A stretch of DNA of 64,000 nucleotides, from contig CP082962.1 of the NCBI GenBank assembly GCA_021730285.1, forward strand, positions 3,853,501-3,917,500. Direction: 5' to 3'. The stretch's first letter is position 1. Every line of letters starts with the position of its first letter. The translations under genes were made by a program, and so were the position numbers. The stretch is from Desulfovibrio sp. JY (GTDB lineage: Bacteria > Desulfobacterota > Desulfovibrionia > Desulfovibrionales > Desulfovibrionaceae). The notes below the pieces were generated by a model. It was not told the DNA's origin, searched no databases, and saw only the letters and a list, made by a program, of their open reading frames with translations. Below, piece by piece: positions 1 through 64,000 of the stretch.

Positions 1-290
1 TTTTTATCCGCAAGCTCGGCGTCTACCCGCCCGGCACCCTGGTCACACTATCCAACGGCATGCAGGGCATGGTCGTTTCCGCCAACATGCGCGACTCCAT
101 GCGGCCGAGCATCAAGATTTACCATCCCGACATCCCCAAACGCGAGGCGCTGATCATCGATCTCGGCATCGAGACGGAACTGACCGTGACCAAGGCCGTG
201 AAGCCTGCGGATCTTGCCCCGGACGTGCTCCACTACCTCAATCCCGGCAGGCAGGTTTCCTACTATGTGGACGCCGCACCCCGCACGTAA
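1..290 (+). CDS. C-terminal end of HD-GYP-type c-di-GMP phosphodiesterase (5' end outside window)
   Basis: Open reading frame entering from the left edge in frame from base 3 and ending with TAA at 288-290; about 95 residues are visible. The visible stretch reads KLGVYPPGTLVTLSNGMQG followed by a beta-rich segment. This is the typical tail after the HD-GYP domain, where a YPxGTLVxLSNG element is common. The catalytic HD and GYP motifs would lie upstream of the window, so the activity (hydrolysis of cyclic di-GMP) is inferred from family resemblance of the tail only. The adenylate cyclase gene begins 30 bases downstream, so the two may be co-transcribed, placing two cyclic-nucleotide enzymes side by side. 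Confidence 0.6.
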   Translation, partial: FIRKLGVYPPGTLVTLSNGMQGMVVSANMRDSMRPSIKIYHPDIPKREALIIDLGIETELTVTKAVKPADLAPDVLHYLNPGRQVSYYVDAAPRT

Positions 291-320
291 GGCGCCTGCC
301 GCCGCGGCCAGAGGCACGCC

Positions 321-3300
321 GTGACCCGGCCGGGCTCCCCGGCCCAGGCCATCATGCGGACCCTGCGCACCGGTCTGTCCCAGCCGCCGGGGTCCGACCT
401 GTCCCCCCTGGTTCCCCTGGCCAGACAGGCGCTGGCCTTTATCGACCGGGGAGCCTTCAACGATCCGGCCACGGCCGGCGAAGCGTCCGAACTGGCCTTT
501 TTGCTGGCCGCCCTGCTCGCCGCCGGCGATGAGCACTTCGCCAGGCAGGCCTTCGGGCTCCTTTTCCGCCTCGGCGTCGAAGGCGAAGTCCTGGCCGTCA
601 TCCATCTGGAAAAACTGCCCGAGGACCAGGCCGTCTCCATCCTCGGTTCCCTCGGCGTCGAGGAAAAACTCCTTTTTGCCAATGCCTTTTACCGCCGCCC
701 CCGGCCCTCGCGCCCCAAAACGGACCAGTATTGCCTCGAGATCATCGCCGACGTGGTCGAACGCGTGCCGGACGAACTGCTCATTCTGCTCGACCTCCTG
801 GCCAACCGCCACGAATATCCGGCCCTGCCCGTGCGCAACGCCCTGGTGCGGGGCCGCCTCGGCATGTGGCTGCACCGGCTGTTGGACATGGACCTCTCCG
901 CCGAGCAGACCCGGTACATGGCCCGTGTCGTCGGCCGCCTGCGCGAACCCACGCTGATCGAAAAGCTGGCCGTGCGCCTTGGCGAAATGGACGAGGTTTC
1001 CGCCGAAACGGTTTGCTTCGCCCTGGCCGAGACCCCCGGCGTCGACCCGGCCGTGGCGGCTGCGCCCCTGCGGGCCCTGCTGACCACGCCGGAACCTTCG
1101 CTTACGGCCGCCGCCCTGACCGCCCTGGCCCATTGCGACCCCGCCCAGGCCGCCGCCGCCGCCGCCGACTGCATCGCCAACGAGCCGGGCCGCACGGTCG
1201 AACTGGCCGCCTTTCTGGCCACCCTGCCCCTGACCGCCTTCGGCCAGTCCCTGCGGGCGCTTCCGGCCCAGGCGCGCCAGGGGACGCTGACGGCGGTCTA
1301 TGCCATCCTGGCCGCCGCCGTCCCCCGGACCATGGAGATCGCCGCCCGGGCCGCGCTCAAATCGGGAATCGCCTCCCCCGACCTGGGGCAAGTGCTCTTA
1401 AACGATCTGGCCGCCCGGGCCAGGGCCGCCGCACGTCCTTTCCCGCCCCCCCCTCCCGTGCCCGGCCCGGCCGTGGCCCGGCAGGAGCAAAAGGGGCTTT
1501 GGGGACGCGTCAAAACCATGGTGGGCGGTCCGGCCGGGGAGGATGCGGACGGCAAGACCGAGGCGCTTCGCCGTACACTGGCGGCCGGCGGGGAAATCAA
1601 CAACTTCCAGGCCTCCTGGGTGCGCCTGGACGGCGTGCAGGTAACCGGAGCCACTTTTTCCAAGGCCCTGTTTCGCGCGGCAAACCTGCGGCAGGCCTCA
1701 TTTGCCAAGACGACCTTCACCAATTGCCAGTTCACGGACGTCGGCTTCGAGGAGGCCTCGTTTTCCCTGGTGGCGTTTCGCAGCTGCCGCTTCGCCGATT
1801 GCCGGTTTCCCAAAAGCATGCTCGAAAACGTGCGCTTCGACGCGTGCGAACTCCGCCTGTGCTCCTTTGCCTCGATCACGGGCCGCAACCTGGCCTTCGA
1901 TGCGGTCGAAGCCTGGGAATGCGACTTTTACGGCGCCGCCGTCAGCGACCTGAAACTGACCCGCTGCCGGTTTCGGGGCGTCAGTCTGGTGCGGGCGGTG
2001 TTGCACGAATTTTCAGCCCGGGGCGCGCTTTTTTCCGATTGCCTGTTCGAGATGGCCTCCTTTCCCCGGGCCAACCTGCGCGGCGTGCGCACCAAGGGCT
2101 GCTATTTCGCCGGATCGCGCTTTACCGGCGCCACGGACGAACCGGACATCCTGGGGGCCATGGCCAAGGACGAAGCCGGCGCCCTGGCCGAAACCGAGAT
2201 GGACATCCCCCTGCCTTCGGCGCTTGCCGCGGGCCCGGGCCTACGCCTTGTGGCCGCCTGTTGCGACGCGGCCTTTTTCTCCCGGGACGTGGCCCGGCGG
2301 CGGCGGGCATTTCTGGCCAACAACAAACGCAGGCTGTCCTGGGCCAGAAGGCGTCTTGGCGAAGCGGGCGCGGCCTTTGTGGACATGATGCCCGTTCTTA
2401 TCGAAGCGCCCTTCGTGCGCGACGCCTCGGGCACGCGGCAAGCGCCGGCGGCGCGCATCGCCGGATACTCCCCCGACCTGCCGGCCGTGCGCCATGCCGC
2501 GCGGCATGGCGGCCGGACGATCGCGGACTGCGTCAGCCGTCCCCTGGCCCCCATCGGCGTGGAGGCGGTCTACACCATCGGCAGCGTGGGCACCGTGGCC
2601 CAGGGCGCGCAGTCGGATCTCGACGTCTGGGTCTGCCTGAATGAAAAGGCGGCCTCGCGCCCGGACTACGCGGCCTTTCAGGAAAAGCTCGAAACCATCA
2701 GCCAACAGGCCATGGCCGAGCAGGGGCTCGAAATCCATTTTTTCTGCATGACCGTTGCCGACGTGCGCGACAACGTGTTCGGCTATTCCGAGGACGAAGG
2801 GTACGGCTCGGCCCAGGGCTGCCTGCTCAAGGAGGAGTTCTACCGCACGGCCTTGGTCGTGGCCGGCCGCAAACCGGCCTGGTGGTGCATGGCGCCGCGC
2901 ATCACCCCGGAAGCCTACGCCAAGGCGCTGGCCGGCCTTGTCCGGTCCGAACCGGAAATCGCGGCCGACACCCTGGATTTCGGTTGTGTGCAGTCCATCG
3001 CCGGAGACGAATATTTCGGGGCCTCACTGTGGATGATCGTCAAATCCTTAACGAGCCCGTTCAAATCCATCATCAAGTTCGGACTGCTGGAAAAATACGC
3101 CGCCGCCCCGAGCACGCCGGAACTGCTTTGCGACACGCTCAAGCAGTCCATCTTCAGCAACCTGAGCGGACTTTGGCATTGCGATCCGTACGCCCTGCTG
3201 TTCCGCGAAGTCAGCCGGCATTACGAGGCCGGCGGCCAGAGCGGGGCAGCGGAGCTGCTGCGCCAGGCGTTCATGCAAAAAACCGGCTTCGATCCTTGCG

Positions 3301-4208
3301 AGGAATACGTCGGCCGCGACGGCGACACCCTTCTTGACCATTATTTTCCCTATGCCCCGACGGGCGGCGGCGCTTGCCCGCCGCCGCCCAAACGGGAGGC
3401 CAAGACCGGACAGGCGAGCTTCGCCGCGGCCATGGCCCTCGGCGACGCCATCACCCGGTATTTTCTGCGCGCGTATGAACGGCTCAAGGAGCGAAGCCGG
3501 GAATTGGCCAGCGGCGGGGGGCTGACCGAGCGCGACCAGACCATGTTGTCGCGTCGCATTGCCGCCAGCTTCGGCCGCAAGGTCGGCAAGATCATGCGTC
3601 TGCCGTTCGTGCGCCCGGGGCATGACCTGTTCGATTCACTGGAATTCGGCTACGAGGAAATCGCGCCCAAGGAAAAGGGTTTTGTGCTGCGCGCCGAACC
3701 ACGGGGAGGAGACGGCGAACGCGGGGCGCGAACGCGGGAAACCGTGCGCCAGGACGCCTCGCTGCCGCGCCTTTGCGCCTGGATCGTGGCCAACGAGCTC
3801 TACCGACCGGGCATGGCGCTTGGCGCATCGCCCCTGCCGGCGCCGCTCACCCTGCCCGATGCCACCGGGCTGCTCGCGGCCATCCACGACACATTCCCGG
3901 CCAAGGAGACCTTTGCCCCGCCGCTGTCCTGGGGGCTGGCTCCGGAACGCATCACCGCCGCCCTGATCGCGGTCAACCTGCTCGCCCCGCGCGAGGAACG
4001 CCGCACCGTGACCGCGGACGTGCTTTACGCCACAAGCTGGGGAGAACTTTTCCACCTGGAGCGCATCACGGGACTCGAGGCGCTCGACGATTCCCCGGCC
4101 TTTTTCCTGAGCGAGGCCGTGGAGACGGGACTGGCCCCCGAGCTGCGCCTCGCCATCCACGCCCCGGCCAAATCCCAGTGCCCGGCCGGCCGGCAGGCCA
4201 GACGCTAA
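321..4208 (+). CDS. Class I adenylate cyclase with helical N-terminal region and pentapeptide-repeat block
   Basis: Predicted to make cAMP from ATP. The catalytic region lies in the C-terminal half: GSVG at about residue 754 followed by SDLDVWVC at about 764-771, the nucleotidyltransferase signature of CyaA-type (class I) cyclases. Further class I landmarks follow, such as GDEYFGASLW, a KSLTSPFKS segment and a DPYALLFREV segment. Residues 1-370 are Ala/Leu-rich helices resembling HEAT-like repeats. Residues about 437-613 form a run of pentapeptide repeats with Phe or Leu at every fifth position. At 1,295 residues it is much longer than the roughly 850-residue enterobacterial CyaA. The start is GTG at 321; an in-frame ATG at 354 is an alternative. 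The repeat regions probably mediate protein binding, but the partner is unknown. Confidence 0.85.
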   Translation: MTRPGSPAQAIMRTLRTGLSQPPGSDLSPLVPLARQALAFIDRGAFNDPATAGEASELAFLLAALLAAGDEHFARQAFGLLFRLGVEGEVLAVIHLEKLPEDQAVSILGSLGVEEKLLFANAFYRRPRPSRPKTDQYCLEIIADVVERVPDELLILLDLLANRHEYPALPVRNALVRGRLGMWLHRLLDMDLSAEQTRYMARVVGRLREPTLIEKLAVRLGEMDEVSAETVCFALAETPGVDPAVAAAPLRALLTTPEPSLTAAALTALAHCDPAQAAAAAADCIANEPGRTVELAAFLATLPLTAFGQSLRALPAQARQGTLTAVYAILAAAVPRTMEIAARAALKSGIASPDLGQVLLNDLAARARAAARPFPPPPPVPGPAVARQEQKGLWGRVKTMVGGPAGEDADGKTEALRRTLAAGGEINNFQASWVRLDGVQVTGATFSKALFRAANLRQASFAKTTFTNCQFTDVGFEEASFSLVAFRSCRFADCRFPKSMLENVRFDACELRLCSFASITGRNLAFDAVEAWECDFYGAAVSDLKLTRCRFRGVSLVRAVLHEFSARGALFSDCLFEMASFPRANLRGVRTKGCYFAGSRFTGATDEPDILGAMAKDEAGALAETEMDIPLPSALAAGPGLRLVAACCDAAFFSRDVARRRRAFLANNKRRLSWARRRLGEAGAAFVDMMPVLIEAPFVRDASGTRQAPAARIAGYSPDLPAVRHAARHGGRTIADCVSRPLAPIGVEAVYTIGSVGTVAQGAQSDLDVWVCLNEKAASRPDYAAFQEKLETISQQAMAEQGLEIHFFCMTVADVRDNVFGYSEDEGYGSAQGCLLKEEFYRTALVVAGRKPAWWCMAPRITPEAYAKALAGLVRSEPEIAADTLDFGCVQSIAGDEYFGASLWMIVKSLTSPFKSIIKFGLLEKYAAAPSTPELLCDTLKQSIFSNLSGLWHCDPYALLFREVSRHYEAGGQSGAAELLRQAFMQKTGFDPCEEYVGRDGDTLLDHYFPYAPTGGGACPPPPKREAKTGQASFAAAMALGDAITRYFLRAYERLKERSRELASGGGLTERDQTMLSRRIAASFGRKVGKIMRLPFVRPGHDLFDSLEFGYEEIAPKEKGFVLRAEPRGGDGERGARTRETVRQDASLPRLCAWIVANELYRPGMALGASPLPAPLTLPDATGLLAAIHDTFPAKETFAPPLSWGLAPERITAALIAVNLLAPREERRTVTADVLYATSWGELFHLERITGLEALDDSPAFFLSEAVETGLAPELRLAIHAPAKSQCPAGRQARR

Positions 4209-4273
4209 ACGCGCCTCGCCTGCCGTTACTGCGAAAACGGCCTCGAAAGGATGGAGCTCTTACGAGCGCAACA

Positions 4274-4744
4274 CTAGACGCGGTTTTCCCGAACCGCTTC
4301 GACGGCCATTCCCGGTGGGACCCGGTAGAGCGCGTTGCCGTCGAAGTTGTGCTGGGCCCGGAACCAGAGCCAATAGAACGAGGGTTTGACGATGTGGCGG
4401 TTGCCGTGCCAGTCGAGCAGCATATGGCCCGACATGCCGATGGCCAGCCCCACACCCCAGGGCGCGGCCGCGCCCGTGCCGATGAGAAGCCACAGGAGAA
4501 TCAGCCACTCGAAGCCGTGCATCACGAGATAGAGCTTCGTCAGCCGGCCCTCTTCGCAGCTTTTGAAAAAGTCCTCCACCCCGCCCCAGCCGCGATTGTG
4601 GATCACGTAGTCCGCTACGTGGTCAAGATCCATGAGAACGCTGGAGAAACCGGCCATGAACCCGGCCGCCACACTTCCCCCGGCGGCGGCGTAACCGGCC
4701 ACGGCCAGCGGGATGGCGCTGAGGCAATGCTGATACAACTTCAC
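4274..4744 (-). CDS. Small integral membrane protein, YdjM/metal-dependent-hydrolase-like
   Basis: 156 residues starting at a GTG that overlaps the stop codon of the upstream gene (GTGA overlap at 4741-4744), so translation is probably coupled. It has hydrophobic segments near residues 8-40, 75-92 and 95-112. Conserved-looking His/Asp clusters stand out: DLDH near residue 40, a GH pair followed by DWHGNRH near 107-118. This arrangement recalls membrane-embedded metal-dependent hydrolases of the YdjM (DUF457) type. The match is by motif impression only, so function remains unassigned. It is convergent with the adenylate cyclase, with 65 bases between the stops. Confidence 0.55.
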   Translation of the reverse strand: MKLYQHCLSAIPLAVAGYAAAGGSVAAGFMAGFSSVLMDLDHVADYVIHNRGWGGVEDFFKSCEEGRLTKLYLVMHGFEWLILLWLLIGTGAAAPWGVGLAIGMSGHMLLDWHGNRHIVKPSFYWLWFRAQHNFDGNALYRVPPGMAVEAVRENRV

Positions 4745-4992
4745 TTGGGCAAGTCCTTTGCGGCCACGCGTCCGGCTTCGGTCAGCCGGCCGCTGTAGGC
4801 CGAGATGTCGTATTGATAATACCCCTTGTCGAAGAGAGCCCGGAAAAGCCGCCAGGCCTTTCCCGGCGCAAAGCCGAGCCGCGTCGCCACTTCGCCGGGC
4901 ATGACGCGATCCGGGAAGGCCGCTTCCGGCTGGGCGGCCAATGCGGCCAGAAGCCGGACGGCCTCGGGTCCCAAGGGGTTTTTCTCTTCCAT
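4741..4992 (-). CDS. Small winged-helix-like protein of unknown function
   Basis: 83 residues from the ATG at 4992 (MEEKNPLGPEAVRLLAAL). The frame stays open further upstream to 5265, but that extension is Arg/Pro-rich low-complexity translation of a G/C-skewed region and is unlikely to be coding. The middle (PGEVATRLGF, KAWRLFRALFDKGYYQYD) looks like a helix-turn-helix with a following wing, as in small winged-helix proteins, and a Leu-Thr-Glu-Ala-Gly-Arg segment near the C terminus is typical of such folds. It overlaps the next gene by four bases and probably forms a two-gene unit with it. It may bind DNA or RNA; no target is suggested by the sequence. Confidence 0.55.
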   Translation of the reverse strand: MEEKNPLGPEAVRLLAALAAQPEAAFPDRVMPGEVATRLGFAPGKAWRLFRALFDKGYYQYDISAYSGRLTEAGRVAAKDLPK

Positions 4993-5564
4993 GCGCTTCG
5001 CCGGGCCTTCAAATATCGGGCTCCCTGCGATGTTGCAAGTCCTCCCCTCGGAGAAGAAAGACGGATTTCGCCTCACAGGAATCCGTCCTTTTCGGTTTAT
5101 TCGGCCGGCTGGGGGGGGAGTGAGTGGGTGGTTTGTTGGGGGGGGTACGTTGGCAAGCTGGTCGGTTCGCTGGTTGGCCGGGGCGGGGGCAGGACGGCCG
5201 CGCGCGGCGCATATTTGAAGAATACGCCTTCGCGTCCGCCCTGCCCCCGCCCCGGCCCTGGTCACACTTCCGTGTCCGGGAGAAATGCCCGCCCGCTACG
5301 CGGATGTCGGGATGATAACCGCCTCGTACGGAAGCAACAGCACGCTATCCTCATTCCAACAGTCAAAACCGCCGACTCTGGCTGTGTGCTCAAAAAATAT
5401 TCAATCTTTCCAAAATGTTGGATCTAAATAATTGAAAGAACCTTTTCTCCTCGGATAAAAAGCCCCCACACCCCTTGGAAAGTTTTTGAAGGGGGGTCCA
5501 GGGGGGAAACTTTTTTCAAAAAGTTTCCCCCCTGGCCGCCGGAGGCATTCCCCCTCCCTCTCCC
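4993..5564. other. Intergenic region: G-rich tract, AT-rich stretch and a long palindrome
   Basis: No convincing gene. From the left it holds a strikingly G-rich stretch at 5111-5189 with two runs of eight G, then an ordinary segment. An AT-rich stretch (about 5370-5450) could hold the promoter for the minus-strand pair below. A perfect 38-base palindrome at 5498-5535 lies just beyond the phosphoglucomutase stop. Long open frames here are products of base skew. Confidence 0.5.
5498..5535. repeat. 38-bp perfect palindrome (family A), 3' of phosphoglucomutase
   Basis: Two perfect 18-base arms separated by two bases. The arms read CCAGGGGGGAAACTTTTT and its exact complement, so a transcript from either strand folds into one long hairpin. 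It lies 30 bases past the stop of the minus-strand phosphoglucomutase gene. The run of T is inside the stem rather than after it, so it is not a textbook intrinsic terminator, although it could stop RNA polymerase or protect RNA 3' ends. The same 18-2-18 architecture recurs at 17371-17408 and 19774-19811. Confidence 0.85.
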
Positions 5565-7622
5565 CTATACTCCTGCTGCCTTGAAAGCGGCGTCGACGAT
5601 CTCCCTGGCCTCGGCCTGGAGGGCCTGCAGGTGTTCACGGCCGTTGAAGCTTTCGGCATAGATTTTATAGATGTCCTCGGTGCCAGAGGGGCGCGCCGCG
5701 AACCAGCCGTTTTCGGTCACCACCTTGAGCCCGCCGATGGACGCGCCGTTGCCCGGGGCATTGGTCAGCTTGGCCACGATGGCCTCGCCGGCAAGCGTGG
5801 TGACGGTGACCATATCCGGGGAGAGCTTGGCCAGGGCGGCTTTTTGGGGTTTGCTGGCCGGGGCGTCGAGGCGTTCGTAGATGGGTGCGCCGAAGCGTTC
5901 GGTCAGCGCCGTGTAATGCTCGGCCGGGTCCTTGCCGGTCTTGGCCGTGATCTCGGCCGCGAGCAGATCCATGATGATGCCGTCCTTGTCCGTGGTCCAG
6001 ACCGTGCCGTCCTTACGCAGATAGGACGCGCCGGCGCTTTCCTCGCCACCGAAGCCGAAGGAGCCGTCGATGAGCCCGGGGACGAACCATTTGAATCCGA
6101 CGGGCACCTCGCACAATTTACGGCCAAGCCCGGCCGCCACCCGGTCGATCATGGCGCTCGAGACCACGGTCTTGCCGACCGCCGCGTCGGCGCGCCAGTT
6201 CGGGCGTGTGGTGAAGAGGTAGTTGATGGCCACGGCCAGGTAGTTGTTGGGATTTAAAAGCCCGGCCGAGCGGGTGACGATGCCGTGGCGGTCATAGTCC
6301 GGGTCGTTGCCGAAGGCGATGTCGTAGGACTGGCGGTGTTCGATGAGGCGGGCCATGGCATAGGGCGAGGAGCAGTCCATGCGGATCTTGCCGTCCTTGT
6401 CCACGGTCATGAACGAAAACGTCGGGTCGACCACATCGCTTATGAGCGACAGGTTAAGGCGGAAGCGTTCGACCATGGGTTCCCAGAACCCCACGCCCGA
6501 GCCGCCCAGCGGATCGACGCCAATGTGGATGCCGGAGTCGCGGATGGCGGCCATGTCGACCATGTTTTCCAGGTCGGCCACGTAGGGCATGACGTAGTCG
6601 TATTCCTCGGTGGTCGCGGCCCGAAGCGCGGCGGCGTAGGGCATGCGGCGCACACCGGCGAGTTTCTTCTCCAGGTAGGCGTTGGCCATGTCCTGGACGG
6701 TCCTGGTGATGTCGGTATCGGCCGGGCCACCGGAGGGGGGATTGTACTTGAAGCCGCCGTCGTCCGGGGGATTGTGGGACGGCGTAATGACGATGCCGTC
6801 GGCGTGGACCCCTTTGTGATCGCGGTTGAAGGTCAGGATGGCGTGGGAGATGACCGGGGTCGGGGTGTAGCCGCGTCCGGCCTGGATGCGGGTGGTAACG
6901 CCGTTTGCGGCCAGGACTTCAAGGGCGGTGATGAAGGCCGGCTCGGACAGGGCGTGGGTGTCCATGCCGAGAAAAAGCGGCCCGGTGATGCCCTTGCCGG
7001 CCCGATAGTCACAGATGGCCTGGGTGGTGGCCAGGATATGATGCTCGTTGAACGACCCGTCCAGGGACGAACCCCGGTGGCCGGAGGTGCCGAAGGACAC
7101 CCGCTGCAAGGGATCGGCCGGGTCGGGAATGACGGCATAATAGGACGCAACGAGCCTTGGCACGTTGACGAGAAGCGACCTGGGAGCCGGCTTGCCGGCC
7201 AGCGGGCTTACGGGCATGGGAAGACCTCCTTGGTATGGACCCTCAGCATAGTGACCCAAAGGGAATCGGTCGTCCACATCCGGCGACGATTCGAGGGAAA
7301 ATCGGGGCGGCGCAATGCGTGTCGCCCGGCAAACGGGACACTTGCCGGGTTTGGCCAGCCGGTCACGCTTGGCGAAGACGTACCCGCAGGCGAGGCAGTG
7401 CGCCGGATGGACGATGAGAGGCGAGCCTCCCCGACGAAGCGACCGGCGCACATGGTCCAGAGCGGCCAGCACGGCCTTTTCACCGGCCCGGACCTCCGCG
7501 GAAAGTTCCAGAGCCGTTGCCGGCTCATTCAAGAAGGACAACGCCTCCAGAAGTGCCCGGGCAAGGGTCTTTTCACGCGCGGCCGGAATGGGAGCGGCTT
7601 TGGGGCGCATAGCCGGAGCCAT
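5565..7622 (-). CDS. pgm: Alpha-phosphoglucomutase with an in-frame N-terminal winged-helix/zinc-ribbon extension
   Basis: Interconverts glucose-1-phosphate and glucose-6-phosphate. The frame runs 685 codons. Residues about 136-685 are a standard phosphoglucomutase of 550 residues: FGTSGHRG near the start, the phosphoserine loop ITPSHNPP, the metal-binding [10 protein letters not shown], and the sugar/phosphate-binding GEESAG and [10 protein letters not shown]. Residues about 15-110 look like a separate domain: a helical winged-helix segment, then a zinc ribbon with Cys pairs C76-x2-C79 and C95-x2-C98. The ATG at 7217 (residue 136) is preceded by an excellent ribosome site (AAGGAGG, seven bases upstream). 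The enzyme is therefore probably also, or mainly, made from that internal start. The upstream ATG at 7622 has only a weak site. Confidence 0.85.
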
Positions 7623-7636
7623 TTCCCGATCGGGAC

Positions 7637-8350
7637 TCAGGCCAGATATTTTACGATGTCGTTCGCCGTGGCGTAAACCATGAGCGCAATAAGGACCAGC
7701 CAGCCGCAGACCGCCGAGGGTAGGTAGAAGCGGGCGAAGCGGGAAGCGCAGCGCTCGAGGCTATCGAATACGATCTTGCCGCCGTCGAGGGGCGGCAGGG
7801 GGAGCAGGTTGAAAACGGCCAGGCTCATGGAGAGATAGCCGCCGAATAAAAACAGCCGGACCGTCTCGCCCCGTACATACCGCCCGCCTTCGGCCACGAT
7901 GCCGACAAGGCTGCTGAGTTCCCCGGCGTGGCGAAACAGTTCCGGAATGGACGACAGGATCAGCCCCGCGCTTTTGGCCGTCCAGACGAACGGCTGCCAC
8001 AGCGCGGCAAGGCCGTGCGCGCCGGGAGTCAGAAAGCAGGCCACGCCATAACAGCCGCAGGCGGCAAGCACATTGGCCAATGGACCGGCCAGGGAGAAAA
8101 GCAGACGCGCCGCCAGGGGGCGGGCAAGGTAATCGCGGGAATCGATCAGGTCGAGCAGCACATAGCCGCCAAGGGGCACGGCGGACAGGCAATAGCGGGT
8201 GCCGCCAAACGACCGGCTCCACAACACCGGCCCGAAGCCCAGGGAAAACCGAGCGACCGGCAGGCCAAGGGCCTTGGCGGCCAGAAAGTGGCCCAGTTCG
8301 TGGATGAAGACGAGTATCGCCAACAGCGCGATGACAGCGACGTAGGGCAT
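7637..8350 (-). CDS. Site-2 protease family (M50) membrane metalloprotease, short form
   Basis: 237 residues, several membrane segments. The zinc-protease signature HELGH is at residues 17-21 in the first membrane helix, and a second-site LPPLDGGK motif lies near residue 190, supplying the third metal ligand (Asp). There is no PDZ domain between them, so this is the compact M50 type rather than an RseP homologue. Such proteins cleave substrates within the membrane; the substrate is unknown. The ATG at 8350 has a GGAGG site seven bases upstream. It sits 14 bases before the winged-helix/phosphoglucomutase frame, on the same strand. Confidence 0.8.
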
Positions 8351-8400
8351 GGCAAGCCTCCGTTACGACGGTGCGCCCGAAAAAGCCTAGCGGCGACCCG

Positions 8401-8646
8401 TCAGATGAAATCCGGGTCCACGGCCGCCTTGCCGCCGGCCAGCATCACCTTGACGAAGCGCACCGAACGATCGTCCACCGGCACGATGGGGAACCGGTTC
8501 CGGCAGGCGTCGCAGGCGATCATGGCGGGCTTGACCGGAGCCACCACCGGCACCTCGCGGTGGCAGAAGGGACACGGATAGAGAAACACCAGTTCCACCC
8601 CGACGGGCTTGGCCGGGGTGAGGGGCTTTCGCGACTCGTTGCTCAT
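8401..8646 (-). CDS. Small CxxC zinc-ribbon-like protein
   Basis: 81 residues. Two Cys pairs, CPFC near residue 25 and CDAC near residue 45, are spaced as in a small zinc ribbon or rubredoxin-like knuckle. The rest is hydrophobic/basic with no catalytic motif. The ATG overlaps the stop codon of the phosphoglycerate mutase gene (ATGA), so the two are translationally coupled. Function is unknown; it may be a small RNA-, protein- or metal-binding accessory protein. Confidence 0.6.
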   Translation of the reverse strand: MSNESRKPLTPAKPVGVELVFLYPCPFCHREVPVVAPVKPAMIACDACRNRFPIVPVDDRSVRFVKVMLAGGKAAVDPDFI

Positions 8647-10178
8647 GAACCCTGCTCCGCAAAAAGACAGTTTCCGCTCATGGCCGCCGGCACGGGCAGT
8701 CCGGCCAGGGTCAGCAGCGTGGGGGCGATGTCGCCGAGCCTGCCCGGAGAGAGCCGGCCACCCTTTTTCGCCGGATCGACAAGGATGAGGCGCACCGGAT
8801 TGAGGGTGTGGGCGGTCATGGGGCCGCCGTCCGGGGCGATCATCTCCTCGGCGTTGCCGTGGTCGGCGGTGACGAACATGCGCCAGCCGGCGTCGGCGAC
8901 AGCCGCAGCGATGCGGGCCACGCAGGCGTCGACTGTGCGCACGGCCGTCTTGGCCGCCTCGAGAATCCCGGTGTGGCCGACCATGTCGCAGTTGGCCAGA
9001 TTGACGATGGAGAGGCTATGCCCCTTGTCCATGGAGGCCAGAAATGCATCGGTGACGGCCATGGCGCTCATCTCGGGCTTGAGGTCGTAGGTGGCCACGT
9101 CGCGCGGCGACGGAACGAGGATGCGCTCCTCGCCCGGAAAAGGCTCTTCGCGGCCGCAGTTCATGAAATAGGTGACGTGGGCGTATTTCTCTGTCTCGGC
9201 CAGGCGCAGCTGGGTGAGCCCTTCCCGGGAATAGACCTCGCCCAAAACGTCGGTGAGGCTTTCCGGGGCAAAGGCCACGGGCAGCTTAAACGCGCTGTCG
9301 TATTCAGTCATGGTGGCGAAACCCGAAAGCTTCGGCCGCATATTGCGGGCAAAGCCGTCAAAATCGTCGCGGGTCAGCGCCGCCGTGATCTCCCTGGCCC
9401 GGTCGGCCCGGAAGTTGAAAAAGAACACGGCGTCACCGTCGCGGATCACCCCGTCCCCGCCGGTAAGCACCCGGGGCTTGACGAATTCATCGGTCTGGCC
9501 AGCGTCGTAAGCGGCTTTGACCGCCGCAATGGGATCGGCAAAGGATTCGCCCACGCCTTCGGTCAGGCCGGCATAGGCCTCGGCCACCCGGTCGAAACGC
9601 TTGTCGCGGTCCATGGCGTAAAAACGCCCGGTGAGGCTGGCGATGCGGCCGGCCCCGGTTTCGCGCAAAAAAGCTTCGAGCCCGGCCACGTAGCCCGCGC
9701 CGCTTTGGGGCGGCGTGTCGCGGCCGTCGAGAAAGGCGTGCACGAGAATATCGCGCTGGCCAAGGGCAATAAAAGTCTCAACCAAGGCTTTAAGGTGCCG
9801 GATGTGGCTGTGCACCCCGCCGTCCGAGACGAGGCCCATGAGATGGACGCGCCCGCCGGCGGCCAGGGAGGCCCTGGCCAGGTCGGCCAGGACGGGGTTG
9901 GCGGCAAGCCCCCCCTGCTCCACGGCCATGTCGATGCGGGTCATGTCCTGGTAGACCACCCGGCCCGCGCCGATATTCATGTGGCCGACCTCGGAGTTGC
10001 CCATGAACCCGTCCGGCAGCCCCACGGCCCGGCCCGAACAGGCCAGGGTGGTGGACGGATATGTATCGAGCAACCGGTCGAGGGTCGGCATGCCGGCTTC
10101 GGTCACGGCATTGCCGGGGCCGGCCGAGGCCAGCCCCCAGCCGTCGAGAATGAGCAGAAGCGTGGGAGTCGGTTTCAT
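8643..10178 (-). CDS. gpmI: 2,3-bisphosphoglycerate-independent phosphoglycerate mutase
   Basis: Interconverts 3- and 2-phosphoglycerate in glycolysis/gluconeogenesis using two Mn ions and a phosphoserine intermediate. 511 residues, the usual family length (E. coli 514). The N-terminal metal site ILDGWG (Asp12) and the nucleophile in GNSEVGH (Ser62) are present, as are the GRDTPP loop, FFNFRADRARE, and the C-terminal metal motifs NCDMVGHTG and TADHGNAE. The ATG at 10178 overlaps the rsfS stop by one base (TAATG). The frame is open upstream to 10448, but that part is only the reverse-frame reading of rsfS. Confidence 0.95.
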   Translation of the reverse strand: MKPTPTLLLILDGWGLASAGPGNAVTEAGMPTLDRLLDTYPSTTLACSGRAVGLPDGFMGNSEVGHMNIGAGRVVYQDMTRIDMAVEQGGLAANPVLADLARASLAAGGRVHLMGLVSDGGVHSHIRHLKALVETFIALGQRDILVHAFLDGRDTPPQSGAGYVAGLEAFLRETGAGRIASLTGRFYAMDRDKRFDRVAEAYAGLTEGVGESFADPIAAVKAAYDAGQTDEFVKPRVLTGGDGVIRDGDAVFFFNFRADRAREITAALTRDDFDGFARNMRPKLSGFATMTEYDSAFKLPVAFAPESLTDVLGEVYSREGLTQLRLAETEKYAHVTYFMNCGREEPFPGEERILVPSPRDVATYDLKPEMSAMAVTDAFLASMDKGHSLSIVNLANCDMVGHTGILEAAKTAVRTVDACVARIAAAVADAGWRMFVTADHGNAEEMIAPDGGPMTAHTLNPVRLILVDPAKKGGRLSPGRLGDIAPTLLTLAGLPVPAAMSGNCLFAEQGS

Positions 10179-10573
10179 TACGGCTTGGTTTCGTCGGCGG
10201 CCGGAGCGGACAGGGCGATACGCTGGCCCTCCGACCACAGTCCTTCGATGTTGTAGAAGGGGCGCAGGTCTTCCTGGAAGATGTGCACCATGACATCGTT
10301 CAAATCGAGCAGCACCCATTGGCCATGGCGGTAGCCCTCCATACCGAGGTAGGAAAAGCCGTGCGTGCCGCACTGTTCCAGCACATGGTCGGCGAGGGCC
10401 TTGGCCTGGCGGGCGCTGACGGCCGAGGCCACGACCATGGCCTCGCACACGGGGTTGATGGACGCGACGTCGAGGGCCAGGATGTTCCTGGCCTTTTTCT
10501 CGGCCAGCCAGCCGGCGACCATAACGGCCTTCTGCACGGCGTCGAGGTTCTTGTCGGATGTGATTTCAGGCAT
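10178..10573 (-). CDS. rsfS: Ribosome silencing factor RsfS (Iojap)
   Basis: Binds ribosomal protein uL14 and blocks joining of the subunits when nutrients are scarce. 131 residues, with the family segment ILALDVA near residue 32 and the signature GYRHGQWVLLDLNDVMVHIF at about residues 80-99. It is the first gene of the minus-strand run leading into gpmI, overlapping by one base. Linkage of rsfS with a glycolytic enzyme and no nadD or proA next to it differs from the common arrangement. A promoter should lie in the divergent gap at 10574-10792. Confidence 0.92.
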   Translation of the reverse strand: MPEITSDKNLDAVQKAVMVAGWLAEKKARNILALDVASINPVCEAMVVASAVSARQAKALADHVLEQCGTHGFSYLGMEGYRHGQWVLLDLNDVMVHIFQEDLRPFYNIEGLWSEGQRIALSAPAADETKP

Positions 10574-10792
10574 TTTATCTCCGGAGCGTACGTGTCTCCC
10601 GCGACCAGGCCATACCGGCGATAGCGGGAAACCACGGTGGTTTATCCGATTTGCGCCGCACCCGCAAATGGCACGGCCGACGAGTTCCCTTTTTCGCGGC
10701 CCTCTCTTGACGCCCCGGGCGGCTTTCGGGCAGGTAATCCCATTGGGCGCGCCAAGCCATCCCTTCCTTGGCCGTCATCTGGAGGAAGCCGC

Positions 10793-12094
10793 ATGATTTT
10801 CGACATGGATATCGAAACCCTGCCCCGCGACGAGCTTGAGGCCATCCAGCTGCGACGCCTCAGGATCCAATGCGAGCGGGTCTACGCCAACGTGGCCTTT
10901 TACCGAAAGGCCTTCGACGAAGCTGGGATCACCCCGGCCGACATCAAGAGCCTGGCCGACGTGCGCTACCTGCCGTTTACCGAAAAGCAGGACCTGCGCA
11001 ACCATTATCCCTTCGGGCTGTTCGCCGTGCCCAAGGACAACGTGGTGCGCATCCACGCTTCCTCCGGCACCACCGGCAAGGCCACCGTGACCGGCTACAC
11101 CCAGCGCGACGTGACCAACTGGGCCACCATGATGGCCCGGTCCCTGACGGCGGCCGGGGCCACCCGCCGCGACATCATTCACGTGGCCTACGGCTACGGC
11201 CTTTTCACCGGCGGCCTTGGCGCCCACTACGGCGCCGAGCGCCTCGGCGCGACCACGGTGCCGGTTTCCGGCGGCGGCACCCGGCGGCAGGCCATGCTGC
11301 TGCGGGATTTCGGGGCCACGGTCATCTGCTGCACCCCCTCCTACAGCCTGGTGCTCTACGAAACAGCCCTCGAGGCCGGCATCGATATCAAGGATCTGCC
11401 GCTGCGCATCGGCGTGTTCGGAGCCGAGCCCTGGACCAACGAGATGCGCCGCGAAATCGAGACGAAGATGGGCATCAAGGCCATCGACATCTACGGCCTG
11501 TCCGAGGTCATGGGGCCGGGGGTCGGCATCGAGTGCACCGAAGCCCAACAGGGGGCGCACTTGCAGGAAGACCATTTCCTGTGCGAGGTCATCGACCCGG
11601 TGACGCTCGAGCCTCTGCCCCCGGGACAGCCCGGCGAGCTGGTCATCACCACCCTGACCAAGGAAGCCCAGCCGCTGATCCGCTACCGCACCCGCGACAT
11701 CACCTCCCTCAACTACACGCCCTGCAAGTGCGGCCGCACCACCGCCCGCATGATCCGCGTCCAGGGCCGAAGCGACGATATGCTGATCATCCGCGGGGTC
11801 AACGTGTTCCCGTCCCAGATCGAAAGCATCCTGCTCGAGACCGAAGGCCTCTCCCCCTACTACCAGCTCGTGGTCGAGCGTGAGGGCAACCTTGACACAC
11901 TGACCGTTCAGGTGGAAGTGGATGAGAAGCTTTTTTCCGACGAAATCCGGAAACTCCAGCGCCTGGAAGCGAAGATCCAGAAGAACATCAAGGAGTTCCT
12001 GGGGGTCACCACTGTGGTCAAGCTTGTCGAACCACGGAGCATCCAGCGCTCGGAAGGCAAGGCCAAACGCGTTGTGGACCTGCGCCACGCCTAA
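10793..12094 (+). CDS. paaK: Phenylacetate-CoA ligase family adenylate-forming enzyme
   Basis: Activates an aryl-acetic acid with ATP and joins it to CoA. 433 residues, the typical PaaK size. [15 protein letters not shown] (the AMP-binding P-loop) is near residue 90, [12 protein letters not shown] near 235, the RYRTRD hinge near 300, and an [11 protein letters not shown] element in the C-terminal subdomain. The start ATG at 10793 follows GGAGGAAGCCGC; the frame opens earlier at 10637 but without a ribosome site. It is followed 33 bases later by an ACT protein, a pairing common in anaerobes. There the ligase is linked to aryl-acid/keto-acid metabolism (with indolepyruvate oxidoreductase elsewhere), so the true substrate may be an aromatic amino-acid breakdown product. 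Confidence 0.88.
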
Positions 12095-12127
12095 CGGTTT
12101 TCAACCCGCCATCCGGAGGGATACGCC

Positions 12128-12562
12128 ATGATAAAAGCCGAACAGATTTCCATTTTCCTGGAAAACCGCGCCGGACGCCTGGAGGAAGTGACCCGTGTCC
12201 TGGCCGAGGCCGGCATCAACATCCGGGCCCTGTCCCTGGCCGACACCTCGGATTTCGGCATCCTGCGCCTGATCGTCAGCGACCACGAGAAAGCCAAGGT
12301 CGCCCTTAAGGAACACGGATTCACCGTGGGCAGAAACGCCGTGGTGGCCGTGGAAGTCCCGGATTCCCCCGGCGGCCTGCATTCCATGCTGCAAATGCTC
12401 TGCAACGGCGGCATCAATGTGGAATACATGTACGCCTTCGTGCACCAGTGCGAGCATTCGGCGGTCATCATCGTCCGCTTCGACCGCACCGATCAGGCCA
12501 TTGAACTCTTGCAGAAAAACAACATCAACATCATCCCCGGGGATAAACTCTACAAGATCTGA
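12128..12562 (+). CDS. Tandem ACT-domain protein
   Basis: 144 residues made of two ACT-like halves: FLENRAGRLEEVTRVLAEAG (about residues 9-28) and VPDSPGGLHSMLQMLCNGG (about 77-95). Each has the beta-alpha-beta beginning and the Gly-Arg/Gly-Gly-Leu turn where amino acids bind. The ATG follows GGAGGGATACGCC. Placed right behind the phenylacetate-CoA ligase, it probably senses an amino acid, perhaps aromatic, and modulates the ligase or a partner; this is an inference from context. No catalytic domain is attached. Confidence 0.85.
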   Translation: MIKAEQISIFLENRAGRLEEVTRVLAEAGINIRALSLADTSDFGILRLIVSDHEKAKVALKEHGFTVGRNAVVAVEVPDSPGGLHSMLQMLCNGGINVEYMYAFVHQCEHSAVIIVRFDRTDQAIELLQKNNINIIPGDKLYKI

Positions 12563-12676
12563 CGATCACGTCCCGGTCCCGCCGGGACGGCATTGCCGCG
12601 GGGACGAAACGGCTGCGAATCCTTCCTTCCGCTTCGCCCCCGCATTGCACCGGGCCTGCCCGCCCACGCGTTCCAT

Positions 12677-13963
12677 ATGCCCAAAATGACGTTTTGCCAT
12701 CGGCTGTCGCGCCGGCTTGTCGGCGTGGCTTGTTTCGCCGCCGTGTTCTACCTGGCCCTCGTGGCCCTGGACGCCGGCCTTTATCGCCTTGTACCGCGAA
12801 CCCACCTTTTTTCGCCCAAGCACAGGGAACTGCTCTATTCCTACGGCGTGTTCAACCCGGACACCAACCCGCGCTATCGGCCGTGGCTCCACGGCTACGT
12901 CAACCAGCCCGGGCTGCCGCCACGTCCCGGCACCGCCGATGACGCCTACCGGGCCTACGGCATGTACCTGCCCGATCCGCCGTCCCTGACCGTATCCGGC
13001 ACCGACGCCCTGGGCTGGTGGAACAGCCGCATGCCCCGCGACGCCAGCGTCCTTTTTATCGGCGATTCGTTCTGCTACGGCGCAGGCTCGGGCTCGGCGG
13101 CCTCCATCCCGGCCCTGTACGAAAAAGCTACCGGAAAGCCCGTCTACGCGGCCTGCAAGAACGGCTACGGGCTCCCCCAATACCGCGACATCCTGCGCCG
13201 GCTGACCGAGCAGGCCCCCGTGGGCTCGCCCGAGCATTTCGGCGGGGACACGGTCTTCGTGCTCCTTTACATCGGCAACGACGTGTCGGCGGACCTGTTC
13301 GTCTACCTTTCCCGGGTGGCCGAGGACAACCTCGGGCTGTCGCGGCATTTGAAGCTCCTCACCCTGCGCCGGCTGGTGCGCTTCCTGCGCGATGCCAGCC
13401 GGGGTTCGGGACAGGCGCTCGCCGCCGGTCCCAAGCCGACCGTCGACACCCACGGCTATTATCCCGTGCCCCTGTCCGTGCCCACCCAACGCGGGCTGCC
13501 GTTCGCCTTCCACCCCTTCTACCGCACCTTTGCCGACACCGCCTGGTTCGGCCCGCGCGAGGAGAAGCAGGTGGCCGACGTCCTGGCGCAGCTGCGGCAA
13601 CTGGCGCGGCAGGAGCACCTGAAACTGTACGTGGTCCTGATTCCCACCGCCTTGCAGGCGCTCTATCCGGACATCGACTTCAAGGCCGTGCCGGCGCGCA
13701 GCGAGTTCGCGGCCAAGGCCGGCGACGAGACGCGAAACCTCAATGCCCTGCACGGCCTTGTCGGCTTGCTGCTCGACCAGGCCGGCCTCCCGACCCTGGA
13801 TATGCTGCGTCCCTTCATGAGCGCCCCGGACGTCGGGCTCTACTACTGGCCCACGGATTCCCATCTCACACCCGTCGGCAACGCGGCCGTGGTCAGGGCC
13901 ATGTGCACCGCCTTTCCCCCGGATGCGTCCACTGCCAAAGCGCCCAAGGCCCCAATGCCTTGA
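12677..13963 (+). CDS. Membrane-anchored SGNH hydrolase-like protein
   Basis: About 428 residues from the ATG at 12677. An in-frame TTG at 12593 would add 28 residues lacking features, so the start is uncertain; neither has a strong ribosome site. A single membrane helix near residues 13-33 places the rest outside. The SGNH elements are LFIGDSFCYGAG (Ser nucleophile block), a YIGNDVS block and near the C terminus TDSHLTPVGN, supplying Asp and His. This resembles the AlgX/AlgJ/DltD-like acyl-transfer group as much as simple esterases. It stands alone between the ACT gene and rtcB. Substrate unknown, possibly an envelope polysaccharide. Confidence 0.65.
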   Translation: MPKMTFCHRLSRRLVGVACFAAVFYLALVALDAGLYRLVPRTHLFSPKHRELLYSYGVFNPDTNPRYRPWLHGYVNQPGLPPRPGTADDAYRAYGMYLPDPPSLTVSGTDALGWWNSRMPRDASVLFIGDSFCYGAGSGSAASIPALYEKATGKPVYAACKNGYGLPQYRDILRRLTEQAPVGSPEHFGGDTVFVLLYIGNDVSADLFVYLSRVAEDNLGLSRHLKLLTLRRLVRFLRDASRGSGQALAAGPKPTVDTHGYYPVPLSVPTQRGLPFAFHPFYRTFADTAWFGPREEKQVADVLAQLRQLARQEHLKLYVVLIPTALQALYPDIDFKAVPARSEFAAKAGDETRNLNALHGLVGLLLDQAGLPTLDMLRPFMSAPDVGLYYWPTDSHLTPVGNAAVVRAMCTAFPPDASTAKAPKAPMP

Positions 13964-14033
13964 CAAAGTTCCCGCTCCGTGCCCTAACATTTCCCTATAG
14001 GGAAGTATGGAGTCACGGGGACGGGAACGACGC

Positions 14034-15464
14034 ATGAAAGGCCGTAATCTGACGCGCCGGGAGGCGCTGGTCTGGGAGCTTGCGCCCTCGGGCGCCATGC
14101 GCGTGCCCTGCCTGCTCTTCGGCTCGCCCCCGCTCATCGACGCGGTGGAGGAAGAGGTGCTGACCCAACTGCGCAACGTGGCCAGCCTACCCGGAGTGGC
14201 CGCGCCCGTTGCCGCCATGCCCGATACCCATCCGGGTTACGGCTTTCCCATCGGCTGCGTGGCCGCCTTCGATCCTGAGGCCGGGGGCGTGGTCAGCGCC
14301 GGCGGCGTGGGCTTCGACATCGCCTGCGGCGTGCGCACCCTGCTGACCGACCTCGACACGGCGGACGTGGCTCCGGTACGGGAAGCCCTGGCCGACGCGC
14401 TTTTCGCACGGATCCCGGCCGGCCTGGGCAGCACGGGCGGGCTTCGCCTGTCGGATCGCGACATGGACCGGATGCTCGCGGGCGGCGCGGCCTGGGCCGT
14501 GACCGAAGGCTACGGCGAGGCCGGGGATATCGCGCGTTGCGAGGAAGGCGGCCGCATGGACGGGGCCGATCCCGAAGCCGTTTCACCGCGCGCCCGGGAG
14601 CGCCAGCGCGATGCGCTCGGCACGCTGGGCTGCGGCAATCACTATCTCGAAGTGCAGCGGGTGGAGGAAATCTGCGACGCGCGTGCGGCGACCGCCTATG
14701 GGCTGCGCCCGGACCAGATCGTGGTTTCGATCCATTGCGGCTCCCGGGGCCTGGGACACCAAGTGGCCACGGACCATATGGCCATCATGCGCCAAGCCGC
14801 GCCGCGCCACGGCATTGCCCTGCCCGATCCGGACCTGGCCTGCGCCCCCATCGCATCGCCCGAAGGTGCACGCTATCTCGGGGCCATGCGCGCGGCCATC
14901 AACTGCGCCCTGGCCGGCCGGCAGGTCATCACCCATCTCGTGCGCGAGGTCTTTGCCGCGCTTTTTCCCGGCTGCCGCCTGCGCCTGCTCTACGACGTCT
15001 CCCACAACACCTGCAAGGTCGAACGCCATCCCACGCCACATGGCGTCCGGAAACTTTACGTCCACCGCAAAGGCGCGACCCGGGCCTTGGGACCGAGCCA
15101 CCCCGACCTGCCCCAACCCTTCCGGGGCGTGGGACAGCCGGTGCTGGTCGGGGGCAGCATGGGCACCGCCTCCTACATTTTGTCCGGGACAGACGCCTCG
15201 CCGCCCGCCGCCTTGACCTCGGCCTGCCACGGCGCGGGCCGGACACTCGGACGCAAGCAGGCGGTCAAGCGCTTTCCCGGCCGTAGCGTCCTTGCCGACC
15301 TGACGGCAAAAGGCATCAGCCTTCGCGCCCACGACCTGCGCGGACTTGGCGAGGAAGCGCCCCAAGCCTACAAGGACATCGAGGAAGTGGTCCAGGCGGC
15401 CCATGGCCTGGGTCTCGCCGTCAAAACCGCCAGGATCCGCCCCCTGGCCTGCATCAAGGGATGA
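14034..15464 (+). CDS. rtcB: RtcB-type RNA ligase
   Basis: Joins RNA 2',3'-cyclic-phosphate or 3'-phosphate ends to 5'-OH using GTP and Mn. 476 residues from the ATG at 14034; an ATG nine codons upstream (14007) is possible. The family motifs are all present: GFDIACG (metal Asp and Cys), GCGNHYLE, HCGSRGLGHQ, and the guanylylated histidine in SACHGAGR (His399 by this start). No archease gene is visible nearby, and no RtcA or RtcR. The next gene, a hybrid histidine kinase, begins seven bases after the stop, so they are very probably co-transcribed, which is unusual for an RNA repair enzyme. Confidence 0.93.
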   Translation: MKGRNLTRREALVWELAPSGAMRVPCLLFGSPPLIDAVEEEVLTQLRNVASLPGVAAPVAAMPDTHPGYGFPIGCVAAFDPEAGGVVSAGGVGFDIACGVRTLLTDLDTADVAPVREALADALFARIPAGLGSTGGLRLSDRDMDRMLAGGAAWAVTEGYGEAGDIARCEEGGRMDGADPEAVSPRARERQRDALGTLGCGNHYLEVQRVEEICDARAATAYGLRPDQIVVSIHCGSRGLGHQVATDHMAIMRQAAPRHGIALPDPDLACAPIASPEGARYLGAMRAAINCALAGRQVITHLVREVFAALFPGCRLRLLYDVSHNTCKVERHPTPHGVRKLYVHRKGATRALGPSHPDLPQPFRGVGQPVLVGGSMGTASYILSGTDASPPAALTSACHGAGRTLGRKQAVKRFPGRSVLADLTAKGISLRAHDLRGLGEEAPQAYKDIEEVVQAAHGLGLAVKTARIRPLACIKG

Positions 15465-15471
15465 GTCACCC

Positions 15472-17352
15472 ATGCCCGAACAACTGATTCGCGACACCGA
15501 CATTCTGGGCCGCCTGACCGGTGACGCCCTGCTCCTCTTGGATGAAAGCGGCATCATTCTCCACGCCACCGACGCCGCCAGCGCGCTCTTCGGCACGCCA
15601 TCCAACCAGTTGACGGGCCTTCCCTTCGGCATTCCCCTCGGCGCGTCGCCGGGCGGCACCGAGGTCACCATTGCGACAACGTCCCGTACGGCGCTCATGC
15701 GCCAGGAAAGCCTGGGCGAGGTGGGGCTGCCGCTCACCCGCGTATGGCTTCGCGACGTCACCGAACTGCGGGAGGCCAGGACGGCGCTGGCCGCCGCCCA
15801 TGAGGCCGCCCTGGCCGGTGAACGCGCCAAAAGCAATTTCCTGGCCAACATCACCCATGAAATCCGCACGCCCATGATCGGCATCCTGGGCATGACCGAG
15901 CTGACCCTGGCCACGGAGCTGACCTCCAAGCAGCGCGAGTATCTGGAAATGGCCCGCCACTCGGCCCAATCGCTTTTGACCGTGCTCAACGACATCGTGG
16001 ACTACGCCCGCATCGAGGTCGGCGCGCTCGAATTGGCCAAGACGCCGTTCGACCTGTTCGCCACGGTGGAGGAGGCGGTCAGCGTCTTTCGTCCCCTGGC
16101 CGTCAAAAAAGGCCTGTCCCTGGAATACCGTTTTCTCGGCGAGGTGCCCCAGAATCTCGTCGGCGACGCCAGCCGGCTGCGTCAGATTCTCATCAATCTC
16201 GTCGGCAACGCGGTCAAGTTCACCGACTCCGGCAGCGTCGTCCTGGCCGTGTGTCCGGAACAGGATACCTCCCTCCCAGGCAAGGTGCGGCTGCGCTTCG
16301 CCGTGCGCGACACCGGCATCGGCATCCCGCGCGACAAGATCCAGGCCATTTTCGACAGCTTCACCCAGGCCGACGTGTCGCCGGCCCGGCGCTACCAGGG
16401 CGCGGGGCTGGGGCTGGCCATCGTGCGGCACCTGGTCGAGATGCAAGGCGGCGTCTACGACGTGGAAAGCGAAGAGGGGCAAGGCAGCGTCTTTTCATGC
16501 ACCATCGATTTCGGCTTGCCCGCCGACCACGACGAGAACGCCCCCGACACCGTGGTGTCCCCCCGGACGGCCCCATCCCGTCCCCTGACCATCCTGCTGG
16601 CCGAGGACAACCCCATCAACCAGATCTATGCCCAGGAACTGCTGGAAATGGATGGGCACCAGGTGGCGGTGGCCCATACCGGCCGCCGGGCCCTGGAGGT
16701 GCTGCGACGGCGGCGCTTCGACATCATCCTCATGGACATCCAGATGCCGGAGATGGACGGGTTGGAGGCGACGCGGGCCATCCGTCAGGACAAGACCGGG
16801 GACTTCGACCCGCAGATCCCCATCGTGGCGCTGACCGCCCATGCCCTCAAGGGAGACCGTGAGACGTTCCTGCGTGCCGGCATGAACGAATATCTGAGCA
16901 AGCCCGTCAGCCCCGAAAGCCTGGCCACGGCCCTGTCGCGGGCCATGGGACGTCAAGCCACGACCGCACAGGAGGTGGCTCCGGCAGCCCCCATGCCGGC
17001 CGATGCCGGCAGCCTCGAATGGTCCGAACTTCTCACCAAGGCCCGGGGCAACACCGGATTTCTCATGAAGCTTTTTGCGGCCTTCGTGGCCGAACAGCCG
17101 GTCAACCTGGAATCCATGCGCGAGGCGCTGGCCCTGGCCGACTTCGACCAGTTGGCCTTCATGGCCCACTCGCTCAAGGGTGCCGCCGCCACCATGTGCA
17201 CGCCGCTGTTGCGTGAGGCCAGCCACGCTCTGGAACGAACGGCCAAGGCCGCGGACGCGAAAGGAGCCGCTCATGCCTTCGATGCCGTGGAGGCGGCCCT
17301 GCGCGACGTGGTGCGGGCCATGCGCGAGAAGCTCGCCGTCTCGGCCGCTTAG
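15472..17352 (+). CDS. Cytoplasmic hybrid histidine kinase (PAS-HisKA-HATPase-REC-Hpt)
   Basis: 626 residues without a membrane helix. The N-terminal PAS-like region is at 10-105. The phosphoacceptor His129 is in THEIRTP, then the ATPase domain with [16 protein letters not shown] and GAGLGLAIV. The receiver domain follows, with acidic pocket LAEDN and phosphorylated Asp422 (LMDIQMPEMDG). The C-terminal Hpt domain has His566 (AHSLKGAAA). The full relay His-Asp-His means the output must be a separate response regulator not seen next to it. It begins seven bases after rtcB. The palindrome at 17371 follows the stop by 18 bases. The stimulus is cytosolic or membrane-permeant by topology, otherwise unknown. 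Confidence 0.9.
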   Translation: MPEQLIRDTDILGRLTGDALLLLDESGIILHATDAASALFGTPSNQLTGLPFGIPLGASPGGTEVTIATTSRTALMRQESLGEVGLPLTRVWLRDVTELREARTALAAAHEAALAGERAKSNFLANITHEIRTPMIGILGMTELTLATELTSKQREYLEMARHSAQSLLTVLNDIVDYARIEVGALELAKTPFDLFATVEEAVSVFRPLAVKKGLSLEYRFLGEVPQNLVGDASRLRQILINLVGNAVKFTDSGSVVLAVCPEQDTSLPGKVRLRFAVRDTGIGIPRDKIQAIFDSFTQADVSPARRYQGAGLGLAIVRHLVEMQGGVYDVESEEGQGSVFSCTIDFGLPADHDENAPDTVVSPRTAPSRPLTILLAEDNPINQIYAQELLEMDGHQVAVAHTGRRALEVLRRRRFDIILMDIQMPEMDGLEATRAIRQDKTGDFDPQIPIVALTAHALKGDRETFLRAGMNEYLSKPVSPESLATALSRAMGRQATTAQEVAPAAPMPADAGSLEWSELLTKARGNTGFLMKLFAAFVAEQPVNLESMREALALADFDQLAFMAHSLKGAAATMCTPLLREASHALERTAKAADAKGAAHAFDAVEAALRDVVRAMREKLAVSAA

Positions 17353-17370
17353 ACAGGAGAATTGAAGCCG

Positions 17371-17532
17371 CTGGGGGAAAACTTTTCTGAAGAAAAGTTT
17401 TCCCCCAGACCCCCTTTCCAAAGACTTTCAATAGGAATGGGATGTTTCCCGCACCACATCGCGAAAGGTAAAAAGTTTAGGATGGGGAGAGCGCGAGAGG
17501 GGAGAACCCTTTTCAAAGGGTTTCCCCTCTCG
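17371..17532. repeat. Composite palindromic element A-B, copy 1
   Basis: A 38-base perfect palindrome (17371-17408, arms CTGGGGGAAAACTTTTCT, two-base loop) is joined by an 84-base spacer to a second, 40-base hairpin (17493-17532) with arms starting GCGAGAGGGG and an internal CCCTTTT/AAAGGG core. The whole unit recurs in the opposite orientation at 19648-19811, with about 90 percent identity even in the spacer. It lies between the convergent ends of the hybrid kinase and dapB, where bidirectional termination would be useful. A third copy starts at 63950. Confidence 0.85.
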
Positions 17533-17563
17533 CACGTTCTTCACGCTTCTCCCCTGCCCTTCC

Positions 17564-18352
17564 CTACGCCAACATGTCGGCCATGGCGTAGAGTTTGCCG
17601 GGCTTTTGCCGCCGCACCCAGGCGGCGGCCCGCAGGGCTCCCTGGGCGAAGGTTTCCCGGTTGCCCACCCGGTGCGTCACTTCGATGCGTTCGCCGGGGC
17701 CGAAGAAATAGACGGTATGATCCCCCACCACATCACCGCCGCGAAGCGCCGCCACGCCGATTTCGTCCTGGGTGCGCGGCCCGATGATGCCGTCGCGGGT
17801 ATGGCGCTTGACCGCGTCGTACTCCTGGCCCCGGGCCGAGGCCAGGCACTGGCCGAGCTTGATGGCCGTGCCGCTCGGCGCGTCGGCTTTCCGGTTGTGG
17901 TGGATTTCCATGACCTCGAGGTTATAGGCGGGGCCGAGCTTGCGCACGAGATCGGGCAGCACGGTGAGGAGCACGTTGAGGCCCACGCTCATGTTGGGGG
18001 CGAAAAAAATAGGCGTTTTTTCCGCCGACCGGGCCAGGGCGGCCGTCTGTTCGGGGGAGAGCCCCGTGGTGCCGATGACCATGGGGTTGCCGGCCTTGGC
18101 CGCGATTTCCGCCGAGGCCACACTGGCCTGGGGAGCCGTGAAGTCGATCACCACCGCGCCCGGGCATTTGGCCAGAACAGTCGCCAGATCGTCGCCCACG
18201 GCGCATTCGAGCCCGGCCAACCCATCGGTGCAGCCGCTGCGTTCCAGCGCCCCGGCCAGACGGTAGTTGTCCGGATCGGCCTTGGCCAGCCGGGCCAGGG
18301 TCGCGCCCATGCGCCCCATGGCCCCCATGATCACCACATCGCACACGCTCAT
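17564..18352 (-). CDS. dapB: 4-hydroxy-tetrahydrodipicolinate reductase
   Basis: Reduces the cyclic product of DapA in the lysine/diaminopimelate pathway using NAD(P)H. 262 residues, normal length. The dinucleotide fold IMGAMGRMG is at residues 8-16, followed by IDFTAP, the GTTGL loop, and the active-site block [15 protein letters not shown] near residues 150-164 (His and Lys catalytic). The start has a GGAG site eight bases upstream. It is 61 bases downstream of hypE on the same strand. The pairing with a hydrogenase gene has no metabolic logic, so a shared transcript would be incidental. Confidence 0.95.
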
Positions 18353-18413
18353 GTTCGCGCTCCCATCGGGTCAAAGTGTTGCTGCCGCCACAGGCGCCGC
18401 CCGCCGGACGGCG

Positions 18414-19415
18414 TCAGCAGATACGGGGCAGTTGCTCGCCTTCGAGCATGCCGAGAAGCCTTTTCCCGCCAAGCGGCGTAATCATGGCCACCTTGCCGGG
18501 ATGGTCGGACACGACCCGGCCGATGATGGCCGCTTTTCCGCCCAGGGGATCGGACCGCAGCACCTGCAAGGCCGCCTCGGCATCGGCCCCGGGCACGATG
18601 CAGATGCACTTGCCCTCGTTGGCCAGGTACAGGGGATCGAGCCCGAGCACGGCGCAGCCGCCGGTCACGGCCGGGTCCACGGGGATGGTGTTCTCGTCCA
18701 GCTCGATGCCGACCCCGGACTGGCCGGCGATCTCGTTTAACGTGGTGGCCAGCCCGCCGCGCGTCGGGTCGCGCAGCACGTGCACGTCCGGCAGTCCTTC
18801 GAGCAACCGGGACACCATTCCGGCCAGGGAGGCGCTGTCGCTGACCACCGGCGCATCGAAGGACAGCCCCTCGCGGGTGGACAGGATGGCCAGGCCATGA
18901 TCGCCCATGGAGCCGGAAATCAGCACCGCGTCGCCGACGGCGGCCCGGTGGCCGCTCGGGGCCGGATCGACCTGAATTTCGCCAATGCCGGCCGTGTTGA
19001 TGAAGATCTTGTCCGCCGCGCCCTTGGGCACGACCTTGGTGTCGCCGGCCACGATGCGCACCCCGGCCTTGCGGGCCGCCTCGCCCATGGAGGCCACGAT
19101 GCGTTCGAGATCGGCCATGGGCAGGCCTTCTTCGAGGATGAAGCCGCAGGTCAGATAAAGCGGTCGCGCGCCCATCATGGACACGTCGTTGACCGTGCCG
19201 TGCACGGCCAGTGAGCCGATGTCGCCGCCCGGGAAAAAAACCGGATCGACCACGAAGCTGTCCGTGCTCATGGCGATGGGGCCTTTGACGGAAAGTACGG
19301 CGGCGTCGTCCATGCGGGCCAGGATGTCGTTGCCGAGATGGCGGAAGAACAAGTCGTTGATGATGCGCTGCGAGGCCCGCCCCCCGCTGCCGTAGTCGAG
19401 CAATACCTTATCCAT
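18414..19415 (-). CDS. hypE: Hydrogenase maturation protein HypE (carbamoyl dehydratase)
   Basis: Converts the carbamoyl group that HypF places on its C-terminal cysteine into cyanide, which becomes a ligand of the NiFe centre. 333 residues. It shows the PurM-like start (LLDYGSGGRAS) and the TDSFVVDPVFFPGGDIG ATP site, and ends in PRIC, the essential terminal Cys. The usual partners hypA-hypD and hypF are absent from the window, so this gene is separated from the rest of the maturation set. It is bracketed together with dapB by inverted composite repeats. Confidence 0.95.
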   Translation of the reverse strand: MDKVLLDYGSGGRASQRIINDLFFRHLGNDILARMDDAAVLSVKGPIAMSTDSFVVDPVFFPGGDIGSLAVHGTVNDVSMMGARPLYLTCGFILEEGLPMADLERIVASMGEAARKAGVRIVAGDTKVVPKGAADKIFINTAGIGEIQVDPAPSGHRAAVGDAVLISGSMGDHGLAILSTREGLSFDAPVVSDSASLAGMVSRLLEGLPDVHVLRDPTRGGLATTLNEIAGQSGVGIELDENTIPVDPAVTGGCAVLGLDPLYLANEGKCICIVPGADAEAALQVLRSDPLGGKAAIIGRVVSDHPGKVAMITPLGGKRLLGMLEGEQLPRIC

Positions 19416-19827
19416 GGTTGGGCCTTTGGAGCTGCGGCGGGCGGGAAGGCAGGCATGCGGCGCGCAGGCGTTCGCCCGGCCCCGCGTCCTGTCGCGACGG
19501 TTTTCGGAAAATGCGTCCCGGCCCGCCGCCCTGGGTTGCGGTCACGACGCGATATGCGTCAGGGCCGCACCATAGCCCCAAACCGGGATTGTTTCCAGAG
19601 GGTTTGGGGAAGGGCAATGAGGCGGAAAGGAAGAGGATAAAAAAAGTGCGAGAGGGGAAACCCTTTTGCAAAGGGTTCTCCCCTCTCGCGCTCTCCCCTT
19701 CCTAAACTTTTTAACTTGTGCGATGTGGTGCGGGAAACATCTCGTTACTATTGAAAGTCTTTGGAAAGGGGGCCCGGGGGGAAACTTTTCTACAGAAAAG
19801 TTTCCCCCCGGCATGCCTTGCACCCTC
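19416..19827. other. Intergenic region carrying composite palindromic element copy 2
   Basis: The first 230 bases upstream of hypE have no recognisable gene and should hold its promoter, though no clear -35/-10 pair was found. The remainder is the B-A composite element (19648-19811), immediately beyond the cheB stop at 19828. No structural RNA was recognised. Confidence 0.5.
19648..19811. repeat. Composite palindromic element B-A, copy 2 (inverted relative to copy 1)
   Basis: Hairpin B at 19648-19689 (arms GCGAGAGGGG...), an 84-base spacer, then palindrome A at 19774-19811 (perfect 18-base arms CCGGGGGGAAACTTTTCT, two-base loop). Read on the minus strand, it matches copy 1 at 17371-17532 through both palindromes and the spacer (shared segments include CCAAAGACTTTCAATAG and TTTCCCGCACCACATCGC). 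Together the two copies form a 2.4 kb inverted-repeat bracket around dapB and hypE. For the che operon it is the first thing after the cheB stop. Confidence 0.85.
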
Positions 19828-20901
19828 CTACCCGGCGCAGGCGCGAACCACTTCGCCGGCGATGGCGCCGAGGGACATGACCTTGTCCACGCCACCGAGC
19901 TTGATGGCTTCCTGGGGCATGCCGAAGACCACGCAGGAGGCCTCGTCCTGGGCGATGGTATAGGCCCCGGCGTCGTGCATCTCCTGCATACCGGTGGCCC
20001 CGTCGTCGCCCATGCCGGTCATGATGACGCCCACGGCATTTTTCCCGGCGTAGCGGGCGGCGGAACGGAAAAGCACGTCAACGCTCGGCCGATGGCGGCG
20101 CACCAACGGGCCGTCCTTGATTTCGACGTAATAGCGCGCGCCGCTGCGCTTGAGCAGCATATGACGGTTGCCCGGGGCGATGAGCGCCTGGCCGCGCAAG
20201 ATCGTGTCGTTGTCGGCCGCTTCCTTGACCGTGATGCGGCAGATCCCGTCCAGCCGTTTGGCAAAGGCGGCCGTGAACTGCTCGGGCATATGCTGGACGA
20301 TGGCGATGCCCGGACAGTTCTGGGGCATGGCTTCGAGGAATTCGCGCAAGGCCTCGGTGCCGCCGGTGGAAGCGCCCACGGCAACAACCTTTTCGGTGGT
20401 CTGAAACATGGCCTTCCCCACCGGCCCCGGCAGCACGACATCGGCGGAGAGCTTGGGCGCGACCTTCATCGTGCTTACGGGCAAGAGCCTTTTCATCTTG
20501 GCCCGGGCCGCCGCCTTGACCGCGTCCACCACCCGGATGCGCGACTCCTCGAGAAATTGCCGGGTGCCGAGCTTGGGCTTGAGGATGATATCCGTGGCCC
20601 CGTATTCCATGGCCTTGAGCGTCGTTTCCGAGCCGGATTCGGTCAACGTCGAGCAGATGACCACCGGAATGGGGTGCTGGGTCATGATCTTGCGCAGAAA
20701 GGTCAGGCCATCCATGCGCGGCATCTCGATATCGAGGGTGATGACGTCCGGAGCCTCTATCTCCATGCGCTTGACCGCGGCATAGGGATCGACGGCCGCG
20801 CCGATGACTTCAATTTCGGGATCCGAGGACAGGATATCGGTGAGCGTCTGACGGACAAGCGCGGAATCGTCCACCACGAGAACTTTGATGGTGTTTTTCA
20901 C
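19828..20901 (-). CDS. cheB: Chemotaxis protein-glutamate methylesterase CheB
   Basis: Removes methyl groups from chemoreceptor glutamates when phosphorylated by CheA. 357 residues: receiver domain with Asp57 ([11 protein letters not shown]), linker, then the esterase domain with Ser178 in GASTGGT, His204 in QHMPEQF and an Asp in [10 protein letters not shown]. The start is GTG at 20901 preceded by GAGG. It is the last gene of the che operon (receptor-like protein, cheA, cheW, cheR, cheB); a composite palindrome follows and may end the transcript. Confidence 0.95.
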
Positions 20902-20932
20902 GGACGGCCTCTTTTGCAGGTTGGAGCACCGG

Positions 20933-21793
20933 CTAAATCTTTTTATATACCGTTGGAGCGTGCTGGCGCAAGGGCAAGTCCATTCCGGTGAGGCTCTCGG
21001 AATGGCCTATAAAAAGGAACCCGTCCCGACGCAGTTGGGTGCAGAATTTCTGCAGCAACTGCTCCTGGGTCGTCCGATCGAAATAGATCATGACGTTGCG
21101 GCAAAATATGGTGTCGAGGGGTTCCGGAAAGCTAAAGGGTTGCATGAAGTTCAAGCGTCTGAAGTCGATGCCCCGGCGCAATTCGGGCATCAGGCGCACG
21201 AGCTTTTTCGACCGGTCCTTGCTGCGCAGGAAATAGCGGCGCTTGAAATCCAGGGACATCTTGGCCAGCCGTTCCTCGGGATAGACGCCATTTTTGGCCA
21301 TGGCCAGCACCCTGGTCGAAATGTCCGTGGCCATGATGGCGTAGCGGAAGCCCGGGGTACGCAGGGCGAATTCCGACAACACGATGGAAAGCGTGTAGGG
21401 TTCCTCGCCTGTGGAGCAGCCGGCGCTCCACAGGCGAAACGGACGCGAGGGGCCATAGGCGGCGCGCCAGGTAGGCAGGACGTCCTGGGTCAGGACCTCG
21501 AAATGGCGCGGCTCACGAAAAAACTCCGTGGTATTGGTGGTGATGACGTCGATCAAGTGCACGAGTTCCTCGTCCAGCCCCCTGGGGCTGAACAGGAAAT
21601 CGTAATAGTCGTGGTACCCGGACATGCCGAGGGTGCGCAGGCGCTTTTGCAGCCTGGCCTCGACCATGACCTTTTTGGACGGCGGCAGCTTGATGCCGAC
21701 TTCGGTATGGATGAACTCGCTAAGCTTCTTGAATTCCTTCTCCGTCATGGCCACAAGGCCGCTGGCCCTGGTCTGAACGCCGACAGCCGCCAT
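20933..21793 (-). CDS. cheR: Chemotaxis protein methyltransferase CheR
   Basis: Methylates receptor glutamates with S-adenosylmethionine. 286 residues. The N-terminal helical domain is followed by the SAM-binding block [14 protein letters not shown] (about residues 127-140), then an ATDIST segment and FCRNVMIYF near the C terminus. No C-terminal TPR is attached. The ATG has a GGGAGG site ten bases upstream, inside the tail of cheW five bases away. Adjacent cheB completes the adaptation pair. Confidence 0.95.
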
Positions 21794-21798
21794 GGGGA

Positions 21799-22311
21799 TC
21801 AGGCCTCCCCGTTTTCCGCGGCCACTTCGCCGAGACTCTGGGTCAGCCCGGCCAGTTCCAGGGAAGTGAAAACCTTGTTGATGTCGAGAATGATGATGAA
21901 TTTCTCGCCGGATTTGCCGATGCCCCGGATGAACTCGCCCCTGATCGGGGTGCCCATGCGCGGAGCCGGCTCGATCTGCCCGGTTTCCATCTCGTAGACT
22001 TCCTGGACCGAGTCGGCCAGGGCCCCGAGCACCGTGGACTCGCCGTCAAGAGCGACCTCCACGATGATGATGCAAGTATTGACCGTGCGTTCGGTGGCGC
22101 CCATGCCGAACTTGAGCTTGAGATCCACCACCGGCACAGCCCGGCCGCGCAGATTGATCACGCCACGGATGTACTCCGGGGTACGCGGCACGCGGGTGAT
22201 GTTGACCAGCTCCAGGACCTCGCGCACCGAGCCGATATCCAGGGCGAAGAGCTCCCGTTCCAGGGTGAAGGTGAGGTATTGGTTGTCGTTTGAGCTTGCG
22301 GCCTCGGCCAT
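21799..22311 (-). CDS. cheW: Chemotaxis coupling protein CheW
   Basis: Links receptors to CheA. 170 residues from the ATG at 22311, which has GGGAGG upstream; the frame is open a further 11 codons. It shows the SH3-like CheW fold: FTLERELFALDI, the conserved VINLRGRAVPVVDL and a GRVE-equivalent NVREVLE-type segment (SVREVLELVNITRVP). It lies between cheA and cheR in the minus-strand operon, with 75 bases to the cheA stop. Confidence 0.93.
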   Translation of the reverse strand: MAEAASSNDNQYLTFTLERELFALDIGSVREVLELVNITRVPRTPEYIRGVINLRGRAVPVVDLKLKFGMGATERTVNTCIIIVEVALDGESTVLGALADSVQEVYEMETGQIEPAPRMGTPIRGEFIRGIGKSGEKFIIILDINKVFTSLELAGLTQSLGEVAAENGEA

Positions 22312-22386
22312 GTATTCCTCCCTGCGGCGGCGTTCGTGACGCATCCCTTGAAAAATAGGCCCAGATGGCCATGGGCGGCCTTCCGG

Positions 22387-24510
22387 TCAGACGGTGGCAG
22401 GCCGGCGGATCTCGCTGGATTCGGCCCGGCGCACCAGGGCGGCCACGTCGAGGATCAGCGCCAGGCGACCGTCCCCCCGTATGGTTGCCCCGGAAAACTC
22501 CCCGATGTCGCGGTACAGCGGTCCCAGGCTTTTGATCACGGTCTGATGTTCCCCGATCACCCGGTCCACGGCCAGCCCGACCCTGATCCCGTCGACGGCC
22601 ACGACGACGATGGGCTCGATGTCGGGCGGCGCACCGTCGATGGCGAACAGGTCGCGCAGCCGCAGGCAGGGCACGACCTCGCCGCGCATGTTGAGCATCC
22701 CGGCTTCGCCGCCGTTGCCGGGCTCGCGGGCCATCTCCAGGCACTCCCCGACCGAAGCCAGGGGCAGGACATAATATTGCGCGCCCACCTGCACCTGCAA
22801 GCCGTCGATGATGGCAAGCGTCAGGGGCAGACGCACGGTGATGGTCGTGCCCCGGCCGGGCTCGGAATCAATTTCGACCACGCCGCGAAGCGTTTCGATG
22901 GCCCTTTTGACCACGTCCATGCCCACGCCCCGGCCGGAAATGCTGGTAACGGCCTTGGCCGTGGAAAAGCCGGGCAGGAAAATGAGGTTGTAGAGTTCCT
23001 TGGGGGTCATCTCCAGGCCGGGGGGAACAAGTCCCCGCTCCTCGGCCCGGGTACGGATGGCGGCGGCATCAAGTCCCGCACCGTCGTCGGCCACGGTGAT
23101 GACCACCTCGCCGCCGGCATGGGCGGCGCCCAGGCGGATGACGCCGGTCGCGGGCTTGCCCGCCGCTGCCCTGGCCTCGGGCGATTCGATGCCGTGGTCG
23201 ATGCTGTTGCGCAAAAGGTGGACCAGCGGATCGCCCAGGCGCTCGATGACCGTCTTGTCGAGCTCGGTCTCCTCGCCCGTGGTCACGAGCTCGATCTCCT
23301 TGCCGAGTTCCGCGGTCAGGTCCCGCACCAGGCGGCGGAACTTGCCGAAGGTGGCTCCGATGGGCAGCATGCGGATGGAAAGGGTGGAATCGCGCAAACT
23401 GTCGCCCAGGCGCTCCAGGTGCTCGGCCAGGGAGCGCAGCAGCGGATCGCCCCGCTCCTCCACGGCCTGCCGGATCTGGGCCTGGACGATGACCAGTTCG
23501 CCCACGAGGTCGACCAGGGCGTCGAGCTTGTCGGCGGCGACGCGAATGCTCGAGGTCTTTTCGGCGCGCTCATGATGCTTGACGGCCAGCTCGCGCACGG
23601 CGGCCTGCTCGGACAGCGCCGAGGCCACCTGCCCGTTGCTGACGACCCCCTTGTCTTTGAGAATGTCGCCCAGGCGGCGCTGGCTGGAGAGCGCCTCGGC
23701 CAAATCCTCGGGGGTGATGTCGCCACGGGCGACCAGGATGTCGCCCAGGCGGCAATGGACCTGCTCCCCGTTCACGGCGCAACCGTCATCAAGGACTTCC
23801 ACGGAAAGCTCGCAGTCGTCCTCGGCGAACACGAACACGTCCGTCAGGGCCGCCGCATCGGACGTGGTGCGGATGACGCAGTCCCACCAGGCCAGGCAGG
23901 CCTCCGGGTCCAGACCGTCAAGGGGGGGGATATTCTCGACATGGACGTACAGGCGGCAATCGCCCAAAGCGGCGACGTCCTCGAGCAGGTGCAGCGGATT
24001 GTTGCCCGAGGCCAGCATGCCGGCATGGGGCTGGAAACGCAGCCGGAAAATGCGCATCACCGCGGCGGGGGACGCCTGGGCAGCGGGCTCGGCCTGGGGC
24101 GCTTCGGTGGCAGGCTTGGCCGTTTCACCGCCAAAGGCTCGAAACCCCTCAAGGATTTCCCGCCCATCGGCGTCAAGGGTTGCCGCATCCTCGTCTTCAG
24201 AGGAAAGCAGGCTTTTGATGTGGTCGCAGGCGCGCAGCGACAGGTCGAGCAGCCGGCCGTTGACCGCGAGCAGGCCGTTTCGGACGCGGTCGAAAACCGA
24301 TTCCACGTCGTGGGTGAAGGCCGCGATGTCGTCGAAGCCGAACATGGACCCGGAGCCCTTGATGGTATGCAGGGCGCGAAAAATTTTGTGCAGCAGATCG
24401 GCGTCGTCCGGGGTGCGCTCGAGTTCCAGAAGCGATGCTTCCAGATCGGCAAGCAGTTCCCGGGCTTCTTCCAGGTAGGCGGCGCGGTGGGCATCTTCCT
24501 GCGTGTTCAT
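22387..24510 (-). CDS. cheA: Chemotaxis histidine kinase CheA with MshEN-like tandem repeat insert
   Basis: Phosphorylates CheY and CheB in response to receptor state. About 707 residues from the ATG at 24510; an upstream TTG (24516) with good GGAGG spacing is an alternative start. The Hpt domain has His48 (ALHTIKGSG). A P2-like region spans about 152-240. Then come two adjacent 24-residue repeats at about 254-277 and 279-302, each RLGDIL followed by a Gly, hydrophobic pair, L and ALSxQ. Next are the dimerisation domain, ATPase (HLLRNSIDHGIE, DDGAGLD, GRGVGMDVV) and CheW-like tail. The repeats match the MshEN/type II secretion E N-terminal pattern but with a one-residue spacer instead of about five. 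No cheY is adjacent; one lies at 37369. Confidence 0.93.
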   Translation of the reverse strand: MNTQEDAHRAAYLEEARELLADLEASLLELERTPDDADLLHKIFRALHTIKGSGSMFGFDDIAAFTHDVESVFDRVRNGLLAVNGRLLDLSLRACDHIKSLLSSEDEDAATLDADGREILEGFRAFGGETAKPATEAPQAEPAAQASPAAVMRIFRLRFQPHAGMLASGNNPLHLLEDVAALGDCRLYVHVENIPPLDGLDPEACLAWWDCVIRTTSDAAALTDVFVFAEDDCELSVEVLDDGCAVNGEQVHCRLGDILVARGDITPEDLAEALSSQRRLGDILKDKGVVSNGQVASALSEQAAVRELAVKHHERAEKTSSIRVAADKLDALVDLVGELVIVQAQIRQAVEERGDPLLRSLAEHLERLGDSLRDSTLSIRMLPIGATFGKFRRLVRDLTAELGKEIELVTTGEETELDKTVIERLGDPLVHLLRNSIDHGIESPEARAAAGKPATGVIRLGAAHAGGEVVITVADDGAGLDAAAIRTRAEERGLVPPGLEMTPKELYNLIFLPGFSTAKAVTSISGRGVGMDVVKRAIETLRGVVEIDSEPGRGTTITVRLPLTLAIIDGLQVQVGAQYYVLPLASVGECLEMAREPGNGGEAGMLNMRGEVVPCLRLRDLFAIDGAPPDIEPIVVVAVDGIRVGLAVDRVIGEHQTVIKSLGPLYRDIGEFSGATIRGDGRLALILDVAALVRRAESSEIRRPATV

Positions 24511-24549
24511 GGACAACCGCCCCTCCCAGCCTGCGCCTTGGGTTCGTGG

Positions 24550-26364
24550 TTAAAACAATTCGACATTGTCCCCGAATTCCCCTGCGTCGGTGGACGCCGC
24601 CTCGGGGGCCGCCGTACCCGGATCGGCCTTTTTCTTCCCCACCGGGGCCAAGCCAAACGCCGTTTCGTGCACGGCCCGCTCCGCCTCCATGGTGTAGCGA
24701 TCGTACAGCTCGCGCAAGCGCGTGCTGGTGCCTTGCCCGCCTTCGGGCACGATTTCCCGGGCCTTGGCCACCTGCCCGTCCAGCGTCCGGCGGATGGCGG
24801 CCAGACGGGAGCCGATCTCGCGGTCGAAGTCGATGCCCTGCCCCACTTCGGCGGCCCGGGTCCCGAGGGAGGCGCTGGCGTCGCGCAGAAAGGCGAAAAG
24901 CGACTGGCACTTCTCCGCAGTCACCGAAACGTCGGCCAGGACGGCGTCGAGCTCGCCCACCACCCGCCAGGCCTCGGACTGGTCGTTGTGCTTGCCGGCG
25001 TTGTCCTGAAGCGTCTTGGCGGCGTTTGAAATCTCGCCGAGGATGGCGGCCACGGCGTCGGTCTGTCGCCTGGCGTCGGCGGACAGATGCTGGATGGCCA
25101 GGGCCAGCACGCCGAGCGCCGCGCCGGCTTCGCCGGTATGGGCGGCCTTGATGCTGGCATTGAGCGCGATCAACTCGATTTCCGCCCCGACCTCCTCGAT
25201 GGCCTCAATGGAATCGCCCATGCCGGTGATGGTGGCGGCAACCGAGTCCATGATGCCGCCAAGCGCTTCCCCCTGGGCGGCGAAATCGCCCAGCTCGGCC
25301 TTGACCGAGGCGATGCCCGCCTGCACGCGGGCCAAAGGACTGGCCTCGCCGGCCCTCCCGCCCACAGCGGCGATGTCCACGCCGATGCCCCGGATGCGGG
25401 AGGCCAGGGAGGCGAGACTTTCGCGCAACACCCCCGCCGCCTCGGAAAAATGGTGATTAGCGCTATCCAGTTGCGAATCCTGCAAGGTGAGCACGTCGGC
25501 GACAAAGGCCACCAAGTCCCTGGCGTCCTCGCCATCGTCGTCGTCCTTGGGACCGGCTTCGAGCAGCCCGGACACCTCGGAGAGGGCGCGTTCGGCATGC
25601 TCGATCTGCTGGCGGACGATATCGTGGGATTGCAGCGACCTGACCGCCTGGCCGATATCGGTTTCTATCTCACCGGCGGCCAGGGACAGCTGGCGGGAGA
25701 CCACACCGGAACGCTCGGCCATGTCGGCCACATTCTCGATATTGGACGTCAGTTCCCGGGAAATGACGTCGTAGCAGTGCTCCTGGGCCTTGATGATGCC
25801 CCGGGTCCGTTCCTTGGCCGCGTGCACATGGCCGCGCAGGGTCTCGACCTTGGCGGCGATGGCCCCGCAGTGGTCCACGATCAGATGGGCGAGCTTCTCC
25901 ACGTCGTCAGCCAGGGTGGAAAAACCGCGTCCGTCGGCGCCAAGGCGGGCGCTTTCGATGCGGGTGGCGATGCCGAGCATGCTCAGGTGCTTGACGATCT
26001 TGGAAAAGGCCGCGGTGATGGAGGAAAGTTCCTCGACGATCCTGCCGACATTCTCAATGTCAGCCAGGCTGCGGCGGCCGGCGTCGTTGGCCGAGACATC
26101 GGTCAGGTCGGTCAGCTCGCCGGAAAGGCGGCCAAGGGAGGCGTGCATGTCCGCGCCGGCGGTCTGCTCCACCAACTCGTGGGCATTGCGCGAGATCTCC
26201 TCGCAGCCCGATTGCAAGGCCATGAGGTTTTCCCCAAGGCCGAGAAAATCCCGTTCGCGCCCTTTCATGAGGGACGACAGGCCGTGTTCCATGCCGCCAA
26301 GAGCCGCGCGGCATTGACGCAGCATGTCGAGAGTGGACTGCGCGTGGTGCATGGTATCAGCCAT
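24550..26364 (-). CDS. Soluble receptor-like coiled-coil protein with two degenerate MCP signalling hairpins
   Basis: 604 residues from the ATG at 26364 (GGAG ten bases upstream); the frame extends 30 codons further without a ribosome site. No membrane segment is visible; nearly all is predicted helical. Two segments resemble the chemoreceptor hairpin tip: LGIATRIESARLGADGRGF at about 130-148 and ELIALNASIKAAHTGE at about 397-412. Both diverge from the classic [34 protein letters not shown] element at about 240-254, common in such receptor-like proteins, lies between them. The C terminus is acidic. As first gene of the che operon it likely forms a cytoplasmic signalling array with CheA/CheW or a scaffold; whether it senses anything is unknown. 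Confidence 0.75.
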   Translation of the reverse strand: MADTMHHAQSTLDMLRQCRAALGGMEHGLSSLMKGRERDFLGLGENLMALQSGCEEISRNAHELVEQTAGADMHASLGRLSGELTDLTDVSANDAGRRSLADIENVGRIVEELSSITAAFSKIVKHLSMLGIATRIESARLGADGRGFSTLADDVEKLAHLIVDHCGAIAAKVETLRGHVHAAKERTRGIIKAQEHCYDVISRELTSNIENVADMAERSGVVSRQLSLAAGEIETDIGQAVRSLQSHDIVRQQIEHAERALSEVSGLLEAGPKDDDDGEDARDLVAFVADVLTLQDSQLDSANHHFSEAAGVLRESLASLASRIRGIGVDIAAVGGRAGEASPLARVQAGIASVKAELGDFAAQGEALGGIMDSVAATITGMGDSIEAIEEVGAEIELIALNASIKAAHTGEAGAALGVLALAIQHLSADARRQTDAVAAILGEISNAAKTLQDNAGKHNDQSEAWRVVGELDAVLADVSVTAEKCQSLFAFLRDASASLGTRAAEVGQGIDFDREIGSRLAAIRRTLDGQVAKAREIVPEGGQGTSTRLRELYDRYTMEAERAVHETAFGLAPVGKKKADPGTAAPEAASTDAGEFGDNVELF

Positions 26365-26667
26365 TATTCCCATCTCCGCCGCTTCGGCTTTACGAAGAGC
26401 GACGCCGGACATTCGCGCTTGACACTGCCGCGCGCATTTCCAAACAACCCCCACGGACGAGATGCCGGGGTCATGGAGAAACTACACGTTTTTTTGCGGA
26501 TTTCAAAGGATTCCTTTGCCGTCGTACAAGTCGCGCAACACGCCCCTCTGGCCATTGCACGGTGGAGCGCGATCCGCTTTCCCCGCGAATCTCCTGAAAT
26601 AGCCAGTATCGTCAACCTAATAGTAGGTTGGAAAGGAAGAAAACATCCGGAGCTTGCAGGCGCAAGG
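26365..26667. other. Intergenic region upstream of the che operon
   Basis: No gene recognised. It should hold the che operon promoter, but no sigma-28 (TAAA-N15-GCCGATAA) or sigma-54 (GG-N10-GC) match of quality was found. A short hairpin CCTAATAGTAGG lies near 26617-26628. The right side borders the stop of the DedA gene. Confidence 0.4.
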
Positions 26668-27246
26668 CTAGCGGCGGCGCACCCGCTTGACGACCCAGAC
26701 GACGACGATGGCCACGACGGCCAAGCCCAATATGGCCAGCTCGGCGTGGTGCACGTTGTCGATCAGCCGGATCAACACGTTTTCCAGAATGCTGCCGAAC
26801 GCGTAGCCCACCATGGCGAAGGCCACGGCCCAGACGGCCGCACCGATGGCGTTTAAAAAGAAGAACTTGCGCACGGTGATATCGGCCGTGCCAAGGACGA
26901 ACGGCGTAAGGTTGCGCAGGCCGTAAAAAAAACGGAAAGAGAGAATAAGGATTTCATGATACTTTTTGAGCATGGTATGGACCCGCTCGGCCCGTATCCG
27001 CCATTTCTCGCTTTTTTGGATCAACCGGCGGCCGAAGTGGCGGCCGACGAAAAAGGCCGTCTGGTCCCCGGCCAGGCTGCCGGCGAAGGCGAAAAGAATC
27101 ACGTAGCGCAAATCCAGTCCGAACTGCGGTGACTGGGCGGCGAATCCGGCCAGGAGCAGGATGGTCTCCCCTTCGAGAAACGTGCCGATAAAAAGGGCGA
27201 GGTACCCGTATTGCTCAATGATGTGTTTGAAAAATTCGATGGACAT
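26668..27246 (-). CDS. DedA/VTT-domain membrane protein
   Basis: 192 residues, four to five membrane helices. The SNARE-associated (VTT) pattern is clear: FLEGETILLLAGF near residue 23, a GDQTAFFVGRHFG segment near 60, the RFFYGLRNLTPFVLG re-entrant region near 105-119 and a basic C terminus (VKRVRRR). Family members move lipids such as undecaprenyl phosphate or phosphatidylethanolamine across the membrane. The ATG follows CAGGAGCCGGCG. It is divergent from cheD and probably monocistronic. Confidence 0.88.
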   Translation of the reverse strand: MSIEFFKHIIEQYGYLALFIGTFLEGETILLLAGFAAQSPQFGLDLRYVILFAFAGSLAGDQTAFFVGRHFGRRLIQKSEKWRIRAERVHTMLKKYHEILILSFRFFYGLRNLTPFVLGTADITVRKFFFLNAIGAAVWAVAFAMVGYAFGSILENVLIRLIDNVHHAELAILGLAVVAIVVVWVVKRVRRR

Positions 27247-27463
27247 CGCCGGCTCCTGATGGGCCTTTGCCCTATTTCCGCAGCGTCTGCGAAAACCTGG
27301 GGAAAGTATGCGCTTGCCCGGATTCTGTCCACAACCATGGGCGACGGCACGGCCCGGGGGCTGGCGCTACCTTGTCCTTGTCCGGCTTTCCGGATAAGCT
27401 TATCCCCTGGATTTCAAAAGACCTTAACCATTTTGCCGTCAAGGACCACGCAGGCCGCAGCCC

Positions 27464-27940
27464 ATGGAGATCATCGTCAGCATCTCCGACATGAAGGTCA
27501 CCACCCGGGCCAGGGATGTGCTTGTCACGCATGCTTTGGGCTCGTGCCTGGGGCTTGCCGTCTACGACCCCACGGTCGGCGTGGCCGGGCTCATCCATTG
27601 CCTGCTGCCCGTTGCCAGGGACGGTGCCAAGGGGCCTGTCAAAAACCCCTTCATGTATGTTAACCTGGGCGTACCGCAAATGATGCGCGCCATGTTCGGT
27701 CGGGGCGCGACCCGGGATAACATGATCCTCAAGGCCGCTGGTTGTGGAAAGATGATGAATATTTCCAACCAGTTCGATACGGGAGCCAACAATTTCGCGG
27801 CACTGAAAAAGCTGCTACAGATCAATGAAATGCGCCTGGCCGCCGAGGACGTCGGCGGCACCATTCCGCGCACCATGCGTCTTTTCACGGAAACGGGCAG
27901 GGTTGTGATCTCATCTTGCGGGAGGTCCTGGGACTTATGA
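27464..27940 (+). CDS. cheD: Chemoreceptor glutamine deamidase CheD
   Basis: Deamidates receptor glutamines and, in some bacteria, binds CheC. 158 residues. The catalytic Cys28 lies in THALGSCLGL and His45 in GLIHCLLP; the typical KxFGG-like later element is replaced by a KAAGCGKMM segment. It is first in the plus-strand cluster and overlaps the HDOD gene by ATGA at 27937-27940. It sits apart from cheABRW on the opposite strand, so chemotaxis functions are split across two transcripts. Confidence 0.93.
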   Translation: MEIIVSISDMKVTTRARDVLVTHALGSCLGLAVYDPTVGVAGLIHCLLPVARDGAKGPVKNPFMYVNLGVPQMMRAMFGRGATRDNMILKAAGCGKMMNISNQFDTGANNFAALKKLLQINEMRLAAEDVGGTIPRTMRLFTETGRVVISSCGRSWDL

Positions 27941-28791
27941 GCCGACGCGAGGAAATCATCCAAAAGGCCACGGCCATCCCCCAGATGCCCATGCCCGTGC
28001 AGAAGGTTCTGACCTATATCGGCAACCCCAAGGCCGACCTGCGCGAACTGGCCCGCATCATCGAGTACGATCCGGGGCTCACGGTCAACGTGCTGCGCAT
28101 GGCCAATTCCTCGTTCTTCGGTTCCGGCGGCAAGGTAAGCTCGGTCAAGGAGGCGCTGATGCGCCTGGGACTGCACCGGATCTACCAGCTCGTGATCGCC
28201 TCCGGGGTCGCCCCCATGACCCGCAACGCCATCGAGGGCTACGGCCTGCGCCCCGGAGAACTGCTGGAACATTCCGTGGCCGTGGCCACGGCTTCCGAGA
28301 GCCTGGCCAGGGAACTGGACCTGACCGCTCCGCCCCACACGTTCACGGCCGGCCTGCTCGTCAATATCGGCAAGACGGTGCTCGGCTCCTTTCTGGAGGT
28401 GGACGCGGCGCCCATCCTGGCCCTGGCCCATGAACGCCAGATATCCTTCGAGCAGGCCGAGGAGGAAGTGCTCGGCATCAACCACGCCGAGCTCGGGGCC
28501 GTGCTGCTCGAACGTTGGTCCATCCCCATTCCCATCGTCAACGTGGTGCGCTACCGCCTGCGGCCAGACGACTGCCCCGAGCCGGATCTGGCCCTGGACC
28601 TCGTGCACGTGGGCGACGTCATCGCCAAGATGACCGGCATCGGCATGGGCATCGACGGCATGCAGTACACGCCTTCCGAGTCCGTGTTCGCCCGCCTCGA
28701 CGTCACTCCCATCCAGATGGAAAACGTCATGGCCGCCATCCTCGAGCACATCGCCGAGGTGCGCGACATTCTCATGAAAAACACGCTGTAA
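27937..28791 (+). CDS. HDOD domain signalling protein
   Basis: 284 residues from the ATG overlapping the cheD stop; an upstream TTG at 27916 is an alternative. Most of the protein is one HDOD domain (IPQMPMPVQKVLTYIGNP through DLVHVGDVIAKMTGIG), the catalytically inactive relative of HD phosphohydrolases used as a regulatory interaction module. The histidine-aspartate pair of active HD enzymes is not evident. Coupling to cheD and closeness to flagellar genes suggest a role in motility signalling, by context only. Confidence 0.85.
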   Translation: MSRREEIIQKATAIPQMPMPVQKVLTYIGNPKADLRELARIIEYDPGLTVNVLRMANSSFFGSGGKVSSVKEALMRLGLHRIYQLVIASGVAPMTRNAIEGYGLRPGELLEHSVAVATASESLARELDLTAPPHTFTAGLLVNIGKTVLGSFLEVDAAPILALAHERQISFEQAEEEVLGINHAELGAVLLERWSIPIPIVNVVRYRLRPDDCPEPDLALDLVHVGDVIAKMTGIGMGIDGMQYTPSESVFARLDVTPIQMENVMAAILEHIAEVRDILMKNTL

Positions 28792-28803
28792 CAGGGAAGA
28801 TTC

Positions 28804-29571
28804 ATGACGGGCGCGACAAAGTTCCTGCGAACCCGGGACCTGGGCTATGCCCAGCGGACCTGCGTGGCCAAGGCCGGCAAGCTCATGATGCACACCGGCC
28901 AGCTGACGCCGAGGGCCCGGGTCGGTGTGGCTGTTTCCGGCGGCGTGGACAGCCTGGTCATGCTGGCCGTGCTGGGTATCCGCCGCCGCATCGTGCCCTT
29001 TCCCGTGGAACTCATGCTGCTCCATTTAAACCCTGGGTTCGACAGGGAAAACCATCTGCCGCTGCTTGATCTGGCGGCGGACATGGGTTTGGCCGCCCAT
29101 ATCGAGGTCACGGACTTCGGGCCCCGGGCCTTTTCCGAGGAGAACAAAAAGAACTCTCCCTGCTTTTATTGCGCCTGGCTGCGCCGCAAGCGGCTCTTTG
29201 ACCTGTGCGCGGCCTACGGGCTCACCCATCTCGCCTTCGGCCACAACGCCGACGACCTGGCGGCCACCTTTTTCCTCAATATGTTCCAAAACGGCCGCGT
29301 GGACGGCCTGTCCTGCCGGGAATCCTTTTTCGAGGGACGGCTGACGGTCATACGTCCGCTGCTTCTGATCGACAAAAAGACCATCATCCGGGCGGCCAAG
29401 GCCTGGGAACTGCCGGTTTTCGCCAATCCCTGCCCCATGGCCGGCAAGTCCATGCGCCACGAGGCCGAGGGGTGGGTCGCCGGCATCTGCGCCGGCGACA
29501 AGAAACGCGCCGTCAACCTGGAGCATGCCCTGGGCCGCTGGCAGCTTGACAAGGACGCAACGCCCCGTTAG
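28804..29571 (+). CDS. TtcA-like PP-loop ATPase (tRNA thiolation family)
   Basis: 255 residues. The PP-loop SGGVDS is at residues 45-50, a CFYC pair at Cys120/Cys123 and a third cysteine in NPCPM (Cys210), the arrangement that binds a 4Fe-4S cluster in TtcA, which 2-thiolates cytidine-32 of tRNA. GHNADDLAATFF near 146 is the second family motif. The basic residue content and size fit. It lies 12 bases after the HDOD gene and 17 before the M23 peptidase. The family contains non-tRNA members, so the substrate is not certain. Confidence 0.82.
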   Translation: MTGATKFLRTRDLGYAQRTCVAKAGKLMMHTGQLTPRARVGVAVSGGVDSLVMLAVLGIRRRIVPFPVELMLLHLNPGFDRENHLPLLDLAADMGLAAHIEVTDFGPRAFSEENKKNSPCFYCAWLRRKRLFDLCAAYGLTHLAFGHNADDLAATFFLNMFQNGRVDGLSCRESFFEGRLTVIRPLLLIDKKTIIRAAKAWELPVFANPCPMAGKSMRHEAEGWVAGICAGDKKRAVNLEHALGRWQLDKDATPR

Positions 29572-29588
29572 CCGCCTTCCCAGCCGTC

Positions 29589-30485
29589 ATGTTTAAAAAC
29601 TACCATATCGTCGTTTTCCGGGACCAGCACGGCGTGTGCCGCAAGCTGCGCCTGCGGGGCTGGCTTTTCGCCGCCATCCTCATTCTGGCCGCCGTGCTTG
29701 TGGCCGGCAACGTCTTTCTCGTAAAATATTTTTATAATTATAAACAGATGGAACGCGACGTGACCGCCAAGGAAAAGCAGGCCACGGAGCAGACCAGCCA
29801 GCTTCTGGCCTTGTCTGAAAAAGTCAAGACACTGGAGGCGGACCTCACCAGACTGCGTGGCTTCGACGCCAAGCTGCGCCTGATGGTCGGCCTGGACAAG
29901 GAGCCCCGCGACGTCTCCTCGGATGGGGCCGGGGACAAGGATTTCGAGAAAAAATACCTGCCGCTGTACCGCCAGGAAATGCTCACCCGCAAGCTCCATG
30001 AATTTCTCGGCCGCCTGCGCGAGACCGCCTCCCTGGAGCGCGCGCGCCAGCGGGAACTGTTCGACGCCCTGTCGCAGGAGGGAAGCCTGCCCGCCTCCAT
30101 GCCCATGTCCTGGCCGGTGACCGGCTGGATCTCCTCGCCCTTTGGCGAGCGGGTTTCGCCTTTTACCGGCAAGAAGGAACTGCACAAGGGCCTGGATATC
30201 TCCGCCCCCATAGGCACACCGGTGGTGGCCCCGGCCGACGGGACGGTGACCTTCGCCGGCGAGGCCGACGACGGGGGATTCGCCGTGACCGTCGACCACG
30301 GCGGGGGGCTGACCACCTCCTACAGCCATCTGCGCGACGCGGAAGTGGCCGCCGGCCAGACCGTCAAGCGGGGCCAGTTGATCGGCCATGTGGGCGATCT
30401 CGGCCAGTCCACGGGCCCCCATCTGCACTACGAGACGCGCCTGGGCGGCGTGCCCGTGGACCCCATGCGCTACATCCTGGAATAG
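29589..30485 (+). CDS. Membrane-anchored M23 family endopeptidase
   Basis: 298 residues. One N-terminal membrane helix (about 20-40), a coiled-coil region (about 50-110), then a LytM/M23 domain with zinc ligands in ELHKGLDIS (His and Asp) and HLHYE at the C terminus. All catalytic residues look intact, so it probably cuts peptidoglycan cross-bridges in the periplasm. Located directly ahead of fliR, it may remodel the wall for flagellum assembly, or be a general factor; context is suggestive only. Confidence 0.88.
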   Translation: MFKNYHIVVFRDQHGVCRKLRLRGWLFAAILILAAVLVAGNVFLVKYFYNYKQMERDVTAKEKQATEQTSQLLALSEKVKTLEADLTRLRGFDAKLRLMVGLDKEPRDVSSDGAGDKDFEKKYLPLYRQEMLTRKLHEFLGRLRETASLERARQRELFDALSQEGSLPASMPMSWPVTGWISSPFGERVSPFTGKKELHKGLDISAPIGTPVVAPADGTVTFAGEADDGGFAVTVDHGGGLTTSYSHLRDAEVAAGQTVKRGQLIGHVGDLGQSTGPHLHYETRLGGVPVDPMRYILE

Positions 30486-30518
30486 GCGCCCTGGCCCGGG
30501 TTTTGCTTGCCGCACGGC

Positions 30519-31298
30519 ATGAATCTGTTCCAATTCGAGCCCGCCACCGTTTTCAGTTTCGTGCTGACGCTCATGCGCATAAGCTTGGTGGTGTTTCTGC
30601 TGCCTTTTTTCGGGGCCAACTTCCTGCCCAATATGGTCAAGGCGGCGTTTTGCCTGATGCTGACCCTGGCCGTCTTTCCCATGCTGTCCTTTCCGGGGAC
30701 CATGATGCCGGGCAACGTCTGGTCGCTGTCGCTGATGCTCCTTGGCGAGGTGGTCATGGGGCTTTTGCTCAACATCCTGGTCCTGTTCCTTTTCTCGGCC
30801 GTGCAATGCGCCGGCTCCATCATGGGCTTTTCCATGGGCTTTTCGCTCATGAACAGCATGGACCCCATGACCGGCGCGTCGGAGTCGGGCCTTGGGCACC
30901 TGATGAGCCAGGTGACCACCATGCTTTTTTTGAGCTTAAACGGCCATCTGGTCCTGCTCGGCGGGCTGGCCCAGAGCTTCAAGCTGGTGCCGCCGGGTGG
31001 GCTTTTCATAAGCCCGGCCCTGGGCGAACATCTCATCACCTTTTCCGGGCAGATGTTCGTCATGGCGCTTAAAATCGCGGCCCCGATCATGGCCTCGATC
31101 TTCCTGGTGGACCTGGCCCTGGCCTTGGTGGCCCGGGCCGCGCCCCAGATGAACGTGCTTTTCATCGGCTTTCCGCTCAAAATCGGCGTGGGCTTTCTCT
31201 TTATGACCCTGGTCTTCGGCGCGCTGGCGCTGTACGTCGGGCGCTATATCGCCGAGATCGGCCCGATGTACGCGCTCATGCTCAAGGCGTCGGGATAA
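30519..31298 (+). CDS. fliR: Flagellar export gate protein FliR
   Basis: 259 residues from the ATG at 30519 (an in-frame TTG four codons upstream is possible). About six hydrophobic helices, the typical FliR pattern including LLGEVVMGLLLNI, a GxxMGF(S)-rich helix and FPLKIGVGF near residue 217. Forms the core of the export gate with FliP and FliQ, which are not in the window. It begins the fliR-flhB-flhA block. Confidence 0.92.
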   Translation: MNLFQFEPATVFSFVLTLMRISLVVFLLPFFGANFLPNMVKAAFCLMLTLAVFPMLSFPGTMMPGNVWSLSLMLLGEVVMGLLLNILVLFLFSAVQCAGSIMGFSMGFSLMNSMDPMTGASESGLGHLMSQVTTMLFLSLNGHLVLLGGLAQSFKLVPPGGLFISPALGEHLITFSGQMFVMALKIAAPIMASIFLVDLALALVARAAPQMNVLFIGFPLKIGVGFLFMTLVFGALALYVGRYIAEIGPMYALMLKASG

Positions 31299-31313
31299 GC
31301 CGCCTTTTCCGCC

Positions 31314-32387
31314 ATGGCCAAAGATCCGAGCAAAACAGAACAAGCCACCCCGAAACGGCGCGACAAGGCCCGCGAAAAGGGGTCGGTCCCCCGCAGTCAG
31401 GAACTGCCCAAGCTCACCGTGCTTTTCACGGGACTCTTTGTCATCCGTTTGACGATCAGCTCTCTGGGCGACGAGCTCCAGGAGGTGTTCGCCTTTTTCT
31501 TGGGCCAGCGCCTCCGGTTCGAAGCCACCCCCGATGCGGTCTACGCCCTGCTCTGGATGCTCTCCGGCAAGCTGGCCATGATGCTGCTGCCCCTTTTTCT
31601 GGTCATCGCCGTCATCGCCTTCGTCACCCAGCGAATGCAGGTCGGCTCCATTTGGCACTCGAAGCTGTTCGAGCCGGATTTCAGCAACCTCTTCAATCCC
31701 ATGGGCGCGCTGCAAAAGCTCCTCATAAATCCAAGGACCCTTGTGCAGCTCGGCAAGCAGGTGGGCATGGCCGCGGCCATCGCCGTTGCGCCCTATCTGA
31801 TCCTCAAAAACAAATTCAACGAATTTTTACCGCTTTTCTACCAGACGCCCCATACCCTGACGGTTTTTCTGCTGCAAAACGGCTTCACCATGGTGCTCTA
31901 CACCCTGGCCCCCATGGTCCTCATCGCCGTTCTCGACGTCTGGTACACCCGCTGGGACTACGAAGAAAACCTCAAGATGACCAAGGACGAGATCAAGGAC
32001 GAAACCAAGCAGTCCCTCGGCGACCCGGCCATCAAGCAACAACAGAAGCGCAAGATGATGGAAGTCATGCAGCGCCGCATGCTCCAGGATGTTCCAAAGG
32101 CCGACGTGGTCATTACCAACCCGACCCACCTTGCCTGCGCCCTGCGCTACGACCCCAAGGAGTCCCCGGCCCCGCTGCTTCTGGCCAAGGGCGCCGATCA
32201 TCTGGCCGAAAAGATCAAGGAAGTGGCCCGGGAAAACCACATCCCCATCCGGGAGAACAAGCCCCTGGCACAGGCTTTGTATAAGAATGTGGAAATTGGC
32301 CAGACCATCCCCGAGGACCTCTACCAGGCAGTGGCCTCGATCCTGGCTCAGCTCGACAAGTTCAAGCGTCCCGGCCGCATCCGCTGA
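31314..32387 (+). CDS. flhB: Flagellar export switch protein FlhB
   Basis: 357 residues. N-terminal basic segment (KTEQATPKRRDKAREKG), four membrane helices and a cytoplasmic C-terminal domain with the self-cleavage site NPTH at residues 269-272, the same numbering as Salmonella. Cleavage after Asn269 switches export from rod/hook to filament substrates. Located 15 bases after fliR and 32 before flhA. Confidence 0.96.
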   Translation: MAKDPSKTEQATPKRRDKAREKGSVPRSQELPKLTVLFTGLFVIRLTISSLGDELQEVFAFFLGQRLRFEATPDAVYALLWMLSGKLAMMLLPLFLVIAVIAFVTQRMQVGSIWHSKLFEPDFSNLFNPMGALQKLLINPRTLVQLGKQVGMAAAIAVAPYLILKNKFNEFLPLFYQTPHTLTVFLLQNGFTMVLYTLAPMVLIAVLDVWYTRWDYEENLKMTKDEIKDETKQSLGDPAIKQQQKRKMMEVMQRRMLQDVPKADVVITNPTHLACALRYDPKESPAPLLLAKGADHLAEKIKEVARENHIPIRENKPLAQALYKNVEIGQTIPEDLYQAVASILAQLDKFKRPGRIR

Positions 32388-32419
32388 TCGGCCAAGGCCG
32401 GGGCAAAGGCGTCAAAAAC

Positions 32420-34522
32420 ATGGCGAAGATAGCCGAACCGGTCAAATTCAATTACGAGCGCTTCACCAAGCAGGGCGACCTCATGCTGGCCGGTGGCGTG
32501 GTGTTGATCCTGTTCGTCATGTTGGTGCCCGTTCCGCCGGCGTTCATCGACCTGATGCTCACCTTTTCCATCTCGATCAGCCTGGTGGTGCTCATCACCA
32601 GCATGTTCATGGGCTCGCCGCTGGAATTCTCCATCTACCCGTCCCTGCTTCTGGTCACCACCATGCTGCGCCTGTCCATGAACGTGGCCTCAACGCGCCT
32701 GATCCTGCTCCACGGCGACGAGGGCCCCTCGGCCGCCGGCCACGTCATCCAGGCTTTCGGCCAGTTCGTGGTAGGCGGCAACTACATCGTCGGCTGCGTC
32801 ATCTTCCTGGTCCTCTTCGCCATCAACAAGAAGGTCATCGTCTCCGGCACCACCCGTATCGCCGAGGTGGCCGCCCGCTTCACCCTGGACGCCATGCCGG
32901 GCAAGCAGATGGCCATCGAGGCGGACTTGAACGCCGGGATCATCAACGAAAAACAGGCCACGGATCGCCGCGAAGCCATCCGCAAGGAGGCCGACTTCTA
33001 CGGCGCCATGGACGGCGCGGGCAAGTTCGTTTCCGGAGACGTGACCGCGACAATCATCATCACGGCGATCAACATTTGCGGCGGCTTCCTCATCGGCGTC
33101 ATGCAAAAGGGCATGGACTGGAAGGACGCCGCCCAGACCTATACCCTGCTCACCATCGGTGACGGCCTGGTCTCCATCATCCCGTCCATCATCATTTCCA
33201 CCTCCGCCGGCCTGATCGTGTCCCGGGCCGCGGCCGAAGCCAAGATGGGCGAGGAATTCCTGGCCCAGCTCACCTTCCATCCCCGGGCCCTGCGCATGGT
33301 CTCGGGCATCCTGCTTTTATTCGCCATCGTCCCGGGCCTGCCCACGCTTCCCTTCCTCATCATGTCGATTCTGCTCTTCGTCGTGGCCCGCCTGTCCGGA
33401 AAGCAACAGGAGATGCTCAAGGCCGAGGCCGAACAGCATGAGAAAAAGCCGGCCCCGGAACTGGAAACGCCCGAAGAGGTCCAAACGCTGCTGCCTCTCG
33501 ACGCCCTGGAACTGGAAGTGGGCTACGGGCTCATACCGCTGGTCGACGAGGAGCAAAACGGCAACCTGCTGACGCGCATCCGCTCCATCCGTCGCCAGTT
33601 CGCCCTGGACATGGGCGTGGTCGTCCCCTCGCTGCACCTGCGCGACAACCTGCAATTGCGCCCCGGCCAGTACGTGGTGCTCATAAAGGGCAACGAGGTG
33701 GCTTCGGCCGAAATCCTCATCGACCATTACCTGGCCATGGACCCGGGCGACGCCAAACACCGCATCAAGGGCGTGGAAACGCGCGAGCCGGCCTTCAACC
33801 TGCCCGCGCTGTGGGTGCCGGAACTGCAAAAGGAAGAGGCCATGCTGGCCGGCTACACCGTCGTCGACCCGGCCACGGTCATCGCCACCCATTTGACCGA
33901 GGTCTTCAAGCGCCACCTGCACGAATTCCTGGGCCGCCAGGAAGTGCAGACCCTCCTCGACAACCTGGCCAAGCGCGCGCCCAAGGCCGTGGAGGACCTG
34001 GTGCCCGGGACCATGAATCTCGGCGGCGTCCAGAAGGTGCTGCAAAACCTGGTCAAGGAAAACGTGTCCATCCGCGACATCCTGACCGTGGTCGAAACCA
34101 TGGCCGACTACGGAAGCTCGGTCAAAGATCCCGACCAGCTCACCGAATACGTGCGCTCGCGCATGGGCCGCACCATCGTCAAGCCCTACCTCACGAGCGA
34201 AGGCGCGCTGCCCATCTTGAACCTCGCGCCCAAGGTCGAGGGGGCCATCCAGGAAAGCGTCCGCCAGACCGATCACGGCGCCTATCTGGCCATGGAGCCG
34301 GGGCTCGCCCAGCGCATCATCCAGGCCATCCAGAAGTCCATGGACAAGGCCATGCTGACCGAGGGCCAGCCTGTGCTTTTGACCACGCCGCTGGTGCGGC
34401 CGCACCTTTCCCAGCTCCTCTCGAGGTTCATCCCCAACCTGCCGGTGATCTCGCAAGCCGAGATCCCCGCCGAGATCAAGCTGCAATCCGTCGGCAACAT
34501 AGGACTGACCAATGCGGGTTAA
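32420..34522 (+). CDS. flhA: Flagellar export gate protein FlhA
   Basis: 700 residues. About eight N-terminal membrane helices with the conserved cytoplasmic FHIPEP-like loop, here RFTLDAMPGKQMAIEADL, followed by the large cytoplasmic domain that docks chaperone-substrate complexes. Length and motifs are complete. Overlaps flhF by 11 bases at the 3' end, indicating coupled translation. Confidence 0.96.
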   Translation: MAKIAEPVKFNYERFTKQGDLMLAGGVVLILFVMLVPVPPAFIDLMLTFSISISLVVLITSMFMGSPLEFSIYPSLLLVTTMLRLSMNVASTRLILLHGDEGPSAAGHVIQAFGQFVVGGNYIVGCVIFLVLFAINKKVIVSGTTRIAEVAARFTLDAMPGKQMAIEADLNAGIINEKQATDRREAIRKEADFYGAMDGAGKFVSGDVTATIIITAINICGGFLIGVMQKGMDWKDAAQTYTLLTIGDGLVSIIPSIIISTSAGLIVSRAAAEAKMGEEFLAQLTFHPRALRMVSGILLLFAIVPGLPTLPFLIMSILLFVVARLSGKQQEMLKAEAEQHEKKPAPELETPEEVQTLLPLDALELEVGYGLIPLVDEEQNGNLLTRIRSIRRQFALDMGVVVPSLHLRDNLQLRPGQYVVLIKGNEVASAEILIDHYLAMDPGDAKHRIKGVETREPAFNLPALWVPELQKEEAMLAGYTVVDPATVIATHLTEVFKRHLHEFLGRQEVQTLLDNLAKRAPKAVEDLVPGTMNLGGVQKVLQNLVKENVSIRDILTVVETMADYGSSVKDPDQLTEYVRSRMGRTIVKPYLTSEGALPILNLAPKVEGAIQESVRQTDHGAYLAMEPGLAQRIIQAIQKSMDKAMLTEGQPVLLTTPLVRPHLSQLLSRFIPNLPVISQAEIPAEIKLQSVGNIGLTNAG

Positions 34523-35645
34523 GACCTTTCGCGGCGAAAGCATGGCGGCCGTGCTCTCCCAGGTGCGCCAGGAACTCGGATCCGAGGCCGTCATTTTGGG
34601 CAACCAGACCGTGCGCGAGGACGGACACTGCCTTTGCGAGGTCATGGCCGCCCTGGAACAGCCGGAAAAGCCCTTGGCAACGCCCCAAAAGCCGGCGGCC
34701 CCCACACCCGCCCGGGAACGCGCCGCCGGCCCGGCGCGCCAGGCCACGACCGCCGCGTCCCCCTCCCCCGGGCCGGCGGACTGGACCCGGGAATGGGACG
34801 AAATCAAGGGGCACATGCTGGCGCTTCTGCGGCCGCGCATGGATTTCGGCGTCCTGGCCCCACGCCAGCGCCTGGCCCTGGAATATCTCGAACGGGAAGG
34901 CGTGGACGAGGCCTCGATCCTGGCGCTTTACCGCTCCATCGTCGATGGCGGCGAGGACAAGGTCATTCCGGCCCTGTCCCGGATGGTGCGCGTCAAACCC
35001 CTGACGGTCGACCAGTGGCCGCAAACCGCCCACATGTTCGTCGGGCCAAGCGGCGTGGGCAAGACCACCGCCCTTGTGCGCCAGGCCCTGGCCGTGCGGC
35101 GGGGAGAGCCCGGTCGGCGGGTGATTGTGGTCAACGCCGACGGCGATCGCGGCAAGGGAAGGCTCCTTTTGCGCCACTATGCCGAACTGTCGGGCCTGAC
35201 CTACGCCGAGGCCGACGGCCCCGAGGGGTTCCGCCGCCTTCTGGACGAGGCCCAGCCCGGGGACGCGGTGTTCGTGGATACGCCGAGCCTTCGCGGCGAA
35301 GGGGCCATGGCTGGCTGGTGCCGGGAGATGGGCCTCGCCGACCGGACGGACCTGTGCGCCCATCTGGTCCTGTCGCCGCTTTACGCCCCGGCGCAGGCGG
35401 CGCATTTTCTGCGCGTCTACGCCTGTGCCCCACTTTCGAGCATCATCTGGACGAAGCTCGACGAAGCCTGTAATTATGGTTGCCTTGTCAATATGGCGCA
35501 TGCCGCGTCCCTGCCCGTTTCGGCCCTGGCCCACGGACCGGAACTGACCCAGGGCATGACGCCGGCCTCGGGCAAGGCCGTGTGGAAACTGCTTTTCAAA
35601 CACCAGTTGCCCGGCGAGTATTCCGATGCCGCCGCCGGCGTTTAA
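34512..35645 (+). CDS. flhF: Flagellar placement GTPase FlhF
   Basis: 377 residues. N-terminal basic FlhF region (MRVKTFRGESMAAVLSQVRQ), a variable Pro/Ala linker (about 55-95), then an SRP-type GTPase domain with P-loop GPSGVGKTT near residue 179, a DTPSLRGEG switch region and WTKLDEA as the guanine-binding element. Sets the number and position of flagella together with FlhG; polar flagellation is therefore likely. Overlaps flhA by 11 bases. Confidence 0.94.
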   Translation: MRVKTFRGESMAAVLSQVRQELGSEAVILGNQTVREDGHCLCEVMAALEQPEKPLATPQKPAAPTPARERAAGPARQATTAASPSPGPADWTREWDEIKGHMLALLRPRMDFGVLAPRQRLALEYLEREGVDEASILALYRSIVDGGEDKVIPALSRMVRVKPLTVDQWPQTAHMFVGPSGVGKTTALVRQALAVRRGEPGRRVIVVNADGDRGKGRLLLRHYAELSGLTYAEADGPEGFRRLLDEAQPGDAVFVDTPSLRGEGAMAGWCREMGLADRTDLCAHLVLSPLYAPAQAAHFLRVYACAPLSSIIWTKLDEACNYGCLVNMAHAASLPVSALAHGPELTQGMTPASGKAVWKLLFKHQLPGEYSDAAAGV

Positions 35646-35654
35646 GGACCCTGC

Positions 35655-36521
35655 ATGGCTAGCCGCACATCCGAACTGCCGCCAAGCGCCTCCCACGGGA
35701 CGGACATCCCCCGGGTGATCTCCGTCACCTCGGGCAAGGGCGGCGTCGGCAAAACCAATATTTCGGTCAATCTGGCCTATTGTCTGTCCAAGATGGGACG
35801 CAAGGTCGTGCTGCTCGACGCCGACCTGGGGCTGGCCAACGTCGATATCCTGCTTGGGCTCACCCCCAAGATGAACCTGTTCCATCTCTTTCACGAGGGT
35901 GTGGATCTGCGGCAAGTGCTGATGGAAACGCCGTTCGGGTTTTCCATCCTGCCCGCCTCCTCGGGCGTCAGCGAGATGCTGGCCCTTTCCACCGGCCAAA
36001 AGCTCGACCTGCTGGAAGCCATGGATTACCTTGAAGGCCGCATCAATTATTTGCTAGTGGACACCGGGGCCGGAATCAATGACAATGTCATTTATTTCAA
36101 CTTGGCCGCGCGGGAACGGCTGCTTGTGCTGACCACCGAGCCCACGTCGCTCACCGACGCGTATGCGCTTATAAAGGTCATGCACCTGCATCACGACGTG
36201 CACCGCTTCCGCGTCCTGGTGAACATGGCCCCGAGTCTCAAGGCGGCCAAGGCCGTGTACGAAAAGTTGTCCACGGCCTGCGACCATTTTCTCTCGGGCA
36301 TCTCCCTGGATTTCACGGGGATTGTGCCGAGCGACCCGGCAGTGAAAAACGCGGTGATCCGCCAAAAACCGTTCTGCCACCTGACGCCGGAGGCTCCGGC
36401 CAGCAAAAAGCTTCAAGAGCTGGCCCAAACGATCGATTCCTGGGACGTGGACGCCAAGCTCGATGGAAACATCAAATTCTTCTGGAAAAAACTCCTCTTC
36501 CAGGAACAGCCCCTGGCTTGA
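35655..36521 (+). CDS. flhG: MinD/ParA-type ATPase FlhG (FleN)
   Basis: 288 residues. Deviant Walker A KGGVGKTN near residue 30, LLDADLGLANVDILLG near 52-67 and a DTGAGI switch II segment. Acts as antagonist of FlhF, limiting flagellar number. AAGGA precedes the ATG by seven bases. The C-terminal 59 bases overlap the start of fliA in another frame. Confidence 0.94.
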   Translation: MASRTSELPPSASHGTDIPRVISVTSGKGGVGKTNISVNLAYCLSKMGRKVVLLDADLGLANVDILLGLTPKMNLFHLFHEGVDLRQVLMETPFGFSILPASSGVSEMLALSTGQKLDLLEAMDYLEGRINYLLVDTGAGINDNVIYFNLAARERLLVLTTEPTSLTDAYALIKVMHLHHDVHRFRVLVNMAPSLKAAKAVYEKLSTACDHFLSGISLDFTGIVPSDPAVKNAVIRQKPFCHLTPEAPASKKLQELAQTIDSWDVDAKLDGNIKFFWKKLLFQEQPLA

Positions 36522-37257
36522 CCTCGAATCCGGGGCGAAACGGTGGGACGATTTCGATGCGCGCGATCGCCAGGAGATCGTGCGCCACTACTCGCCCAAG
36601 ATCAAAATCGTGGCCACGCGGCTCAAGGCCAAGCTGCCGCAGTCCGTGGAGCTGGGCGAGCTTCTAAGCGCCGGGGCCATGGGGCTGATCGAGGCGCTGG
36701 GCAGATTCCGGCCGGAACTGGGCATCAAGTTCGAGACCTATGCCGAATCCCGCATCAAGGGGGCCATGCTCGACGACCTGCGGCGCATGGACTGGTTTTC
36801 CAGGGGCCAGCGCCACCGGGTGCGCACCCTGGAGGAGGCGACGCGGCGCATCGAAAGCGACTCCGGCCGCACCCCTTCCGTCGAACAGCTGGCCGAGGCC
36901 ACGGGGCTTTCCGAACGCGAGGTGACCCAGGGCCTCGAGGCGCTGCAAAACCAGCTGTGCCTGAGCCTCGACGCCATCACCGAAAATATCTCCTCCTACC
37001 AGAAGAACCAGCTGGAAAACGAGCCCTACAAATCGGCCGAGTTCAGGGAGCTCGTCGACAAGCTTGCGTCCCTGATCGATGATTTGACTCCCCGGGAAAA
37101 GCTGGTATTGTCGCTTTATTACGGCGAGGAATTGAACATGCGGGAGACTTCCGAGGTCATGGGCATCACCGAGGGGCGCGTATCGCAACTGCACTCCCAG
37201 GCTCTGGCCAGGCTTCGTCAAAAGTTCAAGGCCCAATTCAATATCGAGCAGCACTGA
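36463..37257 (+). CDS. fliA: Flagellar sigma factor FliA (sigma-28)
   Basis: 264 residues. Sigma region 2 (YSPKIKIVATRLKAKLP, ELGIKFETYAESRIKGAMLDDLRRMDW), region 3, and region 4 with a helix-turn-helix (TSEVMGITEGRVSQLHSQAL). Directs transcription of late flagellar and chemotaxis genes. The only plausible ATG is at 36463, 59 bases inside flhG; no in-frame start was found near the flhG stop, and the first 17 residues are Ser/Asn-rich. The long overlap suggests tightly coupled expression. No anti-sigma factor FlgM is seen here. Confidence 0.93.
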   Translation: METSNSSGKNSSSRNSPWLDLESGAKRWDDFDARDRQEIVRHYSPKIKIVATRLKAKLPQSVELGELLSAGAMGLIEALGRFRPELGIKFETYAESRIKGAMLDDLRRMDWFSRGQRHRVRTLEEATRRIESDSGRTPSVEQLAEATGLSEREVTQGLEALQNQLCLSLDAITENISSYQKNQLENEPYKSAEFRELVDKLASLIDDLTPREKLVLSLYYGEELNMRETSEVMGITEGRVSQLHSQALARLRQKFKAQFNIEQH

Positions 37258-37368
37258 CGCCGGTATGGCCCGAGGCCGGTTTACCCCGGCAAAAAAGAAA
37301 AACCGCCATGCCGCGCGTCGCCCCGCGTCGGGCGACTGACGGGCATTTGCAAGCACAGGAGAAAAGCC

Positions 37369-37752
37369 ATGGCCGCCAACAAGGAAATGCGCATCCTGGT
37401 CGTCGACGATTTTTCCACCATGCGCCGCATCATAAAGAATATTCTCAGGCAGTTGGGTTTCAACAACATCATCGAGGCCGACGACGGCAGCACCGCCTGG
37501 GAAACCCTCAATAAAGACAAGGTCGATTTTATCATCTCCGATTGGAACATGCCCAAGATGCCGGGCATCGAACTGCTGCGCAAGGTGCGTTCCAGCGAGG
37601 AATTCGTCGATACGCCGTTCCTCATGGTCACGGCCGAAGCCCAGCAGGAAAACATCATCGAAGCCGTCCAGGCCAAGGTCTCCAATTACATTGTCAAACC
37701 CTTCACGGCGGAGACCCTCGGCCAGAAGATAGACAAGATTTTCGAAAAGTAA
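37369..37752 (+). CDS. cheY: Chemotaxis response regulator CheY
   Basis: 127 residues, a single receiver domain: acidic pocket VVDDFSTMRRI, phosphorylated Asp58 in ISDWNMPKMPG, Thr in VTAEA and KPF near residue 108. This is the classical single-domain CheY that binds the flagellar switch. It lies 111 bases after fliA, away from cheA on the opposite strand, and is the obvious partner for that CheA. Confidence 0.95.
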   Translation: MAANKEMRILVVDDFSTMRRIIKNILRQLGFNNIIEADDGSTAWETLNKDKVDFIISDWNMPKMPGIELLRKVRSSEEFVDTPFLMVTAEAQQENIIEAVQAKVSNYIVKPFTAETLGQKIDKIFEK

Positions 37753-37901
37753 TCCGCTTGCCGTCAGGCTTAGGCCCACGCGCCATGTGTGTGGGGTGAG
37801 GGACAGGCGCAGCCGCCAGGGCCCTTCACGGGACGGTCTGCTGCGTTGCGGCCCAACGCCCTGTCCTCGCGACGCGAAGCGGCATACGCCACGAGGCATC
37901 C

Positions 37902-38606
37902 ATGGCTGTCGACGACGGTCTCGAGTCCCAGGTCAAGGCCAAGCTCGACGACAGCGAGCTGTCCGACGACCTCCCCAAGGCGCTGCAAAAGGTCGACCTC
38001 GACCTCGACGATGCGCCCTTTCTCGAAGACGAGGAAGAGGCCCCCGCCGCCGAGGAAGGCCAAGCCGAGGAATCGACGCCGTTCCCGATCGAGGCCGAAG
38101 AGAAAAAGCCTTCCCGCAAAAAAAAGCTCATTTTGATCGTCGCGCCGGTGCTGCTGCTCGTCATCGGCGCGGCCGTCTTTTTTCTGCTGCACAAAAAGCC
38201 CGCGCCGCCCCCGGCTCCGGTCGAGGAGACGCCGCCGGTCGAGCAGGCCCCGCCGCCCCCGGAACCGGTGCCCACGCCGCCGGAACCGCCCGCGCCCAAG
38301 CAGGAAATCGTCATACCCATGGAACCCTTCCTCGTGGAGTTGACCGACTCCCAGGGCCGCACGCGATTTCTCACCATCCGCTTCACGGCCGTGACCCAGG
38401 AAAAAGCCGTGGAGCTGGAATTCAAGCGCAACATCATTGTCCTGCGCGACGCCGTGTATTATTATCTGAAGAATAAGAAATTGGAGTTTTTGACCGATAA
38501 GAACAATGCCGATGTCCTGAAAAAAGACGTGCTGTCGGTCATAAACCAGTTTATCGGAGCTCAACCGTTGGATAACCTGCTTATCGAGGATTACCTGGTG
38601 AAGTAG
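37902..38606 (+). CDS. fliL: Flagellar basal-body protein FliL
   Basis: 234 residues. An unusually long acidic N-terminal cytoplasmic part (residues 1-70), one membrane helix (about 75-97), a Pro-rich stretch (about 100-130), then the FliL periplasmic domain (about 135-234), ending in a DYLVK tail. FliL surrounds the stator complex and supports torque. The 149-base gap after cheY holds no gene that could be recognised. Confidence 0.88.
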   Translation: MAVDDGLESQVKAKLDDSELSDDLPKALQKVDLDLDDAPFLEDEEEAPAAEEGQAEESTPFPIEAEEKKPSRKKKLILIVAPVLLLVIGAAVFFLLHKKPAPPPAPVEETPPVEQAPPPPEPVPTPPEPPAPKQEIVIPMEPFLVELTDSQGRTRFLTIRFTAVTQEKAVELEFKRNIIVLRDAVYYYLKNKKLEFLTDKNNADVLKKDVLSVINQFIGAQPLDNLLIEDYLVK

Positions 38607-38921
38607 ATGTCCATCGATTTGACCACAATCTTCCAGGCCATGCCCTACGTGCAAAACGTGGCCCATGCCGAATTGGTCCAGCCGGACGCCGCCCTGGCCT
38701 CCGCGCAGGTGCTGGCCCAGCAGGCCCTGGCCGAGCAACGCAAGCAGCCCCAGCGCATCGAAGAACAAAGCGCCATGGATTCCGTCGGCGACGAACGCCA
38801 GCGCCAAGCCGGCGGCGAGCAACAGCATCGCCCGCGTCGCCACCCCGAGCCGGAGCCCGAGGAAACCCAGGCCAGCAATACGTCGCCGTTTGCCGGCCAG
38901 ATCATCAACCTGAAAATATAA
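38607..38921 (+). CDS. Small hydrophilic protein in flagellar cluster, unknown function
   Basis: 104 residues beginning with ATG directly after the fliL stop codon. N-terminal 30 residues are mildly hydrophobic helices; the middle and C-terminal half are rich in Gln, Glu, Arg and Pro and look unstructured. A final NLKI tail is hydrophobic. No known domain recognised. Zero spacing to fliL indicates it belongs to the flagellar operon. Confidence 0.6.
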   Translation: MSIDLTTIFQAMPYVQNVAHAELVQPDAALASAQVLAQQALAEQRKQPQRIEEQSAMDSVGDERQRQAGGEQQHRPRRHPEPEPEETQASNTSPFAGQIINLKI

Positions 38922-39032
38922 GGACTCGCGCGGCCGGAGACGTCGCCACAGGCCCGGGGTCGGCGGCGGCCGCCGTCCATGGCCTGTTCCGCTTACGCCC
39001 TGCCTCCCCGCGCCGGCCCGGATATCCGCCTC

Positions 39033-39452
39033 ATGAATGGCTATTCCACCCTCGTCATCTTTCTGACCGTCTGCGAACTGGCCCTGCTCCTTTTGGTGGT
39101 GCTTTTTTTCTCCCGGCTGCGCCGGTCCGAGGATCTGCTGGCCAAGATGCAGAAAAACCAGGACGGGCTCCTCAAAAAACTCGACTTCAACGCCAGGCTC
39201 GAACAAGAGCTGGTGGGCAGCTTCCGGCAACGGCAGGCGGAGCTGGCCGAGCTCGACCAGAAGCTGGAGCAGCGCCGCGGTGAACTGGAGAAGCTGGTCA
39301 AAAAAGCCGAAGAATGCATCCGGTCACCGGATTTTTTGCGCCAGATCATCCTCAACGGCTCCCGCCGGGGCCAGTCCCCCGTGGCCCTGGCCAAGGCCAC
39401 CGGCCTGTCCCGGGAAGAAGTGGAACTGATCCTGGCCCAGGAAAAGCTGTAA
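39033..39452 (+). CDS. Single-pass membrane protein with coiled coil, flagellar cluster
   Basis: 139 residues from the ATG at 39033; the frame opens earlier (38979) without a ribosome site. One membrane helix (about 6-25), then a long coiled coil (about 30-95) and a C-terminal compact part (SPVALAKATGLSREEVELILAQEKL) that resembles a helix-turn-helix or SMC-associated tip. Resembles small DUF-type proteins found with flagellar export genes. Last gene of the cluster; palindromes follow at once. Confidence 0.6.
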   Translation: MNGYSTLVIFLTVCELALLLLVVLFFSRLRRSEDLLAKMQKNQDGLLKKLDFNARLEQELVGSFRQRQAELAELDQKLEQRRGELEKLVKKAEECIRSPDFLRQIILNGSRRGQSPVALAKATGLSREEVELILAQEKL

Positions 39453-39455
39453 TAG

Positions 39456-39480
39456 GCAGGAGAGGCTCTGCCTCTCCTGC
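39456..39480. repeat. Hairpin after flagellar cluster
   Basis: Inverted repeat with 11-base arms (GCAGGAGAGGC) and a TCT loop, four bases after the stop of the last flagellar-cluster gene. GC-rich but not followed by a T tract, so termination here would be atypical. It precedes the larger composite palindromic element. Confidence 0.6.
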
Positions 39481-39489
39481 ACCTCTCCG

Positions 39490-39823
39490 CCAGGGCGCTG
39501 CCCTGGACCCGCCGGGGGACTTGATGTCCCCCGGACCCCCTTTTACCGGGTTGGGATGGTGAGGTGGGAGTGTGGTCGGGTCAGGTTGGTTTGGTATTGT
39601 CGGACAGCGGGACGCCGTATGTTAGTTGCCGCAATCGGCCCGGCGACACGAGGCGCTCACGCGCCTCGACGCCGGACGCGATTGCGGCAACAACCGCGCC
39701 AGCGGCGAAGCGCCGCATAAAAGACATGAAATAAGGACATTACCCCACCATCAAGAGTTTTTGGGGAGGGTGGGGGTCCGGGGGAGGGAACCCCTTTTTG
39801 CAAAAAGGGGTTCCCTCCCCCGG
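39490..39823. repeat. Composite palindromic element C, copy 1
   Basis: Five modules in order: palindrome CCAGGGCGCTGCCCTGG (39490-39506); hairpin CCGGGGGA...TCCCCCGG with a CTTGATG centre (39512-39534); a 67-base near-palindrome (39625-39691) with ends GTTGCCGCAATC/GATTGCGGCAAC; a GCGCCAGCGGCGAAGCGCCGCA hairpin at about 39697-39718; and a perfect 22-2-22 palindrome (39778-39823) built on CCGGGGGAGGGAACCCC. The same modules occur in the same order, inverted, at 49417-49735. No protein is encoded. Confidence 0.85.
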
Positions 39824-39832
39824 TTCACAACT

Positions 39833-40675
39833 ATGCCATACAGCAACACACAGGCTTTCCGGCGCGGACACAAGGTTGGGCAGACCGTCCAGGGAAGACT
39901 CCTCTCGCCCGGACCCGGAGGCCTTTTCTGGGTGGTGGTGTCCGGCATCAAGCTTCTGGCCAGCCTGGATCACGAGCCCGTGCCCGGTCGCGAATTGACC
40001 TTTCGCATCGAGGCCCTCGAGCCGGAACTGGTTTTAAAGGACATCACCCCGCCGCCCAGTTCCGCCACGGAGCCGGGCCTGCTCCTTGCCGGCATCGCCG
40101 CCGCGCGGACCCGTTTCGAGCGCCACTTGCCCCGATTTGCGCCGCCGCCCTGCCCGCCGCTGGACTTGACCGCCGCGCGTCGTCTTTTCCACGCTTGGCT
40201 GGCTGGCGATACCACCGCGCGCGCGGATTTCAGCGCCGTCCAGGAGCTTTTCCGGCTGGCCCGGACCTTCGTACCCCGCGCCGAGGGGCGTCCGCGCTAC
40301 CTTCCCTGGGTCTTTCCCGGGCTCACCCAGGCCGAAGCCCTGACCGCGCGTCTTTCCCCGGAGGAAGGCGGCCCGGGATTTCGTCTGCGCCTTTTCGGCC
40401 ACCTCCCCAACCTGGGCCCTATCGCCGTCGAGGCCAGCCATCACCCCACCACCCGGGAAGCGCCGGCCCGCACCGTCTACCGGCTCATGCTCGAACGCCC
40501 GCAAGAGGCCGCCGACTGCATGGCCATGCTGGTCGACCTGCGCTTCGGCAAGGCCGTCCTGGCCCCGGCGTGCCTGTCCGCCGGAGCGCTGCCCGCACCG
40601 CTTGCCGCCGGGTTCCTGGCCCGGATCGTGGCCGCAACTTCCCGGCCCTTTACGGGGCTTCGCCTTCGCGTATAA
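39833..40675 (+). CDS. Hypothetical protein, possibly flagellar hook-length-control-like
   Basis: 280 residues from the ATG at 39833, ten bases past the 46-base palindrome. There is no clear ribosome site, so the hairpin may affect initiation. The N-terminal section is beta-rich (GGLFWVVVSG), the middle is Pro/Ala-rich, and the C-terminal part holds LPNLGPIAVEA followed by a hydrophobic strand pattern, faintly like the FliK C-terminal domain. No firm family match. It precedes the UbiD gene by 53 bases. Confidence 0.5.
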   Translation: MPYSNTQAFRRGHKVGQTVQGRLLSPGPGGLFWVVVSGIKLLASLDHEPVPGRELTFRIEALEPELVLKDITPPPSSATEPGLLLAGIAAARTRFERHLPRFAPPPCPPLDLTAARRLFHAWLAGDTTARADFSAVQELFRLARTFVPRAEGRPRYLPWVFPGLTQAEALTARLSPEEGGPGFRLRLFGHLPNLGPIAVEASHHPTTREAPARTVYRLMLERPQEAADCMAMLVDLRFGKAVLAPACLSAGALPAPLAAGFLARIVAATSRPFTGLRLRV

Positions 40676-40728
40676 ATATGGGGACCGGCCGGCGCGGCCC
40701 AATCCACCGACCTCTGGAGCGTTTCCCC

Positions 40729-42174
40729 ATGGCGTACAAGGACTTGCAGGAATTTTTGCGGCTTCTGGAAAAAAAAGGCGAACTGCGGCGCGTAAAGCCC
40801 GAACTGGACCCGTATTTGGAAATCGCCGAGGTCACGGACCGGGTGTCCAAGGCCGTCGGTCCGGCCCTCTACTTCGAACACCCCAAGGGATCACGCTTTC
40901 CGGTGGTCACCAATGCCTTCGGCTCGTTTCCCCGCATGCACCTGGCCCTTGATTGCGACAACCTCGACGCCCTGGGACACCGCATCGACGCCGTGCTGGA
41001 GATGGAAAAACCGGATGGGCTCATCGACAAGCTCAAGATGCTGCCCAAGCTGGCCAAGATGGCCGGCATCTTCCCCAAGACCGTCAATTCCGGCCGCTGC
41101 CAGGATGTCGTTTTGACCGGCGACGACGTGGACCTGTCCCTCCTGCCGGTGCTGACCACCTGGCCCGGCGATGCCGGCCCCTTCATCACCCTGCCCGTGG
41201 TCGTCACCAAGGACCCGGAAAGCGGCAAGCGCAACGTGGGCATGTACCGCATGCAGGTCTTCGACAAGAACACCACCGGCATGCACTGGCACCGCCACAA
41301 GGGCGGGGCCTACCACTACCATCTGGCGGAAAAGCGCGGCGAGCGCCTGCCCCTGGCCGTGGCCATCGGCCCGGACCCGGCCTGCACCTATGCCGCCACC
41401 GCCCCGCTGCCGGACGACATCGACGAATTTCTCTTCGCCGGTTACCTGCGCCAGGCCCCGGTGGAGCTTGTCCAGTGCAAGACCGTGGACTTGCAAGTGC
41501 CGGCCTCGAGCCAGTTCGTGCTGGAAGGCTACGTGGACCCGGGCGAACGCCGCCGCGAGGGGCCGTTCGGCGACCACACCGGCTATTACTCCCTGGCCGA
41601 CGACTATCCCGTATTCCACGTCACGGCGCTCACCCATCGCAAGGACGCCGTCTATCCGGCGACCCTCGTCGGCCCGCCGCCCATGGAGGACTGCTACATG
41701 GGCAAGGCCACCGAACGTCTGTTTTTGCCGCTCATAAAAAAGCAGCTTCCGGAAATCGTGGACATGAGCCTGCCGCTTGAAGGCGTGTTCCACAACTTCT
41801 GTTTCGTCTCCATCGACAAGCGCTATCCCGGCCAGACGCGCAAGATCATGTACGCCATCTGGGGCCTTGGGCAGATGATGTTCACCAAGATCATCGTGGT
41901 GGTCGATGCCGGGGTCAACGTGCAAAATACGTCCGAGGTGCTCTGGCGGCTCGGCAACAATGTCGATCCCCGGCGCGACATCATCATCGTCGACGGGCCT
42001 CTCGACGCCCTGGACCATGCCTCGCCCACGCCTTTTTACGGCGGCAAGATCGGCATCGACGCCACGAAAAAGGGCCCCGAGGAAGGTCATATGCGCGAAT
42101 GGCCCGATTCGCTGGTCATGTCCCGGGAGGTCAAGGGCCGCATCGACGCGCTGTGGAACGAACTGGGGCTGTGA
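40729..42174 (+). CDS. ubiD: UbiD family decarboxylase
   Basis: 481 residues, full UbiD length. The prenyl-FMN-binding and active-site region is recognisable: GMYRMQVFDKNTTGMHWHRHKGG and the EGPFGDHTGYYS segment with the catalytic Glu/Arg set. Family enzymes reversibly decarboxylate aromatic or alpha,beta-unsaturated acids with prenylated FMN. In this group the likely role is a step of menaquinone (futalosine) synthesis, an inference. The ATG follows GGAGCGTTTCCCC. ubiX is not in the window. Confidence 0.88.
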   Translation: MAYKDLQEFLRLLEKKGELRRVKPELDPYLEIAEVTDRVSKAVGPALYFEHPKGSRFPVVTNAFGSFPRMHLALDCDNLDALGHRIDAVLEMEKPDGLIDKLKMLPKLAKMAGIFPKTVNSGRCQDVVLTGDDVDLSLLPVLTTWPGDAGPFITLPVVVTKDPESGKRNVGMYRMQVFDKNTTGMHWHRHKGGAYHYHLAEKRGERLPLAVAIGPDPACTYAATAPLPDDIDEFLFAGYLRQAPVELVQCKTVDLQVPASSQFVLEGYVDPGERRREGPFGDHTGYYSLADDYPVFHVTALTHRKDAVYPATLVGPPPMEDCYMGKATERLFLPLIKKQLPEIVDMSLPLEGVFHNFCFVSIDKRYPGQTRKIMYAIWGLGQMMFTKIIVVVDAGVNVQNTSEVLWRLGNNVDPRRDIIIVDGPLDALDHASPTPFYGGKIGIDATKKGPEEGHMREWPDSLVMSREVKGRIDALWNELGL

Positions 42175-42176
42175 CC

Positions 42177-42767
42177 ATGACCGTGGACAAAGCAATCATC
42201 CGCTGCCCATGGTGCGGCGATCTCGACCTCTACGTACGCTACCACGATACGGAATGGGGCGTGCCGCTGCACGACGACCGGGCGCTGTTCGAGCTGCTCA
42301 TCCTCGAAGGCGCTCAGGCCGGTCTGTCGTGGCTGACCATCCTCAAGCGCCGGGAAGGTTACCGGGCCGCCTACGAGGGTTTCGACCCGGCGCGTGTGGC
42401 CGACTACGACGCGCCAAAGCTCGCCGCCCTGGCGGAGGATGCCCGCATCATCCGCAACAAGGCCAAGATCAAGGCCTCGGTGGCCAACGCCCAGGCATTT
42501 CTCGCCGTCCAGGAGGCCTTCGGCTCCTTTGACGCCTACCTCTGGCGCTTTGTCGACGGACGGCCCATCGTCAACCATTTCTCGGAGTTGCGGCAGGTCC
42601 CCGCCACCACGCCCCTGGCCGAACAGATCAGCCGCGACCTCAAATCCCGGGGATTTTCCTTTGTCGGCCCGACCTGCGTCTACGCCTTTCTCCAGTCGGC
42701 AGGCCTCGTCAACGACCATCTGACCGGCTGTTTCCGCCACAAGGAACTGGCCGGAGCCGTCCGATGA
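42177..42767 (+). CDS. tag: DNA-3-methyladenine glycosylase I
   Basis: 196 residues, normal for Tag. Excises 3-methyladenine from DNA. The zinc snap at the ends is visible: Cys10 in RCPWCG, His23 in YHDTEWG, and the C-terminal GCFRH segment. LILEGAQAGLSWLTILKRR (about 38-56) is the helix-hairpin-helix/active-site core with the conserved Glu and Trp. Start ATG lies two bases after the ubiD stop; its stop overlaps the next gene (ATGA). Confidence 0.94.
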   Translation: MTVDKAIIRCPWCGDLDLYVRYHDTEWGVPLHDDRALFELLILEGAQAGLSWLTILKRREGYRAAYEGFDPARVADYDAPKLAALAEDARIIRNKAKIKASVANAQAFLAVQEAFGSFDAYLWRFVDGRPIVNHFSELRQVPATTPLAEQISRDLKSRGFSFVGPTCVYAFLQSAGLVNDHLTGCFRHKELAGAVR

Positions 42768-43264
42768 CCCAGGGACCGCTTTCCCGCCCGCCGATTTACA
42801 CGCTGGGCCACGACAACCATGACCGGGCCGTCTTCCTGAGCCTGCTCACCCGCCATGGCGTCAACATGCTTATCGACGTGCGGGCCGAGCCCTACTCACG
42901 CCACCTGCCGCATTTTTGCAGGAACGCTCTGACGGCGTCGCTCAAGTCCTGGGGCGTGGGCTATCTTTTTTGCGGCCGCGAACTCGGGGGACGGGGGACG
43001 TCCGTGGTGGACGCTGTGTCGTTTTGTCGAGGCATCGACCGGGTGATCGCGGCTTGGCGGCAGGCCTACCGGCTGGCCCTGGTCTGCGCCGAGGAGGACC
43101 CCAGGCGTTGCCACCGGGCCTGGCGCATCGCTCCGGCGCTGCTTTCCCGGGGTGCCCGGGTGGTGCATATCCGGGGAGACGGTCGGCTCGAACCCCACAC
43201 CCCGGCCTGGGCCGATTATGCCGTTTCCTGTGCGACAGCGATGCCAACGCAAGAGATATCATAG
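42764..43264 (+). CDS. DUF488 family protein
   Basis: 166 residues. Family features: TLGHDNHDRAVFLSLLTRHGVNMLIDVRAEPYSR at the N terminus, GRELGGRG, and CAEEDPRRCHRAWRIAP with a conserved Cys-His pair. DUF488 proteins often adjoin DNA-repair or stress genes, and here it overlaps tag by four bases, consistent with a repair-linked role; the biochemical activity of the family is not established. Confidence 0.88.
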   Translation: MTQGPLSRPPIYTLGHDNHDRAVFLSLLTRHGVNMLIDVRAEPYSRHLPHFCRNALTASLKSWGVGYLFCGRELGGRGTSVVDAVSFCRGIDRVIAAWRQAYRLALVCAEEDPRRCHRAWRIAPALLSRGARVVHIRGDGRLEPHTPAWADYAVSCATAMPTQEIS

Positions 43265-43283
43265 CAATATTGTTAATATTTTA

Positions 43284-43303
43284 ATCATAACCAAGGTTAT
43301 GAT
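43284..43303. promoter_or_regulatory. 20-bp palindrome, candidate operator or weak terminator
   Basis: ATCATAACC and its exact complement separated by AA, in a locally AT-rich stretch (43260-43310) that contrasts with the surrounding GC-rich DNA. It is followed on the plus strand by TTTTTATTT, so it could be a weak intrinsic terminator for the DUF488 transcript. Equally its form fits a dimeric repressor site ahead of the small gene at 43410. Confidence 0.45.
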
Positions 43304-43409
43304 TTTTATTTCGATCAGGCCTTGCCCGCCCGCTTTTGGACAGTTCAAGGTCAAAACCCACACGCGGCAGGCACGACGAAGGCCGCCGGACAGAAAAAGG
43401 AAAGAAGAC

Positions 43410-43667
43410 GTGAGCGAGGACCCCAAGGAGACGCAAGCGCAATGGGTGACGGTGTCGAGCTTTTATCGCCCCGAGGAACCCGAGGCCGGCTTCGAGGATA
43501 TTCTGGCTTCCGAGGAGGCCAGGTGGGCGGACACGGCCAGGCAGGCCGGCCTTGCGCCCAAGGAACATGTCCGGGTGCGACGCGGCGAAGAGGAAGTGAC
43601 CATCGAGGTCAGCCAGGCCCTGGACGCTGTCTTCACGCCCGTCCAGACCTTATGGAAGGCGCAATAA
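43410..43667 (+). CDS. Small acidic protein of unknown function
   Basis: 85 residues from the GTG at 43410, preceded by AAGGAAAGAAGAC. The frame runs open upstream to 43152 but overlaps DUF488 in another frame. Sequence is Glu-rich, with SSFYRPEEPEAGFEDIL, and ends in TPVQTLWKAQ. No domain, signal peptide or Cys. An AT-rich palindrome upstream may regulate it. Confidence 0.5.
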   Translation: MSEDPKETQAQWVTVSSFYRPEEPEAGFEDILASEEARWADTARQAGLAPKEHVRVRRGEEEVTIEVSQALDAVFTPVQTLWKAQ

Positions 43668-44197
43668 AGGGAGGGAGGGGAGAAACGGCGCGAGAGGGGA
43701 AATCCTGTGGAACGAGGGTTCTCCCGAAGAATCGCCACTGCCGTGGAGAGCGCGCCAGGACGCGGTTTCCACCGACAACTCTCTTCCCTGCCTGAAAATA
43801 CTTCCCGCGACACTTGACCTTTCCAGCATTCTCTCTCTACAATTACACGCATGAAGTTTACATCCCCGCTCTGTCCATCCAGTCCGCGCCGTTATGGACG
43901 TCGTCCTGACAGCGTATGGCTCGACGGCTTGGGGAACGCATCCCTGCCGCCCACTTCCGCCTTACTCTCCCGTCTTGACGGGAACGCCGCCGCATTCGCA
44001 TCCGCCGCCGCAGCCGTTGCTGGATAGCCGAGCCGCGCTTCCAGGCGCCCGCTCGGCTGATCCTCGTGATCCGGAACAACTCGTTGGCCTTGGCCATGCA
44101 GTCGCGACCGCCCGCCGCCCCGCCGTTTTACGTGCGGTGCTTCGCCGCCGGCCGTGACGCCGTTCGCTTCCAGAATATCCAGCACGGAGAAAATAGC
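43668..44197. other. Gap with degenerate hairpin B, a sigma-70-like promoter and a long leader
   Basis: Contains a decayed copy of hairpin B near 43690-43733 (one arm GCGCGAGAGGGG, the partner GGGTTCTCCC), then a good promoter at 43814-43843, then about 350 bases of leader before the aminotransferase. A 58-codon open frame (43851-44027, MKFTSPLCPS... ending TAG) begins just after the expected transcription start; it has no ribosome site and no recognisable features. No known riboswitch was recognised in the leader. Confidence 0.5.
43814..43843 (+). promoter_or_regulatory. Sigma-70-like promoter for aminotransferase transcript
   Basis: TTGACC (43814-43819), 18-base spacer, TACAAT (43838-43843); two close matches to the consensus hexamers in GC-rich DNA. 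Transcription would begin near 43850, giving a leader of about 350 bases before the aminotransferase start at 44198. Confidence 0.55.
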
Positions 44198-45553
44198 ATG
44201 TATTTGCCCCAGCCCGCCGACCGCCATCTCCCGGATTCCATGCCCCAGCCGTCGTTTCCCGCCGGCGCGGGCAACTCCTGTCCCATCCCCGGCTTTCGCA
44301 GCGTGCCGCGCACGGGCGTCATCCATGTCATGCACCGCGCCCAGGCGCTCGGCTTCACGTCCGAGCATCCGGAGTGGGCCAACCTGGGCCAGGGCGCCCC
44401 GTCCACTTCCGGGTTGCCCGATGCCCCCCGACGCATCGCCTGCGTCGAGTGCGCCCCCTGCGAACAGGAGTACGCGCCGGTCGCCGGCCGGCAGGATCTG
44501 CGCATGAAGGTGGCCGAATTTTACAACCACTTCCACCGCCAGGGAAAGCGTTCCAAGTACACCTGGCGCAACGTCTGCATCGCGCCGGGCGGACGGGCGG
44601 CGCTCACCCGCGTGGCCGCGGCGCTCGGCAACATCAATCTCGGCCATTTCATTCCGGACTACACGGCCTACGAGGAACTGCTGGCCGTATTTCGCTCCTT
44701 TACCCCGATCCCCATTCTCCTCGATCCCGCAACCGGCTACCGCATGGCGCCGTCCGTGCTGGAGCGCGAAATCGTCAGCCGGGGCCTCGGGGCGATCCTC
44801 ACCTCCAATCCGTCCAACCCCACGGGCCGGCTGGTGGCCGGGGACGAACTGCGGCAGTGGGTGGAGCTTTCCAGAACGTACGATTGCGCCCTGATCATGG
44901 ACGAGTTCTACTCCCATTATGTCTACGGCCGGGACGAGGCGCGGGTTTCGGCCGCGGCATTCGTGGAGGACGTGGACCAGGACCCGGTGATCGTGGTGGA
45001 CGGCGTGACCAAGAACTGGCGCTATCCCGGCTGGCGGGTCGGCTGGATCGTGGGCCCGAGCCCGGTCATCGAGGCCGTGGCCAGCGCCGGGTCGTTTCTG
45101 GACGGCGGCGCGAACCATCCGCTGCAACGCGCGGCCATGGAGTTGCTTTCCCCGGAAGTGGCCGAACGGGAAATCGCGGCCATCAAGGCGGAGTTCGGCC
45201 ACAAGCGGGACTACCTTGTGGGGGAGCTTCTCCGTCTGGGATTCGAGATCGAGGCCGAGCCGGCCGGAGGCTTTTACGTCTGGGCCAGCCTCAAGGGGCT
45301 GCCCGAGGTATTTCGCGACGCCATGGTCTTTTTCGAGAAGGCGCTGGCGGAAAAGGTCATTGTCGTGCCCGGGGCGTTTTTCGACGTGAATCCCGGGCGG
45401 CGGCGACCCCATTCCTGCTACAAGGACCACATCCGGCTGAGCTTCGGGCCGGACATGGAGGTGCTGCGACGCGGCGTGGCCGGACTGACCCGGATGCTTC
45501 GGGGCCAGGCCGTGGGCGCAAAGGACGCGAGAGGTAATGCCGAAGGCTTCTGA
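44198..45553 (+). CDS. PLP-dependent aminotransferase, class I/II fold
   Basis: 451 residues from the ATG at 44198 with GGAG nine bases upstream; the frame is open to 44066. Class I/II signatures are clear: TSNPSNPTG, a DEFYSHYVYG strand with the cofactor-binding Asp and Tyr, and a VTKNWRYPGWRVGW block with Lys272 forming the PLP Schiff base. A C-terminal HIRLSFG strand holds the carboxylate-binding Arg. The substrate is not deducible. The next gene overlaps it by 17 bases, so its product probably acts with it. Confidence 0.85.
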   Translation: MYLPQPADRHLPDSMPQPSFPAGAGNSCPIPGFRSVPRTGVIHVMHRAQALGFTSEHPEWANLGQGAPSTSGLPDAPRRIACVECAPCEQEYAPVAGRQDLRMKVAEFYNHFHRQGKRSKYTWRNVCIAPGGRAALTRVAAALGNINLGHFIPDYTAYEELLAVFRSFTPIPILLDPATGYRMAPSVLEREIVSRGLGAILTSNPSNPTGRLVAGDELRQWVELSRTYDCALIMDEFYSHYVYGRDEARVSAAAFVEDVDQDPVIVVDGVTKNWRYPGWRVGWIVGPSPVIEAVASAGSFLDGGANHPLQRAAMELLSPEVAEREIAAIKAEFGHKRDYLVGELLRLGFEIEAEPAGGFYVWASLKGLPEVFRDAMVFFEKALAEKVIVVPGAFFDVNPGRRRPHSCYKDHIRLSFGPDMEVLRRGVAGLTRMLRGQAVGAKDARGNAEGF

Positions 45554-46262
45554 TCCGCTGGCAAATATCCCTGACCTGCGATCACGGGAAGAAATTGTCT
45601 CCTGGTTGCAGGGTGAGGACGGCTACAGGAAAATACGGGAGATGCGGTTCTCCGATGCAGGGGAAGCTTTTTCCGTGACGTGGGACGAGGTGCATCCCCT
45701 TCCTTCGAAGGGGAATGCGGCGTCCCTGAATCGCTTCGTGTTGGCGCTGCTGCTGGCCGATTGGGCCTGTTACGCCGATGCGGCCGACCGCGAAGACTCT
45801 GCGCATTTACAGACGGTTGTCGCGACGTTTCCCAAAGGTTTTCGGTTGTGGATGGCCAGGGTGCGGGAACGGTGTGTCCCTGTCGGCTACACGGGCTTTC
45901 ATCCCATCGCGAAGGAAACCTTTTCGCTGATGCGCGATGCTCCCGAGCGTATCACCAGCCGGACGCAAATCGCGCCGGAGCGGGCATCGACGGGCGCTCA
46001 CAACTATTTTTATCTCTTCAACATCGGCATCGTGAAACAGTTTCATGGCACCAATGCGAGCCGGGCGCTGGTCAAGGTCCTGGCCAGGGATCTGGCCTCG
46101 ACTCCCAAACGGGGCTTGGCCGCGATCGTCATTTCGCCGGACGGGAAACGGGTGGTCGAGCGGTTCGGGCTGCGCCAATCGGGCTTTATCACCCATGCCG
46201 GGCAGCGTGAACTTGCCTACGTCGGCGAAAGCGACGCCACGCAAAATTCCTGTCGCGCCTGA
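45537..46262 (+). CDS. Hypothetical protein, GNAT-like features, coupled to aminotransferase
   Basis: 241 residues, starting 17 bases before the aminotransferase stop, with GAGAGGT just ahead of the ATG. The central part reads VPVGYTGFHPI, then IVKQFHGTNASRALVKVLARDL and LAAIVISPDGKRVVERFGLRQSGF. That strand/helix order with a final RFGL(x)xxG block recalls GNAT acetyltransferases, but the canonical Q/RxxG/A acetyl-CoA loop is not clear. Base use seems less GC-biased than neighbours. No Rho-independent terminator follows on this strand. Confidence 0.5.
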   Translation: MPKASDPLANIPDLRSREEIVSWLQGEDGYRKIREMRFSDAGEAFSVTWDEVHPLPSKGNAASLNRFVLALLLADWACYADAADREDSAHLQTVVATFPKGFRLWMARVRERCVPVGYTGFHPIAKETFSLMRDAPERITSRTQIAPERASTGAHNYFYLFNIGIVKQFHGTNASRALVKVLARDLASTPKRGLAAIVISPDGKRVVERFGLRQSGFITHAGQRELAYVGESDATQNSCRA

Positions 46263-46388
46263 TCCGCAGCAGCTGGTGGGAAATCTCCCGGGCCGTGGTC
46301 TGCATATCACCCCCCTGCGGCTGATGCGCCTTGTCGGAGTTTCTTTTTTTAACTCCTGCCGGATACTCTGAGAGCTTCCCCTCGACAC

Positions 46389-46425
46389 AAAAACAGGCGG
46401 TCACCCGCAAGGAATGACCGCCTGT
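46389..46425 (-). terminator. Rho-independent terminator of the NifA-like gene
   Basis: Read on the minus strand: an 11-base stem ACAGGCGGTCA/TGACCGCCTGT with an 11-base loop, followed by a TTTTTGT tail. It lies 36 bases beyond the stop of the NifA-like gene and is the clearest conventional terminator in the window. Confidence 0.85.
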
Positions 46426-46460
46426 CAAACAACCAGACGTCGCTGCCCGTACTGAACCGA

Positions 46461-48020
46461 TCAGGCCCGGCTTTTCACCCGTTGCACGGCAACCAGGGAT
46501 TCGAGATTGAACTTCTTGACCCGGTAGCCCATCTGGCGCGGCGTGATGCCGAGTTCCCGGGCCGCCTTGTGCTGGATGCCGCCGCTGCGGCGCAGGGCGT
46601 CGATGATGACGGACTTCTCCAGGCTTTGCAGCGACGGGGAATTTTCGCCGCCCAGCTCGACCTCGTGGCTGCCCTCTTCCCGCGACGGAATGGTCAGATA
46701 GGGCCGGATGAGGTCGGCGTCGATCCGCTCTTTTTCAGCCAGAATCACCAGCCGTTCCACCAGGTTCTCCATCTCCCGGACATTGCCCGGCCAGTCGTAT
46801 TGCTTGAGCACGGCCAGGGCCTCGGTGGAAAAGGTCAGCTTGCGGGCGTATTCCTTGGAGACCTTGTTGAGGAAATGGATAAGCAGGCTCGGGATGTCTT
46901 CCTTGCGGTCCCGAAGCGGCGGGGCGTTGAGCGGAAAAACGTTGAGCCGGTAGTAGAGATCGGGGCGAAACGACCCCTCCTCGGCCAACGCGGCCAGATC
47001 CTTGTTGGTGGCGGCCAGGATGCGCACGTCCGCCTGCCGGGTCTTGTTGCTGCCCAGGCGCTCGAACTCCTTGTCCTGGAGTACGCGCAGCAGCTTGGCC
47101 TGGAGCCCGAGCGGCAGTTCGCCGATCTCGTCGAGAAAAAGCGTGCCCTTGTTGGCCTCCTCGAACCGGCCGGGCTTGGTCTGGTCCGCCCCGGTGAACG
47201 CACCCTTTTCATAGCCGAAGAGTTCCGATTCCAGCAGGGTTTCCGGAATCGAGGCGCAGTTGACCTTGATGAAGGGATAGTCCTTGCGCTCGGAAAGATC
47301 GTGGATGATGCGGCCGATAAGCGTCTTGCCGGTGCCGGACTCGCCAAGGAGCAGCACCGTGGCCCGGGTCGGGGCGACCTTTTCGATCTGGCGCTGCACA
47401 TCCTGCATGGCCAGACTCTTGCCGACGATATAGAGCCCCTGGGATTCCTGGGACAGCTTGTATTTGAGCGAGATGTTTTCCCGCTTGAGATTCTCGACCT
47501 TGGCCTCGTATTTCTGGTTGAGGCTCATGAACTGGGCAATGAGCGTGGCCACGACGGTCAGAAAAGCCACGTCCTCCCCGTAATCCACTTCGTCGCCGAA
47601 AAGCCGGTCCACGTTGAGCACGCCGATGGCCTGCCCGTGCAGGATGATCGGCACTCCGACAAAGGAGATCGTATGGCGCTCGATCTTACGCGACTGGGTT
47701 TTGTCCAGAAAAAGCGGCTCGTTGCGGATGTCCGGCACCACGTAGGGCTGGGCCGTCTGGAAAATGAGACCGGTGACGCCTTCGTCAAGGCCGTAGACGC
47801 CCCGCCGCTTCTCCTCGGCGGACAGCCCCTGGGAAACGCTGATGACAAGCTTGCCCGTGGAGCGGTCGACCAGGGTGATGGTGGCGCGCTTCATGGAAAG
47901 CGTTTCGGCCAGGATACGCAAAATATCCTGGAGCGACTGCTCGAGGTCGAGCGCCTTATCGATGATGCCGCTTATGGCGGAGAGGCAGGAGAGCTGGAGA
48001 TTTAGCGTTTTTGAAGCCAT
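46461..48020 (-). CDS. nifA: NifA-like sigma-54-dependent transcriptional activator (GAF-AAA-Fis)
   Basis: 519 residues. N-terminal GAF domain (about 15-165), AAA+ ATPase with Walker A GESGTGKT (226-233), the sigma-54-contact loop GAFTGA (273-278), Walker [12 protein letters not shown], and a C-terminal Fis-type helix-turn-helix ([20 protein letters not shown]). Domain order matches NifA. The Cys-rich linker of oxygen-sensitive NifA proteins is not evident. No nif gene is in the window, so the target is an inference from the family. Its ATG lies 19 bases inside the end of argH, so it may be carried on the arg transcript. Confidence 0.8.
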
Positions 48021-49384
48021 CGGGTAAGTTCCGCCATCTGTGCGGTCACGGATTCGGGACCCGTGCCGCCGGGTCCGTTACGTCTGGCCACGGCGGTTTC
48101 ATACCGCAGGGCCTCGAAAACATCAGCCTCCATGGCCGGTGAAAACACGCGCAATTCGTCAAGGGTCAATTCTTCGAGCGCCTTGCCCTTGGATTCGGCA
48201 AAGGCCACGGCATGGCCGGTGATGTGGTGGGCCTCCCGAAACGGAACACCCTTGGCCGCCAGATAATCCGCCAGCTCCGTGGCGTTGAGAAAGCCCTGGG
48301 TCAGGGCTTCGCGCATGCGCTCGGGACGAAAGGCCAGCGCGCCAAGCATCCCGGCCATGACCCGAAGCGAGGCCCGCACGGTGTCGTCGGCGTCGAAAAA
48401 CGGCTCCTTGTCTTCCTGCAAGTCACGATTATACGTCAGCGGCAACCCCTTGACAACCGTAAGCAGCCCCATAAGCGAACCATACACCCGCCCCACCCGG
48501 CCGCGCATCAGTTCCGCCGCATCGGGATTTTTTTTCTGCGGCATGATGCTCGATCCCGTGGCGTAGGCATCGGGCAGCGCAACATAACCGAAACGCGGAT
48601 TGGCCCAGAGAATGATCTCCTCGCAAAAGCGGCTCAGATGCGCCATGACCAGCGAAGCGCAAAAAAGGGACTCCAGCACGAAATCGCGGTCCGAGACGGC
48701 GTCCATGCTGTTGGCAAAGGCGTGGGAAAAGCCCACCGTCCGGGCCACCATGCCCGGATCGAGGGGATAGGTCGTGCCGGCCAGGGCCGCCGCGCCAAGG
48801 GGCGATACCTTGACTCTTTTGAGCGCATCCTCGGCCCGCTCGCAGTCGCGCCGCAGCATCCAGGCATAGGCCAGCAGATGATGGGCGAGGCTCACCGGCT
48901 GGGCCGGCTGCATATGTGTGCAGCCGGGCAGCAACGTGTCCTTGTGCTCCCCCGCCCGCTCCAGGAAGACGCCGACAAGCTCCCGCAAAAGCTTGGTCCA
49001 AACCTCCAGGCTCTCGGCCACGTAGAGCCTGAAATCCAGCGCCACCTGGTCGTTGCGGCTGCGGCCGGTATGGAGCTTGCCGCCAAGGGGGCCGATGAGT
49101 TCGGTCAGACGCTGCTCCACATTCATGTGCACGTCCTCGAACTCCACCCGCCAGGGAAAGCCGCCAACCTCGATCTCGTCCAGCACCTGATCCAGGCCAT
49201 ACACAATGCGCTCGGCCTCATCCCCGGTCAAAACGCCGCGTTTGGCCAACATCCGGGCATGCGCCTTGGACCCGGCAATATCCTGCCGGTACATGCGGCG
49301 GTCATAGGAAACCGACTCGCTGTAGGCTTCCATCAAGGCCCCGGTACCTTCGCCAAACCGCCCGCCCCACATTTTGGTGGACAT
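48002..49384 (-). CDS. argH: Argininosuccinate lyase
   Basis: Splits argininosuccinate into arginine and fumarate, the last step of arginine synthesis. 460 residues, standard length. Family signature [12 protein letters not shown] (about residue 277) holds the catalytic serine loop; the [10 protein letters not shown] (about 107) and [10 protein letters not shown] (about 154) motifs are intact. The ATG at 49384 has GGAGGATACACACC upstream, after the palindromic element. The frame is open upstream through that element but is not coding there. Confidence 0.96.
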
Positions 49385-49416
49385 GGTGTGTATCCTCCGG
49401 AGGAGGGGAAGAGGAA

Positions 49417-49735
49417 CCGGGGGAGGGAACCCCTTTTTTGCAAAAAAGGGGTTCCCTCCCCCGGACCCCCACCCTCCCCAAAAAATTCTCAACGGGGTTG
49501 TATAATCCCCTGGTCCTAACGTTCTTCCATGCGGCGCTTCGCCGCTGGCGCACCTTGTCGCCGCAATCGAGTCCGGCGTCGAGGGGCTTTTGCCCCTCGT
49601 GCCGCCGGGCCGATTGCGGCGACAAACGTCCGGAGTCCCGCTTCCCCGCCATGGTCTCGCCCGACCAAAGCCGAGAAGGGGGGACCGGGGGGCATCAAGC
49701 CCCCCGGCGGTGGGGTCCAGGGGAGGCAGAGCCTC
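49417..49735. repeat. Composite palindromic element C, copy 2, between argG and argH
   Basis: Inverted copy of 39490-39823. From the left: a perfect 23-2-23 palindrome (49417-49464); a GCGGCGCTTCGCCGC hairpin (about 49529-49551); a 67-base near-palindrome (49557-49623, ends GTCGCCGCAATC/GATTGCGGCGAC); a CCGGGGGG...CCCCCCGG hairpin with centre CATCAAG; and an arm-rich CCAGGGGAGGC/GCCTCCCCTGG palindrome ending near 49735. In the direction of arg transcription the order equals that of copy 1. It fills nearly the whole 373-base gap inside the arg gene cluster. Confidence 0.85.
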
Positions 49736-49757
49736 CCCTGGCCGCCGGAGGCAATTC

Positions 49758-50951
49758 CTACTTCCCAAGCCCGCGCAGGCGCAAGCCGACCAGCTTGATG
49801 AAGCCGGACGCGTCGGCCTGGTTGTAGATCTCGTCCTTTTCGAAGGTGGCGAGCTTGGGGTTGTAGAGGCTGTTGGGCGACTTGCGGCCGACCGGGTAGG
49901 CTTGGCCCTTGTAAAGCTTGACGCGCACGGTGCCGGTGACGCGGTCGGAGGCTTCGTCGATCATGGCTTGCAGGGCCTTGCGTTCCGGGCCGTACCAGAA
50001 GCCGTTGTAGACCATCTCGGCGTACTTGGGGATCAACCCATCGCGCAGGTGCATGACCTCGCGGTCGAGGCAGATGCCTTCGAGGTCGCGCTTGGCGATA
50101 TGCAGGATGGTGCCGCCCGGGGTCTCGTAGACGCCGCGCGACTTCATGCCGACGAAGCGGTTTTCGACCATGTCGATGCGGCCGATGCCGTGCTTGCCGC
50201 CAAGGGTGTTGAGCAGCTTGATGAGCGACGCCGGCGAAAGCTTTTCGCCGTCAACGGCCACCGGGTCGCCGTGTTCGAAATCGATGGCGATGACGTCCGG
50301 GGTATCCGGGGCTTTCTCCACGGGCACGGTGAGGAGGTAGGTGTCGGGGCCGGGCTCGTTCCAGGGATCTTCCAGCTCGCCACCCTCGAAGCTTAGGTGC
50401 AGCAGATTGCGGTCCATGCTGTGGTCCGAGCCTTTCTTGTCCGAGGGGACGGGGATGCCGTTTTCCTTGGCGAAATTGATAAGGTCGGTGCGCGAGGCGA
50501 AATCCCATTCGCGCCAGGGGGCGATGGTGCGCAGATCGGGGGCCAAAACGCCGGTGGTCAGCTCGAAGCGGACCTGGTCGTTGCCCTTGCCCGTGGCGCC
50601 GTGGGCCACGGCCTGGGCGCCTTCGGCCCGGGCCACCTCGACCAGGCGCTTGGCGATAAGCGGCCGGGCGATGGAGGTGCCGAGCAGGTAGCGGCCTTCG
50701 TAGATGGCCCCGGCCCGCAGCATGGGGAAGATGAAGTCCTTGGCGAATTCCTCGCGCAGGTCGTCGATGTAGGCCTTGGACGCGCCGGTGCGCAGGGCCT
50801 TTTCCTCCAGGCCGTCGAGTTCCTCTTCCTGGCCCAGGTCGCAGGTGACGGTGATGACCTCGCAGTCATACGTCTTCTTGATCCATTTGAGGATGACGGA
50901 GGTGTCGAGACCGCCGGAATAGGCGAGGACGACTTTCTTGATGGCGCTCAT
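49758..50951 (-). CDS. argG: Argininosuccinate synthase
   Basis: Joins citrulline and aspartate with ATP. 397 residues. N-terminal PP-loop [10 protein letters not shown] (residues 9-18), the [13 protein letters not shown] block (about 117-129) and C-terminal helix are intact. The start has AAGGA upstream and lies 21 bases after the argF stop, so the two are co-transcribed. The long palindromic element follows the stop. Confidence 0.96.
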
Positions 50952-50972
50952 GGCTCGTTCCTTCTTGCGGGG

Positions 50973-51881
50973 CTATTTCCCCTTGGTGAAAATCCATTCG
51001 AGAATGGCTTTCTGCACGTGGAGACGATTTTCGGCTTCGTCCCAGACCACGGAATGGGGTCCTTCCATGACGGAATCGGTGATTTCCTCCCCGCGATGGG
51101 CGGGCAGGCAGTGGAGCACCTTGGCATCGGGTTTGGCCAGGGCGAGAAGCGCGTCGTTTATCTGGAACCCGTCGAAGGCCTTGGCCCGGATGGCCTGTTC
51201 CGATTCCTGGCCCATGGAGGCCCAGACGTCGGTATAAAGGTAGTCCGCGCCCTTGGCCGCTTCGGTCGGATCGTTGACCACGGCCACGTCGGCCCCTTCG
51301 TCCCGGGCGCGTGCGACCACGGCGGGATCGGGCTCGTAGCCCTTGGGCGCGGCCACGACCACGCGGATGGGGAAGCGGGCGGCGGCGTTGATAAGCGAAT
51401 GGGCGATGTTGTTGCCGTCGCCGACAAAGGCCAGGGTGAGCCCTTGCAGGCGGCCGGAGTGCTCGCGCATGGTGAGCAGGTCGGCCATGATCTGGCAGGG
51501 ATGGTATTCGTCGGACAGGGCGTTGACCACGGGGATGGAGCCGGCCGCGGCCAGTTCCTCGAGCTTGTGGTGGCCGAAGGTTCGCACGATCAGACAGTCG
51601 GCGTAGCGGGACAGCACCCGGGCGGTGTCGCGGATGGGTTCGTCGCGGCCGAGCTGGGAATCGTTTTGGGTCATGAAAATGGGCCAGCCGCCGAGATGGC
51701 GCACGGCGACCTCGAAGGAGACGCGGGTGCGGGTGGAGGCCTTTTCAAAGACGAGGATGCAGGTTTTGCCGTCGAGCAGGCCCGAGCGGTAATCGGCGGC
51801 CTTCATGGTGGCGGCCCTGTCGAGCAGGGCGGCGGCCTCTTGCTTGGAGAAGTCCAGAATGGTCAGGAAGTGTTGGGGCAT
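50973..51881 (-). CDS. argF: Ornithine carbamoyltransferase
   Basis: Forms citrulline from ornithine and carbamoyl phosphate. 302 residues from the ATG at 51881 (GGAT ahead); the open frame extends further up without coding features. Carbamoyl-phosphate motif EKASTRTRVSF (about residues 46-56), the HPCQIMADLLT block (about 127) and the ornithine loop HCLPAHRGEE are complete. First gene of argF-argG-argH on the minus strand; the candidate promoter lies at 51929-51958. Confidence 0.95.
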   Translation of the reverse strand: MPQHFLTILDFSKQEAAALLDRAATMKAADYRSGLLDGKTCILVFEKASTRTRVSFEVAVRHLGGWPIFMTQNDSQLGRDEPIRDTARVLSRYADCLIVRTFGHHKLEELAAAGSIPVVNALSDEYHPCQIMADLLTMREHSGRLQGLTLAFVGDGNNIAHSLINAAARFPIRVVVAAPKGYEPDPAVVARARDEGADVAVVNDPTEAAKGADYLYTDVWASMGQESEQAIRAKAFDGFQINDALLALAKPDAKVLHCLPAHRGEEITDSVMEGPHSVVWDEAENRLHVQKAILEWIFTKGK

Positions 51882-51928
51882 GACGTTATCCTTGCGACGC
51901 GACTTGCCATAAATTGTAGAAAAGGCAA

Positions 51929-51958
51929 TATATAGTCTTATCCGCCAGGTATTGTAAA
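51929..51958 (-). promoter_or_regulatory. Sigma-70-like promoter of argFGH
   Basis: On the minus strand: TTTACA, 18-base spacer, TATATA, about 48 bases before the argF start. The region is notably AT-rich (AATATATAG, AAATTGTAGA), consistent with a promoter. No convincing ArgR operator pair was recognised, though the AT-rich stretch between promoter and start could hide one. Confidence 0.5.
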
Positions 51959-52122
51959 GGGCCTGGACGCCACATCGCTGTTCCGGATGCGTTGACCCGG
52001 CCGCCGTCAAGGTGGTAGCAAAACCCCATGCTGACACATCCCATCCGTCGCCGGGCCGCCTGTCCGGCCGGGCGCGGAAACACGGGCCCGTCGGCCCATA
52101 ATCCAGGCGGGAGGATGCACTC

Positions 52123-52494
52123 ATGAAGGCAATGCGCACGGTGTGCCTGTTGGTTGGCTTCTCGGCCCTTGTGGCTCTGTCGGGATGCGTGGTCGCGGCC
52201 GGTCCCACGGTGTACGTGCCGTCGCCGCCGCCCGTCTGCCCGGACGGCTACTACTGGTCGCCGGGATACGGCTGCGTGCCCGCGCCCGTCATGGTCGCTC
52301 CAAGCGTCGTCTACGCCCAGGTCAATACCCAGTACCTGAGCCTTCGGTCCTGTCCGACGACCAAGTGCGGCATCCTGGCCTCGCTTGACCTCGGCGAGCA
52401 GGTCCAGGTGCTTTACCACCAGGGCGGCTGGACCCATGTTTTCGTCCCCACCCGGGGGCTTGAAGGCTGGGTCGCCACCAAGTACATCGATTAA
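52123..52494 (+). CDS. SH3-domain lipoprotein
   Basis: 123 residues. N-terminal signal ends in a lipobox LSGC (Cys22), then a Pro/Tyr-rich linker and a C-terminal bacterial SH3 domain (LSLRSCPTTKCGILASLDLGEQVQVL, GWVATKYID). Predicted to sit in the outer or inner membrane facing the periplasm and bind peptidoglycan or a partner protein. GGGAGGA precedes the ATG by eight bases. Divergent from argF. Confidence 0.82.
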   Translation: MKAMRTVCLLVGFSALVALSGCVVAAGPTVYVPSPPPVCPDGYYWSPGYGCVPAPVMVAPSVVYAQVNTQYLSLRSCPTTKCGILASLDLGEQVQVLYHQGGWTHVFVPTRGLEGWVATKYID

Positions 52495-52795
52495 AAGCGT
52501 TTTCTTGTCGTGCGGCGGTCGGCCAGCCAGGTCGTCCGCCGCAGCGCCCCCCTCCGTCTGGACAAAGCGCCGCGCCGGCTCTATAGGTAGCCGGATGCGA
52601 TATTTCCCGTCGACTGCCGCCTGCCGGCGCATCCTTCGGATCTCCGAACGCCTTTTTACCGCCACAACGCCGGTTCGGGTCGCCGCCTTTCGTCACGCCC
52701 CGACCCCGGCTGCAAACGAATTGCCCCGGGCCGAGGCCAACTGACGGCTTCCGGCGGACAGCCCCATCCCTAACTCCCGAGCACAGTCAAGGCCC
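52495..52795. other. Intergenic region without recognised features
   Basis: About 300 bases between the SH3 lipoprotein and the first SGNH gene. No open frame with coding character, no T-tract terminator and no long palindrome was seen. Confidence 0.4.
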
Positions 52796-53959
52796 ATGAG
52801 CTGGAAAAAAGCCTGCCTGATTTTTTATATCGCCCTGCTGGTGACGGCCGTGGCCAACATTGAAAAGGTGTCGGTGTGGGTCGATGAGCGGCTGGCCGAC
52901 GGCCCCGCCCCCGGAGTGGCCCGCGAGGTGCGCCACGTGCGCAACCTCTGGCGCGAGACCGGTCTGGCCACCGTCTCCCGCAAAATGGACTGCGCCCTGG
53001 CGCCTTTTTTCGACGAGACCTACAAAAACACCCTGGCCTGTCGCGACGAACCGGCCACGGCCAAGGCGGCCCAGGCCCTGCATGACCGCCTGGACCCCAA
53101 CCAGCCGGTGATCAAAAGCGACATCCCGGTGGACACGGCCGGACTGCTGGCCGCCCTGGCCCCGCCACGACCGCCGGTAACGGATACCGGGGCGGCCGGC
53201 GACGCGAGCACCACCCAGTCGGGCGCGCCCTCCGCGGGACAGCCGGAAGGTCCCCAGTTGACGGCCGCCAAGCTGCAAGCCCCCCGCAGGATGCTGGTGG
53301 TGGGCGATTCCCTGGCCATCGGCCTGTCCCTGTCCCTGCGCCGATCCGTGGCCGAATTCGACGGCATGGAACTTTTCGAGGAAGGCAAGGTGTCAAGCGG
53401 CCTGGCCAATCCCAAGTATTACGACTGGAGCAGGGCGCTGCGCGTCTTTCTCGACAAGTACAAACCCGACGTTGTGGTTGTCATGATGGGGGCCAACGAC
53501 GCCAAGTACATCAACATCAACGAAAAGCCCCGGGCGCCCGGAAGCACGAACAAGACCTGGCCCGAGGTCTTCGCCATGCGCCTGGAAAATCTTTTGAGCG
53601 CCTTGCAGGACAAAGGCATCCGCAATTACTGGATCGGGCTGCCCATCATGGGCGATCCGGCCTTTGCCAAGCAGGTCCAGGTCATGAACGGGATACTCAA
53701 GACCGAGTGCGCCAAATACAGCGCCAGCCGTTTTCTCGACACCTGGAATCTGCTCACCGACGCCCAGGGCAATTACTCGACGTTTCTGCCCAACGAAAAG
53801 GGCGTCAAGATCAAGGTGCGGGCCAACGACAAGGTGCATTTCACCGTGGCCGGGGGCGACATCCTGGCCCAATCCTTCCTGGCCGCCCTGGCCAAGGACA
53901 TGGAACTTCGGCCCAAGAAATCCGATGCGACCAATACAACGGCTTCCAACAAGCCATGA
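52796..53959 (+). CDS. SGNH hydrolase-like protein (DUF459), membrane-anchored
   Basis: 387 residues. N-terminal membrane helix (about 5-23), a periplasmic linker to about 160, then an SGNH domain: VVGDSLAIGLS with the nucleophile Ser, MGANDAKY, and a C-terminal DKVHFTVAGG with the catalytic His. DUF459 proteins are thought to act on acyl groups or polymers in the periplasm; the substrate is unknown. The last 35 bases overlap the next gene, which encodes a related protein. Confidence 0.8.
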   Translation: MSWKKACLIFYIALLVTAVANIEKVSVWVDERLADGPAPGVAREVRHVRNLWRETGLATVSRKMDCALAPFFDETYKNTLACRDEPATAKAAQALHDRLDPNQPVIKSDIPVDTAGLLAALAPPRPPVTDTGAAGDASTTQSGAPSAGQPEGPQLTAAKLQAPRRMLVVGDSLAIGLSLSLRRSVAEFDGMELFEEGKVSSGLANPKYYDWSRALRVFLDKYKPDVVVVMMGANDAKYININEKPRAPGSTNKTWPEVFAMRLENLLSALQDKGIRNYWIGLPIMGDPAFAKQVQVMNGILKTECAKYSASRFLDTWNLLTDAQGNYSTFLPNEKGVKIKVRANDKVHFTVAGGDILAQSFLAALAKDMELRPKKSDATNTTASNKP

Positions 53960-55070
53960 CCCTTGCGCCAAGGCGCCAAACACCGGTTCAGCCCACGCCC
54001 GCCGTGGCGGGAAGGGGCGCATTCTCCCGCTGCTTTTGGCCTGTGCCTTGTGTTTCATGGCCGTCTCCTGCAAAGGCGAAAGCGGGGAGACGACCCAGCC
54101 CGACAGCGTGCTGACCCCGTCGGACCTCTTTTTCCGACGCGCCCCCAAACCGCCCCACGCCTCCCCCCTGCGGGTGCTCGTCGTCGGCGATTCGCTCTCG
54201 ATCAGCCTCGGCGAGCAGATGGAACACGCCCTCGCCGGCGCGGTGGGCATCGACTACACCCGCGACGGCACGCGCTCGACCGGGCTGACCAGACCCGAGC
54301 TCCTCGACTGGCCGGCCAGGCTGCGCGAACGCGTTGCCGGCGATCCGCCGGACGTGGTGGTCATCATGATCGGGGCCAACGACGTCATGCCCGTGGAAGG
54401 GCCGGACGGCAGCCGCGTGTTCTTCGACAACCCCGCCTGGCCCGAGGCCTATGCCGCCAAGGCGCGCGAGCTGGTGGCCATCTGCCGCGCGGCCAATCCC
54501 CACGTCCGGGTCTATTGGGTGGGGGTGCCGGCCATGGGCGAGGCCGAACTGGCCAAGGGCGCGATCCAGGTCAACGCGGCGCTTTCGTCCATGTGCGCCG
54601 CCACGCCGGGCTGCCGTTTCATCGACACCCACGCGGCCTTCAGCGATCCCGACGGCCACTACAGCCGCCACGGCCGCGACGGCGCGACCGGCGAGCACCT
54701 GACCCTGCGCACGGCCGACGGCGTGCATATGACGGAAGCCGGGGCCAGGCTCCTCGGCGGCGTCGTCCTGGCCGGCATCGCCAAGCGGGAACATCTGCCC
54801 CCCATCGCCGGCGTGGACGAACTGCGCGCTTACGCCCGGGACGTCCACCCCACCCCCGACCAGACCGCCGCCGCGGAGCCGCAGGCGAAACCCAAAAAGA
54901 CCAAGGCCAGGCCGTCCGGCAAGGTCTATACGGTGAAAAAAGGGGACACCCTTCGCCTCATCGCCCGCCGACTGGGGATTTCCGCCGACGATCTCATGGA
55001 AATCAATCCCAAGGTGGAAGCCACCCGCCTGTCGCTCGGGCAGTCCCTGCGACTGCCGGTCAAACGCTGA
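53925..55070 (+). CDS. SGNH hydrolase-like lipoprotein with C-terminal LysM
   Basis: 381 residues. A basic leader followed by a hydrophobic run ending AVSC (Cys49) indicates a lipoprotein, although the charged leader of about 32 residues is long; a start further in may be used. The SGNH domain has VVGDSLSISLG, MIGANDVMP and DGVHMTEAG. A C-terminal LysM (about 333-380, VYTVKKGDTLRLIARRLGIS) should bind peptidoglycan. It is clearly related to the preceding protein, so the pair probably arose by duplication, with LysM added to this copy. Confidence 0.82.
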   Translation: MRPIQRLPTSHDPCAKAPNTGSAHARRGGKGRILPLLLACALCFMAVSCKGESGETTQPDSVLTPSDLFFRRAPKPPHASPLRVLVVGDSLSISLGEQMEHALAGAVGIDYTRDGTRSTGLTRPELLDWPARLRERVAGDPPDVVVIMIGANDVMPVEGPDGSRVFFDNPAWPEAYAAKARELVAICRAANPHVRVYWVGVPAMGEAELAKGAIQVNAALSSMCAATPGCRFIDTHAAFSDPDGHYSRHGRDGATGEHLTLRTADGVHMTEAGARLLGGVVLAGIAKREHLPPIAGVDELRAYARDVHPTPDQTAAAEPQAKPKKTKARPSGKVYTVKKGDTLRLIARRLGISADDLMEINPKVEATRLSLGQSLRLPVKR

Positions 55071-55106
55071 CACGGAGAAAGACTCTCCCCCGCTCCGCTT
55101 TAGGCC

Positions 55107-58097
55107 CTAGGACGCACTCTTGCCACAGGCCCGCGCAAGCGCCGCGGCCAGGGCCTCCTGGTCCACGGGCTTGGACACGTAGTCGTCCATGCCGGCGGCC
55201 AGCAGGTTTTCCTTGTCCCCGGCCATGGCGTGGGCCGTCATGGCGATGACCGGGATGGGATTTTGCCCGGCATCCCGGGTTCTCTCCCGGATGCGCGCCG
55301 TGGCCTTGACGCCGTCCAGGACCGGCATGCCCACATCCATGAAGATGCAGTCGGGGCGTATGGTCAAGGCAAGCTCCACGGCCTCCTGACCATTGCGGGC
55401 CACGGTCACGACATGGCCGAGCTTTTCCAGCATGCGGCTGATGCCCATGGCGTTTATGGCGTCGTCCTCGGCGACCAGAACGCGCACGCCGGTTGCCGTC
55501 CCCGGCGCGGCGGCGGTCGGGAGGGCTCGGCTCTCGTCGCCCTGCGCCCGCGGCTGTACGAGCGGCAGGGCGCACACGCAGCGCGTGCCCCGGCCGACCT
55601 CGCTTTCCACGCTGATGGTTCCCTGCATCAGGTCGAGCAGACGGCGCACGATGGCAAGGCCGAGTCCCGCCCCCTGGAAGCGCCGGGAAAACGACCGCTC
55701 CACCTGGTGAAAGGCCTCGAAGACCCGCTCCAGTTCCGATTCGGGAATGCCGACCCCGGTATCGGTCACAGCAAAAAACACGCTGCCGTAGCCCGAGGCA
55801 TTGGCCGGACCGGCCCAAACCTCGAGGCGTACGCCGCCGGCTTTGGTGAATTTCACGGCGTTGCCGACCAGATTGTAGAGGACCTGGCGCACCCGGCCCT
55901 CGTCGCCGAAAAGGACCTCGGGCACGCCCGGGGCGACTTCCGTGCCCCAATCGATTCCCGCCTCGCGGCAAATCGGCATGAACGCCGCGGTCACCGCGGA
56001 CAGAAGGTCCGCCAGTCGAAACGGTTCGGGGAGCAAGGTGAGCTTGCCGGATTCCACCCGGGACAGGTCGAGGATGTCGCCCAGAAGACGCGTCAGCCGG
56101 CGGCAGGAAATCAGGGCGGCGTGTACGTATTCATGCTGTTCGGGCGTGAGGCTGGTCGTGGCGAGCAGTTGGGTCATGCCCTGAATGCCGTTTAAGGGGG
56201 TGCGCAGCTCATGACTCATGTTGGCCAGAAACTCGCTTTTGACCCGGCTGGCGCGTTCCGCCGCCTCCTTGGCCGCAAGCAACGCGGCCGCATCGCGCCG
56301 CCTGGCCACCATCCGCCAAACAGTGTCCAGGAACAGGGAGATGGAGCGCATGTCGGAGGCATCGTAGGGTTCCCGCTTGCCGGCGACGACCAGCATCGCC
56401 ACCACCCTCTCGTCCGAAACGATGGGCACGCACACCGTCTCGCCGTCACTGCCCGCCTTCCCCGCAGGTACGACCACGGGACGGCGCGTCGCCAGCGCCT
56501 CGGACCATTGCCCCGGAACATGCCGCTCAAAAAAACCATCCGGTCGATGGCGCAGGCACTGCGCATCGCATGCCTCGGCCACCCGCGACAGCCGACCGTC
56601 CGCTTCGTCCTGCAAAAAAATGCAGCCGAACCGGCTCCCGGTCAGCCGCCTGACCTCTTCCACGGCATGGACAAGCAGTTCGTCGAGGTCAGCCGCCTCC
56701 ATCTGGGTTACGGCAAAAAGGCTTTGCATCCGGGCTTCCCCCAGGCGCAGGCGCTCTTCGTCGCGCTTGCGCTCGGTGATGTCCCGGAAAAAGACCAGCG
56801 CCCCGTCCTTGCCGTCCCAGGCGACAGGGACCGCGGCCACTTCGGCCAAAAACGCCTCCCCGTCCAGGCGCAGCATGGTTTCCTCGACCAAGGGCGCGGC
56901 ACGCCTGTTGACATTGAGGTCATGGATACGCGCGCGCGCCCGGTCCTGGTCGTGAATGGCGACCCGATCCAGCGCCGCCGTACCGATCAAGGCTTCGGGC
57001 GTATCCGCGCCCAGAAAGCTGCGGGCCTGGGGATTGGCGTAGGCAAAAACGCCATCGGTCTGCACGAAAACGCCGCTTGGGGCATGCTCCACGAGCTGGC
57101 GAAACCGTGTTTCGCTTTCGATCAGGCGATGTTGGGCCTCCAGGCGGTCCGTGACATCGATGATCACGGAATACAGCAGCTCCCGCCCCATGAGGCGGAT
57201 TGGTCCGGCATTGACCTCGACCTCCCGGATACGTCCGTCGGCCAGACGGTGGCGGAAGTTGAAGGTCGTGGCCCGCCGGGTCGTTGCGGTTTCCATGGCT
57301 GCCTTCACGGCATCAGGCGGCAGCGTGTTGATCTCATGCATTCTTTTCTGCCGGATCTCCTCGCGCGTCCAACCGTAATAGGCGCAGGCCGAGGGATTGG
57401 CGTCGACCACGGCGCCGGACTCCGGGTCGATCAGCAGCATGACGGCATGGTTGTTTTCAAAAAGGCTCTGATAGCGCGATTCGCTCTCGGCAAGGTGCAG
57501 GACAAGCTGGTTCCGGGCCAGCCGACGCACCATGAGCAGACCCAGGCCAGCCGTCACCAACGGATAAACAAGCAGCACCGGCAAGGTGACGCGGCGAAGC
57601 GTCATCAGCGCATAATGGCCCGGCAACAGCAGCATGCAGGCCAACATGGCCACATGCACGACAAGGCCGAAAACATAGAGTTCCCCAAGCCCCAACCCGG
57701 CCAGCCGGTCCTTGCGCCATTGCCGCCAGGCCAATCCGATCAGGCCCGAGGCGATGCTGACCGCAACGCCCGCATACAGGCCGACGCCGCCTTGCCCCAG
57801 ACGCAGGCAGGCCACCATGACCGTGGCCAGGGCCGTGGGCACGAAACCGAAAAAGAGCCCGGTCACGCCGAGCAGGATGGATCGGGTATCGAAGAAAAGC
57901 CCGGGGCGCAGCTCCCAGGGGTTGAGCATCACGGCCATGGCGATGACGCCCAGGCAAAGCCCCATCAGGACGCGCCGGGGAAACGAGGCGTGCACCGCTT
58001 CGGCCCTGGTGAACGAATCGTAGAGAAAAGCCAACACGAGCAGCAAGGCCGCATTGTTGGCGAGGCCAAGGAGCATGCTTTTGGGGAAAAATTCCAT
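55107..58097 (-). CDS. Hybrid histidine kinase, 5TM-LYT-PAS-PAS-GAF-HisKA-HATPase-REC
   Basis: 996 residues from the ATG at 58097 (AAGGAG six bases before); the frame extends 33 codons further. N-terminal five to six membrane helices match the 5TM-5TMR_LYT type ([20 protein letters not shown]). Two PAS domains (about 200-440), a GAF-like region (about 470-600), HisKA with His629 ([10 protein letters not shown]), ATPase ([25 protein letters not shown]) and a receiver with Asp921 ([11 protein letters not shown]). No Hpt domain. Convergent with the SGNH pair; no cognate regulator adjoins it. Confidence 0.9.
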
Positions 58098-58423
58098 GGA
58101 TGCTCCTTGCCGGGGCATGAAGGATGTCCACCCGATTGCTGCGCCTGCCTGACGTGGAAGTCTCCACGTTCGCCGTATCACCCACGTTGCGGCCAAAAGC
58201 GACTATCGCCGCGTTGTTCCCCGTGTCGTCTCCTTGAAACTAGTGCAGACGAATTTTAAAGGCAACATCTTTAAATAATTATTTTTTATCAAAGACAGTC
58301 GTGTTTTAAAAGACACAATACCCAGGGGCTGTTCCTCACAAGAACATACAGGGAAAAATTTTTCCGGAGAAGCAATAAGCGCTCTCGTACGTTCCTTTCA
58401 AAACCAAATAAAAAAGCACACCT
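58098..58423. other. AT-rich gap between kinase and ZraR-like regulator
   Basis: Markedly lower GC than the rest (about 58250-58420). It includes a 14-base palindrome GGAAAAATTTTTCC at 58352-58365 and a near-palindrome around GTGTTTTAAAAGACAC. It should carry the hybrid kinase promoter and the 3' end of the regulator transcript. No gene was found. Confidence 0.5.
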
Positions 58424-59791
58424 CTAATCTTCGCCATATTTCTTGAGCTTTTTGTGCAAGGTTGCACGGGTGATGCCGAGCACGCGGGCGGCCTCACTCT
58501 TGTTGCCGCCGCAGGAATCGAGGGTGGCCAGGATGACCTCGCGCTCCACATCGTCCAGTGGCCGTCCGGCCAGCCCGCCCACGTCCCCCGCGCCGGCCGC
58601 CGCATCCACCCTGGTCCCGATGGGATCGCAAAGGGGCAACTCACGCTCGGAAACATATTCGCCGACGGACAAGATCACCGCGCGCTCCACGGCGTTTTCC
58701 AGTTCACGCACGTTGCCGGGCCAGGGGCAGCGGATGAGGTGGTCCATGGCCGAAGGGGTGAACCCCTTGATGCGCTTGCGGTTTTTCTCGGCGAACCGGG
58801 CCAGGAAGAACTGGGCCAGCAGCGGAATGTCCTCGGCGCGCTTCCGCAGCGGCGGCACGGTCACGATCACGACATTGAGCCGGTAATAAAGGTCCTCGCG
58901 AAACCGCCCTTCCTCCACTTCCTTTTTGAGGTCGCGGTTGGTGGCGGCCAGAATGCGCACATCCACGCCCACCGGCTTGTCCCCGCCCACGCGCTGGATT
59001 TCGCGCTCCTGAATGACGCGCAACAGCTTGGCCTGGATGGGCTGGGCGATCTCACCGATCTCGTCGAGGAAGATGGAGCCCTTGTTGGCGGCCAGAAACC
59101 GCCCTTCCCGGCGGCGCTCGGCCCCGGTGAAGGCCCCTTTTTCATGGCCGAAAAGTTCCGATTCGAGAAGGGATTCGCTTAACGCCGCGCAGTTGACGGC
59201 CACGAGCGGCCCGGAGGACCTGGGGCTGCCGGCGTGGATGGCCTTGGCCACAAGCTCCTTGCCCGTGCCGGATTCCCCGGTAATGAGCACCGTGGCCTCG
59301 GTGGGGGCGACCATGCCGATCATGTTGAAAAGATCACGCATCGCCTTGGATTTGCCGATGATTTCCGGCCCGCCGGCCACGGGGCCGAGCTGTTCGCGAA
59401 GCGAGGCGTTTTCCGCCGCCAGACGCATATGGTCCAGCGCCCGCTCCAAGGTCAGGCGCAACACGTCGAGGTCGAGGGGCTTGGTCAGGTAGTCGTAAGC
59501 TCCGGTCTTGAGCGCCGCGATAGCCGTTTCCACCGACGAATAGGCCGTCATGATGATGACCGGCACCGAAGGGTTGTACTCCTTGATGCGCGTGAGCGCC
59601 TCCATGCCGCCCATGCCGGCCATGCGCACGTCGAGCAGCACGGCGTCGTAGGCCTTCTCCCGGACCATGGCCACGGCCTGCTCACCGTCGGAAGCCCCTT
59701 GCGGGGCATAGCCCCAGCCGGAAAGCACCGTCCGCAACATGGACAAATGCCCGGCGTCGTCGTCAACCACAAGTATTTGCGCCTGGTTCAT
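58424..59791 (-). CDS. ZraR-like sigma-54 response regulator
   Basis: 455 residues. Receiver domain with Asp54 (VLLDVRMAGMGG), AAA+ ATPase with GESGTGKE (172-179), GAFTGA (219-224) and Walker B IFLDEIGEI, and a C-terminal Fis-type helix-turn-helix (SEAARVLGITRATLHKKLKKYG). It activates sigma-54 promoters on phosphorylation. Its ATG overlaps the kinase stop (ATGA), so the two form a pair. The partner kinase has a metal-ligand-rich sensor, so a ZraR (HydG)-type role fits. Confidence 0.92.
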   Translation of the reverse strand: MNQAQILVVDDDAGHLSMLRTVLSGWGYAPQGASDGEQAVAMVREKAYDAVLLDVRMAGMGGMEALTRIKEYNPSVPVIIMTAYSSVETAIAALKTGAYDYLTKPLDLDVLRLTLERALDHMRLAAENASLREQLGPVAGGPEIIGKSKAMRDLFNMIGMVAPTEATVLITGESGTGKELVAKAIHAGSPRSSGPLVAVNCAALSESLLESELFGHEKGAFTGAERRREGRFLAANKGSIFLDEIGEIAQPIQAKLLRVIQEREIQRVGGDKPVGVDVRILAATNRDLKKEVEEGRFREDLYYRLNVVIVTVPPLRKRAEDIPLLAQFFLARFAEKNRKRIKGFTPSAMDHLIRCPWPGNVRELENAVERAVILSVGEYVSERELPLCDPIGTRVDAAAGAGDVGGLAGRPLDDVEREVILATLDSCGGNKSEAARVLGITRATLHKKLKKYGED

Positions 59792-61617
59792 GATTCCCCG
59801 CTTTCGCGCCGCCGGTTGTCGGACGGCAGGTACACCGTGGCCACGGTGCCGCCGTCCGGCCGGGCGGCCAGGACGATCTCGCCGCCGTGGGCCGCCACGA
59901 TCTTGTGGGCAATGGGCAGCCCCAGTCCGGTCCCATGCGGTTTGGTGGTATAATACGGATCGAAAATCCGGTCGCGCTCCGTGTCGTCGATGCCGCCGCC
60001 GGTATCGGCCACGGACAAGAACGCCCGCCCGTCCGGGGCGGTGCCCGCGGCCAGGGTCATGACGCCGCCGGGCTGCATGGCCTGTATGGCGTTTAGGCAC
60101 AAATTGAGCAACGCCTGGGTAAGACGGTCCGGATCAGCGGTGACTTCCGGCCCGTCGGCCGCGCCGGAGATGTCCACGGACACGCCCCGGGCCGTGGCGT
60201 CGGGCAGGGTCAGCCGGGCGGCGTGGGAGGCCAGATCGGCCAGACGCACCGGCCGGCGCTTGATGTCCGAGGGCCGGGCGAATTCGATCAGCTCGGAGAT
60301 GACGCGGTTTAAACGGTCCACCTCGCGAACCATGACCTCGGCCGCCTGCCGGTCCTCACTGCCCGGGGCGAACTTGGCCCCGAAATAGGCGGCGTAGCCC
60401 CGGATGGAGCTCAGGGGATTCCGTATTTCGTGGGCTACCCCGGCAGCCAGGTTGCCGACGGCGGCCAGCTTCTCGCGCCGCCGTATCTCGGCTTCCAGCC
60501 GACGCATCTCACGCAGGTCCCGCAGCACAACCAGCGATCCCACGGGCGTTCCTTCCTCGGTGCGCACGGCCGAGACCGCCACGCCAAGGGCAATGGGCGC
60601 GCCACCGCTTATGGCCACGTCCATCTGGCGCTCGCCGCCCTCCGCGCCATCGAGGAGGTCCGGCGGCAACACCTCGCCGGCCGGCCGACCGACAAGGCCC
60701 CCGGAGACCACGCCGGCCAGGTTTTCAGCCGCGCCGTTGGCCATGGCCACCCGGCCGTCCGGGGCCACGAGCAGCAGTCCCGCCGGCATGGCGGCCACCA
60801 CTTCCGAGGCCAGGGCCGTGGTCTGTCGCAAGGCCCGGCGCTGGGCGCGGTAGCTTTGAGCCCAGAAAAGGGCCAACACGCCGCCAAGCCCGAGGACCAG
60901 CAGCACGCCGGCCGTGGTCAGGGTGTTTTGGAGATCGACCCGGCGGGCGGCCTCGATGGGGGCGACGTCGAGGCCGACGAAAATGACCAGGGGCATGCCG
61001 CGCAAGTCGCGCCGTGCCCCGGGCACGTCGCAGTCGTCCGTGCAGAAAAAACCGGGATCGTGCATGGAGGAATGATTGCCATGGAAGCCGTGGAGTCCTC
61101 TCCCCCCCCGCGACGAGGGAATAAAACGCCGGTAGACCAGAAAGGACTCGCGGCCGTCGTCTTCCTTGGCCAGACGCCATTTCTCCGTGGCTTCCGGGGC
61201 CAGATCCCGCATGGCCTCGGGGCTGAAGAGCTGGTCGCCGATGCGCTTGGCGTCGTTGTGGGCCAGGATGCGACCGCCCGTGTCCGTGACGGCGATATAG
61301 AAGATGCCGGGCTGGTTGGCCGTTTCCTCGAGCAGGTGCTGCAACCGGATATTGGCTCCGAAGCCGCCGCGCATGCCCGTGCGGGTGCCGGCTTCGAAGG
61401 CCTTTATCAGAGCCGCGCCTTTTTCCAGCAAGAGTTGGGTGACGTATTGCTTTTCGCGGCCCAGGTCGATGACGGCCATGGTGATGACGACGGCCGCCAG
61501 GATCACGGCCGCACCGATGACCAGCAAGGGCGACGAAGCCCCGCGAAAAGGATTTCGCCGGAGAAACGCCAGCGCATTCCTTGCGCGCGTCAGAAGCCTG
61601 TTCTGCATAAAATCCAT
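59788..61617 (-). CDS. ZraS-like membrane histidine kinase with His/Cys-rich periplasmic loop
   Basis: 609 residues. Membrane helices near 30-50 and 235-255 bound a periplasmic sensor, then a PAS domain, HisKA with His396 (AHEIRNPLSS) and ATPase (LCLNAIQAM, DTGGGID, GTGLGLPIAHK). In the sensor, residues about 172-205 hold a cluster of His, Cys and Asp (HGFHGNHSSMHD, CTDDCD), strongly suggesting metal binding; in E. coli ZraS senses zinc and lead. Stop overlaps the regulator start. A sigma-54-type promoter lies upstream at 61719-61734. Confidence 0.88.
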   Translation of the reverse strand: MDFMQNRLLTRARNALAFLRRNPFRGASSPLLVIGAAVILAAVVITMAVIDLGREKQYVTQLLLEKGAALIKAFEAGTRTGMRGGFGANIRLQHLLEETANQPGIFYIAVTDTGGRILAHNDAKRIGDQLFSPEAMRDLAPEATEKWRLAKEDDGRESFLVYRRFIPSSRGGRGLHGFHGNHSSMHDPGFFCTDDCDVPGARRDLRGMPLVIFVGLDVAPIEAARRVDLQNTLTTAGVLLVLGLGGVLALFWAQSYRAQRRALRQTTALASEVVAAMPAGLLLVAPDGRVAMANGAAENLAGVVSGGLVGRPAGEVLPPDLLDGAEGGERQMDVAISGGAPIALGVAVSAVRTEEGTPVGSLVVLRDLREMRRLEAEIRRREKLAAVGNLAAGVAHEIRNPLSSIRGYAAYFGAKFAPGSEDRQAAEVMVREVDRLNRVISELIEFARPSDIKRRPVRLADLASHAARLTLPDATARGVSVDISGAADGPEVTADPDRLTQALLNLCLNAIQAMQPGGVMTLAAGTAPDGRAFLSVADTGGGIDDTERDRIFDPYYTTKPHGTGLGLPIAHKIVAAHGGEIVLAARPDGGTVATVYLPSDNRRRESGES

Positions 61618-61888
61618 ACAACCTGGTTAAATTCTATACGGCACAATCCCACCACTGTCCAGAACAGAAGCGGGTTCGGCCATCCTCCGGAGAGAAACCC
61701 GCCAGCCGGGCAAACCATTGCATGGAGTGTTCCAGGCAACGCAACCCTTTTCGCCTGCCCGGCGGCCGTCGGAATCGTCAGCAAACAAATCGGATAAATT
61801 TGACAAGCCGTCACTCGCCGCCGTAGGGAATTCGGGAAACCATCAGCATGCCTTTTCTCTTCAACCATCTGGCAACGGGGTGTATTTC
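61618..61888. other. Divergent promoter region between ZraS-like kinase and chemoreceptor
   Basis: Holds the sigma-54 candidate for the minus strand. On the plus strand a TTGACA (61800-61805) lies 84 bases before the chemoreceptor start; its -10 (TAGGGA after 18 bases) is poor, and no sigma-28 match at proper spacing was found. An AT-rich stretch at 61785-61800 precedes it. Confidence 0.4.
61719..61734 (-). promoter_or_regulatory. Candidate sigma-54 (-24/-12) promoter of the ZraSR-like pair
   Basis: Minus-strand sequence TGGAACACTCCATGCA: GG and GC separated by exactly ten bases, matching TGGCACG-N4-TTGCA at 9 of 12 fixed positions. It lies about 100 bases ahead of the kinase start. The regulator itself is a sigma-54 activator, so autoregulation is plausible, as for zraSR in E. 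coli. Confidence 0.5.
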
Positions 61889-63934
61889 ATGCGGAATCTG
61901 AAACTCGGGGTCAAACTCATCGGTGGTTTCCTTCTCAGCGCCGCCATCACGCTCGTTGTCGGGTTGGTGGGGCTGGCAGGGTTGTCGACCGTTTCCAACC
62001 AGTTAAGCATCGTCACCGACGTCGACATGCCGACCGTGCGTGATCTGCAACTCATAAAGATCGCAGGCGAATCCATTCGTGTGGCCCAGCGGACCCTGCT
62101 CGTGCCCGGCGTGCCCGAAAAGGACCGCAAACGCCAGTACGACAACATCGCCCGTGTCCGCGACAGCTACCACGAAGCCTGGAACGAATACGAAAAGCTG
62201 CCCAAAACGGAAAAGGCGAGGCGCCTCTGGCAGGAATTCGTGCCCGCTTGGCAGGAATGGGTCAAAATCAACAACGAGACGTTCGACGCGGCCCGGGAAT
62301 GGGACAAGTCCGACCTTGGCGACCCCAACGTGTTAAGCGGCAAGATCGCCAAATTCCGCGGCGACCATTACAAGCTTTTGAGCGATGCCTGGGCCTTGGC
62401 CCTTTCCGGCGCGCCCCTGACCGGTGGGGATGACGCCACGGCCTGCGCCTTCGGCCAGTGGCTCGACAGCGAGGGCCGCGACATCAAGAACCCCGTCTTC
62501 CGCAAGAACCTGGCCGCAATCCAGCCCGTCCACGAGGCGCTGCACAGGGCCGTGGCCAAACTCAAGGCGCTGGCTGCCCGCAACGCCCCGCGCGAGGAAC
62601 AGATCGCCCTCGTGCAGCACGACGTCATACCCGCCGTAGAAAAGACCATGAGCCACTTTGCCGCCATGGGCGAGGAAGTGGCCCGTATCGAGGCGACTTA
62701 CGCCAACATGCGCCAGCAGGCCATGGTCACCACGCGGGACAAACAAATCCGGTGCTTCAAACTGCTCGACGAGCTCATGGCCGACTCCCTGGCCTCCGCC
62801 CAGAAGGGCAAGAAGGACGGCGAGGAAGCCGCCTCCCGGGCAATGGTCATGCTGGTCTCGGGCATCGGCATCGGCGTGCTGTTGGCCGTGGTGCTCGGGC
62901 TCATCATTTCCCGCATGATTACCAAACCCGTCCTCCTCGGGGTCCGGGCGGCCGAGGGACTGGCCGCCGGCGACCTCAACCAGCGCATCGATCTCGACCA
63001 GAAAGACGAAATCGGCGCACTGGCGGCGGCGCTGCGCCACATGATCGCCAAGCTGCGCGAGGTGGTGGGACAGGTCCAGGGCGGGGCGGAAAACGTGGCC
63101 TCGGGCTCGGAGGAGCTTTCGGCCACGACCCAGAGCCTGTCGCAAGGCGCGACGGAACAGGCGGCCAGCGTCGAGGAGATCTCGTCGTCCATGGAACAGA
63201 TGGCCGCCAATATCCGCCAGAACGCCGACAACGCCAAGCAGACCGAACAGATGGCGCTCAAGACGGCCAGGGATACTGAAAGCGGCGGCCAGGCCGTGGC
63301 CCAGACCGTTTCGGCCATGAAGCAGATCGCCGAAAAAATCGGCATCATCGAGGAAATCGCCCGCCAGACCAACCTGCTGGCCCTCAATGCCGCCATCGAA
63401 GCGGCTCGGGCCGGCGAACACGGCAAGGGCTTCGCTGTGGTGGCGGCCGAGGTGCGCAAGCTGGCCGAGCGCAGCGGCAACGCCGCCGGCGAGATCAGCG
63501 AGCTGTCCTCCTCGAGCGTCAAAATCGCCGAAAACGCCGGAGAGTTGCTGGCCCGCATCGTGCCCGACATCAAGCGCACGACCGAACTCATCCAGGAAAT
63601 CGCGGCCTCGAGCGTGGAACAAAACGCCGGCGCCGAACAGGTCAACCGGGCCATCCAGCAGCTCGACCAGGTGGTGCAGCAAAACGCATCGGCCTCCGAG
63701 GAAATGGCCTCCACCGCGGAAGAGCTCTCGGGGCAGGCCCTCCAGCTCCAGGAAACCGTCTCCTATTTCCGCCTGGACACGGTGCACAGAGCTCGCCGCG
63801 TCGCGCCCAAGGCCATTGCCGCCAAACCGGCACCCGCGGTCAAACCGACGGCCAAGCCCCAGGCCAAGGGCACAAGCGGCGTGTCCCTCGACCTTTCGAG
63901 CGACACGTCGGACGACGAGTTCGAACGGTTTTAA
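61889..63934 (+). CDS. Methyl-accepting chemotaxis protein with CZB-like zinc site
   Basis: 681 residues from the ATG at 61889. Membrane helix 1 near 10-33 and helix 2 near 320-341 enclose a large periplasmic domain. Residues 160-219 carry a CZB-like pattern: His160, Cys186 in [12 protein letters not shown], His215 and His219 (HEALH), the four ligands of chemoreceptor zinc-binding domains, although CZB is usually cytoplasmic. A HAMP domain (about 342-395) and signalling hairpin with [18 protein letters not shown] are intact. The terminal region is Ala/Pro/Lys-rich with an acidic end (DDEFERF). Divergent from the ZraS-like kinase. Confidence 0.9.
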
Positions 63935-63949
63935 GAGAAGGACAGCGAT

Positions 63950-64000
63950 GCGAGAGGGGAAACCCTTTGAAAAGGGTTCTCCCCTCTCGCGCTCTCCCCT
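63950..64000. repeat. Hairpin B, start of a third composite A-B element at window edge
   Basis: Inverted repeat with arms starting GCGAGAGGGG and core CCCTTT/AAAGGG at 63950-63990, beginning 16 bases after the chemoreceptor stop. The ten bases after it continue like the spacer of the 19648-19811 element, so a palindrome A is expected just outside the window. Confidence 0.75.

What the first reader, a model, noticed from the sequence alone, without database searches (positions are those of the whole stretch)
39490..49735. Second composite element (about 330 bp, five palindromic modules) in two copies with the same order relative to transcription
39490-39823 and 49417-49735 share five modules in the same order: a CCAGGG palindrome, a CCGGGGG/CTTGATG hairpin, a 67-base near-palindrome with GCCGCAATC/GATTGCGGC ends, a GCGGCGAAGCGCCGC hairpin and a 46-48-base perfect palindrome. 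In both cases the element fills the gap between two codirectional genes and points the same way. The 67-base near-palindrome has the same length in both but diverged inner bases with compensating changes in the arms, suggesting selection on structure. This differs from known short REP/BIME sequences in size.
Basis: seen in the sequence. Interest (0 to 1): 0.75.

Follow-up and report, generated by a model that had tools for sequence, protein, structure and literature searches.

The report
Paired hairpin tags at gene ends
The two similar stretches belong to a family of roughly 250-500-base DNA elements, found so far in one genus of sulfate-reducing bacteria, that sit just after the ends of genes, carry a 20-base hairpin that hardly ever changes and a long palindrome whose sequence changes while its two arms stay matched, and that may mark where genes end.

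Summary
Confirmed and extended. Both copies are real (81% identical) and belong to a dispersed family, element A: 41 copies in the 4.69-Mb genome, 47 held from a sister species, matches in 13 of 14 genomes of the genus, these two included, none in 43 other genera sampled (capped search). A is hairpins M1-M2, spacer, ~67-nt long stem, short hairpin. The 20-mer CGCCAGCGGCGAAGCGCCGC occurs 40 times exactly, twice with one mismatch, twice with two. A second family, B (44 copies), has the same layout. Elements sit at gene 3' ends, none between divergent genes where both neighbours were called. Of 41 A, 21 face a B tail-to-tail; no A:A or B:B. Sites are mostly inherited: 33 of 41 shared with the sister. 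Long stems covary strongly (307 double-changed cells against 101.5 shuffled) with almost no G-U, and can be lost by palindrome deletion, pointing to DNA-level arm copying as well as selection. This genome has no Y1/RAYT transposase. Best reading: BIME-like, host-maintained gene-tail element; function inferred, not shown.

The parts
39456..39480 (+). Copy A, hairpin M1a (GCAGGAGAGGC-TCT-GCCTCTCCTGC); three bases lie between it and the end of the upstream gene (39452)
39490..39506 (+). Copy A, hairpin M1b (CCAGGGCGCTGCCCTGG) followed by ACCC
39512..39534 (+). Copy A, hairpin M2 (CCGGGGGACTTGATGTCCCCCGG) followed by ACCCCC
39535..39624 (+). Copy A, variable spacer
   Evidence: spacers diverge faster than hairpins at shared sites
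39625..39691 (+). Copy A, 67-nt long stem (near-palindrome)
39697..39716 (+). Copy A, 20-mer with hairpin A (CGCCAGCGGCGAAGCGCCGC)
39758..39823 (-). Copy A, module M4 in reverse orientation: TTTTTGGGGAGGG arm plus 46-nt perfect palindrome (39778-39823)
49717..49741 (-). Copy B, hairpin M1
49685..49707 (-). Copy B, hairpin M2 (CCGGGGGGCTTGATGCCCCCCGG)
49624..49684 (-). Copy B, variable spacer
49557..49623 (-). Copy B, 67-nt long stem
49531..49550 (-). Copy B, 20-mer with hairpin A
49417..49484 (+). Copy B, module M4, reversed with respect to the element: 48-nt perfect palindrome 49417-49464 plus arm
38979..39452 (+). Gene upstream of copy A (157 aa, no Pfam match)
39833..40675 (+). Gene downstream of copy A (280 aa, no Pfam match)
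49758..50951 (-). argG (argininosuccinate synthase), upstream of copy B
48002..49384 (-). argH (argininosuccinate lyase), downstream of copy B

Best explanation
The two loci are copies of element A, one of two sister families (A and B) of gene-tail elements found, among the genomes searched, only in Solidesulfovibrio. Each unit is M1-M2 hairpins, spacer, long stem, short hairpin. A and B sit after stop codons in codirectional or convergent gaps, and in convergent gaps are often joined tail-to-tail as A:B. SHOWN: copy number, architecture, gene-end placement, A:B pairing, sharing of sites between species, near-invariance of hairpin A, covariation of the long stem, loss by palindrome deletion at two sites. 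INFERRED: they mark and insulate the 3' ends of transcription units. Transcription past the stop codon would make a stack of hairpins; the invariant hairpin (A or B) would be the specifically recognised signal (protein on RNA or DNA), while only the length and pairing of the long stem matter. INFERRED: the arms stay Watson-Crick complementary largely because replication template switching copies one arm onto the other, with selection discarding broken stems. In convergent gaps two different elements would serve the two strands without forming one giant perfect inverted repeat.
For: Dispersed: 41 A in the own genome, 44 B at 95 bits or more. Placement of A between divergent genes: 0 of 41 own, 0 of 44 G005 and 0 of 50 other occurrences with both neighbours called; the upstream gene runs with the element in 37 of 41 own copies. 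B sites outside intact A:B pairs: 0 of 19 divergent, 16 of 19 follow a gene running with them. Gaps over 90 nt in the window: 4 of 20 divergent. Architecture follows context: own genome, convergent 18 with hairpin B and 1 with M4 of 22, codirectional 10 with M4 and 2 with B of 15 (Fisher p 1.5e-5 on the B/M4 cells); with G005 added 44 and 1 of 49, 18 and 5 of 28. 21 A:B tail-to-tail pairs at 9-35 nt, no A:A or B:B. Shared sites: 33 of 41 with G005, 28 of them by both flanks; mean identity there is hairpin A 99.5%, stem 95.3%, M2 95.1%, against spacer 81.4% and tail 70.8%. The 20-mer: 40 exact, 2 with one mismatch, 2 with two, reversed-pattern control 0. Long stem: 20 of 23 pairs change on both sides, 307 double-changed cells against 101.5 (sd 7.3) shuffled; B replicates this, 138 against 38.8 (sd 5.7).
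Against: No transcript data; no binding factor identified. The terminator scan flagged neither hairpin A nor M2 in either copy. Four of 41 own A copies and 3 of 19 B sites lie after a gene running the other way. If sense RNA were the selected molecule, G-U should be the usual intermediate, as in Bacillus cereus terminators (PMC5381666, abstract); here A-C exceeds G-U (23 against 7; B 7 against 3). Eight of 41 own sites, copy B's included, have no matching G005 copy among those held (not followed, G005 is a draft). One of the five covariation measures, the number of pair types, is not outstanding (48 against 44.3, reached by 50 of 500 shuffles for A; 9 of 500 for B). Slow change at shared sites could partly reflect exchange between copies, although orthologous stems (95.3%) are closer than non-orthologous ones (90.4%).
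Confidence: 0.45

Rival explanations
1. Non-autonomous mobile repeats (MITE- or REP-like): an absent or lost transposase spread them, and gene tails are simply where insertions are tolerated.
For: Dispersed multi-copy family with species-wide sequence types; same distribution as REPs, which lie mainly between unidirectional and convergent ORFs (PMC3733652, section 15); inward-facing end hairpins in other species look like terminal inverted repeats; Y1 transposases occur in 8 of 14 genus genomes; 8 own sites and 14 G005 sites have no counterpart among the held copies.
Against: No Y1 transposase in the own genome nor in 5 other genus genomes, including G004, which has 26 R2 match rows; none of the 5 fetched Y1 loci has hairpin A nearby. 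33 of 41 sites are shared with the sister species. Of 3 G005-only sites followed, 2 were stem deletions inside an element still present in G000 and 1 held other DNA beside a B-like remnant; no clean empty site was seen. Copies with a half-decayed 20-mer are hardly found. Target-site duplications were not tested.
Confidence: 0.3
2. DNA-topology or nucleoid sites: long palindromes extrude or bind gyrase or another protein behind transcribed genes, most strongly between convergent genes.
For: Gene-end and convergent placement; strict Watson-Crick pairing with hardly any G-U; near-symmetric 20-mer that hardly varies. That BIMEs bind gyrase is recalled; that REPs/BIMEs are binding sites for several proteins was seen in the search listing for PMC2817692.
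Against: A purely symmetric DNA site would not need a fixed order and orientation relative to the gene; no binding data.
Confidence: 0.15
3. Ordinary intrinsic terminators: M4 (GGGG-N7-CCCC-T5-6 in the two window copies, readable on both strands) and the other hairpins simply end transcription, in both directions between convergent genes.
For: Placement; M4 of copy B was flagged by the terminator scan on both strands (a consensus match only; 21 sites found in the region against 10.2 in shuffles); convergent copies usually carry ATTTTAAGA-like sequence after hairpin A while codirectional ones more often carry ATGGAAG.
Against: A terminator needs about 40 nt (recalled), not 250-500; M4 of copy A was not flagged; by my pattern M4 was found in only 1 of 49 convergent copies; hairpin A is nearly invariant in sequence and shows no covariation in 46 genus copies, which a terminator stem does not require; G-U is not the main intermediate.
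Confidence: 0.1

Closest known systems
BIME / REP mosaic elements (GTAG super-family)
   Same: Dispersed intergenic palindromes; mostly between codirectional and convergent genes, close to gene ends (PMC3733652, section 15); mosaics of several hairpins; heterodimers favoured over homodimers in most families (PMC3733652 passages).
   Different: Much larger (about 250-500 nt); long stems of 15-23 bp with free sequence; one hairpin nearly invariant; no GTAG tag at hairpin A; no RAYT/Y1 gene found in the genome; layout depends on gene context; two families pair only as A:B in the own genome.
CGTC-tagged REPs
   Same: No dedicated transposase (PMC3733652, abstract passage); hairpin B standing alone is preceded by CGTC.
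   Different: Hairpin A has no CGTC; the CGTC is lost in many A:B composites (GGTC, AGTC); stem length and first base pairs differ from the description in PMC3733652 section 6; part of a far larger element.
MITEs (Correia, NEMIS and the like; recalled)
   Same: A few hundred bp, inverted-repeat-like ends in some species.
   Different: No clean empty site in the three sites followed; internal nearly invariant hairpin; mostly shared sites between sister species.
Intrinsic transcription terminators with compensatory evolution (PMC5381666, abstract)
   Same: Gene-end hairpins with compensated stem changes.
   Different: Little G-U, no long T-tract after hairpin A, an order of magnitude longer.
Template-switch-maintained stems (PMC8794818 and PMC8604942, abstracts)
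   Same: Compensated changes in both arms and occasional inversion of the inner segment: 1 G005 copy for stem B, 1 S. alcoholivorans copy (L139) for stem A.
   Different: Those papers treat RNA genes and yeast coding genes, not a dispersed bacterial gene-end family.

Membership tests
REP/BIME (GTAG) | GTAG tetranucleotide at one end of the hairpin | tested here: not met
   Hairpin A is preceded by CGCCA or similar and followed by AT in the aligned copies, no GTAG (read by eye)
REP/BIME (GTAG) | RAYT (Y1 transposase) in the genome | tested here: not met
   PF01797: 0 in own genome, control rings in 5 of 14; present in 8 of 14 genus genomes, 0 of 5 fetched loci with hairpin A nearby
REP/BIME (GTAG) | Intergenic, between codirectional or convergent genes | tested here: met
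   0 of 41 own A copies between divergent genes; 0 of 19 B sites
REP/BIME (GTAG) | Unit of 20-40 bp, singly or clustered | tested here: not met
   Unit about 250-370 nt; A:B composites match over about 450-490 nt
CGTC REP | CGTC tag, 8-9 bp stem with A-T as first two pairs, CCA tail | tested here: not met
   Hairpin A lacks the tag; hairpin B standing alone has CGTC but a 7-bp stem whose pairs start T-A, C-G (definition)
MITE | Clean empty sites in relatives | tested here: inconclusive
   None at the 3 of 14 G005-only sites followed: 2 stem deletions, 1 other DNA beside a B-like remnant; 11 G005-only and 8 own-only sites not followed
MITE | Target-site duplications | not tested
   No empty site available to define the ends
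Intrinsic terminator | GC hairpin directly followed by a U-tract | tested here: inconclusive
   Only M4 of copy B flagged, on both strands, among the modules of the two copies; hairpin A is followed by ATTTTAAG, ATGGAAG and similar
Intrinsic terminator | Ends transcripts | not testable with these tools
   No transcript data
Described structured RNA (Rfam 15) | Covariance-model match above the gathering score | tested here: not met
   0 in the window; permissive scans gave only sub-threshold hits, mainly eukaryotic miRNA models on the M4 palindrome
BIME-like in function (gyrase or other binding) | Protein binding | not testable with these tools
   Needs ChIP or EMSA

The most novel reading that the evidence does not exclude
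Solidesulfovibrio uses two distinct, mutually exclusive gene-tail tags (A and B), each read by its own sequence-specific factor through an invariant hairpin, and combines them tail-to-tail between convergent genes; the long stems are sequence-free double-stranded modules whose complementarity is renewed by replication template switching rather than by stepwise RNA selection.
Probability: 0.2. Interest if true: 0.75.

Novelty: new variant of a known kind. Interest (0 to 1): 0.55.

Why it matters
Large intergenic mosaics are often explained as RAYT-driven selfish DNA. Here is a family in a genome without a detectable Y1 transposase, mostly inherited in place, with a 20-mer that hardly decays and a layout that follows the direction of the neighbouring genes. 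That makes 'are BIME-like elements host functions or tolerated parasites?' directly testable. It also gives over a hundred natural long palindromes in which to separate selection on structure from template-switch repair, a confounder of covariation evidence for RNA.

Tried and rejected
RAYT-driven REPs: rejected as membership. Known RNA family: no Rfam match at gathering score; permissive hits are mainly generic hairpin matches. Frequent loop inversion as a general explanation: rejected, only 1 of 46 stem-B copies that matched either orientation in G000+G005, and 1 of 62 stem-A occurrences in other species (L139), are inverted; of those 62, 42 matched the forward apical motif and 19 neither. 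Hairpin B as an RNA tetraloop: 18 of 18 B hairpins standing alone and printed (L256, beside a stem-less A, left out) have UNCG-type loops, but the other strand reads C-GNA-G, a stable DNA loop (both loop types recalled), so it does not decide RNA against DNA. A-C over G-U as proof of antisense RNA: 23 against 7 (p 0.005) mixes orthologous copies and shared pairs, left as inconclusive. Literature: no paper on such repeats in Desulfovibrio or Solidesulfovibrio was seen in the listings (held open-access library only; 20 of 4,378 papers listed).

Rows dropped or capped: one search leaves out five pattern-scan loci from other organisms (L090, L113, L126, L129, L138), judged chance coding matches; one search leaves out those five and L100 (a Selenomonadales MAG contig with the 22-mer at its very end, not explained). 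Hairpins with under 95 nt upstream could not enter the core set. One search scored 40 of 268 candidates, searches scored 150 of 10,734 and 7,899, only 26 per genome with stricter filters, so counts may be low and weak distant relatives may be missed. Of 15 hairpins without a perfect 10-bp arm (37 evaluable), I count 9 by eye as stem-less; these come from draft assemblies and may include assembly errors. The single-contig case does not rest on them.


Full report
OBSERVATION. The two stretches are as described. Copy A fills 39453-39832 between two + genes and copy B fills 49385-49757 between argG and argH on the - strand. They align with 81% identity, with the same modules in the same order relative to transcription; exact module coordinates are. 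Both fold far better than shuffled sequence (z -10.7 and -13.9, 0 of 100 shuffles each).

COPY NUMBER. A BLAST of the own genome with copy A found many dispersed places, with 40 of 268 candidates scored. A covariance model R1 from 30 copies (A2) found 41 places in the 4,686,982-base genome, each also seen more weakly on the other strand. In the genus, 13 of 14 genomes match (own included; G007 does not), and one sister species, G005, gave 47 copies that I hold. A genus-wide model R2 (46 sequences), run over 149 genomes of the family with 26 candidates scored per genome, matched 8 genomes, all in this genus (1 of 44 genera).

ANATOMY. Element A is M1 (one or more CC[AG]GGG...CCC[TC]GG-type hairpins followed by ACCC), M2 (in this species usually CCGGGGG-CTTGATG-CCCCCGG followed by ACCCCC), a variable spacer, a ~67-nt long stem, a short junction, then CGCCA-GCGGCG-AAG-CGCCGC (hairpin A). 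Other species keep hairpin A and the order, but the long stem has a different sequence, still palindromic. A second family, B, has the same layout where read, with its own stem and hairpin (GTCGCCCC-nnn-GGGGCGA): 44 copies at 95 bits or more in the own genome. M4, the 46-48-nt palindrome in the window, is a separate module that stands reversed after A or B in many codirectional gaps.

CONTEXT. With a simple codon-usage gene caller trained on 23 window ORFs, the gene pairs around A are: own genome ++ 15, +- 22, -- 4, -+ 0 of 41; G005 ++ 13, +- 27, -- 4, one side uncalled 3, of 47; other species, stem-less copies included, ++ 17, +- 24, -- 9, one side uncalled 12, of 62; no -+ among those with both sides called. 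Nineteen B sites outside intact A:B pairs (one beside a stem-less A): ++ 8, +- 8, -- 3, -+ 0; a twentieth fetched site gave no B by my pattern. In the window, 4 of 20 gaps over 90 nt are divergent, a small baseline. Among codirectional own sites the element points with the genes in 15 of 19 (p 0.019). Architecture follows context. Own genome: of 22 convergent sites 18 carry hairpin B, 1 M4, 3 neither; of 15 codirectional sites 10 carry M4, 2 B, 3 neither (Fisher p 1.5e-5 on the B/M4 cells). G000+G005, whose sites are mostly the same and so not independent: 44 B and 1 M4 of 49; 18 M4 and 5 B of 28; of 8 '--' sites 5 B, 2 M4, 1 neither. In the own genome 21 A and 21 B form tail-to-tail pairs with 9-35 nt between the model hits; no A:A or B:B pair lies within 600 nt. 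The pairs could have spread as ready-made composites, so the pairing need not be a rule of assembly.

INHERITANCE. Comparing flanks, 33 of 41 own sites have a G005 copy at the same site, 28 by both flanks and 5 by one (contig ends or a split site). Copy A's site is among the 33; copy B's is not, but is occupied in G003, G006 and G013 by an element with a different stem (core identity 71-72%). At the 33 sites mean identity is hairpin A 99.5%, stem 95.3%, M2 95.1% (26 pairs), spacer 81.4% (26 pairs), tail 70.8% (23 pairs), flanks 83-86%; non-orthologous copies give stem 90.4%, M2 88.1%, spacer 60.9%, hairpin A 99.3%. Of 14 G005-only sites I followed 3 in the single-contig own genome. At one, G000 has the whole element minus the stem, lost between TCGCC direct repeats. 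At one, 59 nt are missing, taking most of the stem and the CGCCA before the hairpin. At one, about 1.65 kb separates the flanks: a short B-like remnant and AT-rich DNA. So these three differences are decay and replacement, not insertion into empty sites; the other 11, and the 8 own-only sites, were not followed.

CONSTRAINT. The 20-mer CGCCAGCGGCGAAGCGCCGC occurs 40 times exactly, twice with one mismatch and twice with two in the own genome, against none for the reversed control: partly decayed forms are hardly found, the deletion just described being one. In 46 aligned genus copies the six base pairs of hairpin A do not vary, apart from one G-U, although those copies were gathered with a hairpin pattern allowing two mismatches. 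The long stem behaves in the opposite way: 20 of its 23 pairs have double changes, 307 double-changed cells in the whole structure against 101.5 (sd 7.3) in shuffles, and slid controls collapse. Four of five measures exceed all shuffles; the number of pair types does not (48 against 44.3, 50 of 500). B repeats this: 138 against 38.8 (sd 5.7); pair types 9 of 500. So hairpin A is constrained in sequence and the long stem in complementarity.

RNA OR DNA. In 15 outer pairs x 46 sequences, 679 of 690 cells are Watson-Crick, 1 is G-U and 6 are A-C. In 88 copies of the two sister species 2329 of 2376 cells are Watson-Crick, 7 G-U and 23 A-C; in 40 own B stems 1023 of 1040 are Watson-Crick, 3 G-U and 7 A-C. 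At shared sites 26 single and 8 double changes are seen in 889 pair comparisons, against about 0.5 doubles expected if sides changed independently. In Bacillus cereus terminators, selected as RNA, G-U is the most frequent intermediate (PMC5381666, abstract only). Template switching is reported to make and maintain perfect stems (PMC8794818, abstract and opening text) and to homogenise arms and invert spacers (PMC8604942, abstract). Inversions are rare here. I conclude that DNA-level arm copying probably contributes, and that covariation alone cannot prove an RNA function.

MECHANISM. Most likely these are host-maintained gene-tail elements that work like BIMEs: boundary marks with a specifically recognised hairpin and a structural stem, doubled as A:B where two genes meet. 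Placement, sharing of sites and constraint are shown; recognition, termination, insulation or stabilisation are inferred. Against it: no transcript or binding data, no long T-tract after hairpin A, some copies in the opposite orientation, and eight unmatched sites. The mobile-repeat reading remains possible, above all for the origin of the family.

KNOWN KINDS. The distribution resembles that of REPs (PMC3733652, sections 6 and 15 and passages read), but tag, size and transposase tests fail. That paper's main text mentions no Desulfovibrio. Rfam gave no match. It is best called a new variant of the intergenic palindromic-mosaic kind.

Noticed in passing
window 17370-17527 and 19655-19812 (plus 63949-63999): Another intergenic composite: two 158-nt inverted copies (89%), and 51 nt at 17484-17534 match 63949-63999 exactly in inverse orientation. 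It has its own hairpins and looks like a third gene-tail family.
   Followed up: no
window 5478-5552: M4-like module (GGGGGGTCCAGGGGGGAAACTTTTTTCAAAAAGTTTCCCCCCTGGCCGCCGGAGGC) standing without A or B; the same type follows element A in L029 and lies beside A in L019.
   Followed up: partly
G000:C1:1721693-1723342 (L232): About 1.65 kb, mostly strikingly AT-rich and preceded by a short B-like remnant, sits where the sister species has an A:B composite.
   Followed up: no
L237-L254, hairpin B loops: Hairpin B standing alone has UNCG-type loops (18 of 18 printed), whereas in A:B composites the loop is more often AAA, TTT or AAG.
   Followed up: partly
L088, L093, L101, L108, L109, L112, L114, L118, L131, L133: Ten contigs of one draft (isolate D159_maxbin.009) begin or end within about 105 bases of hairpin A, so these elements seem to break short-read assemblies.
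   Followed up: no
L257-L261: Y1 transposase family (PF01797) matches occur in 8 of 14 genomes of the genus, 1-4 each, several with stop codons, none of the 5 fetched near hairpin A.
   Followed up: partly
L100 (Selenomonadales MAG contig, 3934-3955): The 22-mer with hairpin A lies at the very end of a contig filed under another phylum; possibly a misbinned contig.
   Followed up: no
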